A stretch of 40,933 bases of DNA from positions 1 to 40,933 of the forward strand of contig JAFGVX010000034.1 in the NCBI GenBank assembly GCA_016937775.1, read 5' to 3'. The translations under genes and the position numbers were made by a program. This DNA comes from Campylobacterales bacterium (GTDB taxonomy: Bacteria; Campylobacterota; Campylobacteria; Campylobacterales; Sulfurovaceae). Position 1 is the first letter of the stretch. Every line of letters starts with the position of its first letter. This document shows positions 1-40,933 of the stretch, piece after piece. The notes below the pieces were generated by a model. That model did no database searches. It saw only the letters and a list, made by a program, of their open reading frames with translations, and was not told the origin of the DNA.

Positions 1-1129
1 CTAAATATTCCGGTAAAGTTCCACCACCGCTTATAGCCAAACGGAGTCTTCCTCCAAATTTTTCTTGAACAAGTCGAAGTTTTTTCTTGGCAATGGCATT
101 TGGCAAATAGAGAAGAACAAGTTTTATCATCGGGATAATTTTTTTGTATGATGAGAGAAATGTATTTTGTGTAAATCTTGGAAGTTCATCTTTGATAACT
201 CTAAGATTGTAATTATATGCAGTAGATATTTTTATGAGCTTTTTGAATATTTTTGCTTTTTCAGGTTCATTTTTTTCTAGTGTAGTGTTGATCTTCGTGT
301 ACATAGATTCCCAAAGTCTAGGAACGGTTGCGACAAGAGTTGGCTTATACTTCTCTAAATCAGCTGCAAAAGTTTTGATAGTAGAGTAAACGGTGCAACA
401 GCCTTCAGATATAGAAAGATACTCGGCTGCGCGCTCAAACATATGCCATGATGGAAGGATTGAGACCCAAACATCATCACCCTTAAGTCCTATCAATCTT
501 GGAAGATATAAGACATTGTGCATTATATTTTTATGAGTTAAGATAACTCCTTTGGGGGAGCCCGTCGTCCCTGAAGTATAGATGAGTGTGAACACATCAT
601 TCAAAAAAAGATTGTCTTTTAGTCCATAAAATTCCTCTATCTCATTGTGATAAATTTTTCTATTTTTTAAAAGATCAAGATAGGAGTAAGTATTGTCAAA
701 AAGAGCGTGAAGCTGTTTCGCCTCTAATATAAAGATAGATTTTAGCTTGAATTTTTTTATCATTGTTTCATGTTTTTGATAGAGCGTTTCATCCTCGACT
801 ATCAAAAAATCACACTCTGAGTGCTCCATGATAAATTCTAGCTCACTCGTTGGCGTATCGCTTCCTCTTGGGATGCTAATCGCTCCAAGTGACATAAGTG
901 CTAAGTCGGTGACCATCCACTCGTATCTATTATCACACAAGAACATTACTTTTGAGTTTTTTGCAATCTTTTTAGATCGAAATGCTTTTGAGAGAAGCAA
1001 AACATCTTCAAATAACTTTTCATATGTTATCGTATATTCTTTCTCTAAAGCGTTATATATAAAAGCTGTTTTGTCCCTATTTTTTTCATATGCCTCCAAA
1101 AACACATGAAACAAAGTAGTATCGCCCAT
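1..1129 (-). CDS. Long-chain acyl-CoA synthetase (AMP-binding family), 3' end beyond window
   Basis: Adenylate-forming enzyme that activates fatty acids to acyl-CoA using ATP and CoA, probably at the cytoplasmic membrane. Reading the minus strand from ATG 1129 gives 376 codons with no stop up to the window edge. The P-loop-like AMP-binding signature YTSGTTGSPKGVILTH lies near residue 190. It is followed by SILPSWHMFERAAEY and the ATVPRLWESMY block typical of long-chain acyl-CoA synthetases, and AISGGGTLP occurs just before the cut. The C-terminal half, including the hinge and the catalytic lysine of the family, is outside the window, so completeness cannot be judged. The gene is divergent from the porin gene at 1531. 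Fatty-acid chain-length preference cannot be read from the sequence. Confidence 0.9.
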   Translation of the reverse strand, partial: MGDTTLFHVFLEAYEKNRDKTAFIYNALEKEYTITYEKLFEDVLLLSKAFRSKKIAKNSKVMFLCDNRYEWMVTDLALMSLGAISIPRGSDTPTSELEFIMEHSECDFLIVEDETLYQKHETMIKKFKLKSIFILEAKQLHALFDNTYSYLDLLKNRKIYHNEIEEFYGLKDNLFLNDVFTLIYTSGTTGSPKGVILTHKNIMHNVLYLPRLIGLKGDDVWVSILPSWHMFERAAEYLSISEGCCTVYSTIKTFAADLEKYKPTLVATVPRLWESMYTKINTTLEKNEPEKAKIFKKLIKISTAYNYNLRVIKDELPRFTQNTFLSSYKKIIPMIKLVLLYLPNAIAKKKLRLVQEKFGGRLRLAISGGGTLPEYL

Positions 1130-1530
1130 CCGCACAATCCTAAAATAGTTTTGATGATATTGTATCTTTTTTTATTCAATTTTTGAGATCAAAGATAGTT
1201 TTAATATCATCAAAAGCAAAATCTAGACAACTTATAAGTGTTAAATTCTGCATTGTTTAAAGATGTTAATACGATAGATCACAAAGAGTATTTAGATGAA
1301 TAAAGAAAAATAAAAGTGGGTACCCCCTTAAACAAAGATTTTTTTATCTTAATTTTTATACTTATGAGAATGTTACAGATGAAGAACTTGTAGATAATTG
1401 GTTGAAGATAAGCTATAGAACCTAGGTAGTTGCCATTGATTCCATAATAATTGATTAGTTTAATTATAATTAAGCATTATCCGATTTAAGTTTCCATTGG
1501 CTATACTTTTGTTTTTTTCAGGAGGTAGTG
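1130..1530. other. Intergenic region with possible gene remnant and porin promoter
   Basis: This 400-base gap separates two divergent genes. Around 1295-1426 one forward frame reads about 40 codons without an ATG and contains TDEELVDNWLKISYR before a stop. That looks protein-like but could not be assigned, and may be a remnant of a decayed gene. The 3' third (1430-1530) is AT-rich and carries the likely porin promoter and a 14-bp palindrome (1460-1473). No RNA gene was recognised. Confidence 0.35.
1460..1480 (+). promoter_or_regulatory. Candidate promoter/operator of the DUF3373 porin
   Basis: A perfect 14-bp palindrome, TTAATTATAATTAA (1460-1473), contains a TATAAT hexamer at 1465-1470. An alternative pairing is TTGATT (1451-1456) with CATTAT (1475-1480) at 18-bp spacing. 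Both lie 50-65 bases upstream of the strong ribosome site of the porin gene. Campylobacterota sigma-70 promoters often lack a clear -35 box, so this is plausible, but AT-rich DNA yields such matches by chance. Confidence 0.35.
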
Positions 1531-2916
1531 ATGAAAAGATTTGTAGTAATGTCCTTGATGGCGACTGCGGCAATCACAGCAACAAATGCTGCAACAAATG
1601 CTGAGCTAGAAGAGAGAATCAGGGTTTTAGAGGAGATGGTCTACGGTCAGCAAAAAAAGATTAAAAATAATCAAAAAACGATTGTAGAAGTCAAAAAACA
1701 TGATGCTTTTGATAATATCAAGTTTGGAGTAGATTTTAGAAACTCTATCGATATGTTAGATTATAAAAATAATATAACAGGAGAGAGTGCAAAGAATGAC
1801 TCACTGCTTTCGAGTAGATTGTATCTTACGATGGCTGCCGCTCCGACAGATAAGCTGATCTTTAAAGGGAAGCTTGCGATCTATTCACTTTGGGGCGCAC
1901 ATCTTTTTGGAGAAGATTCAGGCCTGAAAGATTGGTCGGCAAGTTCAAAAGCAACCGATACGGTTATGAGAGTCAAAGAGGCATATTTTGTCTATTCTAC
2001 AAAGTATGGAGAGCAACCTGTGAGTTATTCAATAGGTCGCCGACCTTCAACAGATGGTGTTTTGGCTAATTATAGAGAAAACAATCCTGAAGAGGGATCG
2101 CCTTTGGCTCATATTACAAATATGGAAGTTAATGGCTTAATGGTCAAACTTGATTGGGATAGATTTATTCCCGGAGCGTATACAAAACTAGTAGGTGGTC
2201 GTGCACATACGGGAGCCACAACAGGTGCTTATAGCATTGGATATACGACTCCATGGGGTCCAAATGCAGATAATGCTGATTCAGAAGATGACAATGTCGA
2301 CTTCTTTGTGGCAGTTGGTGATGCATACAATAATGGTCAATATCAAGTGATGTATGAGTGGGCACATATATTTAATACAAAAGGTCAAAATGTTGACACG
2401 GGCAATACAGCAGTAGGTGCAGGAACGGCAGACCTTTTTGCTCTTGGATTTAAAGTTGACGGGATTGGCGATGACATCGATGGATTTTTAGCAAATACAA
2501 CAGCGTTTATCTCCGGTGCATATACACACTATAGTGCGGATAATGGATATCAGATATTGGGTGCTGAGGGTGGAACTAGAAATGGTAGTTCTATCTGGGC
2601 GGGAGTTATCTTCCCCGATATGATTACAGAAAAAGGGAAGATAGGGCTTGAGTATAATCATGGGTCAAAATATTGGACTCCGATGACATGGGCAGAAGAT
2701 ACAGCCATTGGCTCTAAAATTGCAGTGCGCGGTGATGCATATGAAGCATATTGGAACTTCAATCTTTTTGGCGAAGAATATCTTCCAGCGCAGATTAGAT
2801 ATACTTACGTGCAACACGACTATACACCTACTATCAATTGTGCGGGTTGGGTTCCTGTAGAAGGCGTAGATATCACAGCTCAAGATCTCAGATTTTCTGT
2901 AAGTTACAAATATTAA
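1531..2916 (+). CDS. DUF3373-family outer-membrane protein (putative porin)
   Basis: Probable outer-membrane beta-barrel protein of the Campylobacterota DUF3373 family, 461 residues. The start chosen is ATG 1531 because AGGAGG at 1520-1525 sits five bases before it; a GTG three bases earlier is too close to that site. Residues 1-21 form a signal peptide (MKRFVVMSLMATAAITATNA). A short coiled coil follows (ELEERIRVLEEMVYGQQKKI), as in trimeric porins with N-terminal helices. The remainder alternates aromatic and polar residues like a barrel and ends in LRFSVSYKY, with the C-terminal aromatic residue expected for BAM recognition. The substrate is unknown. The gene is monocistronic, with a hairpin directly downstream. 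The family is recognised by its pattern, not by a search. Confidence 0.8.
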   Translation: MKRFVVMSLMATAAITATNAATNAELEERIRVLEEMVYGQQKKIKNNQKTIVEVKKHDAFDNIKFGVDFRNSIDMLDYKNNITGESAKNDSLLSSRLYLTMAAAPTDKLIFKGKLAIYSLWGAHLFGEDSGLKDWSASSKATDTVMRVKEAYFVYSTKYGEQPVSYSIGRRPSTDGVLANYRENNPEEGSPLAHITNMEVNGLMVKLDWDRFIPGAYTKLVGGRAHTGATTGAYSIGYTTPWGPNADNADSEDDNVDFFVAVGDAYNNGQYQVMYEWAHIFNTKGQNVDTGNTAVGAGTADLFALGFKVDGIGDDIDGFLANTTAFISGAYTHYSADNGYQILGAEGGTRNGSSIWAGVIFPDMITEKGKIGLEYNHGSKYWTPMTWAEDTAIGSKIAVRGDAYEAYWNFNLFGEEYLPAQIRYTYVQHDYTPTINCAGWVPVEGVDITAQDLRFSVSYKY

Positions 2917-2919
2917 CAC

Positions 2920-2966
2920 ACATAAAGCTACAATCAATTTCTTGGTTGCAGCTTTATGTCTATTTC
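2920..2966 (+). terminator. Rho-independent terminator after the porin gene
   Basis: The perfect 10-bp arms ACATAAAGCT (2920-2929) and AGCTTTATGT (2950-2959) extend inward through one mismatch to CAA/TTG. The hairpin starts four bases after the porin stop codon and is followed by a modest T-rich run (CTATTTCTTTC). It separates the porin from the nuo operon. Confidence 0.7.
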
Positions 2967-3291
2967 TTTCAATAGATAAATCCCGCAATCATACTCAAAT
3001 AGTAAAAATATCTACATATTTTGATAAAAGTTGTTATCAAATAAGGTTAAGTCGGTAATATTTTGTATGGAATTTGCATGCAACTTGGGAAGATGTAAAT
3101 AATTTTGGGGCTGTTTTTTTATCATAATCTATATTGAAAACCCCCTTTTATTGCTATTTAATCTGTTTCACTTTGTTACAATGCATTTCAAAGAGAAAAG
3201 CGCGAGGAGATAGTTAAAATAATTTAATTATCTTTTGGATACTATTATACATCTAAAGAATGAGTACTCACGCAATAAAAAGGGGTTTTCA
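2967..3291. other. Leader/intergenic region upstream of nuoA
   Basis: A 325-base gene-free stretch, rich in structure. It has an 8-bp palindromic hairpin TTTGATAA/TTATCAAA (3020-3041), the left arm of a 22-bp inverted repeat (3133-3154), and a TACAAT hexamer (3177-3182). It also has an orphan Shine-Dalgarno-like GAGGAGAT (3204-3211), an AT-rich hairpin (3208-3233) and a short leader ORF (3260-3295). No known RNA family was recognised. Confidence 0.6.
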
Positions 3292-3293
3292 AT
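3133..3293. repeat. 22-bp inverted repeat enclosing the nuo promoter region
   Basis: The left arm is 3133-3154 and the right arm 3272-3293. They are reverse complements with one mismatch (C3145 against A3281) and a 117-base spacer. The right arm includes the likely Shine-Dalgarno sequence AAGGGG and the first two bases of the nuoA start codon. In RNA the arms would form a long stable helix that hides the nuoA start. In DNA the layout resembles an invertible segment. Confidence 0.85.
3151..3182 (+). promoter_or_regulatory. Candidate promoter of the nuo operon
   Basis: TACAAT at 3177-3182 is the best -10 match in the nuoA leader. TTGCTA at 3151-3156 could serve as a weak -35 but with a 20-bp spacer, so the -35 is doubtful. 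Transcription would start near 3189, leaving a leader of about 100 nt. The hexamer lies inside the segment bounded by the 22-bp inverted repeat. Confidence 0.35.
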
Positions 3294-3295
3294 GA
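3260..3295 (+). CDS. Possible 11-residue leader peptide overlapping nuoA start
   Basis: ATG 3260 opens an 11-codon frame ([11 protein letters not shown]) whose TGA stop (3293-3295) overlaps the nuoA ATG (3292-3294) in an ATGA arrangement typical of translational coupling. Its codons run through the right arm of the inverted repeat, so a translating ribosome would unwind that arm. The upstream ribosome site (TAAAGA) is weak. Whether it is translated is unknown, and chance is possible for such a short frame. Confidence 0.3.
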   Translation: MSTHAIKRGFQ

Positions 3296-3693
3296 CCGGT
3301 GAATTGTCGCACATTATTTCGGAACATCCATATTTTGGAGTGTTTGCATTTTTTATCGTAGCTGTTGTTGCTTTTCCTGCAACCTTGGTTCTTACAAGAT
3401 TCATCAGCAGAAAGCTTGCCAAGCTTGATAGGGAAAAGCTAAAGTTGAGTATCTATGAATGTGGTCCTGAAGTTACGAAGCAGCCAAACAGTATATCTGT
3501 ACAGTTCTATCTTGTAGCACTTCTTTTTATATTGTTTGATGTTGAGATTATCTTTATGGTTCCGTGGGCGATTGATTTTAAAGCACTTGGTTGGTTTGGT
3601 TTTGTCGAGATGGTACTTTTTATATTTTTACTTACAATCGGTTTTATCTATGCGTGGAAGAAAGGAGCTCTTGAATGGCACAACATAAAGTAA
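3292..3693 (+). CDS. nuoA: NADH-quinone oxidoreductase subunit A
   Basis: Small membrane subunit of complex I at the junction of the hydrophilic and membrane arms, 133 residues with three transmembrane helices. The loop after helix 1 has the family signature YECGPEV with its conserved cysteine (quinone-site loop), followed by [20 protein letters not shown] with the conserved acidic FDVE. ATG 3292 is chosen because it gives the normal N terminus and follows AAGGGG at six bases; a TTG-initiated extension from 3235 would add 19 atypical residues. It is the first gene of the nuo operon. Its 3' end overlaps nuoB by 19 bases. Confidence 0.96.
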
Positions 3694-4187
3694 ACTATAC
3701 ATCAAGCGCAGGCTTGCCTGTAGCATTGACAAGTATTGACAAGCTTGTCAATTGGGGAAGATCAAATTCGCTTTGGCCTTTGACTTACGGGCTAGCATGC
3801 TGTGCTATCGAGATGATGGCAAGCGGAGCTGCTCGATTTGACTTCGATAGATTCGGTACGATCTTTAGAGCAAGTCCAAGACAATCTGATGTTATGATTC
3901 TTTCGGGAACACTCTCTAAAAAACATGCAGAATTTACAAGAAGACTTTATGATCAGATGACAGAGCCGAAATGGGTCATTAGCATGGGAAGTTGTGCAAA
4001 TACCGGCGGGATGTTTAACACTTACGCGACTGTTCAGGGCGTGGATAGAATCGTGCCTGTTGATATCTATCTTCCCGGATGCGCACCAAGACCGGAAACG
4101 CTTCAATATGCGCTTATGATGCTTCAAAAGAAGATTAGAAGAGAATCAGCCAATATGAATAAAAACGTAAAACAAAGGTTTGTATAA
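3675..4187 (+). CDS. nuoB: NADH-quinone oxidoreductase subunit B
   Basis: Carries the terminal [4Fe-4S] cluster N2 that reduces quinone, in the connecting module of complex I. The 170-residue protein has the tandem cysteines of N2 in [19 protein letters not shown], a third ligand in [15 protein letters not shown] and the fourth in [10 protein letters not shown], so the full ligand set is present. A strong AAAGGAG site lies seven bases before ATG 3675, inside the end of nuoA. The stop overlaps the nuoC start by one base (TAATG), indicating coupling. Confidence 0.97.
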
Positions 4188-4969
4188 TGAGAAAATATAC
4201 ACCAAAAGATACGCTCCAAAAGAAAGCTTACTATACCGATAGATTTTGGGTCGCTCCTAGAGTGCCTCGAGATGAAATCAAAGAAGAGACTCACTTCGCC
4301 GATGTTGTTAAAACGCTTCAAAAATATGTTAGTGAGAGTTATGTTGAACTTGGACAGCTCGTATTGCATATCAAGCCAAAGGATAATTTGGCAGTGCTAG
4401 AGTTGCTTAGAGATAAGTGTGGGTATGCGATGTGTAGTGAGCTCAGTGCAGTTGATTATTTGGCACAAAGCGGAGAGTTCGAGATATTTTATCAGATGCT
4501 CAATCTTACTTTGGCAAAAAGAGCACGAGTCGTATGCCGCATCAAACAAAACGAGTCCATAGAATCTATCGTACCGCTTTTTAAGATGGCAAATTTTGCA
4601 GAGCGTGAGATGTTTGATATGTTTGGTATTTATGTCAATAATCACCCCTACCTCAAACGTATTATTATGCCCGATGATTGGAGCGGACATCCATTACTTA
4701 AAACTTATCCGTTGCAAGGTGATGAGGCTGCCTCATGGTATGAAGTCGATAAGATATTCGGCAAAGAGTATAGAGATATCATCGGTCCTGAAAATAGAGA
4801 TCCCGCTAAGGTAGATAGATACGATACACAAAGATTTTCACGAGTCGGTTATGAGGTGCCGTTCGGTGCTGATCCAAGCGTAGAGGCAGAGGCTAAAGAG
4901 ATCGAATATAGTAAGACCGCTTTTGTCAATTATCAAAAAAAGCCAAAACAGCTTAAAAAGAAAAGATAG
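4187..4969 (+). CDS. nuoC: NADH-quinone oxidoreductase subunit C
   Basis: Peripheral subunit of the complex I connecting module, 260 residues, with no cofactor. The 30-kDa-subunit signature is clear in [16 protein letters not shown] and [12 protein letters not shown]. NuoC and NuoD are separate genes here, unlike the fused NuoCD of E. coli. Residues 200-260 form a charged tail ending in a lysine cluster (PKQLKKKR), longer than in many homologues. It starts at the TAATG overlap with nuoB; the stop is eight bases before nuoD. Confidence 0.95.
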
Positions 4970-4977
4970 GATTAGCC

Positions 4978-6204
4978 ATGCAAGTTACTACTAAATTAAC
5001 ACCATTTTTTGAGAACTTAAACTTTGAGCGTGAAGGCAACACTATGGTCATTAACTTCGGACCGCAACATCCTTCTGCTCACGGTCAGCTAAGACTTGTA
5101 CTTGAGCTTGACGGCGAGCAGGTTGTGAAAGCCCTTCCGGATATCGGCTATCTCCACAGAGGCGTTGAGAAGATGGCGGAAAATATGACCTATAATGAAT
5201 TTTTGCCAACAACAGATAGACTTGATTATATCGCTTCAACTTCAAATAATTATGCGTATGCAATAGCCGTTGAAAAACTTTTAGGGATAGAGGCTCCAAG
5301 ACGTGCACAGGTTATCAGAACGATGTTACTTGAACTTAATCGTATCATGTCGCATCTCTTTTTTCTTGCAACACATGCGCTTGATGTCGGGGCAATGAGT
5401 GTCTTTTTATATGCATTTAGAGAAAGGGAGTATGCAATGGATTTAATGGAATCCTATTGCGGAGCGAGACTTACTCATTCGGCTGTTCGTATAGGCGGTG
5501 TGCCTCTCGATTTACCTACGGGTTGGCTTGTTGAACTTCAAGCATTCTTAGAGAAAATGCCTGAGAACATCAAGCTCTATGAGGATCTTTTAACCGAAAA
5601 TAGAATTTGGAAAATGCGACTTGAGAATGTCGGTGTTATTTCTGCCGAGGATGCACTTTCTTGGGGCTGTACGGGTCCTATGCTTAGAGGTTCGGGCGTT
5701 AAGTACGATATTAGAAAAGAGGAGCCTTATGAACTTTACGGAGAGTTGGAGTTTGATGTTCCTGTGAGTGATCGATGTGATAGTTATGGGAGATATAGAC
5801 TCTATATAGAAGAGATGAAACAATCTGTAAAAATACTTCATCAGCTTATCCCTATGCATGAAGAGAGTGAGCCACAGTTGATGGCGCACGCTCCTAAGTA
5901 CATCTCCGCTCCAAAAGAAGAGATTATGACGCAAAATTATGCACTCATGCAGCATTTTGTCTTAGTTACACAAGGGATGCGACCGCCTAAAGGGGAAGTG
6001 TATGTGCCTACAGAGTCACCAAAAGGAGAACTCGGGTTTTACATCAAATCAGAGGGGGAGCCGTATGCATATAGACTTAAATGCAGAGCGCCGAGTTTTT
6101 TCCATACGGGGCTTTTACAAAAGATGTTGGTCGGATCGTATTTAGCCGATGTTGTTACGATTATAGGAAGTACCAATATCGTATTTGGTGAGGTTGACAG
6201 ATGA
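4978..6204 (+). CDS. nuoD: NADH-quinone oxidoreductase subunit D
   Basis: The 49-kDa-type subunit, derived from the large subunit of NiFe hydrogenases, which with NuoB forms the quinone-reduction site. Its 408 residues match family length. Hallmarks are [20 protein letters not shown] near residue 30, with the quinone-site histidines, and [20 protein letters not shown]. The C-terminal block [17 protein letters not shown] ends with VFGEVDR; the usual terminus of this subunit reads [14 protein letters not shown] precedes ATG 4978 by six bases. The stop overlaps the next gene by four bases (ATGA). Confidence 0.97.
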
Positions 6205-6434
6205 AAAGATATGATTTAAGAGATTTGCATAAAGATTTCTATAAAAGAATGATAGAACTTATTGATAGTGATCTAAGTGGTGGAGAAGTAGGCATATTTC
6301 TTTTTGAGATCGGTGATTTTTCTTCTGTGCAAAAGAGTGCGGATATTATTAAAAAGCATAAGCATGAGCTTTTAAATTCGCTTAAGTTCAATGAAGTTGA
6401 TTGGACGATAGTAATTAGGAAAAAGGCTGATTAA
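6201..6434 (+). CDS. NuoE-position mini-subunit (HP1264/Cj1575c-like), no cysteine
   Basis: A 77-residue soluble protein in the slot where nuoE lies in other bacteria. Its size and position match the small Campylobacterota subunits HP1264 of Helicobacter and Cj1575c of Campylobacter, recalled from those gene orders rather than aligned. It contains no cysteine, so it cannot bind the [2Fe-2S] cluster N1a of classical NuoE. Visible blocks are [20 protein letters not shown] and [15 protein letters not shown], suggesting a small alpha/beta fold. It overlaps nuoD by four bases and the next gene by one base, so it is translated with the complex. It probably anchors or modulates the replaced electron-input module. 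Confidence 0.8.
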
Positions 6435-8446
6435 TGTCTAAGACTATTTTCTCAACCTGGAGGGATGAATTTGTTGACAATAGATACCTAAGCGGTAATA
6501 CTTGTCAAGTTTCATCTTTCAAATTGCCAAGAGATTATAGTGTCGATAAAAAATCAAAAGCATTTATAGGCTGGGACGGTGTTGCGATATTTGATGAGGA
6601 TGTCGATGTTGTAAGGCTTGCATGTGAGTATGCTGCGCAGTATCAAAAATATTCTGAAGCCTGCGGAAGATGTGCACCGGGAAGATGGGGTGGACGTATT
6701 TTGTATGATCTGCTAGATAAGATAGCAAGAGGCGAAGGTTCACAAGCAGATATCGAACACCTTAAAGAGGTGAGTGAGACGATGATGATAACATCAAAAT
6801 GTGAGATAGGACGAACGACACCGAAGCCTATTTTGGATCTGATTGAACACTATAGAGAAGAGTTTGATATACTTATCGAAAAGCAGATACCTTCAAAAGA
6901 TTATACAAATGAAGATATAAATTATATCGCAAAAGTAACCGCTCCGTGTATGGATATGTGTCCTGCGCACGTTGATATACCTGCATATATCGAAGGTGTA
7001 CGTGATATGCAGTTTGATAAATCTTTACAATCAACAAGACAAACAATGCCTTTGGCGCATACTTGCGGAAGAGTATGTCCACATCCTTGCGAAGATGCGT
7101 GTCGTAGAGCAAATCTTGATGAGCCTATCTCTATCATGGAGCTTAAACGTATCGGGGCTGATTTTGAAACGGATCACTCTTTGCCGTGGCAACATCCAAA
7201 AGAGCCTCAACCATTTCGAAATGACGGAAAAAAAGTAGCGATTATCGGAGCAGGTCCCGCAGGACTCACGGCAGCGTATTATCTTGCGCTTGAAGGGATA
7301 AAGGTTGATATCTTTGAAGAGTTACCGGTACTTGGAGGTGAGGTTGCCGTTGGAGTACCTGAATATCGGATGCCGATCGAAAAATACAACAAAGATATAC
7401 AGCTTGTTACTTCAATGGAAGCCGTGGATGTTTATACAAATACAAGAGTGGATGCAGCAAAACTTAAAGAGCTTGATAGCGAGTATGATGCGACGCTTTT
7501 GGCATTTGGCACACGGCTTTCTAAAAAAGTAAGAGCCGAGAATGAACGCTTAGATATGGAAGGATATTGGGGTGCTATAGCGATGCTTGATAAAGTAAAT
7601 TTATGGCACAAATATCGCATAGGTTCTCCTGTAAGTGAAGATCTTAAAGATAAGGTTGTCGTTTGTGTGGGTGGTGGCTTTACATCGATGGATGTCGTAC
7701 GATGTGCCGTAAGAGAGGGTGCAAAAAAAGTCATTATGCTCTATAGAAGAGACGAGAAAACGATTATTAGAAATACGACTTATGAGGAGTATCATGAGGC
7801 TGTTGAAGAGGGTGTTGAATTTATCTTCCACTCAGCCGTTGAGCGAATATTTGATGAAGACAACAAACTTAAAAAATTACTCATTAATAGATTTGAGCTT
7901 GTTCCTTCTCCTCAGGGTGGCAGAGCAGAGCTTGTAAAGATAGAGGGAGGAGATTTTGAGATAGAGTGTGATTATCTCATTCCCGCCGTTTCTCAATCGG
8001 CCGATTTGACATTGTTGCCAAAGGAGTGGGATATAGAACTTACCTCTTGGGGAACATTGCAAACTAACGGTAAAGATTATATGACATCACGTCCAGGACT
8101 TTTTGCGGCGGGTGATTGCGAATATGGTCCAATGACGATTGTTAATGCGGTTGGTCAAGCCAAAAGAGCAGCTTCTGTGATATCAAGATATATCTATAGC
8201 GGAACAATCAGTCTCAATGATGATGAGATTATGGAAGATCATCTCAGAGAGTTGAATGTTTATGATAAAAACGAGAAGATTACAGGCTGGATGCAGGAAC
8301 AACCAAGAGAGCAGAGTAAAAAACTCTCAGTCGCCCAAAGAGTTGACAACAATAAAGAGGTCAATTTGGGCTTTAGTGGAGAAGAAGCACTTGCTGAGGC
8401 ACAACGGTGTATGCGATGTTACTATATATCGATGGCGGTGGTGTAG
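6434..8446 (+). CDS. NuoF-like Fe-S region fused to GltD/NfnB-type FAD-NAD(P) oxidoreductase
   Basis: A 670-residue hybrid in the nuoF slot. Residues 43-145 resemble only the C-terminal Fe-S part of NuoF (SEACGRCAPGRWGGR, later TSKCEIGRTTPKP); the FMN/NADH-binding domain of NuoF is absent. The N3-type motif has C77, C80 and C123, but Gly83 replaces the third cysteine. Residues 165-245 are a GltD-type N-terminal domain with C172, C176, C211, C215, C219 and C223 (HTCGRVCPHPCEDACRR). An FAD fold follows (GAGPAG 272-277), then an NAD(P) fold (GGGFTSMD 413-420, YRR 437-439), FAAGDCEYGP, and a final RCMRCYY. The YRR arginines suggest NADPH. It probably feeds electrons into complex I, or accepts them, in place of NuoF. 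Confidence 0.85.
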   Translation: MSKTIFSTWRDEFVDNRYLSGNTCQVSSFKLPRDYSVDKKSKAFIGWDGVAIFDEDVDVVRLACEYAAQYQKYSEACGRCAPGRWGGRILYDLLDKIARGEGSQADIEHLKEVSETMMITSKCEIGRTTPKPILDLIEHYREEFDILIEKQIPSKDYTNEDINYIAKVTAPCMDMCPAHVDIPAYIEGVRDMQFDKSLQSTRQTMPLAHTCGRVCPHPCEDACRRANLDEPISIMELKRIGADFETDHSLPWQHPKEPQPFRNDGKKVAIIGAGPAGLTAAYYLALEGIKVDIFEELPVLGGEVAVGVPEYRMPIEKYNKDIQLVTSMEAVDVYTNTRVDAAKLKELDSEYDATLLAFGTRLSKKVRAENERLDMEGYWGAIAMLDKVNLWHKYRIGSPVSEDLKDKVVVCVGGGFTSMDVVRCAVREGAKKVIMLYRRDEKTIIRNTTYEEYHEAVEEGVEFIFHSAVERIFDEDNKLKKLLINRFELVPSPQGGRAELVKIEGGDFEIECDYLIPAVSQSADLTLLPKEWDIELTSWGTLQTNGKDYMTSRPGLFAAGDCEYGPMTIVNAVGQAKRAASVISRYIYSGTISLNDDEIMEDHLRELNVYDKNEKITGWMQEQPREQSKKLSVAQRVDNNKEVNLGFSGEEALAEAQRCMRCYYISMAVV

Positions 8447-8448
8447 TG

Positions 8449-10725
8449 ATGGTAAAGAAGAGCGATATGGCACAATATGTAAATATAACCATTGACGGTA
8501 AAAATTGCATAGGCAAGCAAGGCGATACTATACTTCAAATCGCAAGAGCAAATGATGTTTATATCCCAACATTATGTTATCTTAGTAAAGTGAAGCCGAT
8601 TGCATCATGTAGAATGTGTCTTGTGGAGATACAAGGTTCTGAAGGAGTAGTGCTCTCATGTCAAGAGAGAGCTGTGGAAGGTACCGTTATTACAACCGAT
8701 AGTAAAATGCTTTACAAGCATAGACAAAATATCATGAAGCTCTTTGGCGTCAATCATCCGCTTGAGTGTGGCGTATGTGATAAAAGTGGAGAGTGTGATC
8801 TACAAAATAAAACTTTAGAGTTTGATGTAGCAACACAAAATTTTTGCGCGAAAGAGTCAGATAAAAAGGTTGAGAATTGGGGGTTTATAAGCTATGATCC
8901 TTCTTTGTGTATCGTCTGTGAAAAATGTGTACGTATTTGCAATGAGATCGTAGGTGAGAGCATACTTGAAGTGGCAGTCGGCGGATATAAATCAAGGATT
9001 ATCAATACAAACAAAGAGGCTGATTGTAGCAATTGTGGCGAGTGTATGGCGGTTTGTCCCGTGGGAGCTCTTACAAATAGTGAATTTAAATATAGCTCTA
9101 ATGCGTGGGAGCTTGAGCGAATTCCGGCAACATGCGTACATTGTAGCAGCGGATGCCCGCTTTACTATGAGGTAAAGCCTTCAAGTACTGCAAATAGAGA
9201 AGAGAGTATCTATAGGGTGACAAATCCGTTTGAATTTAGTTCGCTTTGTGGAGCCGGACGATTTGCTTATGATTTTGCCAACAAAGATGCGAAGAAAGAC
9301 AAAGAAGCTTTTACAAGGGCACTTAAGGCATTTGAGGGAGCAAAAAGCATACGCTTTAGTGCAAATATTACTAATGAAGAGGCACTTATTTTACAAAAAC
9401 TTAAAGAGAAGAAGGGCTATAAACTCATCTGTGATGAGGCAAGAAATTATCAAAAATTTTTGGCTGCTTATAGTATGGTAAGCGGAAAAAGTCTCTATAG
9501 TGGTGATCTTGCAACGCTTAAAGATTCCGATGCAATTATAATCTTTGGAACACGTATCAATGATGATAATCCGATGGTCAAATATCATATATCTATGGCG
9601 AGTAAATGGCATAGAGCAAGAGTGGCATATTTGCACCCCATGGAAGATGTGAGTATGAGCAAGATTGTAACACAATTTATCAAATATGAAGTTGGGAGCG
9701 AAGAGGGCGTTGTGGCACTTTTAGCAAACGCATTTTTGAGTGATTTAAGACTCTCTGATGCCGTAAAAGAGTATCTAGAGTCTTTAGATGTAGGTAATTT
9801 AAGTGCAGAGAGTAATGTCGGCGAAGAGGAGCTTGAAGGGTTGGTAAACTCTTTTGAGAAAAAAAATACTTTCTCATTTGTCATAGGAGCTGATTTGTAT
9901 GCGCATCCAAGAGCTCAAGAGATAGCAAAAGTGCTTGCACTTTTCGAGAAGTATCTAGATTGTAATGTGATACTTACTCCGCCGGCAAGTAACGCTTTGG
10001 GTGTTGCTTTGATATGTAATCTTGATGATGAAGATGTCAATGAACAGAGTATAGGTTACAATGTAAAAGGTGATTTTACATTAGGCTCTTTAGGCGAAGT
10101 TGATCTAGATATGCCTGCGCTTAATCAGCAAGAAGGAACGCTCACTACCATAGATAAACGCGTGGTTGCTACACATGTTGCGCTCCCCTTTGGTGGTTAT
10201 GTGCTTAACGATATAGCAAATGCATTAGGATTGGAAACAGAATATACGATTGATTATACAAAAGAGCTTCCAAAAAGAAGCGGTTATAAAGCAGTTGAAT
10301 TTGATACATTGAATCATGAATTTTCAAAAGAGGGGAATGATATAAGAGGATATCTGCTTGAGACTAAAGATGTAAAAATCGATGAAATATTTGAAGAGAT
10401 AGAAGAGCTTCCCGCATATGACGGGGGTGTCGTTTATTGGTGTAATGAGGGGATACATTTTACATATAATACACTCTATAAATATCCTGCAAGTAAATAT
10501 CTTAAAGGCTCAAAACAGTTTGCCGTAGCTATGAAAATAAGTGACGGGGAGGAGCTTATTTTTGAAAATGAAAAGAGGCAGTATAGGCGAATTTTTAAAC
10601 TTGATGAAACGATGAAGGGAACGATAGCAATAACCTCAAGCGTTACGGAGCCACTCGAGGTATCAAGTTTTAAAAATTACAGATATACTTTGATGAAATT
10701 ACAAGAGGACGGGGTAATTAGATGA
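8449..10725 (+). CDS. nuoG: NADH-quinone oxidoreductase subunit G, first copy
   Basis: Fe-S subunit that wires electrons from the input module to NuoI, 758 residues. Motifs in order: a [2Fe-2S] ferredoxin-like domain (CYLSKVKPIASCRMCLVE, then LSC), the His-Cys3 cluster (HPLECGVCDKSGEC), two [4Fe-4S] motifs (CIVCEKCVRIC and CSNCGECMAVC), and the N7-type CVHCSSGC with a distal cysteine in SLCGAGRF. A degenerate molybdopterin-oxidoreductase domain follows. ATG 8449 is two bases after the preceding stop (TAGTGATG). ATG 8467, with MAQYVNITIDG, is an equally good alternative. It is paralogous to the next gene and overlaps it by four bases. Confidence 0.92.
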   Translation: MVKKSDMAQYVNITIDGKNCIGKQGDTILQIARANDVYIPTLCYLSKVKPIASCRMCLVEIQGSEGVVLSCQERAVEGTVITTDSKMLYKHRQNIMKLFGVNHPLECGVCDKSGECDLQNKTLEFDVATQNFCAKESDKKVENWGFISYDPSLCIVCEKCVRICNEIVGESILEVAVGGYKSRIINTNKEADCSNCGECMAVCPVGALTNSEFKYSSNAWELERIPATCVHCSSGCPLYYEVKPSSTANREESIYRVTNPFEFSSLCGAGRFAYDFANKDAKKDKEAFTRALKAFEGAKSIRFSANITNEEALILQKLKEKKGYKLICDEARNYQKFLAAYSMVSGKSLYSGDLATLKDSDAIIIFGTRINDDNPMVKYHISMASKWHRARVAYLHPMEDVSMSKIVTQFIKYEVGSEEGVVALLANAFLSDLRLSDAVKEYLESLDVGNLSAESNVGEEELEGLVNSFEKKNTFSFVIGADLYAHPRAQEIAKVLALFEKYLDCNVILTPPASNALGVALICNLDDEDVNEQSIGYNVKGDFTLGSLGEVDLDMPALNQQEGTLTTIDKRVVATHVALPFGGYVLNDIANALGLETEYTIDYTKELPKRSGYKAVEFDTLNHEFSKEGNDIRGYLLETKDVKIDEIFEEIEELPAYDGGVVYWCNEGIHFTYNTLYKYPASKYLKGSKQFAVAMKISDGEELIFENEKRQYRRIFKLDETMKGTIAITSSVTEPLEVSSFKNYRYTLMKLQEDGVIR

Positions 10726-13184
10726 ATCAAAATGAAGTGAAGATCAAGATTGACGGCGTTGAATGTATAGCTAAAGAGGGTGAGTATATACTCAATATTG
10801 CAAGAGCAAACGGTATATATATTCCTGCTATTTGTTATATCAGCAGATGCTCTCCTACGCTTGCTTGCCGTATATGTCTTGTCGAGGCTGACGGTAAAAG
10901 GGTTTATGCATGTAATGCAAAAGCAAAAGATGGTATGGACGTCACAACAAGTAGTGAAGAGATACTTGAAGAACGAAAAGCGATTATGAATGTTTATGAT
11001 ATAAATCATCCCCTTCAGTGTGGCGTTTGCGATCAAAGTGGAGAGTGTGAACTACAAAATTATACTCTTGAGCTTGGCATCGATTCACAAAACTATGCAA
11101 TTCTGGACTGCAAAAGAGAGAGCACAAACTTTAGTAGTGTATTACATTATGATCCGGGTCTTTGTATCGTATGTGAACGTTGTGTGACAATCTGTAAAGA
11201 TATGGTCGGAGATAATGCGCTCTCAACAGGACCTAGAGATGGAGCTGAGATTGATAAAGAGCTCAAAGAGAGTATGCCAAAAGATGCATATGCCATGTGG
11301 AATAAACTGCAAAAATCTCTCATCGTACCAAGTAATGGGACTGATCAGACAAACTGTAGTGATTGTGGTGAGTGTCTTTCTGTGTGTCCTGTAGGTGCGC
11401 TTGTAAGTAGAGATTTTGTTTATAGTTCTAATGCGTGGGAACTTAAACGCATTCCCGCAACCTGCTCACATTGCAGTAGCGGATGCCAAATATTTTACGA
11501 GACGAAACCAACCTCTATTAGTGACAGAAGCGATAAGATATATAGAGTGACCAATGAGTGGAACTATGTATCACTTTGTGGTGCAGGACGTTTTGGATAT
11601 GACTTTGAAAATAGCAGTGCCACAAAAGACGAAAAGCAGTTTGCAAAAGCGATTATAGCGTTAAAAGAAGCAAAAGCAATTCGATTTAACTCAATTATTA
11701 CAAACGAAGAAGCAGCAATGCTACAAACTCTTAAAAAAGAACTCGGACTCAAACTTATCAACCCCGAAGCAAAAGCATTCCAAAGCTTTTTGAGAGATTT
11801 TGAAAGTTACCGCGGAGAGACTCTTTATAGAGGAAACTATAAAGAGATGATGAGCGAGAGCAACTTCATCATCAGTGTAGGCAGTGCACTCAGACATGAT
11901 AATCCGAATGTGCGCTATGTTTTCAACAACATTCAAAAGCTCAATAAAGGAGCAGGACTTTATTTTCATCCGGTAGGTGATACACTCATAGAGTCACTCG
12001 GTAAAAATGTTACACCTATTTATCATAATGCAGGTTTGGAGGAGTATGCACTCTATCTCATCCTTGATCTTTTTGCATCAAAAGAGGAGCTTCCAAAAGA
12101 GATAAGAACATATCTTGAGAGCTTCCATAAAAAAAGTACGAAAATAGTTAAAGAGACCATAATGGAAGATATCACAGAGACGGTTGTTGATGAAGAGACA
12201 GGTGAGAGTAAAGAGGTTACAAAGAAAAAACCGAAAATAGTTGAAAAAGAGGTTGAATATATAGAAAACGGATTGGCAACACTTTTGAATGCCCCCGAAG
12301 GATTTGATGATATATTTGAAAAGATGACGGCAAAAGCAGATGATTTTTCTATGGTTGTAGGAGAAGACTTCTATGTACATCCACGTGCTGAAAATCTCGT
12401 AAAGCTCTTAGCGCTTATCGAAAAATATACGCAGATAAAAATAGCACTTATCCCGCCAAAAACAAATTCTTTAGGTGTTGCGCTTATTTGTGATCTTGAT
12501 GAAAAAACAGATGGATACACCATAGGTTACAATGAAAACGGCGATTTTAGATTGAGTGCGCTTGGTGATGGGGATTTGGATATGCCTGCGCTTAACCAAC
12601 AAGAGGGAACATTTACCAATATGCATAAAAGAGTCGTGCCGACAAATGCCGCACTTTCATATGAGGGTTATGAACTTAATGATATCATGAATGCTCTAGG
12701 ACTCGGTGAACGATTAAGTGTTGATTGGACAAGTAAACTTCCTGTAAGAAAAGGTTTTGAAGCTCTCTCTTTTGATGCACTTCCAAACGGTTTCACAAAT
12801 GCAGGCGAAGAGCTTAGAGGCTATATGCTTAAACAAAAAATAAGCAAACCAAAAGATTATGAAGTTGAAAAACCAGATGAGAGCATTCAACTCAAAGGTG
12901 ATGTAGCCTATAGATGCAATCCGCAAAGACAGTTTAATGATTTCACAAACAAGGCACATCAAATCTCTGAACCGTTTGCTTTGTATGTGAGCGAGGAAAA
13001 AGCTCAATCTTTAGGCACAAAAGTAAAAGTCGAAATAGGGAATATTTCTCTTGAGCTTCCTGTCGCGGTGGACAATAAGATGAGTGGTGATGTAGTAAAA
13101 ATCCCGGATTTTTTAAGTTCAAAAGATGTCTATTCTCTTTTTGACAAGGGAAGATTTAAACAAGTTAAGATAAGCGAGGTATAA
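10722..13184 (+). CDS. nuoG: NADH-quinone oxidoreductase subunit G, second copy
   Basis: Second NuoG paralogue, 820 residues, with the same cluster ligands: CYISRCSPTLACRICLVE, HPLQCGVCDQSGEC, CIVCERCVTIC, CSDCGECLSVC, CSHCSSGC and SLCGAGRF. It differs from the first copy by about 28 extra residues between the two [4Fe-4S] motifs (around 165-195) and by a lysine/glutamate-rich insert around residues 470-515. Both copies share LDMPALNQQEGT and NDI..ALGL in the C-terminal half, showing a tandem duplication. ATG 10722 overlaps the TGA of the first copy. Whether both sit in one complex or define alternative ones cannot be told from sequence. Confidence 0.92.
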   Translation: MNQNEVKIKIDGVECIAKEGEYILNIARANGIYIPAICYISRCSPTLACRICLVEADGKRVYACNAKAKDGMDVTTSSEEILEERKAIMNVYDINHPLQCGVCDQSGECELQNYTLELGIDSQNYAILDCKRESTNFSSVLHYDPGLCIVCERCVTICKDMVGDNALSTGPRDGAEIDKELKESMPKDAYAMWNKLQKSLIVPSNGTDQTNCSDCGECLSVCPVGALVSRDFVYSSNAWELKRIPATCSHCSSGCQIFYETKPTSISDRSDKIYRVTNEWNYVSLCGAGRFGYDFENSSATKDEKQFAKAIIALKEAKAIRFNSIITNEEAAMLQTLKKELGLKLINPEAKAFQSFLRDFESYRGETLYRGNYKEMMSESNFIISVGSALRHDNPNVRYVFNNIQKLNKGAGLYFHPVGDTLIESLGKNVTPIYHNAGLEEYALYLILDLFASKEELPKEIRTYLESFHKKSTKIVKETIMEDITETVVDEETGESKEVTKKKPKIVEKEVEYIENGLATLLNAPEGFDDIFEKMTAKADDFSMVVGEDFYVHPRAENLVKLLALIEKYTQIKIALIPPKTNSLGVALICDLDEKTDGYTIGYNENGDFRLSALGDGDLDMPALNQQEGTFTNMHKRVVPTNAALSYEGYELNDIMNALGLGERLSVDWTSKLPVRKGFEALSFDALPNGFTNAGEELRGYMLKQKISKPKDYEVEKPDESIQLKGDVAYRCNPQRQFNDFTNKAHQISEPFALYVSEEKAQSLGTKVKVEIGNISLELPVAVDNKMSGDVVKIPDFLSSKDVYSLFDKGRFKQVKISEV

Positions 13185-13185
13185 G

Positions 13186-14196
13186 ATGGATCCATTGATT
13201 TTAGGAACGATTATAAAAATAGTTTTGGTTCTTGCAATTGTTTCAGCATTAGCCGGATTCGGTACATATTTGGAGCGAAAAGTACTTGCATATATGCAAC
13301 GCCGTATAGGTCCTGCGCATGTTGGACCTTTTGGGCTACTTCAAATAGTTGCTGATGGGATTAAACTATTGACAAAAGAGGATATCATTCCGCAAAATGC
13401 AAATAGATTTATATTTATGATAGCGCCCGCAGTTACTGCAGCGACTGCATTTATAGCACTCTCGGCCGTTCCACTTTTTCCTACATTTACAATTCCTGAG
13501 TATTTTCCGCTTGTGGGTGGAGCTATTGTCCCCTCAACCATTTCGGATATTAGCATAGGGATACTGTTTTTACTCGGTGTGATGGGTTCCGGACTCTATG
13601 GCCCGCTTTTAGCAGGTATGGCACAGGCAAATAAGTGGGGGATTTTAGGTTCAGCAAGAACAGCGGTTCAATTTTTGAGCTATGAAGTTATCACGGGGCT
13701 CTCTTTGCTTGCTCCTATAATGCTTGTGGGATCACTTTCGCTCATCGATTTTAACAATACGCAAATAGGTGGCGTAGGTTCATGGATTATATGGCAACAA
13801 CCGGTTGCGTTTGTACTCTTCTTGATAGCCGGTTTTGCAGAGACCAACAGAACACCGTTTGACCTTTTGGAACATGAAGCAGAGATTGTCTCAGGGTATG
13901 CTACGGAGTATAGTGGTATGCGATGGGGTATGTTCTTCATTGGTGAATATGCAAATATGATTACGATTTCGCTTATGGCTTCTATTATATTTGTCGGTGG
14001 ATATGCACCGCTTGGATTTATCCCTGGTTGGATAGCGATTTTACTTAAGGTGACATTTTTCTTTTTCTTGATGCTGTGGGTAAGGGCTTCTTGGCCACAT
14101 GTAAGACCTGACCAGTTGATGTGGTTTTGTTGGAAAGTTTTGATGCCTATAGCAGTTATTAATGTAGTAATCACCGGTATTGTGGTGATGATATGA
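13186..14196 (+). CDS. nuoH: NADH-quinone oxidoreductase subunit H
   Basis: Membrane subunit that lines the quinone-entry tunnel at the heel of complex I, 336 residues with about eight transmembrane helices. Diagnostic segments are ERKVLAYMQRRIGPAHVGPF in the first cytoplasmic loop and AETNRTPFDLLEHEAEIVSG, whose acidic residues sit near the quinone channel; ESELVAG is the more common form of the latter. It starts one base after the nuoG stop (TAAGATG). Its stop overlaps the nuoI start by four bases. Confidence 0.97.
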   Translation: MDPLILGTIIKIVLVLAIVSALAGFGTYLERKVLAYMQRRIGPAHVGPFGLLQIVADGIKLLTKEDIIPQNANRFIFMIAPAVTAATAFIALSAVPLFPTFTIPEYFPLVGGAIVPSTISDISIGILFLLGVMGSGLYGPLLAGMAQANKWGILGSARTAVQFLSYEVITGLSLLAPIMLVGSLSLIDFNNTQIGGVGSWIIWQQPVAFVLFLIAGFAETNRTPFDLLEHEAEIVSGYATEYSGMRWGMFFIGEYANMITISLMASIIFVGGYAPLGFIPGWIAILLKVTFFFFLMLWVRASWPHVRPDQLMWFCWKVLMPIAVINVVITGIVVMI

Positions 14197-14807
14197 ATGG
14201 GGATGTAGAGATGAATGAAAAACAAAGATATATAACACTGGATCTAGGTGGTGCTCCTATGACACCGTGGTGCCGATTTAAAAGAGTTGTAAAAAGAACA
14301 TTTAGGATAGAGCTCTTTATTGGTCTTTGGGTCACCATTAGAGAGATGTTTAAAACTCTTTTTATGGGTAAAAGTCACACGACAAAATACCCTTTTGAAA
14401 AGATGCCTATTTCTTCAAGATACCGCGCGATACATGATATGCTTCGGTTGCTTGAAAGCGGACATTATAGATGCATAGGGTGTGGACTTTGTGAAAAGAT
14501 ATGCATATCAAATTGTATCGCAATGGAGACACGATATGATGAAAATCAAAGAAAAGAGGTAAGCGGATATACTATCAATTTCGGTCGATGTATCTTCTGC
14601 GGATATTGTGCTGAAGTTTGTCCTGAGCTTGCTATCGTTCATGGTGCACGTTATGAAACTGCAAGTGAGCAAAGAGCGAGCTTTTCTCTCTTTGAGGATA
14701 TGCTTACACCGATAGACAAACTCAAAGAACAAAAAGAGTTTGAAGGATATGGTGCTCCGAGTCCTTGGGCAGATAAAAATATCAAAAAAACGCCTTTAGC
14801 GTACTAA
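14193..14807 (+). CDS. nuoI: NADH-quinone oxidoreductase subunit I
   Basis: Ferredoxin-like subunit carrying N6a and N6b, passing electrons from NuoG to NuoB. The 204-residue protein has the motifs CIGCGLCEKICISNC and CIFCGYCAEVCPELA; in the first, the usual Pro after the fourth cysteine is Ile. The N-terminal helices around residues 30-60 (FIGLWVTIREMFKTLFMG) are amphipathic and attach to the membrane arm. ATG 14193 overlaps the nuoH stop (ATGA). ATG 14211 would give a protein six residues shorter starting MNEKQRY and is a fair alternative. Confidence 0.95.
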   Translation: MNGDVEMNEKQRYITLDLGGAPMTPWCRFKRVVKRTFRIELFIGLWVTIREMFKTLFMGKSHTTKYPFEKMPISSRYRAIHDMLRLLESGHYRCIGCGLCEKICISNCIAMETRYDENQRKEVSGYTINFGRCIFCGYCAEVCPELAIVHGARYETASEQRASFSLFEDMLTPIDKLKEQKEFEGYGAPSPWADKNIKKTPLAY

Positions 14808-14821
14808 AGTGAGGAGCTGAT

Positions 14822-15406
14822 ATGTTTGAACAAATTGCATTTTATTTTTTCTCTGCGGCAACAGTCGTTTTGTTTTTAATCACGGCATTTAGTAAAAATG
14901 TACTTTATGCGATGAGTGCGCTTGCTGCGGGAATGGTTATGATATCCGGCTTTTTCTTTCTACTCGATGCTGATTTTTTAGGTGCTGTGCAGCTTATAGT
15001 CTATGTAGGGGCAGTAATGGCATTGTATGCATTTGGGATGATGTTTTTTGATGCAACCAAGGATGTCAAAGAGAAAAATGCACCTTCGTATCTTGTTGTT
15101 TTGCTCGGAGGACTCTCAGCGTTGCTTTTAGTTGTAATGTTTGCAGCACCGATTTTGGGATCAAATATCGAAGCTTCATACCCACCAATCGAAGGAATCA
15201 GCAACCCTAAGTCTGTCGGATTGGTGCTTTTTACAAAATATCTCATCCCATTTGAGGTAGCCGCACTTATGTTACTTGTAGCAATGATTGCAGGCATCAT
15301 ACTTGCCGGTAAAAAAATGGATATCTCATTGACGGATATAGAAGAGGATATTGCAATATCCGAAGAAGAAGAGATGAGCTTAGATGAAAAGGATGGGGAA
15401 AAATGA
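14822..15406 (+). CDS. nuoJ: NADH-quinone oxidoreductase subunit J
   Basis: Membrane-arm subunit next to NuoA and NuoK, 194 residues with five predicted transmembrane helices. Helix 3 region reads GAVQLIVYVGAVMALYAFGM, the conserved segment that includes the pi-bulge helix of complex I. The C-terminal tail (residues 170-194) is strongly acidic (DIEEDIAISEEEEMSLDEKD) and cytoplasmic. GAGGAG at 14811-14816 precedes ATG 14822 by five bases, one of the clearest ribosome sites in the operon. It overlaps nuoK by four bases. Confidence 0.95.
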   Translation: MFEQIAFYFFSAATVVLFLITAFSKNVLYAMSALAAGMVMISGFFFLLDADFLGAVQLIVYVGAVMALYAFGMMFFDATKDVKEKNAPSYLVVLLGGLSALLLVVMFAAPILGSNIEASYPPIEGISNPKSVGLVLFTKYLIPFEVAALMLLVAMIAGIILAGKKMDISLTDIEEDIAISEEEEMSLDEKDGEK

Positions 15407-15705
15407 TAGGATTAAATCACTACTTGATAGTATCGGGATTGCTTTTCTCGATAGGTTTGATGGGTGTTATTAGAAGAAAAAATCTTTTAATGCTTTTTTT
15501 CTCGACAGAGATTATGCTCAATGCAGCCAATATCGCTTTTGCTGCTGCAAGTTATTTCTATAATGATCTTGCCGGACAGATGTTTGCATTTTTTATTGTT
15601 GCTATTGCAGCAAGTGAGGTTGCGGTTGGGCTAGGGCTTTTGATCCTAATATACAAAAAGAACGGTACGCTTGATCTTGATGATCTTGCTACAATGAAAG
15701 GGTAG
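15403..15705 (+). CDS. nuoK: NADH-quinone oxidoreductase subunit K
   Basis: Small three-helix membrane subunit (100 residues) with homology to MrpC; it contributes a proton pathway. The conserved buried glutamates are visible in FFSTEIMLNAANIAF and IAASEVAVGLGLLI. The stop is two bases before the nuoL start. Confidence 0.96.
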   Translation: MIGLNHYLIVSGLLFSIGLMGVIRRKNLLMLFFSTEIMLNAANIAFAAASYFYNDLAGQMFAFFIVAIAASEVAVGLGLLILIYKKNGTLDLDDLATMKG

Positions 15706-15707
15706 GT

Positions 15708-17618
15708 ATGGAAAATCTTGTATATATTGCACTTTTTGCACCGTTTGTCAGTTCACTTTTTGCACTGATGTTTGTCATGGTGCCTAAACAGACATTTGTC
15801 GGGATTGTGGCGTCTATGCTATTGTTCATATCATTTTTGGCCTCTTCTATATTGGCGTATCATATTGTGATGACCAATGAAGTGATTTATGTAAGGATGA
15901 TGGACTGGATTGTTGTCGGTAATCTCTCCATTCCTTTTGGATTCGTAGCAGACCATGTGAGTGTGACGATGATGGTTGTTGTGAGTTTGGTTTCAACCGT
16001 TGTACATATCTACTCTATAGGCTATATGGATCACGATAGAAGTTTCAATAGATTCTTCTCTTATCTTTCCGCATTTGTTTTCTCTATGATGGTGCTAGTG
16101 ATGAGCGATAATTTTGCAGGACTCTTTATAGGCTGGGAAGGTGTCGGCGTGTGTTCATGGCTACTTATCGGTTTTTGGTATCACAAAAAAGATGTTACAA
16201 GAGACATTAATCCGTCTATCTCTCCTTCTTGGGCCGCCAATGAAGCATTTATCATGAATCGTATTGCCGACCTTGGTATGCTTGTAGGGATTTTTATCAT
16301 CTTTTGGAATACGGGTTCACTACAATATGATGTTGTGTTTCCAAAACTCTCAGAGATAGCGGTTATATCTCCTGAGATTCTGATCACTGCGGCGATTGCA
16401 CTTTTTATTGGTGCGATGGGGAAATCAGCACAATTCCCACTTCATACTTGGTTGACTGATGCGATGGAGGGGCCAACACCGGTTTCTGCTCTTATTCATG
16501 CGGCAACCATGGTTACCGCAGGTGTATTTTTAGTCATTCGTGCCAATCCTCTTTTTGGAATGGAAGAAGTCGCAGGAGTAAGCTATTTCATCGCTTCGCT
16601 TGGAACATTTGTGGCATTTTTTGCAGCATCTATGGCGCTTGTCAATAGAGACTTGAAACGAATCATCGCGTTTTCAACACTCTCTCAACTTGGATATATG
16701 TTCGCAGCAGCAGGTCTTGGTGCATATTGGATAGCACTCTTTCACCTGGCGGCACATGCATTTTTTAAAGCGCTTCTCTTTTTGGGCGCAGGAAATGTTA
16801 TGCATGCCATGCATGATGAGCTTGATATCTTTAAGATGGGTGGTTTACGTAAAAAAATGCGATGGACTTGGGGCTATATGGGGCTTGCCTCTTTGGCACT
16901 TGCGGGCATATGGCCACTTGCCGGATTTTACTCAAAAGATGCAATTATAGAGAGTGCATTCAATGAAGGAAATCTAATTCTTTGGGCGATGCTTGTAATC
17001 ACAGCAGGAATGACAGCATTTTATAGTTTTAGACAGGTCTTTTTGACTTTTCATGGTGATGAGCGTTATAAAGAGTTTGGGATCCATCCGCATGAGATGT
17101 ATAAGTATGTGCTCATAGGAATGAGCCCACTCGCGATTTTAGCCGTAGTGGCAGGATGGGGAAAAGATTGGTTTGAAGGTTTTGTGACAAATTTATTGCC
17201 TGCATATAAGATGAGTGAGCATACACATCATTTGGTGACAACACTCACTATCATAGTCTCCGTATTTGCCGTAAGTGGTATACTCATTGCGGCATTTAAA
17301 TATATACGAGGACTCAAAAGAAGTGAAAAGATGGAAAATAGTTTTATCTATAGACTTTTAGCAAACCAATACTATATACCGCAACTTTATGCCGAGATGA
17401 TATCAAAACCGTATGCAGAACTTTCAAATATATTTTGGAAAAGCATAGATATGAAAATTGTAGATGCCACTGTTGATGCAATAGCAAATATAGTATATAA
17501 GAGCGGTGATGGATCGAGAAAGATGCAAAGCGGTAATCTATCAAATTATTTAGCATGGATGACTTTTGGCGCAGTAGCACTACTTATTGCTGCTTTGATC
17601 TCATCGGTTTTAGGGTAA
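15708..17618 (+). CDS. nuoL: NADH-quinone oxidoreductase subunit L
   Basis: Distal antiporter-like proton-pumping subunit, 636 residues, with about 14 core helices followed by a C-terminal extension for the long lateral helix and final anchor. Key segments are GWEGVGVCSWLLIGFWY (conserved Glu of helix 5), GAMGKSAQFPLHTWLTDAME (conserved Lys of helix 7), TPVSALIHAATMVTAGVFLV, and FSTLSQLGYMFAA with the helix-8 to -12 region. Full length suggests a functional subunit. ATG 15708 follows GGTAGGT. Confidence 0.97.
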   Translation: MENLVYIALFAPFVSSLFALMFVMVPKQTFVGIVASMLLFISFLASSILAYHIVMTNEVIYVRMMDWIVVGNLSIPFGFVADHVSVTMMVVVSLVSTVVHIYSIGYMDHDRSFNRFFSYLSAFVFSMMVLVMSDNFAGLFIGWEGVGVCSWLLIGFWYHKKDVTRDINPSISPSWAANEAFIMNRIADLGMLVGIFIIFWNTGSLQYDVVFPKLSEIAVISPEILITAAIALFIGAMGKSAQFPLHTWLTDAMEGPTPVSALIHAATMVTAGVFLVIRANPLFGMEEVAGVSYFIASLGTFVAFFAASMALVNRDLKRIIAFSTLSQLGYMFAAAGLGAYWIALFHLAAHAFFKALLFLGAGNVMHAMHDELDIFKMGGLRKKMRWTWGYMGLASLALAGIWPLAGFYSKDAIIESAFNEGNLILWAMLVITAGMTAFYSFRQVFLTFHGDERYKEFGIHPHEMYKYVLIGMSPLAILAVVAGWGKDWFEGFVTNLLPAYKMSEHTHHLVTTLTIIVSVFAVSGILIAAFKYIRGLKRSEKMENSFIYRLLANQYYIPQLYAEMISKPYAELSNIFWKSIDMKIVDATVDAIANIVYKSGDGSRKMQSGNLSNYLAWMTFGAVALLIAALISSVLG

Positions 17619-17628
17619 GGGAGAGAGA

Positions 17629-19176
17629 ATGGATAATATTTTAAGCGTGTTGATATTTTTTCCGGCGATTGCAGGATTGCTTGGATTTGTAATTGATAAA
17701 AATAGTATAAGAGCGTATGGCATCAGTGTAACTGTGATTGAGTTTGTACTTTCTCTCGTTTTGTGGGCGAGTTTTGACGGGACGAGTGCAGCAATGCAGT
17801 TTGTTGAACTTGTTCCAATCGTGCCTGATTTTGGGATAAGTTATTATGTTGCAGTCGATGGAATCAGTCTTTTTTTAGTTATTATGACAACGCTTATGAC
17901 ACTTATCGGAATTATTAGCATGAGCGTAAAGAGTGAGATTAAAAATATGGTCATTACCCTTCTCTTTTTGGAAATGACGATGATTGGTGTATTTGTTACA
18001 TTAGATGTGATAGTCTTTTATCTCTTTTGGGAGCTTTCATTGGTTCCAATGCTCTATATCATCGGCGCATGGGGCGGACCGCTTAGGGTTTACGCAGCTA
18101 TAAAATTCTTTTTATATACTTTTACAGGCTCTCTTATTATGCTTGTGGGTATCCTCTTTTTAGCTTTTACATATCATGATGCTATGGGTGGTTATGATAA
18201 TGTTGGTGTATGGAGCTTTGCTCTGACTGATTGGTATCAGTTGAAGTTGGATGTTGATGTGCAGCTATGGCTTTTTGCAGCATTTTTTATCGGCTTTGCC
18301 ATTAAAGTTCCGATGTTTCCCTTTCACACATGGTTGCCGTATGCGCATGGGCAAGCACCGACTATCGGTTCAGTTATACTTGCGGCTGTGCTTCTTAAGA
18401 TGGGGACATACGGATTTGTGCGATTTTCTCTCCCGCTCTTTCCTGATGCTTCGGTGATGATGATTGTTCCTATTGCAGTTATTGCTATTATTATGATTAT
18501 CTATACGGCAATGGTTGCCTATGCACAAGAAGATATCAAGCAGGTCATTGCGTATTCTTCAGTATCGCATATGGGGATTATCATGCTTGGTGCATTTGCT
18601 ATGAATACGCAAGGGATTAGCGGTTCGATATTCCAAATGCTCGCACACGGTATCGTCTCGGGCGCACTGTTTATGCTTGTTGGAATGTTGTATGATAGAA
18701 GGCATACGAAACTCATGAGTGAGTTTGGTGGTCTCGCGCTTGTGATGCCACGTTATGCGATGATATTTGGTATCATGCTTATGGCATCGGTCGGATTGCC
18801 ACTTACTATGGGATTTGTAGGAGAATTTTTAGTACTTATAGGCTTCTATAATGTATCGCCGATATTGACAATCTTAGCAGGTACCTCAATTATCGTCGGA
18901 GCTGTATATATGCTCTCTCTTTTCAAAAAAACATTCTTTGGTGAGCTTACCAATGAAAAAAATAAAAATCTTCTCGATCTTGATGCAAGAGAGACATTTT
19001 CGCTTGTACCGCTTGTACTTATAGTGATTTGGTTAGGGGTTTATCCAACGCCAATACTCAAACCTATAGATGTTTCTGTTGCAAGTATGTTAGAGCTTAT
19101 GGAGGCAAAGGCAACAAAACCGAAAACAAAAGAATTTATTGCTTCAATGCGATCAGATAATAAGGAGGAGAACTAA
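17629..19176 (+). CDS. nuoM: NADH-quinone oxidoreductase subunit M
   Basis: Second antiporter-like proton-pumping subunit, 515 residues with about 14 transmembrane helices. The conserved glutamate is in FYLFWELSLVPMLYIIGAWG and the helix-7 lysine in GFAIKVPMFPFHTWLPYAH. AYSSVSHMGIIMLG and GFVGEFLVLIG are further NuoM-type blocks. A GGGAGAG ribosome site precedes ATG 17629. The stop shares one base with the nuoN start (TAATG). Confidence 0.97.
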   Translation: MDNILSVLIFFPAIAGLLGFVIDKNSIRAYGISVTVIEFVLSLVLWASFDGTSAAMQFVELVPIVPDFGISYYVAVDGISLFLVIMTTLMTLIGIISMSVKSEIKNMVITLLFLEMTMIGVFVTLDVIVFYLFWELSLVPMLYIIGAWGGPLRVYAAIKFFLYTFTGSLIMLVGILFLAFTYHDAMGGYDNVGVWSFALTDWYQLKLDVDVQLWLFAAFFIGFAIKVPMFPFHTWLPYAHGQAPTIGSVILAAVLLKMGTYGFVRFSLPLFPDASVMMIVPIAVIAIIMIIYTAMVAYAQEDIKQVIAYSSVSHMGIIMLGAFAMNTQGISGSIFQMLAHGIVSGALFMLVGMLYDRRHTKLMSEFGGLALVMPRYAMIFGIMLMASVGLPLTMGFVGEFLVLIGFYNVSPILTILAGTSIIVGAVYMLSLFKKTFFGELTNEKNKNLLDLDARETFSLVPLVLIVIWLGVYPTPILKPIDVSVASMLELMEAKATKPKTKEFIASMRSDNKEEN

Positions 19177-20666
19177 TGTTAGGTCAAATTTCTATTACGA
19201 TGCAAGAGCTCAATCTCCAGACTCTGATCCCGATGTTGATCCCGATTTGTGGTGGATTGCTCATACTTATAATCGATCTTATCAAAGAGAATCTTCATAA
19301 ATCATTCTATGTCATGATGACGATATTGATCCTGTTTGTGGATTTTGGTTCCGTTTTAAGTTTAGTTGTTAACGATAGGGGCTTCTTTGATGTGATACTC
19401 GTTGATGGTATTGCCATAGTGACACAGTTACTTATCCTTGTTACTTCTATGCTATTTATCCCGCTTGCACTCACTTCAAAAAGATTCCATGAGTTCTCAT
19501 ATCCTGAGTTTTTTGCTCTCTTTTTATTTATGATTGCAGGCTTTCAATTTATGGTAACAAGTGATAATCTCATACTTATTTTTGTAGGTTTAGAGACAGC
19601 TTCACTTTCACTCTATACGCTTATCGCGATGCACAATAGAAGTAACTCATACGAAGCGGCAGTTAAATATTTTACTATGGGTGCAGTTGCGGCAGGTTTC
19701 TTTGCAATGGGATCGGCGCTTATTTATGCAACAACAGGAAGTGTTGAATTGTATGCTATCAAAGATGTTTTGGGTGAGCGTATCAATGAGCCGGGATTGT
19801 TATTTGTTATTATAGGTGGCGGTATATTGCTACTTGTTTCTTTTGCTTTTAAGATATCGCTCTTTCCTTTCCATACATGGGTACCTGATGTGTATGAGGG
19901 TGCGTCCGCACCACTTGCAGGCTATATGTCAATTGTGCCGAAGATCGCTACATTTGTTGTTGCACTTCGTGTTTTTGGAGTCTATATAGATCTTGGTATC
20001 GAACCTATCAGAATTATCATTATGACACTTGCCGTGCTTACCATGACACTTGCAAATATCATGGCACTTGTACAAGAGGATGTCAAAAGAATGCTTGCGT
20101 ATTCGTCTATTTCTCATGCAGGCTTTGTTATGGCGGCTCTAGCACTTGGTACGACAAAAGGAAATGTCGGTATATTTGTTTATTATGCGCTCTTTATGTT
20201 TACAAATTTGGGAGCATTTACAATGCTTTGGATATCTCGTCACAAAAAGAGACGTTATAGTTTGAGATTTGACCATCCGTATGAAAAATTTGCAGGACTT
20301 ATAAAAGTAATCCCTATGGGCGCTGTGGTAATGGCGCTCTTTATGCTTTCACTTGCCGGTGTTCCGCCGTTTTCTGTATTTTGGGGAAAACTCTATGTTA
20401 TGAGTGCAGCTGTAGATGCAGGTTACATATGGCTTGCTATTGTCATGGGACTCAATAGTGCTGTTGCAGCATATTACTACCTAAAACTTATTGTTTATAT
20501 GTTTCTCAAAGAGCCAAATAGAGATATGAACACGGTTTATTATAACATTTCAAAACCACTTATGGTTATCATTGGTATCGCCGTTATTGTAACCGTAACA
20601 TCGGTCTTTTTCTTCCAACAGCTTCTTTCGTATGTTACCTATATGATAGACTATTCTGTTATCTAA
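19176..20666 (+). CDS. nuoN: NADH-quinone oxidoreductase subunit N
   Basis: Third antiporter-like subunit, closest to the quinone module, 496 residues. It shows VGLETASLSLYTLIAMHNR with the conserved glutamate, FKISLFPFHTWVPDVYEGA with the conserved lysine, and LAYSSISHAGFVMAALALG. SLAGVPPFSVFWGKLYV is the typical C-terminal NuoN block. It is the last gene of the operon and ends five bases before a GC-rich hairpin that overlaps the end of convergent miaA. Confidence 0.97.
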   Translation: MLGQISITMQELNLQTLIPMLIPICGGLLILIIDLIKENLHKSFYVMMTILILFVDFGSVLSLVVNDRGFFDVILVDGIAIVTQLLILVTSMLFIPLALTSKRFHEFSYPEFFALFLFMIAGFQFMVTSDNLILIFVGLETASLSLYTLIAMHNRSNSYEAAVKYFTMGAVAAGFFAMGSALIYATTGSVELYAIKDVLGERINEPGLLFVIIGGGILLLVSFAFKISLFPFHTWVPDVYEGASAPLAGYMSIVPKIATFVVALRVFGVYIDLGIEPIRIIIMTLAVLTMTLANIMALVQEDVKRMLAYSSISHAGFVMAALALGTTKGNVGIFVYYALFMFTNLGAFTMLWISRHKKRRYSLRFDHPYEKFAGLIKVIPMGAVVMALFMLSLAGVPPFSVFWGKLYVMSAAVDAGYIWLAIVMGLNSAVAAYYYLKLIVYMFLKEPNRDMNTVYYNISKPLMVIIGIAVIVTVTSVFFFQQLLSYVTYMIDYSVI

Positions 20667-20670
20667 GATT

Positions 20671-20692
20671 TAGGGCGCGTAAATGCGCCCTA
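20671..20692. terminator. Shared hairpin between nuoN and miaA
   Basis: TAGGGCGC (20671-20678) and GCGCCCTA (20685-20692) form a perfect 8-bp GC-rich stem with a six-base loop between the two convergent genes; the miaA stop codon is part of the stem. It is the most GC-rich element in the neighbourhood and sits where a bidirectional terminator is expected. Neither side has a strong T-run, so termination may be partial. Confidence 0.65.
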
Positions 20693-21595
20693 GAACATTC
20701 CCATAATCTTTTCGTAAATCGTATCATTTTGGGCACTTATCTTTTTTTTAAATTGTGTTCTGTTAAATGTGTTTTGTCTTTTGGCGAGCTGTCTTGTGTG
20801 TATAGAAATCAACTCGACAAGCTCTTTTTGATCTATCTTATCATCTAAAAAATCAAGTGTCTCTTTGATACCTATTGCTTTCATGCAATGAGGCTCAATC
20901 CCATACTTCTCTTTGAGGTGATACACTTCTTCTATAAGCCCCTTTTGCAACATCATCTCGGTTCTTTTTTCTATGCGTTTAAAAAGGTAATCTTTTTCTA
21001 TGCTAATCTCGTAGATAGGGAGTATATCTTTTATGATAGCCTGCGGTGGATTTTTCTTAAAATAGAGACTAGGAAGCAAATCGGAAGCAAGATAGACACT
21101 TAGTGCTTTTTCTATCCTATAGCGGTCATTTCTTGCTATTTTAGACATATATTGCGGATCGATTTGAAAGAGCATATCATAACTTTTAGAGATATCCCTA
21201 AGCATATCTTCAAGTTGCTTGCGTGTATCATCTGTAAGCTTTGGCGTTTGGCTTATACCATCTAAAAGCATTTTAAGATAGAAGCTTGTTCCGCCGACAA
21301 TAATAAGCGTTCGTTTTTGCGCTTTAGATTGTTCATAAATCTCTTTATAAAGTTGCATATATATCGTGACATCAAAAGGCTCATCTACGGATATCAGATT
21401 GATCCCGTAATGCTCAACGCCATCCATTTCTTCATATGACGGCTTTGCAGAAGCGATATCAATCTCCTTATAGATAGCAAGTGAATCGAGTGATAAGATA
21501 TCGGCATCAATCTCTTTTGCAATACGTATAGCAAGCGCACTTTTACCACTCGCCGTAGGTCCTATGATGGCTAATTGTCTTGGATGATTATACAT
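20690..21595 (-). CDS. miaA: tRNA dimethylallyltransferase
   Basis: Adds a dimethylallyl group to N6 of A37 in tRNAs reading UNN codons, the substrate later methylthiolated by MiaB (also in this window, 25419-26720). The 301-residue protein starts near a P-loop (IIGPTASGKSALA). It has the substrate motif ILSLDSLAIYKEIDIASAKP, in which Leu-Ala replaces the common Ser-Arg/Gln of 'DSMQVY', and IIVGGTSFYLKMLLDGI. The C-terminal zone has LAKRQNTFNRTQFKK. The gene is convergent with nuoN and divergent from rimO. Confidence 0.95.
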   Translation of the reverse strand: MYNHPRQLAIIGPTASGKSALAIRIAKEIDADILSLDSLAIYKEIDIASAKPSYEEMDGVEHYGINLISVDEPFDVTIYMQLYKEIYEQSKAQKRTLIIVGGTSFYLKMLLDGISQTPKLTDDTRKQLEDMLRDISKSYDMLFQIDPQYMSKIARNDRYRIEKALSVYLASDLLPSLYFKKNPPQAIIKDILPIYEISIEKDYLFKRIEKRTEMMLQKGLIEEVYHLKEKYGIEPHCMKAIGIKETLDFLDDKIDQKELVELISIHTRQLAKRQNTFNRTQFKKKISAQNDTIYEKIMGMF

Positions 21596-21618
21596 AAGCG
21601 TAATGATAACATAATAAA

Positions 21619-21654
21619 TATCTTATGCTATAATTCATTCAAAAAAGAGGGGCA
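21619..21654 (+). promoter_or_regulatory. Promoter and ribosome site of rimO
   Basis: An extended -10 (TGCTATAAT, hexamer 21629-21634) lies 20 bases upstream of the rimO start. The ribosome site AGAGGGG (21646-21652) is followed closely by ATG 21655. No convincing -35 is seen, which is usual in this phylum. Confidence 0.55.
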
Positions 21655-22977
21655 ATGGGAGAGAAAAAACTGCATCTTGTAAGCCTTGGATGTACTAAAA
21701 ATCTTGTTGATAGTGAAGTAATGCTCGGCAGACTCTCACACTACAACATTACTGACGATCCAAGCAGTGCCGATGTCATCATTGTCAACACCTGTGGTTT
21801 TATAGAAGCTGCCAAAAGTGAATCACTTGAGACGATTATGGAGCTTCACGGTATACGCAAAAAAGGCTCTTTACTCGTTATAAGTGGCTGTTTAAGCGAG
21901 AGGTACAAGAAGGAACTTCAAGGAGAGTTACATGAAGTTGACATATTTACAGGTGTTGGCGATTATGACAAAATAGATACACTTATAGAACAAAGAAAAA
22001 GTCTTTACTCGCCGGAAGTTTTTTTAGCTGATGAAAATATTTCAAGAGTCATCACAGGATCAAATTATCATGCGTATATTAAGATAGCCGAAGGATGTAA
22101 CCAATCTTGTTCATTTTGCGCTATTCCCAATTTCAAAGGCAAATTACATTCAAGAAGTATCGATTCAATCATAAAAGAGGTCACATCTTTAGTCGCTAGA
22201 GGTTATTGGGATTTTAGTTTTATCTCACAAGATAGTTCAAGTTACGGTAGGGATATAGGATTGAAAAACGGTCTCATAGAGCTTATAAATGCAATAGAGC
22301 AAATAAAAGGCGTTAAAAGTGCAAAGATACTCTATCTTTATCCAAGCACGACAACATTTGCACTTATTGATGCAATCGCAGATTCAAGTGTCTTTCAAAC
22401 ATATTATGATATTCCTATTCAGCATAGTGATGAGGAAATGCTCAAGATCATGAAGCGTGGATTTGGTGAAATAAAAACGAAAGAACTTCTAAAGCATATG
22501 CGCTCAAAAGAGAACGCTTTTATAAGAAGTACTTTCATCGTAGGACATCCGGGAGAGAGTGATGAAGCATTTGAAGGACTTTGCGAATATGTGAGGAATT
22601 TCGGGTTCGATCGATTTAATGTCTTTGAATATTCTAACGAAGAGGATACTGCAGCTTTTAATATGGAGCAAGTCGACCCTAAGATCATAACACAAAGAGC
22701 AAAAACATTAGGCGATATTGCAATAAAAAGTACTCAAGCCTCGATGGTACAATTAGTCGGCAAAGAGATAGAAGCAGTTATTGATGGTGAGAGTAGCGAG
22801 CATGAGTATCTATTGAGTGCACGTGCTTTGAATTGGGAGCGGGAGATTGACGGTGAGATACTTGTGAATGACACTTCAGATATCAGTATCGATTTTGGGA
22901 AAAGATATACTCTTCATATCACAGAACTCATAGGGGACGATACCATGTTGGCAACTGTCAAAAAAGGTATACAGTGA
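21655..22977 (+). CDS. rimO: Ribosomal protein S12 methylthiotransferase
   Basis: Radical-SAM methylthiotransferase acting on an aspartate of ribosomal protein S12, 440 residues. The N-terminal MTTase domain has SLGCTKNLVDSE, NTCGFIEAAKSES and SGCLSERY, which provide three Fe-S cysteines. The radical-SAM CxxxCxxC is in IAEGCNQSCSFCAIPNFKGK. A C-terminal TRAM domain follows. The CTKNLVDSE wording and GFIEAAK separate RimO from MiaB, whose gene also occurs in this window. It overlaps tilS by four bases. Confidence 0.95.
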   Translation: MGEKKLHLVSLGCTKNLVDSEVMLGRLSHYNITDDPSSADVIIVNTCGFIEAAKSESLETIMELHGIRKKGSLLVISGCLSERYKKELQGELHEVDIFTGVGDYDKIDTLIEQRKSLYSPEVFLADENISRVITGSNYHAYIKIAEGCNQSCSFCAIPNFKGKLHSRSIDSIIKEVTSLVARGYWDFSFISQDSSSYGRDIGLKNGLIELINAIEQIKGVKSAKILYLYPSTTTFALIDAIADSSVFQTYYDIPIQHSDEEMLKIMKRGFGEIKTKELLKHMRSKENAFIRSTFIVGHPGESDEAFEGLCEYVRNFGFDRFNVFEYSNEEDTAAFNMEQVDPKIITQRAKTLGDIAIKSTQASMVQLVGKEIEAVIDGESSEHEYLLSARALNWEREIDGEILVNDTSDISIDFGKRYTLHITELIGDDTMLATVKKGIQ

Positions 22978-23966
22978 AGTTGACACAAGAGTTTATAGAA
23001 CTTACAAAAGGGAAACGTTTATTATTGGCATTTTCTGCCGGTATTGATTCGAGTGCACTCTTTTTCCTCCTTATGGATGCAGGTGTCAATTTTGACATTG
23101 CTATTGTCGATTATGAGACAAGAGCACAGTCTAAAAAAGAGGTTGCTTATGCGCAAGAGTTGGCTCAAAAATATGCTTTACGATGTTATGAGACCAAAGC
23201 TCCAAAATTTTCAAATAATTTTGAGGCAAACGCTAGAGCATTTCGATATGATTTTTTTGAAGATATTATAGTAGAGCACGGGTATGATATCTTGCTTACG
23301 GCACATCAACTTAATGATAAGTTAGAGTGGTTTTTGATGCGATTTGTAAAGGGCTCAGGAGTCTGTGAGCTCATAGGGTTAGAAGCAAAGGTGCAAAAAG
23401 AGAGATATTTGTTGCTTCGTCCGCTTTTGGGATATGCTAAGAGCGAGCTTTTAGCATATTTAGAAAAAAACAAGCGTAGATATTTTATAGATGATAGTAA
23501 TAGCGATGAGAGTTATGAGAGGAATTTCTTTAGAAAACATTATAGTGATGCTCTTCTTACGGAGTTTAGAGTTGGGATTCAAAGAAGTTTTGATTATATG
23601 AAAGATGATTGCTTGAAATTGCAAAGCGGCTATAAATCTCTTTATGCTCAAAAAGAGCTAAGAGTACTTAAAATTGATGATATGAGAGTAAGAGTAAATG
23701 CGATAGATAAAACGCTCAAAGAGTTAGGCTATCTGCTTAGTAAATCACAAAGAGATGATATCAAAAAAAATGACTCACTCGTTATAGGTGGTAGTTGGGC
23801 TGTTGAAATATATGACGATAAGATATATATTTCTCCTTATGTTGATGCTACGCTTCCAAAAGAGTTTAAAGAGCTTTGCAGAGTGGCTAAAATTCCACCT
23901 AAGGTGCGACCGTATTGTTTTAAGCAAGATATTGAGATAGATAAGATACTTAACTCTTTTGATTAA
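22974..23966 (+). CDS. tilS: tRNA(Ile)-lysidine synthase
   Basis: ATP-dependent modification of C34 of tRNA-Ile(CAU) to lysidine, needed to read AUA, a frequent codon here. The 330-residue protein starts with GTG 22974 in a GTGA overlap with rimO. The PP-loop reads LLLAFSAGIDSSALF, with Ala in place of the first Gly of SGGxDS. The HQLNDKLEWFLMR block follows. It is a short-form TilS: the long C-terminal domains of E. coli TilS are reduced. Its 3' end overlaps the convergent recombinase gene by 17 bases. Confidence 0.9.
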   Translation: MKLTQEFIELTKGKRLLLAFSAGIDSSALFFLLMDAGVNFDIAIVDYETRAQSKKEVAYAQELAQKYALRCYETKAPKFSNNFEANARAFRYDFFEDIIVEHGYDILLTAHQLNDKLEWFLMRFVKGSGVCELIGLEAKVQKERYLLLRPLLGYAKSELLAYLEKNKRRYFIDDSNSDESYERNFFRKHYSDALLTEFRVGIQRSFDYMKDDCLKLQSGYKSLYAQKELRVLKIDDMRVRVNAIDKTLKELGYLLSKSQRDDIKKNDSLVIGGSWAVEIYDDKIYISPYVDATLPKEFKELCRVAKIPPKVRPYCFKQDIEIDKILNSFD

Positions 23967-24786
23967 GCGGATGTGCTTTGAGGTACTCCTCTAATTTTTT
24001 GCTCTCAGCAAGTTTTGTATATATCTGCGTTGTTGCCATCGTTGCATGCCCCAAAAGTTCACTCACATCAGCTATCCTTGCGCCGTTATTGAGAAGATGG
24101 GTTGCAAAGGAGTGTCTCAGTTGATGTGGCGTTGTTTTTATACCATGAGATTTAAATATATTAGTTATCTTATATCGAATTTGTGCACTGTTGAGTGGCG
24201 CACTATTTTTTTCAAAGAGGTATTTTTTTGGCGCATATGTATCAAGATATGTATTGATTATTGAACGTACTCGCGGAATAAGTGGAAGCTCCCTTGTTTT
24301 ATTTCCCTTTCCGTGTACTTGCACCCATTCATCTTTGATGTCTTCGAGTCGCATTTGTGAGAGCTCACTAATTCTGAGCCCTAAACCATAGAGCATAGTA
24401 ATGATAGTTTTTTGTTCAAGATTAGCACTTTCAAGTACCTCTTCAATATAGTTTTGCTCTATTGGTTTCGGAAGTGTTTTGGGCACCTTTATTGATTCAT
24501 TCGGATAGATAATAACATGCATATTTTTTTGCTCATTGAGATATTTTACAAAAGATCTTGCCGCACTCAATTTTTTTGAGATCGTTTTTTTACTGTTTTT
24601 GAGTATCTTGTGTCTAAAAGGGGTAATGTTAAGCGTGACAATTCCATCTTCTGTTTCGAGATAAGAATCATCTAGCATCTGCTTTAGGGCTATCTCGTAA
24701 GTAACTATGGATGTCTCGCTATAACCTCTAATCTCCCAAAGATACTCTAAAAATTCTTCACATAGTTTTAAAAATTGCTCTTGCAT
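23950..24786 (-). CDS. Xer-like tyrosine recombinase
   Basis: Site-specific recombinase of 278 residues. The N-terminal SAM-like DNA-binding domain spans residues 1-90. The catalytic domain has R138 (LYGLGLRISEL), the beta-hairpin lysine in GKGNKTRELP, H221 and R224 (HQLRHSFATHLL), H247 (LLGHATMATT) and Tyr256 (TQIYTKL), so the catalytic set is complete. It is shorter than the roughly 350-residue XerH of Helicobacter/Campylobacter and nearer to XerC/D in size. Its position inside a conserved housekeeping operon argues for chromosome-dimer resolution rather than a phage integrase. Which Xer subtype it is remains unresolved. Confidence 0.85.
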   Translation of the reverse strand: MQEQFLKLCEEFLEYLWEIRGYSETSIVTYEIALKQMLDDSYLETEDGIVTLNITPFRHKILKNSKKTISKKLSAARSFVKYLNEQKNMHVIIYPNESIKVPKTLPKPIEQNYIEEVLESANLEQKTIITMLYGLGLRISELSQMRLEDIKDEWVQVHGKGNKTRELPLIPRVRSIINTYLDTYAPKKYLFEKNSAPLNSAQIRYKITNIFKSHGIKTTPHQLRHSFATHLLNNGARIADVSELLGHATMATTQIYTKLAESKKLEEYLKAHPLNQKS

Positions 24787-24795
24787 TGTCCACTC

Positions 24796-25422
24796 TTATG
24801 CTATCGTGTACCTCATCATAGCATCTTTTAGGATTTTTTTTGCTTCATCTTCGCTCTTATCTGTTATATCAATGCTTTGTGCAAAGAATTCCACTTTACT
24901 AAAGGGCTTTGGAATAATGAATTTATCCCAGCTTTTGAGTTGCCAATAACCACTTGCTTGGTAGCTCATGATAAAAATCGGCAAATTAAGTTTTTGAGCC
25001 AGAGAGATGATTCCTTCGCCTAAAGTATGTCTCGGTCCTCTTGGACCATCGGGAGTGATGAGTATTTCTTCCCCACGCTTTAGCCGCTTAAATGCTTCTA
25101 AAAAGACTCTAGCACCTCCCTTTGAGCTTGAACCTCGAATAGCGGTTATATTTAAAAATGAGAGCGTCCTTGCGATAATCTCTCCATCAAAATGGCGCGA
25201 TATCATGGCATTAGAAATGTTCTTAGGATGTAGTTTTCTATAAGCTTGTGGGCTAAAGAGCAGTTCACCATGCCAACATGTGCAAAGATACTGCTTCTCT
25301 TTTTCGATAACCTCTGCAAAATTAAAATGTTTCCTTGTTGTTAGCCATAAAAGACGCATAAATATATATATAAATGCAGGTGCTAAAAGAAGGATGATTT
25401 TTTTTGAAAGGCTCACTTTCAT
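24796..25422 (-). CDS. Lysophospholipid acyltransferase-like protein (DUF374 family)
   Basis: Predicted membrane-associated acyltransferase, 208 residues. An N-terminal hydrophobic anchor (residues 8-27) is followed by [36 protein letters not shown] and [17 protein letters not shown], the conserved blocks of DUF374. This family is related to LpxL-type and lysophospholipid acyltransferases. The actual acyl acceptor is unknown. It overlaps the end of miaB by four bases and precedes the recombinase gene by nine bases. The same neighbour order (HP0268, miaB, DUF374) is recalled from Helicobacter. Confidence 0.85.
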
Positions 25423-26720
25423 GAAAGAACCTCGCCATGAAGGAGACTTCTGGATGTTTTTGTGATTGTAACATCTTTTATTTCACCCAAGAGCTCTTCG
25501 CCGCCATTCACAAAGACAAGCTTACCATCATCTGCTCTTCCTGCTATTTTTGAGTTTGATTTTAACTCGTCAAAATAGACTTTGTGTGTTGTTCCTAATT
25601 GGGACTCCATAATTTTATCGAGTATTTCGGTGTGTCTTGCTTGAAGTTCGCTTAATCTGCGTGAAGCTGTTGTATTGTCAACTTTGTTGTCAAAATGAGC
25701 AGCAAGAGTATGGGGTCTTGGAGAATAGACAAAAGAGAAGAGTTGATCAAATCGTACTTTCTCTAGCACATCCATAGTGTGTTCAAAATCTTCTTCACTC
25801 TCACCCGGGAAGCCGACGATGATATCGGTTGATATGGTAGTATTGGGCGCTAGTGTGCGGATACGCTCGCACCTATCTAAGAACCACTCTTTCGTGTATC
25901 CTCTCTTCATTGCTTTGAGTATCTCTGTAGAGCCACTTTGGAGGGGGACATGAATCTGTTTACATATCTTTGGGTTTGAGGCAAACTCTTGTAAAAAAGC
26001 ATCATCCATATGGAGTGGATGTGGAGATGTAAAACGTATGCGCTCCAACCCTTTGATCTTGCTTACCGCATGCAAGAGTTCAGTAAAATTGACAATATCA
26101 CTTTTGTTTGTAAATCTTCGCCCGTAGTTGTTGACATTTTGTCCAAGAAGCATCACTTCTTTCGCGCCGTTTTGAACTGATCTTTCCACTTCTGCAATGA
26201 TGAGGTTTGAAGGGATCGATATCTCTTCGCCTCTTGTTACAGGAACAATGCAAAATGCACAAGATTTGTCACATCCTATGGAGATATTGACCATTGCCTT
26301 ATAAGGATTTGGGCGATACTCTTCGAAGATATAATTGCTCTCATCATGTTCGGTATCGATAATAACAGCATGTTTTGTATCTAGTGCTTCACTGATCTTG
26401 GAGACATTTCTAGCACCCAATACAAAATCAACAAACGGAGCTCTTTTAATGATCTCACTACCTAAATGGCTTGCAGTACATCCACAAACACCGATTTTCG
26501 CTTCCGTTTTTTTTATCTTAGCAAACACGCCAAGCTCTGAAAAGAGTTTTGCGACAGGCTTTTCTCTTACTGAGCAAGTATTGATGATGATAAGATCGCT
26601 TTGTTTGATGTCGTCTGTGAGTGTGTAATTATATTTTTTTGAAAGTTCTGCTATGAGATGTTCTGAGTCTCTTACATTCATAGCACAGCCAAGTGTTTCT
26701 ATGTATAACTTTTTCTCCAT
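25419..26720 (-). CDS. miaB: tRNA-2-methylthio-N6-dimethylallyladenosine synthase
   Basis: Radical-SAM enzyme that methylthiolates the isopentenylated A37 made by MiaA, 433 residues. The MTTase domain begins [16 protein letters not shown], where the usual Gln of GCQMN is Ala. It continues with [10 protein letters not shown] and VCGCTASH. The radical-SAM motif is [20 protein letters not shown] conserved LGQNVNNYG block and a C-terminal TRAM domain complete it. It lies three bases after the HP0268-like gene and overlaps the DUF374 gene, so it is transcribed in a four-gene minus-strand operon. Confidence 0.95.
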
Positions 26721-26723
26721 ATG

Positions 26724-26963
26724 TTATTGGATGATGTGAACTTCGTATATAAACTCCCCGTCATCAAGCCCATATTTTACCTCTCGTAGATATACATTAA
26801 ATCCTTTTTCTTCAAAATATTCTATGGCATCTTTGAGGTCTTTGTGAGAATTCTCTTTGTCAAAATAAAATATTGATTTTTCTTCTAATTCCTCTTCTAT
26901 CATTTTCAAATCTACAATTTTTGGTTTTGCTTTGAGTGTTGTTCTCGCTAGCTTAAGCTTCAT
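26724..26963 (-). CDS. HP0268-like small protein
   Basis: A 79-residue protein with the blocks SIFYFDKENSHKDL and GFNVYLREVKYGLDDGEFIYEVHI. They match, from memory, the Campylobacterota-restricted HP0268 family. Helicobacter HP0268 has been described as a small protein with an SMR-like fold and nuclease activity; transfer of that activity to this protein is inference. A GGGAGAG ribosome site precedes ATG 26963. It is the first gene of the operon with miaB and is divergent from nusA. Confidence 0.8.
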   Translation of the reverse strand: MKLKLARTTLKAKPKIVDLKMIEEELEEKSIFYFDKENSHKDLKDAIEYFEEKGFNVYLREVKYGLDDGEFIYEVHIIQ

Positions 26964-27010
26964 ATGGCTCTCCCTTTTTCTTTAGAATTCTCTTCTCGTG
27001 TCTGTTGGAT

Positions 27011-27050
27011 TATACTTTATTTTCAGTAAAGTTTTGTTTAGCTATAATAC
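27011..27050. promoter_or_regulatory. Divergent promoters between the HP0268-like gene and nusA
   Basis: For nusA, TTTTCA (27022-27027) and TATAAT (27045-27050) are spaced 17 bases on the plus strand. For the HP0268-like gene, TATAAT reads on the minus strand at 27016-27011, 48 bases before its start. The two hexamers lie only 28 bases apart, so the two transcription units have overlapping control regions. Confidence 0.5.
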
Positions 27051-27134
27051 AAATCTTCAAAGATAAGAATCCACAAGCTCACTTAATGTTGTTCATCATT
27101 TTTAATTGTTGTGCTTAGGAAAAAGGAAAAAATA

Positions 27135-28250
27135 TTGGAAAAGATTTTAGATACGGTTGAAGCGATAGCCATAGAAAAAGGCATCACAAAAGAGCAGGCG
27201 ATTGACGCATTTAAAGAAGCATTAGTGCAAAGCGCAAAACGACTCACGTCAAGAGATGCAACTTTTGAAGCAAGGATTGATAAAGATACTAAGAATTACT
27301 CTCTTTTGAAGGTTATCACAGTTGTCGAAGAGGATGATCCGAGACTCGATGATGAACCTGCGAGTTATATGAGCCTAAGTGAGGCAAAAGAGATAGATGA
27401 GGAGATTGAGCTCGGAGATCAGCTTAAGAGTGAATTTATCCTTGAAAATTATGGAAGAACTGCTTCGGCAAATCTTTTTAAAGAACTTGAATATCATATC
27501 CAAAGAACGATAGAGCAAAACATTTTAGACAGATATAAAGAATTGGTCGGTACGATAGTCATCGGAGTGGTAACGAGAGTTGACAATGATGACAATACAT
27601 ATGTCGAGATTGGAGAATTGAGTGGAATTTTAAGTCTTAGAAATCGTATAAAAGGTGAAAAATTTAAGGCAGGCGATACTATAAAAGCACTTTTGAGATA
27701 TGTAAGTATTGATCCAAAATTCGGACTTTCACTTGAGCTAAGCAGAACATCACCAAAGTTCTTAGAAGAGCTGCTCAAAAAAGAGGTTCCGGAGATTGAG
27801 GATGAATCCGTCGAGGTTGTGAGTTGCGCAAGAATTCCTGGAGAAAGAGCCAAGATAGCACTGACAACAAATCAAGCAAATATCGATCCTATTGGTGCTA
27901 CGGTTGGTGTAAAAGGTGTACGTATCAATGCTGTGAGTGATGAGCTTATAGGAGAAAATATTGATTGTATCGAATACTCTATCATTCCTGAAATTTTTAT
28001 CACAAGAGCATTGAGCCCCGCTATTGTGCAACATGTAAAGGTAGAAGATAAAAAAGCGACTGTCTCCATTACACAAGATCAAAAAGCAAAAGCGATTGGC
28101 AGAAGCGGTATCAATATACGTCTTGCTTCGATGCTCACCGGATATGCAATAGAGCTCGAAGAGGTTGAAGGAAGAGTCTCAGGGTTTGAGGAACAAAGAG
28201 ATGTACAAAAAACTAGAGATACAACAGCACTTGAAGATCTTTTCAGATAA
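27135..28250 (+). CDS. nusA: Transcription termination/antitermination factor NusA
   Basis: RNA-polymerase-binding elongation factor of 371 residues. Domains in order: N-terminal polymerase-binding domain (1-120), S1 domain (about 140-200, VGTIVIGVVTRVDNDDNTYV), then KH domains (ARIPGERAKIALTTN, VGVKGVRINAVSDELIGE and KAIGRSGINIRLASMLTGY). There is no C-terminal acidic repeat region as in E. coli. TTG 27135 is chosen because AAGGA lies eight bases upstream and the product begins MEKILDTVEAIAIEKGI like relatives; GTG 27111 would add eight lysine-rich residues. It ends base-to-base with the convergent permease gene. Confidence 0.92.
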   Translation: MEKILDTVEAIAIEKGITKEQAIDAFKEALVQSAKRLTSRDATFEARIDKDTKNYSLLKVITVVEEDDPRLDDEPASYMSLSEAKEIDEEIELGDQLKSEFILENYGRTASANLFKELEYHIQRTIEQNILDRYKELVGTIVIGVVTRVDNDDNTYVEIGELSGILSLRNRIKGEKFKAGDTIKALLRYVSIDPKFGLSLELSRTSPKFLEELLKKEVPEIEDESVEVVSCARIPGERAKIALTTNQANIDPIGATVGVKGVRINAVSDELIGENIDCIEYSIIPEIFITRALSPAIVQHVKVEDKKATVSITQDQKAKAIGRSGINIRLASMLTGYAIELEEVEGRVSGFEEQRDVQKTRDTTALEDLFR

Positions 28251-29210
28251 TCACTTCTTAAAGTTCGGATTGAGTTTATAGAGTAAAATATCAGCTATTA
28301 TATTTCCAAGGAGCGTCAAAAATGCTCCTATGATAAGTATCCCCATGATCACGGGATAGTCTCTACTAAGTGCACTCTGATAAAAAAGAAGTCCCATTCC
28401 ATCAATCCCAAATATCTGTTCAAGTATTACACTACCTCCCAAAAGTCCCGGAAGTGAGAGTCCAAGAATAGTAATGATAAACGGTAAAAGATTAGGAAAG
28501 ATATATCTTTTTTTAATCATAGTATCATCAAGCCCTCTTGCTTTTGCAAAAAATATATAATCACTTTTAAGGATGTCAATTGTCAGTGATCGAATATAAA
28601 GAGTAAGTGAGCCAAATCCGACAAACACCATCACGGATATAGGAAGTATCAAATGGTACACTCTGTCGATATACCAATCGAGTGTTCCTTCCTCCACTTC
28701 AAAACTGTTTAGACCACCGATAGGAAAAAGGTCTAATTTATATGAAAGAAAGAGGATAAAAAGCAACGCGAGATAGAAAGAGGGCATTGAGTAACTCAAA
28801 AGTGAGAGTTGTTTTATCTTTTTTGTTGTTTTTTCATTTCCAAATGCGCTCTTTACGCCGAGCCAAAGTGCCAACCAAAATATAGCAATCATCGCTGTTA
28901 TATTCATCCCAAGTGTAATACCTACTCTTGATTGTATTTCATCCAATACGCTTAATCCACTTGCAAAAGAGATTCCAAAGTCTAGCATTGTTATCGATTT
29001 GAGCCATAAAATGTATTGAATGATAATCGGTTTATCAAGCCCGTAAACTCTTTTGAGGTGTTCTATCGATTCAGGGGTCATATTTGGGTTGAGTCCGCCC
29101 GCACTAAAGAAGCTATTGGGTGCTAGATGAATCATAAAAAAAGATATAAGTGAGATAAGAAAAAGCATTAATAGAAGGTAAAAAGTTTTTTGAATAATGA
29201 GTTTTGTCAT
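28251..29210 (-). CDS. ABC transporter permease (DppB/OppB type)
   Basis: Inner-membrane permease of the peptide/nickel ABC importer class, 319 residues with six transmembrane helices. Helix 1 is followed by a periplasmic loop typical of OppB/DppB (MTPESIEHLKRVYGLDKPII). The EAA coupling loop is FFAKARGLDDTMIKKRYIFP, and GGSVILEQIFGIDGMG is the conserved C-terminal segment. No ATPase, second permease or binding protein is adjacent, so partners must be encoded elsewhere. No ribosome site is visible; a TATAAT lies only five bases upstream of ATG 29210, suggesting a leaderless mRNA or a later start. Substrate unknown. Confidence 0.85.
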   Translation of the reverse strand: MTKLIIQKTFYLLLMLFLISLISFFMIHLAPNSFFSAGGLNPNMTPESIEHLKRVYGLDKPIIIQYILWLKSITMLDFGISFASGLSVLDEIQSRVGITLGMNITAMIAIFWLALWLGVKSAFGNEKTTKKIKQLSLLSYSMPSFYLALLFILFLSYKLDLFPIGGLNSFEVEEGTLDWYIDRVYHLILPISVMVFVGFGSLTLYIRSLTIDILKSDYIFFAKARGLDDTMIKKRYIFPNLLPFIITILGLSLPGLLGGSVILEQIFGIDGMGLLFYQSALSRDYPVIMGILIIGAFLTLLGNIIADILLYKLNPNFKK

Positions 29211-29215
29211 AGGTA

Positions 29216-29221
29216 ATTATA
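29216..29221 (-). promoter_or_regulatory. -10 hexamer of the ABC permease gene
   Basis: TATAAT on the minus strand (29221-29216) ends five bases before ATG 29210. A standard start site about seven bases downstream would fall on or next to the A of the start codon. No Shine-Dalgarno sequence is present between them. Confidence 0.45.
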
Positions 29222-29222
29222 A

Positions 29223-29246
29223 CAAAAATCCCCTCAAGAGAGGGGA
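29223..29246 (-). terminator. Rho-independent terminator of the TorF-like porin transcript
   Basis: On the minus strand, TCCCCTC/GAGGGGA arms (29246-29240 and 29235-29229) with a four-base loop are followed by TTTTTGTT. This is a textbook intrinsic terminator reading leftward. It lies about 150 bases after the porin stop and directly before the permease promoter, so it insulates the permease from the porin transcript. Confidence 0.8.
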
Positions 29247-29392
29247 AAGGGAGTTTTATTGAATTTTGAGGACTTTTCAAACGCAATCTTTCGCAAGATA
29301 TTTGTTTAACTTAGCTACGGGGCTAGGCTTTCATAAATCTCTTGCACAAAACCCATTATGAGTATCTAGGGTTTTTTTAGAGGCGTCCATAA

Positions 29393-30103
29393 TTAAAAAG
29401 AAGCGCTTATTGTTCCCACGATATGGTCTTGATCATCAAATCCTGTATCGCCACTGAAGTCTGTATAAGCAACACTTACTTCAAATTTGTCGAATGATTT
29501 TGAAAGTGAAACGATATAGTTACTTCCTATATCTTCATAATCACCGTAAGAAGCTGAGATGCCAAAATCCATAGGTAATGCATAGCTTGTGTCAACTTGC
29601 CAGTAGTCAAGTTTATCAGCACCGCTTGAAACGTCGATAGCTGCGTAATATTTTGCACCCATTTCAAAATCACCGAATGCTTTACTAAGACCGAAATATG
29701 CTTCTGCAAAGTTAAGTGCATCGGTATTACTCGGATAAGCATATTCAATCACACCGATATCGTAGCCGATACCTGCAAGTTCACCTGCATACCCCGCATA
29801 AAGGTCAAGTTCCATTGACTCATCATAAGCACTACCAAACTCAACGTTAGAGCCCCAAACACCCGCATAAAGACCTTTGTAGCCGATATCAAATCCACCT
29901 TGGATTGCAGGAGAGTTGTCAGTTTGTGTCATACCTCTCCATACATAATTTGAAGTCAAAGCAACATTTGCGCTGAGTTCAAGACCTGAATCGCTCGCTA
30001 CAGGAGCTTCCACAATCGGCTCAACCGGATCGATATCTCCGCCTGCAAAAAGTACTGTGCTAAGCGCAGCTACCACAACTAAACTTAAAGACATTTTTTT
30101 CAT
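29393..30103 (-). CDS. TorF-family putative porin (Gcw_chp-like)
   Basis: Outer-membrane beta-barrel protein of 236 residues. ATG 30103 is preferred: AAGGAG lies six bases upstream, versus three for the adjacent ATG 30106. A signal peptide spans about residues 1-20 (MKKMSLSLVVVAALSTVLFA). The mature protein begins with a Pro/Glu/Val-rich linker and then the family signature VALTSNYVWRGMTQTDNSPA, with GFDIGYKGLYAGVWGSNVEF. It ends in VGTISASF with the C-terminal Phe of outer-membrane proteins. Substrate unknown. It follows tpiA but has its own promoter with paired direct repeats, and a terminator downstream. Confidence 0.85.
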   Translation of the reverse strand: MKKMSLSLVVVAALSTVLFAGGDIDPVEPIVEAPVASDSGLELSANVALTSNYVWRGMTQTDNSPAIQGGFDIGYKGLYAGVWGSNVEFGSAYDESMELDLYAGYAGELAGIGYDIGVIEYAYPSNTDALNFAEAYFGLSKAFGDFEMGAKYYAAIDVSSGADKLDYWQVDTSYALPMDFGISASYGDYEDIGSNYIVSLSKSFDKFEVSVAYTDFSGDTGFDDQDHIVGTISASF

Positions 30104-30135
30104 CATTTTCTCCTTGATTTTTTTTGATGTCCCAC

Positions 30136-30192
30136 AGTATAACAATAAAATAGGCAGTAGTTTATAGGGAATATGATTAAAAAATAGGCAGT
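30136..30192 (-). promoter_or_regulatory. TorF-like porin promoter with two direct repeats
   Basis: A -10-like TATACT reads on the minus strand at 30141-30136. Two exact 12-bp copies of ACTGCCTATTTT (minus strand; 30158-30147 and 30192-30181) lie upstream with a 34-bp period, about three helical turns. They are positioned where an activator or repressor pair would bind, between the tpiA stop and the porin. Confidence 0.55.
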
Positions 30193-30201
30193 TTTAAATT
30201 T

Positions 30202-30894
30202 TTATCGAGAAAGAGAGATCAACTCTAAGAATTTTTTTGCATCAAGCGACGCACTTCCAACAAGAACACCGTTTACATTATCTATTTGTATGATTTCTCG
30301 TATATTTTCTAGATTTACGCTTCCGCCGTAAAGAAGCGGTGCCTGTGTGAGTTTACGCAATGCATTATGTATAGAGGTAATTTCTGCAATAGTTGCACTT
30401 TTGCCTGTTCCTATCGCCCAAATAGGCTCATAGGCTATCATAATTTTGTCATAATTTGTATCGATTCCCTCAAGCTGTGTGCTAAGATATTCCAAAACAT
30501 GATCTTCACCATTTTCTCGTACTTCCAAAGGTTCACCTATGCAGTAGATAATCTCGAAATTATGCTCTTTGAAGAATTGAAATTTTTGAGCGACCATTGT
30601 CTGCGATTCTCCTAAGAGTTCTCTGCGTTCACTATGTCCAATGATAAGCGTGTTTATATCAAACTCATCAAGTTGCTCAAGACCTACTTCTCCCGTAAAA
30701 GCACCGCTTTGTATCATATAAGCATTTTGTGCACCGATTTTTATATCTGATTCACATTTTTGTAATGCACTCAAAGGGGGAAAGATGTAGAGACGCTCAT
30801 TTTGAAAAAGAGATTTTTTTGTGAGCAATGTATCTACATACTCTTTTGTAGAAGCTCTTGTGTGATTTGTTTTAAAATTCGCTGCAAATATCAT
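30202..30894 (-). CDS. tpiA: Triosephosphate isomerase
   Basis: Interconverts glyceraldehyde-3-phosphate and dihydroxyacetone phosphate in glycolysis/gluconeogenesis. At 230 residues it is a short-form enzyme typical of Campylobacterota (about 250 in most bacteria). The active-site features are present: Asn-Lys near the N terminus (AANFKTNHT), the catalytic His in [13 protein letters not shown], the catalytic Glu in [12 protein letters not shown], and the phosphate loop LLYGGSVN. It overlaps the end of pgk by four bases and is last in gapA-pgk-tpiA. Confidence 0.96.
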
Positions 30895-32084
30895 TTGAGT
30901 ACTTCAACTCCGGGCAATACTTTGCCTTCTATAAGTTCTAGGCTTGCTCCACCGCCCGTACTTACAAAACTCATCTCTTCTATATCTCCTGCGCGCGCTG
31001 TTACATCGGCCGTATCACCGCCACCTACTATGGTTGTGGCATTACTTTGTGCTATATGGTGTGACATCATGATGCTACCTTTTGAGAATTTATCTATCTC
31101 ATAAACTCCCATAGGTCCGTTCCAAATAATTGTTTGTGCGTCACCGATCGCTTCTCTAAAAAGCCGTGTACTCGCAGGACCGATATCAAGCCCCATCCAT
31201 CCTTTAGGTATCTCTTGATTAGGAAGATATTTTACCGTTGCATTTTGTCCAAACTCATCTGCAACAACAAGATCAACCGGAAGATAAAACTTTACACCTC
31301 GCTCTTCGGCTCTTTTCATGATCTTTTTTGCATCATCTATGAGGTCATCTTCCACTATCGATTTGCCTACCTCGTAGCCTAAAGCCTTGAGAAAGGTAAA
31401 TGCCATACCCCCTCCAATAATCACTTTGTCAACTTTTTCAACGAGATTGATAAGCGCTTGCAGTTTACCTGATATCTTTGAGCCGCCGACAACAGCAATA
31501 AAAGGTCTTGTTGGTTTTTCGATCACTTTACTAAAAAAGTTGATCTCTTTATTCATCAAGAACCCCACACCTCTGTTTTCGGGAGCAAACTGCTCTGCCA
31601 TTGCATAGATGGAGGCGTGTTTTCTATGGCAGGCTCCAAAAGCGTCATTGATATATATATCAGCAAATGAGGCAAGTTTTTTTGCGAATGTTTCATCATT
31701 TTTTATTTCACCTGCTTCAAATCGCAAATTTTCTAAAAGTAAAACTTCGCCCGTTTTGAGTGCTTTTACTTTTTTTTGTGCATCTTCTCCAACTACATCT
31801 TCGGCGATTATCACTTCATCCGCAAGTTTCAATAACTTTCTGAGTCTTGCTTTGACGGGCTTGAGGGAAAAACGATCTTCATAAACTCCCGGAGTTGGTC
31901 TTTCATAGTGAGAAGCCAAGATAACTTTGCAGTCTCTATCTAAGCAGTAACGAATAGTAGGGAGTGCTTCTCGTATTCTTCTATCATCTGTGATGTTGCC
32001 TTCTTCGTCTTTAGGGACATTAAAATCGCATCGTATAAAGACAATCTTTCCGTCAATGTTGATATCTTTTATGGTCTTTAGCAT
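30891..32084 (-). CDS. pgk: Phosphoglycerate kinase
   Basis: Transfers phosphate between 1,3-bisphosphoglycerate and ADP. Its 397 residues match the family. Substrate-binding segments are [20 protein letters not shown] near the N terminus and SHYERPTPG, plus [12 protein letters not shown]. The nucleotide-binding half has [12 protein letters not shown], the GPMGVYEID block and [14 protein letters not shown]. It starts nine bases after gapA. In an autotroph the operon would mainly run toward sugar phosphates. Confidence 0.96.
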
Positions 32085-32093
32085 AATCTCTAC

Positions 32094-33089
32094 TCACTTT
32101 TTGCTTGTAAGCACTGCAAGGTCAACAAGTCTGCATGAATAACCCCATTCATTATCATACCAAGAGAGCACTTTGAGCATATTGTCGCCGACTATTTGCA
32201 GTGTATCGAGCGCAACAACACTGCTTAGCTCCTCACCTATGAAATCACTCGAAACTCTTTTGTGCGCATCAATACCGAGAATTCCTTTGAGGGTTCCTTG
32301 TGAAGCCTCTATGAAGGCATTTTGAACTTCTTGAAGCGTTATGTTCTTTTTGAGTGTCACTGTTAGATCGACAAGAGATACATTAGGTGTCGGTACTCTG
32401 ATAGATTGTCCGTTGAGTTTTCCGTTAAGCTGTGGAAGCACTTTGCCTATAGCTTTTGCAGCGCCTGTTGTGGTTGGGATGAGATTTGTCGCGCCTGCTC
32501 TTGCTTTTCTTGGGTCTTTTTTATCTTTCGCATCAAGGATAGGCTGCGATGATGTATAGCTATGGATTGTTGTCATCAGCCCTTTTTCTATGCCAAAGAG
32601 ATCGTCTAGTACGCGCGCAACGGGAGCGAGGCAGTTCGTGGTGCAACTAGCATTTGATATGATTCGCTCGCCATTATAAGTTTCTTCGTTAGCCCCTATT
32701 ACAAAAGTAGCCGTATCATCTTTAGCAGGAGCAGAGAAGATAACTTTTTTGATGCCATTATCTAGATAAGGCTGTACACTTTCTTCGGTTAAAAATGCAC
32801 CGGTACACTCTAATACAACCTCAGCTCCATAGCTTGCAAAATCAAGCTTTGCAGGATCTCTTTCGCTTAATAATTTTGCAGTAGATTTTCCTATACGAAT
32901 AGAGCCGTTCTTTGCTTCAACATCTTTAAAATTACCATGTACGCTGTCGTATTTGAGTATATATTCTGCCGTCTCTTCACTCATGGAGGCATTGATGGCT
33001 ACAAGTTCAACATCATCTCTGTTTGCAATAATCCTTGCTACGCATTTGCCTATTCTTCCAAGCCCGTTTATCGCTACTTTTAGTGCCAT
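32094..33089 (-). CDS. gapA: Glyceraldehyde-3-phosphate dehydrogenase, NADPH-type signature
   Basis: Interconverts glyceraldehyde-3-phosphate and 1,3-bisphosphoglycerate, 331 residues. The Rossmann motif is INGLGRIGK. The catalytic Cys149 is in SNASCTTNCLAP, with His in TTIHSYT. After the second strand the sequence is VAINASMSEETAEY: Asn-Ala-Ser stands where NAD-specific enzymes have an Asp. This is the pattern of the NADPH-preferring gluconeogenic GapB of Bacillus, so cofactor use here is probably NADP(H) (inference). First gene of gapA-pgk-tpiA, divergent from nadD. AGGAAG precedes ATG 33089. Confidence 0.95.
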   Translation of the reverse strand: MALKVAINGLGRIGKCVARIIANRDDVELVAINASMSEETAEYILKYDSVHGNFKDVEAKNGSIRIGKSTAKLLSERDPAKLDFASYGAEVVLECTGAFLTEESVQPYLDNGIKKVIFSAPAKDDTATFVIGANEETYNGERIISNASCTTNCLAPVARVLDDLFGIEKGLMTTIHSYTSSQPILDAKDKKDPRKARAGATNLIPTTTGAAKAIGKVLPQLNGKLNGQSIRVPTPNVSLVDLTVTLKKNITLQEVQNAFIEASQGTLKGILGIDAHKRVSSDFIGEELSSVVALDTLQIVGDNMLKVLSWYDNEWGYSCRLVDLAVLTSKK

Positions 33090-33161
33090 ACTTCCTCTTC
33101 TTTTGTTATTATGCTACTTTATGATAGAATTTCGTAATTCTACACTATATGAGGTTATTTT

Positions 33162-33731
33162 TTGGTTAAAAGCACCACTTTGAAAGTAGCGCTGTTTGGC
33201 GGTAGTTTTGACCCGCCTCACTTAGGACATCAAGAAATAATCAAAAAAGCCCTTCGGGTTTTAGATATTGATGCGCTTTTGGTTCTGCCGGCATATCACA
33301 ATCCTTTTAAAGAGGAGAGTGTTGCCGATGCTACACAGAGGCTTGAGATGGCTCAGGCTGTTTTTGGTTCTTTTCAGGGAGTGATTGTAGATGATTTTGA
33401 GATAAAGAATGCAATTAAATATACAATAGAGAGTTTAGAGCATTTTCAAAAGAGCTATGATGTTGCTTATATCATAATAGGAGCGGATAATTTAGAAAGA
33501 TTATGGCAGTGGAAGGATTTTGAGAGACTTGATTCCATGATCACTTGGGTGATCGCTAAAAGAGGAGAGCGAGAGTGCGATACAAGTTTCTTGCGTTCTT
33601 TTAGATTTTTAGATATCGGGATTGATATAAGCTCAACACAGATACGGGAAAATTTTGAACTACAATATATAGATACAAAGATAACAAAAAAAGTAAAAAG
33701 ATTATACAAAAAAGGAAAAAATAAAATATGA
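33162..33731 (+). CDS. nadD: Nicotinate-nucleotide adenylyltransferase
   Basis: Adenylates nicotinate mononucleotide in NAD biosynthesis. It has 189 residues, with the nucleotidyltransferase motifs LFGGSFDPPHLGHQEI near the N terminus and DISSTQIRENF near the C terminus. TTG 33162 is taken as the start because GAGG (33151-33154) lies seven bases upstream; a second TTG at 33180 is possible but has no such site. It is divergent from gapA and overlaps rsfS by four bases. The gapA//nadD-rsfS arrangement is also recalled from Campylobacter. Confidence 0.94.
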   Translation: MVKSTTLKVALFGGSFDPPHLGHQEIIKKALRVLDIDALLVLPAYHNPFKEESVADATQRLEMAQAVFGSFQGVIVDDFEIKNAIKYTIESLEHFQKSYDVAYIIIGADNLERLWQWKDFERLDSMITWVIAKRGERECDTSFLRSFRFLDIGIDISSTQIRENFELQYIDTKITKKVKRLYKKGKNKI

Positions 33732-34081
33732 CAATCAAAGAGAGAGAATTAAGTATCAATGGGAGAGTAGAGCACATTGTTTCGCTACTCGATAGTAAAA
33801 AAGCAGAAGAGATAGAGGTTTTTGATTTGAGTGATGCTGATTATATAGCACAAAGAGTAATCATCGCAAATTCAATAGGAGGAAAGCATACTTTTGCTCT
33901 CTTTGACCATCTCAAAAGTGAACTTAAACCAAAAGGAGAAGAGTTTTTATCGTCCGATCTCAGTGATGACTGGATTGTAACTGATCTTGGAGATATACTT
34001 ATTCATATCATGACCCCCCAATATAGACAACGATATTCGCTTGAAGAATTTTTAGCGCAGGTATCAAAAAAAGAGAGCTAA
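33728..34081 (+). CDS. rsfS: Ribosomal silencing factor RsfS
   Basis: Binds ribosomal protein uL14 on the 50S subunit and blocks subunit joining under starvation. The 117-residue protein shows the family pattern: KKAEEIEVFDLSD, DYIAQRVIIANS, and a late block SDDWIVTDLGDILIHIMTP. It starts in an ATGA overlap with nadD. Its stop overlaps the 3' end of convergent argS by four bases, leaving no room for a terminator. Confidence 0.93.
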   Translation: MTIKERELSINGRVEHIVSLLDSKKAEEIEVFDLSDADYIAQRVIIANSIGGKHTFALFDHLKSELKPKGEEFLSSDLSDDWIVTDLGDILIHIMTPQYRQRYSLEEFLAQVSKKES

Positions 34082-35772
34082 ATCTGCTCTAATGTTTCTA
34101 TACCTAAGATAGCAAGACCTTGTTTGATAGTGTCTGCCGTTATTTTTGAAAGCAATAGCCTGCTTATCTTTGTCTCGCCGTCGATACCCTCTTTGAGTAT
34201 TGGACTTTGTTCATAAAATCGCATAAAAAGAGTTGCGAGTTCATAGAGATAGCCTGTTATATGGTTTGGCATACACTCGTGGGCACTTTTATACAGCACA
34301 TCTTCAAAATCAAGAAGCGCAAGCGCAAGCGCACGCTCACTTTCACTTTCTATTTTTATATCTCCATCAAAGGTACCCACGTATTTGCGTATGATACTTT
34401 GTATCCTTGCATAAGCATATTGCATATACAAAGCAGTGTTGCCGTCAAAACTAAGCATTCTATCCCAATTAAAGATATAGTTTGATTCTCGATTAACACT
34501 CAAATCGGCATATTTTAGAGCACCTATGCCTATTGTTTTTGCTTTATGTTCGATACCTTGTGCATCTTCTTTGTCTTTAAGGGTATTTTTTGCTCTTATT
34601 ATGGCTTCATCGATGAGGTCTGTTAGTTTGAGGGTACCGCCGTCTCTTGTCTTAAAAGGTTTCCCTTGCTCATTCATCATTGTTCCGAAAGCTATATGCT
34701 TGAGTACTACATCATCACGAACCATCTTTGCCTCTTTTGCGACCCAAAAAACACTTTTAAAATGTTCATTTTGTCTTGCATCGACAACATAGAGTATTTT
34801 GTCAGCTTTAAGCGTATCGTTTCTATACCAAAGTGCTCCAAGGTCTGTTGTCGCGTAAAGATAACCCCCATCGCTTTTTTGAACAATCAAAGGAATATCA
34901 CTAAAAGGCAAAAATACACACTTTGCTCCCTCGCTTACGCTCAGCATAGACATAGCATCAAGTTTTTGTACAACCTGAGAAAGCATATCATTATAATAAC
35001 TTTCTGCTTTTACATCATCACGTGTAAGTTTGATATGAAGTTTTTGATAGACTTCTTCACAATGCGCAAGAGAGATATCTATAAATCGCTTCCATAGTTT
35101 CAAACAGTGCGCATCACCGCTTTGTATCTTAACGACATACTCTCTTGCCTTATCGGCAAAAGCCGCATCTTCATCAAATCTTTTTTTAGCAAGTTTGTAA
35201 AACTCTTCAAGGTCTTTGAGATTTTCTTGAAAATCACCACTTGATTGTAGTTCTTCAAGATAAGCAACGAGCATACCGAATTGTGTTCCCCAATCACCTA
35301 TATGATTTTGTCTGATAACATTATGTCCGAGAAATTCGAAAAGGTTCGCAAGGGTATCACCTATGATTGTTGATCTTAGATGTCCTACATGCATCTCTTT
35401 TGCCATATTAGGACCTGAATAATCAACGATGATATTCTCTTTAGTTTGTGCTTTTTCTATCCCAAGACATTCATCTTGAGAGATTTTTTTTAATTCGCTT
35501 GAGAGCCAAGAGTTTTTCAACCAGATATTGATAAATCCGGCTCCGGCAATCTCAACTTTTTCGATTATTTCTGCATCAATATGTGTTGTTATTGAGGTAG
35601 CTATCTCTCTCGGATTTGTTTGTAGTTTTTTTGCAAGACCCATAGCACCGTTATATTGAAAATCACCAAATTCTTTTTTTGCAGCTTTTGTTACGCTAAG
35701 ATTTGGATTTTGAATGTTTGCAGAATGTAATGCTTTAGATATTATGGCATCAATGGTTGATTTTAATTTCAT
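34078..35772 (-). CDS. argS: Arginine--tRNA ligase
   Basis: Class I aminoacyl-tRNA synthetase charging tRNA-Arg, including the tRNA-Arg gene at 37361-37437. It has 564 residues. The N-terminal tRNA-recognition domain (1-110) precedes VDYSGPNMAKEMHVGHLRST, with the HIGH-type HVGH motif. The KMSKS region is the degenerate form common in ArgS (NEQGKPFKTRDGGTLKL). The C-terminal DALR anticodon-binding domain begins near LSFDGNTALYMQYAYARI. It is last in the order pseudo-receiver, gmk, tatA, argS. Confidence 0.96.
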   Translation of the reverse strand: MKLKSTIDAIISKALHSANIQNPNLSVTKAAKKEFGDFQYNGAMGLAKKLQTNPREIATSITTHIDAEIIEKVEIAGAGFINIWLKNSWLSSELKKISQDECLGIEKAQTKENIIVDYSGPNMAKEMHVGHLRSTIIGDTLANLFEFLGHNVIRQNHIGDWGTQFGMLVAYLEELQSSGDFQENLKDLEEFYKLAKKRFDEDAAFADKAREYVVKIQSGDAHCLKLWKRFIDISLAHCEEVYQKLHIKLTRDDVKAESYYNDMLSQVVQKLDAMSMLSVSEGAKCVFLPFSDIPLIVQKSDGGYLYATTDLGALWYRNDTLKADKILYVVDARQNEHFKSVFWVAKEAKMVRDDVVLKHIAFGTMMNEQGKPFKTRDGGTLKLTDLIDEAIIRAKNTLKDKEDAQGIEHKAKTIGIGALKYADLSVNRESNYIFNWDRMLSFDGNTALYMQYAYARIQSIIRKYVGTFDGDIKIESESERALALALLDFEDVLYKSAHECMPNHITGYLYELATLFMRFYEQSPILKEGIDGETKISRLLLSKITADTIKQGLAILGIETLEQI

Positions 35773-35824
35773 ATTTCACTTTCGAAGGGGTAGAGTTGAG
35801 CTTTTTAAAAAACTCAAAAAGTTT

Positions 35825-36043
35825 TTAGGCTTCTTTTTCCTCTTTTTTTGTTACTTCTTCTTTTGGTTCTTTGGATGCAATCTCATGCACTTCAGCATCT
35901 TCTTCATCATCTTTGACGGATTTTTTAAAGTTTTTTATGCCTTGTCCTAAGCCTTTTGCAAGATCAGGTATCTTTTTTGCTCCAAAGAGAAGCACAACAA
36001 TTGCCAATATCAATAAAAGTTCAGTTGTTCCGGGCATACCCAT
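35825..36043 (-). CDS. tatA: Sec-independent protein translocase protein TatA
   Basis: Pore-forming component of the twin-arginine export system, 72 residues. One N-terminal transmembrane helix ([20 protein letters not shown]) is followed by the amphipathic helix [20 protein letters not shown] and a very acidic/lysine-rich tail. AAGGA precedes ATG 36043. tatB and tatC are not adjacent. Tat export serves cofactor-loaded periplasmic enzymes. Confidence 0.93.
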
Positions 36044-36075
36044 ATTATTTCCTTTTTATGGTTTATATTGTTCAA

Positions 36076-36081
36076 ATTATA
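36076..36081 (-). promoter_or_regulatory. Internal promoter candidate for tatA-argS
   Basis: AGTATAAT reads on the minus strand with the hexamer at 36081-36076, 32 bases before the tatA start, in the only sizeable gap between gmk and tatA. The -35 region is poor. It would allow tatA-argS expression independent of gmk. Confidence 0.4.
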
Positions 36082-36098
36082 CTTAAAGTAATTTAATC

Positions 36099-36710
36099 TC
36101 AAGCAAGCCAATTTTTTAAAAAATCTTTTTTATCTTCCATGGATCTTTTGAGTCTAGCAGCGTTTGCTATCGATATAAACTCATTTACTGCTTTTTCTAA
36201 ATCATCGTTTATGATGATAAAATCATACTCTTTTATCATCAATATCTCTTTTTTGGCATTCTCGATTCTCTCTTCAATTATTTTATCATTATCGGTTGAT
36301 CTACTTCTCAATCTTTTTTCGAGTTCTTTTAAAGTAGGAGGGGTGATAAATGCGCTTGTTGTGATATCATCAAGTTTTTGCCTCACAAGCGTATGTCCTT
36401 GAACATCTATATCAAATATTACAAGTTTTCCCTCTTGTAATGCTGTATTAACAGGCTTTAAAGAGGTGCCATAGTAGTTGTCATGAACTTTTGCATATTC
36501 TAAAAAATGACCTTTTTCGATATCTTTTTTAAAAGTTTCTTTAGAGACAAAAAAATACTCCTTGCCATGTTGCTCCCCAACTCTTGGCGCTCTTGTAGTT
36601 GTTGAAATTGAGAAGTAAAAACTTCCTATATGTTTAGATGCTTTTTGTATGATAGTACTTTTCCCTGCACCGCTTGGACCGGAGAGTACTAGTATGGCTC
36701 CTTCGTTCAC
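36099..36710 (-). CDS. gmk: Guanylate kinase
   Basis: Phosphorylates GMP to GDP, 203 residues. The P-loop is LVLSGPSGAGKSTIIQKA. The GMP-binding region has SISTTTRAPRVGEQHGKEYF and FLEYAKVHDNYYGTS, and VIFDIDVQGHTLVRQK is the Walker-B-type block. The start is GTG 36710 in a GTGA overlap with the upstream gene, so its translation is probably coupled. The order gmk-tatA-argS is shared with Helicobacter and Campylobacter as recalled. Confidence 0.95.
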   Translation of the reverse strand: MNEGAILVLSGPSGAGKSTIIQKASKHIGSFYFSISTTTRAPRVGEQHGKEYFFVSKETFKKDIEKGHFLEYAKVHDNYYGTSLKPVNTALQEGKLVIFDIDVQGHTLVRQKLDDITTSAFITPPTLKELEKRLRSRSTDNDKIIEERIENAKKEILMIKEYDFIIINDDLEKAVNEFISIANAARLKRSMEDKKDFLKNWLA

Positions 36711-37306
36711 TCTTGATCCTCGGCAAAATCAATAGAAAGTTTGATATTGGCATCTTTGAGTAATTTTTTAAGTTTTTTCGGTTTCATATCTTTTATGGCT
36801 TTAAGTATCTTTTGTTCAAGATTATCTTGATGTGTTGCAAAAATATTATCAACTGCTTCTTGACTCTGTTTTGAGAATTTCTTTTTATCTTTTTTCTCTA
36901 TACCCTCATCTTTAAGTAGTTCTTTGATCTCATTGATATCTTCAATTCTCAATGCCATATCCTCTTTTTGAATCTCTTGTATTTTTTGAAAGATATCTAT
37001 GGCATGACTCGGTAGGAATGGTTTGATAAGTACATCATCAAATATTTCCGGTCTCTCTTTAAGTTTCTCATATCTTTTTTGACTAGTGATGAGAACCACT
37101 TTTGCCTTCTCTTTCATTTTTGGTAAGATTTCAAGAGTTTCCTCTATGGGGCGTGTTGTATCATCTATTAAGATATAGTGATAATCCAAGGAATCATCAT
37201 CAGGATTAAATTCACATTGTTCATTGAGATTTGCTTCGTATTCATCGCATGCCAATTCAATCATTTTTGAAACGACAGGATTTTTGTTGATCAGTAGTAT
37301 GTTCAT
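36707..37306 (-). CDS. Pseudo-receiver domain protein, function unknown
   Basis: A 199-residue soluble protein. Residues 1-115 look like a response-regulator receiver: MNILLINKNPVVSKM, YILIDDTTRP (D48/D49), KVVLITSQKRYEKL and DDVLIKPFLPSHA. The phosphoacceptor, Ser/Thr and Lys positions are kept, but the acidic pocket after strand 1 is Asn-Lys-Asn instead of Asp-Asp. The rest is highly charged, with lysine-rich helices (KAIKDMKPKKLKKLLKDANI). It occupies the place of the acidic 'poly-E-rich' gene upstream of gmk in Helicobacter and Campylobacter (recalled as HP0322 and Cj1178c). GGAG lies eight bases before ATG 37306. Confidence 0.75.
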   Translation of the reverse strand: MNILLINKNPVVSKMIELACDEYEANLNEQCEFNPDDDSLDYHYILIDDTTRPIEETLEILPKMKEKAKVVLITSQKRYEKLKERPEIFDDVLIKPFLPSHAIDIFQKIQEIQKEDMALRIEDINEIKELLKDEGIEKKDKKKFSKQSQEAVDNIFATHQDNLEQKILKAIKDMKPKKLKKLLKDANIKLSIDFAEDQE

Positions 37307-37360
37307 TGCGCAAACTCCATTTTATTTGCACTATTGTAATATAATTTTGATTAATCCCCG

Positions 37361-37437
37361 TGGTACACCCAACAAGATTCGAACTTGTGACCTTCGGTAC
37401 CGCAAACCGATGCTCTATCCAGCTAAGCTATGGGTGC
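37361..37437 (-). tRNA. tRNA-Arg (anticodon GCG)
   Basis: Read on the minus strand this 77-nt gene folds fully. The acceptor stem GCACCCA pairs with TGGGTGT (one G-T at 1-72). The D arm is GCTT...GAGC. The anticodon stem TCGGT/ACCGA has loop TTGCGGT, giving anticodon GCG. The variable loop is AGGTC. The T arm ACAAG/CTTGT has loop TTCGAAT. The discriminator A and CCA are encoded. GCG reads CGC and CGU without inosine, whereas most bacteria have an ACG tRNA edited by TadA. Confidence 0.95.
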
Positions 37438-37451
37438 ATTTGAGAAGAAGA

Positions 37452-37487
37452 ATTATATCTAATATTGGCTTAGTCATATTAGATATA
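37452..37487 (-). promoter_or_regulatory. tRNA-Arg promoter with 12-bp palindrome
   Basis: TATAAT on the minus strand (37457-37452) lies 14 bases upstream of the tRNA 5' end, which fits a start just before the tRNA. The arms 37454-37465 and 37476-37487 (core ATATCTAATAT / ATATTAGATAT) are perfect reverse complements separated by 10 bases. One arm overlaps the -10 hexamer and the other lies in the -35 zone. Confidence 0.6.
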
Positions 37488-37760
37488 GAAATATTTATTG
37501 TAAATTATCATTAAGGGTTTTTGTCATTCTAGCATATTTGTTTCTTCTCATTTTTGCGATTTTCACGGGAATGAATAAAAAAATATTTGAGAGTATGCAT
37601 TCCCGCATAAAGTATGAAAACAAGAGCAATAAGCCTGCTTAATGCTTAGCACTTATAGCACTAGACTCCTGCCTTATAGGAGTGACGAACTTACTACTTA
37701 CGAATTACTAACAGTTTAGTTCTTGATACTTATTGTTAAATACTACTTATTGTCTTGTCA
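37488..37760. other. Intergenic region with two hairpins, no gene seen
   Basis: This 270-base stretch holds no convincing coding frame. It has a perfect 8-bp inverted repeat CGGGAATG/CATTCCCG (37566-37573 and 37598-37605). It also has a small hairpin ACTCCT/AGGAGT (37665-37683) followed by simple TTACTACTTACGAATTACTA-like sequence. The first shares its TGCATTCCC core with the hairpin at 38961-38981. Confidence 0.5.
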
Positions 37761-38618
37761 TCAGAGGCTAGTTTCTATAATGATAAAGACTAAAAAGATA
37801 AAACCAAGATAGCCGTTAACCGTAAAAAATGCTCTATCAATCTTAGTAAAATCTTTGCGTATGAGATAGTGCTCATACCCGAGCATAATGATACTGCTAA
37901 ATATTGCTACATGCGCCCAGATTCCAAGACTTGCTTTGATAACAAAGAGCGTCCAAAAAAGTATCGTTAAGATATGAAAAACAAGCGCGATTCGTAAAGT
38001 ATTTTGTGCTCCAAATTTTGAAGGGATGGAATAAAGTTTATGTTTTTTGTCAAATTCCATATCTTGGAGTGAATAGAGCAGGTCAAATCCTGCAACCCAA
38101 AACATCACCCCAATAGCGAGATAAAGTGACCAAAGAGGGATCGCTTCAGATACGGCAATAGCGCCAGCGATAGGCGCAAGTCCAAGACTCACACCCAAGA
38201 TAAGATGCGCAAGTGAGCTAAATCTTTTAAAAAGCGTATAAGCACCAAGGACTAAAAGGATAGGCGCAGAGAGTTTAAAAGCGAGTGCGTTTATAAAATA
38301 GCTCACGCCAACAAAAAGAGTGGCATTTATGATGATAAAAAAGAGGATTGCTCTATCGCTGATTCTGCCATCAACCGATGGTCTGTTTTTTGTGCGTATA
38401 TTGAGGCTATCAATATCTTTATCCAGATAGCGATTAACGCTCATAGCAAAATTTCTTGCACTCACTGTAGCCAAGATTCCTAAAATAAGAAGTCTCCATC
38501 CGAACCATCCATCTGCTGCAACAAACATAGCTATAAAGATAAAGGGGAGAGAAAATACAGAGTGACGAAACATTACAAGTTCGCTAAAATCTAGTACAAG
38601 CGTTTTGATTTTATTCAA
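37761..38618 (-). CDS. UbiA-family polyprenyltransferase (probable MqnP)
   Basis: Inner-membrane prenyltransferase of 285 residues with about eight helices. The first aspartate motif is SVNRYLDKDIDSLN and the second is LYSLQDMEFDKKHKLYS, which bind Mg-prenyl diphosphate. Campylobacterota make menaquinone by the futalosine route, so the natural role is probably MqnP, prenylating 1,4-dihydroxy-6-naphthoate, rather than UbiA of ubiquinone synthesis. That is phylum-level inference, as no other menaquinone gene is in the window. The product quinone would be the acceptor for the complex I encoded upstream. Confidence 0.85.
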   Translation of the reverse strand: MNKIKTLVLDFSELVMFRHSVFSLPFIFIAMFVAADGWFGWRLLILGILATVSARNFAMSVNRYLDKDIDSLNIRTKNRPSVDGRISDRAILFFIIINATLFVGVSYFINALAFKLSAPILLVLGAYTLFKRFSSLAHLILGVSLGLAPIAGAIAVSEAIPLWSLYLAIGVMFWVAGFDLLYSLQDMEFDKKHKLYSIPSKFGAQNTLRIALVFHILTILFWTLFVIKASLGIWAHVAIFSSIIMLGYEHYLIRKDFTKIDRAFFTVNGYLGFIFLVFIIIETSL

Positions 38619-39020
38619 AAAGAGAACCTTTTTTGATAAGTATTGTACTTTAATTTTGGTAAAAGTTAGGATTTTGGAGGGACTTTATTTATCACTTACC
38701 GCGAATAAAATAGCCGTTCATGCTGAGCAAAGTCGAAGCGTAGAATGGCTATTTAGAAACCTACCCTTTCGATAGTTCGATAGGTTCACTATTCGCCCTG
38801 AACTTGTTTGTCTTGCAGAATTTGCTTTGCTACATCAGAATCTTTTATTTCATATGGATTGCTTCGTTGTAAACTCCTCGCAATGACTGCGATTGTCATC
38901 GCGAGCGTAGCGTGGCGATCCATTCTTTTGGATTGCTTCTTCGCTTTGCTTATACTCTCGTTCCCATGCTTTGCGTGGGAATGCATATTTTCAAATCGTA
39001 AATCGTGAGGTGTGAGAAGT
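38619..39020. repeat. Cluster of dispersed palindromic repeats
   Basis: About 400 bases without a credible gene, made of imperfect palindromes. (1) 38708-38754 has arms AAATAGCC/GGCTATTT around a TGCTGAGCAAAGTCGAAGC core. (2) 38856-38921 runs from GGATTGCTTC to GTGGCGATCC, with TCGCAATGAC and GTCATCGCGA in the middle. (3) 38930-38960 is a half unit beginning GGATTGCTTCTTCGC. (4) 38961-38981 is the hairpin TTCCCATGC/GCGTGGGAA with one mismatch. Units of types 1 and 2 resemble REP-like sequences seen in many bacterial genomes (recalled). No transposase is present. Confidence 0.75.
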
Positions 39021-39575
39021 TTACGGGTGGCGTATCTTTATATGGCTATTAAGCGAGAGTGCGACAAGCAAAATGATGAGTGCTATAAGCCAGATATTTG
39101 TGATGAGCCCACCCATAAAACTTAACCAAAGCACCCAAAGAAGTATTGCTCCGAGCGGAGTGGGAACGCCGTCAAAATATCTGTCAAGTTCTGTTTTTGA
39201 TACGGCTTTAAGATTGAAATTAACAAGTCGTCTCAATCCACTTATTACATACCATATAAGTATGATGCCAATGAGTAGCTTTTCTCCTTGAGTTTCAAGT
39301 GAGAGTCCAAAAAAGAGAAAAAATGCAGGCATGATAACAAACGATAAAAAATCTGCAAAACTATCAAGTTGAATGCCAAATTCAGAAGAGAGATTGAATC
39401 TCCTTGCTACTTTACCGTCGGCTATATCAAGCATTCCGGCACACCAAGCTACTATGGAAGCTGTAAAGAATGCACTTTGAGTCACAAGATAGAGCGCGAC
39501 AAGCCCACAAGTTATATTTGCAAATGTGATGATATTGGCAATATTAAAATGATTTGCGGCATCTGTTATTTTCAT
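39021..39575 (-). CDS. pssA: CDP-diacylglycerol--serine O-phosphatidyltransferase
   Basis: Inner-membrane enzyme making phosphatidylserine, precursor of phosphatidylethanolamine, 184 residues. The CDP-alcohol phosphotransferase motif DG-x2-AR-x8-G-x3-D-x3-D is complete in ADGKVARRFNLSSEFGIQLD followed by SFAD. FDGVPTPLGAI is a PssA-type block that distinguishes it from PgsA. It is shorter than many family members at the C terminus, with about five helices. It is flanked on both sides by copies of the same palindromic repeat family. Confidence 0.9.
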   Translation of the reverse strand: MKITDAANHFNIANIITFANITCGLVALYLVTQSAFFTASIVAWCAGMLDIADGKVARRFNLSSEFGIQLDSFADFLSFVIMPAFFLFFGLSLETQGEKLLIGIILIWYVISGLRRLVNFNLKAVSKTELDRYFDGVPTPLGAILLWVLWLSFMGGLITNIWLIALIILLVALSLNSHIKIRHP

Positions 39576-39614
39576 ACGAAAATTATAGCAAATATTGTGT
39601 TAATAATGGATATT

Positions 39615-39671
39615 GTCGTCATCATGGATTGCTTCTTCATTCATTCATCGCAATGACAATGTAATGACATC
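39615..39671. repeat. Second copy of the GGATTGCTTC repeat
   Basis: 39626-39657 is a 32-base unit starting GGATTGCTTC and ending TCGCAATGAC, the same ends and length as 38856-38887; only the 12-base middle differs. It is preceded by GTCGTCATCATG and followed by AATGTAATGAC. The two copies flank pssA. Confidence 0.7.
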
Positions 39672-39673
39672 AA

Positions 39674-40867
39674 TCAATACAAAAATCCAAACAACCAAAG
39701 TGGTATCTTGTTGCCAATTCCAAGTTCAATATCATCTGAAACCACAAAAGAGTTTGTTATATTTTTTATCTGATTAAATGATTTGTTTTTGCCTCCAATT
39801 TCAAATGTATATTTATCATCTACTAAGAAATCGCCTTTGGGTGGATAATACAATCTGTGATTTACTCTAACTTGTGTTGCAAAAAATATTTCTCTCATCG
39901 TTCCAATATCCAAATTATCGCAATAGAAACTATTTAAATTAGTATTATTTAGGTAAAGCTTACTTGGTTTAGTAAAAATATTATCACTTTTTGCTTTTGA
40001 TTTAATAGCATAAAATATATTTCCCAAACACAGATATTCTATATACTGATAAAGCGTTGTTCTATTTATGCCAACTCTTGAAGATAATTCAGTAATATTT
40101 AATTCGTAAGGCTTAGAAGCACAGATAAGAGCTGTTAATTGTTTTAGTTTCTGTATATGTTGAGGCTCGATGTTAAAAATTATAGGCAAATCACTTTCTA
40201 TAACTGCATTTATCGTCTCTTCTAGTTTGAAGCCATATGTATTTTGATTTGCAAAATAGTATGGGTAATATCCACTTTTGATGTATTCTTCTAGATACTC
40301 AAATGGTTTTATTTGTTTCAATATTTTACTAGAGATATCCATATGATTTTCCAATATTTCATCCATTGTAAAACTCTTAAATGTAGTATCAAGCTTTAAT
40401 TCTAAGAACTCCCTAAAGGAGAGACCATGAACTCTATATAAAACTGCTCTTCTGCTCAAGTCAGCCTTTTTATGCTCAATTTGCATAGCAGACGAACCAC
40501 TAAATATAACTTTTAAATCCAAAAAATCATATATTTCCTTGAGATCAATTTCATAATTTTTGTATTTATGTATCTCATCAATAGCCAAAACCATACCACC
40601 ACTTTTGCTAAATGTATCTGCTATATCATATAGTCTAACATTGCTAAGTGCTATACTGTCCGCACTAAAATATAACTTTTTTTCAAATGGAATGGAAAGA
40701 CTTTCTAGATATTGCAACATAGCAGTTGTCTTTCCGGTGCCTCTTGCGCCTAGTATGCCTATCATTTTTTCACTAAAATCTATTTTTTCATAAAAATATC
40801 TTTTATAACTATATTGTTGCATTTTGGAGATTTTCAAATATTTTTCAAATAGTATTTCTAAATTCAT
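39674..40867 (-). CDS. AAA_14/DUF4143-type ATPase
   Basis: A 397-residue ATPase of the widespread, poorly understood AAA_14 plus DUF4143 group. Walker A is GILGARGTGKTTAM (residues 37-50) and Walker B is GGMVLAIDEIHKY; sensor-like FSGSSAM and the SFREFLEL block follow. Residues 240-290 contain a winged-helix-like segment (ELSSRVGINRTTLYQYIEYL). The C terminus (LYYPPKGDFLVDDKYTFEIG) resembles the nuclease-fold-like part of DUF4143. Such genes vary between strains and are often thought to be mobile or defence-related, but function here is unknown. AAAGAG lies five bases before ATG 40867. Confidence 0.85.
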   Translation of the reverse strand: MNLEILFEKYLKISKMQQYSYKRYFYEKIDFSEKMIGILGARGTGKTTAMLQYLESLSIPFEKKLYFSADSIALSNVRLYDIADTFSKSGGMVLAIDEIHKYKNYEIDLKEIYDFLDLKVIFSGSSAMQIEHKKADLSRRAVLYRVHGLSFREFLELKLDTTFKSFTMDEILENHMDISSKILKQIKPFEYLEEYIKSGYYPYYFANQNTYGFKLEETINAVIESDLPIIFNIEPQHIQKLKQLTALICASKPYELNITELSSRVGINRTTLYQYIEYLCLGNIFYAIKSKAKSDNIFTKPSKLYLNNTNLNSFYCDNLDIGTMREIFFATQVRVNHRLYYPPKGDFLVDDKYTFEIGGKNKSFNQIKNITNSFVVSDDIELGIGNKIPLWLFGFLY

Positions 40868-40876
40868 TTTTACTCT

Positions 40877-40932
40877 TTGTTGTTTATAATATACAAAATT
40901 ATACCATAATTGTTGTTTATAATATACAAAAT
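40877..40932. repeat. Two 23-bp direct repeats flanking the ATPase promoter
   Basis: Identical copies of a 23-base unit (TTGTTGTTTATAATATACAA plus AAT) occupy 40877-40899 and 40910-40932 with a 33-bp period. Each is partly palindromic (TTGTTTATAATATACAA). On the minus strand a TATAAT at 40903-40898 lies between them, and transcription would start inside the proximal copy. This fits an operator pair; further copies could continue past the window end. Confidence 0.75.
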
Positions 40933-40933
40933 A

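Follow-up and report, generated by a model that had tools for sequence, protein, structure and literature searches.

Upstream of nuoA (NADH-quinone oxidoreductase subunit A), two 22-nt arms form a nearly perfect inverted repeat that closes on the start codon. The question raised by this locus is whether the repeat regulates complex I, as an invertible promoter segment or as an RNA helix, or whether it is a mutational trace around the promoter. The window, by which we mean the whole 40,933-base stretch of DNA analysed, is one complete contig among the 108 that make up a draft genome of 1.49 Mb, and the host is a Sulfurovum-like member of the Campylobacterota. The nearest relative, G008 (locus L032; an uncultured Epsilonproteobacteria MAG), has a NuoA that is 89% identical, and the next nearest loci are mostly from Sulfurovum and related MAGs. 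The repeat is a true, non-random one, seen in one lineage and most likely left as a replication scar around a well-conserved nuo promoter.

The inverted repeat and its setting

The arms (3133-3154 and 3272-3293) are complementary at 21 of 22 pairs (95%), with 117 nt between them. The nuoA ATG lies at 3292-3294, and the right arm stops within this start codon and spans the Shine-Dalgarno sequence AAAAGGGG. A 22-bp repeat with one mismatch, ending on the nuoA start and burying its Shine-Dalgarno sequence, had been described in the initial annotation, and on direct reading its coordinates proved exact; the TACAAT (3177-3182) and the minus-strand TATAAT (3249-3244) that it had placed between the arms can both be read there. 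A nuoA-nuoD run lies downstream of the repeat and a DUF3373 gene (PF11853) precedes it, here called porin-like after the label used in that annotation. The relevant features are as follows.

2915-2964, plus strand: hairpin directly after the DUF3373 gene (23 nt, 83% complementary)
3133-3154, plus strand: left arm, located 5' of the promoter and predicted to be absent from nuo mRNA
3164-3180, plus strand: tandem box TGTTTCACTTTGTTACA, both halves of which fit the HP1021 box KGTWDCD at a 10-nt spacing
3223-3245, plus strand: putative promoter core TTTAATTATCTTTTGGATACTAT, assigned by TTTAA...TANNWT homology, about 59 nt from the box
3272-3293, plus strand: right arm, which takes in the ribosome-binding region of nuoA and the two leading bases of its start codon
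3292-3690, plus strand: nuoA (NF006303, 207.6 bits, cut-off 145)

The hairpin at 2915-2964, which the terminator scan did not list, is possibly the terminator of the DUF3373 gene. The place after nuoD where NuoE/NuoF might be expected is taken (6434-8446) by a gene for a GltD-like flavoprotein of 670 aa; its residues 32-146 form a NuoF C-terminal-like segment, with a match to NuoF 296-408 that stays below the cut-off.

Repeats with arms 50-300 apart were scored at +1 per match and -2 per mismatch. With a score of 19, the repeat at nuoA is the only one in the window to reach at least 17. A sample of 143,842 bases from the rest of the genome held two repeats at 16 and none at 17 or above, and the highest score in 20 order-1 Markov versions of the window was 15. 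The repeat is real and lies beyond composition noise. Across the 80 related loci (447,291 bases), one repeat scored at least 17, that of L045, which at 21 exceeds the one in the window. L045, a Campylobacterota MAG contig, carries long inverted repeats at 118-217, 232-405, 1121-1289 and 2056-2173, two of them near-copies about 900 nt apart, and is possibly a repeat array.

The arms in relatives and the origin of the left arm

All 11 genus genomes examined have nuoA. Aligned with the window, G008 is identical in 107 of 117 columns of the spacer (91%), which has the same orientation, and in 20 of 23 columns of the right arm (87%), whereas the left arm reaches only 15 of 25 (60%) and other upstream DNA 108 of 169 (64%), which puts the left arm in DNA that changes quickly, directly ahead of a conserved promoter block. 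The G008 arms are only partially complementary, and in G002 the C tract is absent at the position of the left region. We then compared complementarity to the nuoA ribosome-binding region across 74 upstream regions, namely the window and 73 of the 80 related loci (seven with less than 250 nt upstream were dropped). The window stands at z -6.66, the 73 others at a mean of -0.14 and G008 at -0.72; L043 (z -2.93, 0 of 60 shuffles as good) and L085 (z -2.88, 1 of 60) come next, and none of the 73 other nuoA loci approaches the window. Mild upstream complementarity is seen in L043, L055 and L056 (z -2.9 to -2.3, -20.0 kcal/mol each). The initial annotation had named in advance a lack of conservation of the arms in relatives as one of three grounds for abandoning its functional proposals, and this is what G008, G002 and the 73 other loci display. 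Judged from these genomes, the repeat looks private to the host lineage among the relatives examined.

Between the left arm of the window and the reverse complement of the window's right arm there is one edit; against that of the G008 right arm there are four, a distance that comes to 8-12 for 145 other 22-mers taken from this intergenic stretch. The G008 left region is seven edits away. The left arm is not unusually diverged, because a distance of seven edits to G008 is common in the intergenic stretch (32 of 145 22-mers). Within G008, the left region matches its own right arm at 12 of 23 positions without gaps (simulated background mean about 11.5 of 22), at six edits and with a best duplex of -15.3 kcal/mol. 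We infer that in the host lineage a replication template switch, in which the reverse complement is briefly copied, gave the left arm its present sequence with the right arm as template. Such a switch would give a near-perfect arm in one step; its seed was perhaps an imperfect repeat of older date around AAACCCC/GGGGTTT, part of which G008 retains.

Other routes to such a repeat have to be weighed against this one. Drift in AT-rich DNA could in principle have made the complement by chance, and the higher-scoring repeat of L045 in 447 kb of related loci is one comparable case; however, none of 180,000 simulated divergences from the G008 left region as ancestor reached 21 of 22 (maximum 18), and with nothing above 15 in the Markov windows we consider chance very improbable. 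The roughly 161 nt bounded by inverted repeats might also recall a MITE-like mobile element inserted at nuoA, but the spacer contains a promoter common to most related loci, is conserved in G008 without such termini and, like the arms, is single copy in the host genome. This candidate was rejected, and we attach practically no weight to it. A template switch has its own difficulties. Replacement of one arm by the reverse complement of the other would fit the four edits against seven in the comparison with G008. Because no outgroup keeps a comparable left region (G002 is without the C tract), the change in the left arm may have run either way, and the repeat could be ancestral and have disappeared from G008. 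A spacer of 117 nt is on the long side for a template switch, the seed remaining in G008 is weak, and selection for a helix in one lineage is not separable from a copying accident. On balance, we think it probable, with a good deal of room for doubt, that the repeat is a lineage-specific template-switch scar, that the conserved element is the promoter between the arms, and that nuo mRNA carries the right arm only.

The promoter between the arms and the predicted RNA

A 17-nt box, TGTTTCACATNGTTACA, was scanned for upstream of nuoA in 75 regions (the window and 74 of the 80 loci; six with less than 200 nt upstream were dropped) and scores 14-16 of 16 in 54 of them. Scores of at least 14 were absent from the Markov, reverse-strand and reversed-pattern controls. 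At 12 or more, 73 of 75 regions have the box in the forward direction and the reverse strand never exceeds 12; the reversed pattern reaches 12-13 in 26 of 75 regions, so only scores of at least 14 were counted as strong. With one mismatch allowed, TGTTTCACWTNGTTACA appears a single time in each of the 11 genus genomes, just upstream of nuoA and on its strand, giving 11 matches compared with two for the reversed pattern. At up to two mismatches, 59 whole genomes gave 181 matches against 231 for the reversed control, which is uninformative at such looseness.

Downstream of the box, TTTAA-N11-16-TANNWT is present in 63 of the 73 boxed regions (Markov control, 128 of 1,460), a count that, like those for the box, is not an independent test, both patterns having been chosen by inspection of overlapping loci. 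In 62 of the 63, TTTAA follows the start of the box at 58-62 nt, whereas the spacing between the -10 and the beginning of the NuoA match varies from 42 to 166 nt; the box is thus in phase with the promoter. In the window the -10 by homology is TACTAT (3240-3245), and the pattern also fits TATTAT (3243-3248). This assignment follows from conservation, since a consensus scan of 2850-3350 found no sigma-70-type site (shuffles mean 2.9). The minus-strand TATAAT overlaps this -10 region. TACAAT, noted between the arms in the initial annotation, overlaps the second half-box, and the bases that would complete it as a -10 are unconserved (A in 24 and T in 18 of 71). Transcription of nuo would thus be governed by what lies between the arms, a tandem box some 59 nt ahead of a TTTAA...-10 promoter, and would start near 3252.

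What this promoter implies for the RNA depends on the left arm. The predicted fold of 3100-3330 has -53.9 kcal/mol (z -3.35), a value that none of 200 shuffles matched, and the arm duplex -27.0 kcal/mol. The nuoA Shine-Dalgarno sequence (3278-3285) is predicted to be unpaired at 0.14 when the RNA includes the left arm and at 0.50-0.64 when it does not, each in six of six folds; the hiding of a ribosome-binding site known from RNA regulators is thus predicted only for RNA that includes the left arm. Transcripts starting near 3252 would carry the right arm only and be translated normally. Ordinary nuo mRNA should escape the lock because the start site expected for the conserved promoter comes after the left arm, while read-through RNA from upstream would pair the arms and hide the nuoA start, as a predicted side effect. 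An earlier proposal that a helix silences nuoA on read-through transcripts is therefore borne out in silico by the accessibility values, but no comparable partner occurs in the 73 other loci; its companion claim, that transcripts from an internal promoter escape, agrees with a promoter downstream of the left arm, although TACAAT had been the wrong place for it. The further suggestion of a thermosensor or attenuator finds no backing: the helix is not expected on normal mRNA, and neither Rfam nor the 73 other loci yielded the conserved structure or known family expected of a riboswitch, thermosensor or RNA regulator. The single Rfam match (16.1 bits against a gathering score of 50, minus strand inside nuoA) was discarded, and a known RNA family was rejected with it. 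No intrinsic terminator was called in the arm region (2850-3350 of the window).

In G008, the Shine-Dalgarno sequence is predicted to be unpaired at 0.48 in read-through RNA, at 0.42-0.43 without the left region and at 0.30 in RNA starting at the left region; the fold has z -1.45, and 16 of 200 shuffles are as good. The G008 left region (L032, about 2811-2865) contains a local GGGG/CCCCC hairpin followed by T-rich DNA, which is terminator-like and was not called by the scan. Within L032:2500-3060 the scan called a single terminator, at 2673-2650 on the minus strand and immediately following the porin-like gene.

These values bear on whether the left arm could have been selected as a lineage-specific RNA insulator, which would silence unscheduled complex I translation on porin-gene read-through and leave nuo under its own promoter. 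Such a role fits the fall in predicted Shine-Dalgarno accessibility with the left arm, the stability of the duplex and of the whole fold, and the right arm ending on the start codon; the hairpin and T-rich DNA at the equivalent spot of G008 could also block read-through. However, none of the 73 other loci has a comparable case (next z -2.93), so covariation cannot be asked for, and in G008 sequestration is unclear outside RNA that starts at the left region, the fold is unremarkable and the hairpin was not called as a terminator. We regard the insulator as unlikely. That the left arm is a newborn selected RNA lock, arising from a single template switch and hiding the nuoA start on read-through only, we would put forward as a long shot; if true, it would be a rare snapshot of a regulatory RNA helix born in one mutational step.

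Inversion of the segment by a site-specific recombinase at the 22-bp arms, which would make complex I phase-variable, fares less well. The arms do flank a promoter, a flip would change the right arm by one base only and leave nuoA translatable, and the genome has two tyrosine recombinase family matches and one resolvase family match (36.9 bits). Yet the box faces nuoA in the same way in all 11 genus genomes and, as given above, is a forward element in nearly all upstream regions, the contig assembled through the site, and the arms are unique in the genome at up to three mismatches, which leaves no family of sites. The Xer-like gene at 23950 (under the NCBIfam cut-offs), which the initial annotation had put forward as a possible recombinase, lies about 21 kb from the repeat and has relatives in 11 of 11 genus genomes (10 full length or nearly so, G003 in two pieces), whereas the repeat was seen in the host only. 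Arms kept in relatives together with a switch were not found in G008, G002 or the 73 other loci. Our literature search returned no paper pairing Sulfurovum with phase variation and, by title, no Campylobacter study combining an invertible promoter with inverted repeats. No inverted form was seen; a minority orientation may exist, but we give inversion very little credence.

A candidate regulator and known systems

At L179:1483-2376, the host genome encodes a protein of 297 aa whose receiver domain is weak and whose Fis-type helix-turn-helix falls below threshold. Its gene sits between ispDF (NF006899, 472 bits, cut-off 417) and a sulfate adenylyltransferase-like gene; Cj1609 we likewise take to be a sulfate adenylyltransferase. 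Cj1608 is reported to be located downstream of Cj1607 ispDF (PMC4435418). Judged by its domains and neighbours, the product is a candidate CemR/HP1021-like atypical response regulator.

HP1021 is described as the H. pylori member of the CemR proteins and Abu0127 as the Arcobacter butzleri member (PMC11334517). The half-boxes TGTTTCA (3164-3170) and TGTTACA (3174-3180) both fit KGTWDCD, the consensus given for the HP1021 box in the available part of PMC8266642, as a CemR/HP1021 promoter should; across loci the second half-box fits only where T or G precedes GTTACA, and many loci have neither. The nuo promoter looks like one of the CemR kind on this evidence, and the protein acting at the tandem box would probably be of the CemR/HP1021 kind.

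A striking inverted repeat over a start codon can thus be the mutational scar of one lineage, and attention shifts to the conserved tandem regulator box, which is phased to the nuo promoter in most related loci.

Measured against the defining properties of invertible promoters (invertons), the window has inverted repeats around its promoter, but it differs in its one orientation, its single-copy arms and the absence of a dedicated invertase among the genes found nearby. It is closer to template-switch or quasipalindrome mutations, described in the accessible text of two papers as homogenising the arms of inverted repeats (PMC8604942, PMC8794818): a near-perfect repeat in one lineage faces an imperfect one in a relative, and one arm resembles a reverse-complement copy of the other. 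Unlike typical cases, the window has a 117-nt spacer, a weak seed in the relative and an ancestor that is not reconstructed; the yeast study, as far as its available part goes, considered spacers of at most 70 and saw a preference for shorter ones (PMC8604942).

Two regulators are known at nuo promoters. HsrA/HP1043 is reported to bind the H. pylori nuoA promoter through TTTAAG repeats, with an affinity below that for its best sites (PMC5253667). The window nuoA promoter has a TTTAA-type element too, which may be related to the HsrA/HP1043 site and is a lead only, although a second TTTAAG repeat is not clearly present in the window. Arcobacter butzleri CemR (Abu0127) is reported to bind the nuoA-N promoter and support its expression; without it, nuoB expression drops to 0.3 and the oxygen response is lost (PMC11334517, available part). 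The window case differs in that its box, a predicted site, is tandem, 10-nt-spaced and promoter-phased, but it shares with the control described there the same operon, the same bacterial class, boxes that fit KGTWDCD and a CemR-like gene beside ispDF. The tandem box, found once per genome in the genus and phased to the nuo promoter in most related loci, hints that complex I is under CemR-type control in Sulfurovum-like bacteria too.

Follow-up and report, generated by a model that had tools for sequence, protein, structure and literature searches.

Tandem NuoG paralogs in the complex I operon of Campylobacterota: a probable NAD(P)H-linked add-on module and its apparent remnant, NuoY

Two intact NuoG proteins are encoded back to back in the nuo operon of a Sulfurovaceae genome (1.49 Mb; closest named relatives are Sulfurovum MAGs), a result confirmed far beyond chance. 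The initial annotation had described a tandem, diverged nuoG pair within one operon, and this description holds: both copies (hereafter G1 and G2) score above the cut-off of the NuoG model NF006305, they are about 50% identical, and their reading frames overlap by 4 bp (ATGA). G1 follows a hybrid protein (hereafter HYB), and the two together probably form an NAD(P)H-linked add-on to a Campylobacterota-type complex I, chained to G2, its core NuoG. The window, i.e. the whole stretch of DNA analyzed here (40,933 nucleotides), contains the operon in the order nuoA-B-C-D, a 77-aa protein, HYB, G1, G2 and nuoH-I-J onward, and the genome has a single NuoD-type gene. The features of the operon are:

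3235..6204, + strand: nuoA, nuoB, nuoC and nuoD, core complex I (Pfam Oxidored_q4, Oxidored_q6, Complex1_30kDa, Complex1_49kDa)
6201..6434, + strand: 77-aa small subunit in the place of NuoE, HP1264 ortholog (PDB 2LXR, E 2.4e-25 over 76 aa)
6434..8446, + strand: HYB, a NuoF N3-type Fe-S domain (aa 74-145) joined to a GltD-like FAD/NAD(P)H oxidoreductase (aa 169-588) (PF10589, PF14691, PF07992)
8449..10725, + strand: NuoG1 (G1), 758 aa, full-length NuoG paralog (NF006305, 847.6 bits)
8575..9057, + strand: Fe-S core of G1, with N1b C43,54,57,71; His103/C107/110/116; N4 C154,157,160,203; extra 4Fe-4S C164,193,196,199 (ortholog alignment)
9682..9831, + strand: G1-type scaffold motif KYEVGSEEGV...LDVGNLSAESNVGEEE (consensus of G1, stump and G2 alignments)
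10722..13184, + strand: NuoG2 (G2), 820 aa, core NuoG (NF006305, 1100.5 bits)
10833..11387, + strand: Fe-S core of G2, with N1b C38,49,52,64; His96/C100/103/109; N4 C148,151,154,222; extra ferredoxin-type 4Fe-4S C158,212,215,218 (99-100% conserved in 135 G2)
11241..11309, + strand: G2-specific insert of ~23 aa inside the ferredoxin domain, consensus KExMPKDAYAMWNKLQKSLI (G1/G2/NuoG alignment)
13186..20666, + strand: nuoH, nuoI, nuoJ and other membrane-arm subunits (ORFs; NuoI with 4Fe-4S domains)

The G1 reading frame is open from 8407, and its 758 aa are counted from the ATG at 8449; the true start of nuoA may be an ATG near 3292.

Both proteins clear the curated cut-off (591 bits) of NF006305 (“NADH-quinone oxidoreductase subunit G”, PRK08493, Campylobacter type), and both fall below threshold with the general NuoG equivalog TIGR01973 (cut-off 470; G1 220.7, G2 176.2). 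By the latter model they appear to be divergent NuoGs, yet with a complete ligand set. Identity between them runs from 47% (aa 6-470) to 51% (aa 532-739). As the initial annotation had it, every Fe-S ligand including N7 is seen in both window copies, with full sets for N1b, the His/Cys3 site (N5), N4 and N7. Four further cysteines complete an 8-Cys di-cluster ferredoxin-like domain, i.e. an extra [4Fe-4S] site, which is present in a Rhizobium plasmid NuoG and missing from that of E. coli. The AF2 model of G1 (pLDDT 79.6) matches FDH, HydA and complex I NuoG in Foldseek (E 1e-35 to 1e-27).

Across 89 G1 and 135 G2 orthologs, the N1b, His/Cys3 and N4 ligands are 100% conserved. Because N7 is lost from 37% of G2s, with no relation to the presence of HYB, it is weak functional evidence when taken alone; N7 as a link between G1 and G2 was rejected, being lost from G2 in some HYB-containing operons and kept in some HYB-less ones. 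About 55% of G1s retain the extra cluster and about 45% have lost it (missing in 40 of 67 Sulfurovaceae copies), and G2 retains its core ligands and nearly always its extra cluster with HYB present or not. The ~23-aa insert is found in G2s with or without HYB and is absent from G1 and from E. coli, Rhizobium and short NuoGs; its K, D and W residues are near-invariant, and it may be where G1/NuoY or ferredoxin/flavodoxin docks.

G1 and G2 are both under purifying selection, with G1 usually evolving faster and less constrained: pairwise dN/dS in HYB-containing operons is 0.05-0.17 for G1, 0.03-0.14 for G2 and 0.01-0.07 for HYB. A G1 form lacking the Fe-S wire, found in the Sulfurovum AR clade, gives 0.22-0.28. 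It is extremely improbable that G1 is a redundant or decaying duplicate. Its faster evolution, the Sulfurovaceae losses of the extra cluster and the few MAG copies that are split would be in keeping with decay, but such a reading is already contradicted by the invariant core ligands and the low dN/dS, and G1 has been present in many families since before their split. The claim that neither copy is decayed is thereby borne out, and the relaxed selection in one copy that had been raised against it is not seen in dN/dS, though G1 is usually the faster. In two loci (L018, L060), G1 lies in two adjacent ORFs, which probably reflects a frameshift or sequencing error.

The subunits upstream of G1 occupy the places of NuoE and NuoF. 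Based on its match to 2LXR, the 77-aa subunit is an ortholog of H. pylori HP1264 and fills the NuoE slot; HP1264 is reported to bind FMN (PMC6269979). In the N3 domain of HYB, three of the four canonical cysteines remain: C77, C80 and C123 are invariant in 90 orthologs, and the third canonical position is a glycine in 90/90 (CGRCxPG), so the cluster predicted there may be unusual, absent, differently ligated or of a 3Fe-4S type. The NuoF FMN/NADH domain (PF01512) was found in 0 of nine HYB-containing genomes, that of the window included, with the same search positive in 9 of 14 controls; these nine genomes have one NuoD each, apart from remote homologs in four. A relationship to GltD points to NADPH, and suggests that NADPH may be the substrate of HYB. 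HYB may not be the sole NAD(P)H link, given that an FqrB-like oxidoreductase gene is located elsewhere in most HYB-containing genomes checked. FqrB as a replacement confined to HYB-less genomes was rejected, since it occurs in most genomes of both kinds. In a HYB-less Sulfurovum clade, the HYB slot (loci L043 and L051, 5322-6338 in each, minus strand) holds a reverse-strand gene for a 338-aa NAD(P)H flavoprotein resembling ferredoxin-NADP reductase/FqrB, and a gene 65% identical to it lies near a second nuo operon on contig C9 of genome G208.

We surveyed 397 Campylobacterota genomes/species from 68 genera, and HYB was found in 126 genomes and 33 genera, including 29 of the 30 genomes of the window's own family. 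All 126 carry a G1-type Fe-S domain; in the three with one match only, contig breaks fall in or near G1. A second NuoG Fe-S domain in HYB-less genomes was traced to unrelated NuoG genes of 470-510 aa elsewhere or to contig fragments, and rejected. Two genomes, of families f6 (G008; L166) and f10 (G056; L167), have another nuo operon with a short NuoG (478-504 aa) that lacks the extra cluster. In a genus of family f2 (g46; L156, L157), nuoG2-nuoH stands without adjoining nuoA-D, small subunit or HYB, and the nuo operon seems split. The order A-B-C-D-HYB-G1-G2-H-I-J is seen in 53 of 80 related loci, the remainder being mostly cut by contig ends, and median gaps in 88 operons are +1 bp (HYB-G1), -4 bp (G1-G2) and +2 bp (G2-H). 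G2 is universal, occurring in all operons of this complex I type examined.

The chief argument for a functional pairing of HYB with the Fe-S half of G1 is that no operon keeps one of them alone. Among 70 nuo operons from 12 families, the two occur together in 41 and are jointly missing from 29, with 0 discordant. On a tree built from NuoB, C, D, H and I, this state changes 8 times, and 7/7 independent contrasts agree (p 0.016). Their joint loss is weaker proof of pairing because HYB adjoins the Fe-S half of G1, and one deletion can remove both.

In HYB-less operons, the slot is occupied by a 230-350 aa protein that aligns colinearly with two regions of the G1 HMM (about 350-510 and 635-752; best E 1e-65) and only weakly with G2. 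This stump has a median of 5 cysteines vs 23 in G1 and G2, and profile-profile comparison gives E 4e-61 against G1 vs 6e-26 against G2. It retains the G1 motif KYEVGSEEGV...LDxGYLSAESNVGEEE, listed above for the window as KYEVGSEEGV...LDVGNLSAESNVGEEE; neither the G2 of the window nor the G2 consensus shows this motif. Six stump examples matched no family in Pfam and had at most weak NuoG matches in NCBIfam, none over cut-off. The possibility that the short protein in the NuoF slot is the N-terminal (Fe-S) part of G1 was rejected, given its scarcity of cysteines and its match to the C-terminal half. In one operon (L115), the small protein is identical to HP1264 at 76/76 residues, and its neighbor, a 339-aa stump, is therefore HP1265 or a near-identical ortholog; Cj1574c fills the same operon slot (PMC4178425, PMC6682613). 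By these matches, the NuoF replacement HP1265/Cj1574c (NuoY) is identified as a cysteine-poor C-terminal stump of G1 from which the Fe-S half is gone. An intermediate form occurs in one clade within Sulfurovum (Sulfurovaceae), where a 448-480 aa protein comprises all of G1 past residue ~280 and no Fe-S half; its AlphaFold model (pLDDT 85) has formate dehydrogenases and NuoG as structural matches. The initial annotation had placed the double NuoG beyond the known NuoE/F replacement. The stump matches point the other way: the double NuoG is the fuller form, and the H. pylori/C. jejuni replacement a trimmed version of it.

Phylogenies of the paralogs, a check proposed along with the claim of two functional copies, support an early split. 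In the tree of N-terminal domains, G2s form a single clade with support 100, a mosaic copy (L092) excepted, and G1s lie outside it, with the same families represented on both sides; the G1/G2 duplication therefore predates those families, in a tree whose outgroups are distant and whose root is unsure. A recent duplication of NuoG was accordingly rejected, with the same reservation on outgroups and root. The L092 protein, an 806-aa ORF in the G1 slot (G387 C77), has a G1-type N-terminus and nearly equal overall G1/G2 scores (1076/1120 bits), and from its sequence appears to be a G1/G2 mosaic, the product of either misassembly or gene conversion. One Sulfurovaceae MAG has a second nuo operon (L155, on the G208 contig noted above) whose NuoY groups with Sulfurospirillaceae-like f10; this operon represents either contamination or transfer. 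MAG quality touches such single cases (L092, L018, L060, L155). In the tree of C-terminal domains, Helicobacteraceae-like f2 stumps fall among f2 G1s and Sulfurovum stumps among Sulfurovum G1s (long branches, details unsure). Since stumps nest with G1s of their own family, the tree points to several independent trimmings. Full-length G1 is probably older than the stump, because a stump cannot regrow a G1-type Fe-S domain.

The persistence of the stump also bears on whether HYB and G1 belong to complex I at all. It is quite unlikely that HYB and G1 merely share the operon and make up a soluble oxidoreductase of their own, akin to Stn, Nso or Nfn. Such an enzyme would be consistent with the solved structures nearest to HYB, which are Nfn, Stn and GltD chains, and with the sequence relatives nearest to G1, which include the hydrogenase HydA. 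However, in all families with HYB and G1, complex I genes flank the two, the G1 stump is still found in HYB-less operons, and the C. jejuni stump is reported to mediate transfer from flavodoxin to complex I (PMC4178425).

The initial annotation had left a choice between two alternative input arms and a chained arm joined to the NuoF/GltD hybrid. The link to the hybrid stands, and the chained arm is favored: G2 is kept everywhere, the Fe-S half of G1 tracks HYB, and the G1 scaffold persists. With alternative arms, HYB-linked G1 and ferredoxin/flavodoxin-linked G2 would compete for one NuoI/NuoC site, giving two kinds of complex I per cell. We regard this arrangement as unlikely. The same core wire is present in G1 and G2, and two NuoGs are matched by a single NuoD and presumably a single NuoI, as competition for one site would have it; against it, translational coupling joins G1 to G2 in almost all operons, no lineage was found with G1 but without G2, and the C-terminal domain of G1 stays beside G2 after loss of the wire, which suggests that both sit on the complex together.

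In the favored chained arm, electrons would move between NAD(P)H and the GltD-type FAD of HYB, and from this flavin through the Fe-S centers of HYB to the G1 wire (N1b/N5/N4), then to the G2 wire, NuoI, NuoB and menaquinone, coupled to proton pumping along a reversible path. HYB would be docked on G1, and G1 on G2 by its C-terminal domain. G2 must serve NuoI, since it is the sole wire of complex I in many lineages, and from these lineages G2 is expected to be in contact with NuoI/NuoC/NuoD in the peripheral arm. G2 would also accept electrons directly from ferredoxin/flavodoxin, necessarily so in G2-only lineages, where flavodoxin is the reported donor (PMC4178425, PMC6682613). The near-universal extra ferredoxin-type cluster of G2 would be the obvious electron port. 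Loss of HYB from a lineage would be accompanied by loss of the G1 Fe-S half, leaving the C-terminal docking scaffold as NuoY. Physical chaining, NADPH over NADH, the direction of flow and ferredoxin/flavodoxin entry at G2 are points that we infer.

In the organism of the window, an rTCA autotroph, the module would probably also run in reverse, with quinol and proton motive force driving the formation of NAD(P)H. ATP-citrate lyase is found in 103 of 126 HYB-containing vs 16 of 271 HYB-less genomes, an association that fits reverse electron flow in rTCA autotrophs; the exceptions are 23 genomes with HYB and no lyase, and 16 of the converse. Families f2 and f5 have HYB but no lyase, and the association with autotrophy is therefore not a strict requirement. 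It is very doubtful that this is a con-/bifurcating complex I, in which the GltD-type FAD of HYB would split electrons between ferredoxin (via the extra cluster of G2) and quinone or NAD(P)H. In its favor, bifurcation in Nfn takes place at GltD/NfnL-type subunits, the extra ferredoxin-type cluster of G2 is nearly universal, and rTCA autotrophy requires reduced ferredoxin as well as NAD(P)H; but ordinary GltD has the same fold and does not bifurcate, the N3 domain is altered, and the ferredoxin site is putative. Rather improbable, too, is the broader version of this idea: a proton-pumping complex I that has two electron ports and an arm with two NuoGs, whose GltD-type flavin in HYB would bi-/confurcate between NAD(P)H, ferredoxin (at the extra G2 cluster) and menaquinone, and of which the H. 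pylori/C. jejuni enzyme would be a stripped-down single-port descendant.

The replacement of nuoE/F in Campylobacterota complex I was already known (PMC4178425, PMC6682613), and the double NuoG is a variant of this complex. The “nuoXY” complex I (Cj1575c/Cj1574c, HP1264/HP1265) resembles the window operon in operon slot, FMN-binding small subunit (2LXR) and G2-type NuoG, and neither has NuoE or a NuoF FMN domain. They differ in that the NuoY slot of the window holds HYB and a full G1 with a complete Fe-S wire, whereas NuoY corresponds to the C-terminal half of G1 only. Canonical NADH complex I (E. coli, Thermus) shares the core subunits and the NuoG wire (N1b/N5/N4, N7), but has a single NuoG, takes in NADH at the FMN of NuoF and, in E. 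coli, has a NuoG without the extra 4Fe-4S site. Sporomusa-type Nfn (Stn) and Nso likewise combine GltD-like and NuoG-like parts with a NuoF-type N3 domain; unlike the window system, they are soluble, with GltD fused to NuoG and with NuoE-like and FMN-binding NuoF-like subunits (PMC7483475). In the window, GltD is fused to the N3 domain and there is no PF01512, which sets it apart from Stn/Nso. The NUO-2 of Nitrospina gracilis, proposed to reduce ferredoxin by reverse electron transport, also has a NuoG with N1b, N4, N5, N7 and one extra 4Fe-4S, but it is a second, scattered complex whose NuoF2 keeps the NADH-binding domain and has no FMN site (PMC3578206), and it does not have two NuoGs in one operon with one NuoD. 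A literature search returned no description of a double NuoG in Campylobacterota or of NuoY as a NuoG remnant; subscription journals were mostly beyond its reach, and an earlier mention is possible.

The operon may provide a concrete architecture for the link between NAD(P)H and complex I in rTCA sulfur/hydrogen oxidizers, in which NuoE and NuoF are missing. Because it is the remnant of the C-terminal domain of a NuoG paralog without the Fe-S half, Cj1574c/HP1265 more likely serves as a docking scaffold than as a carrier that relays electrons from flavodoxin to complex I through Fe-S clusters.
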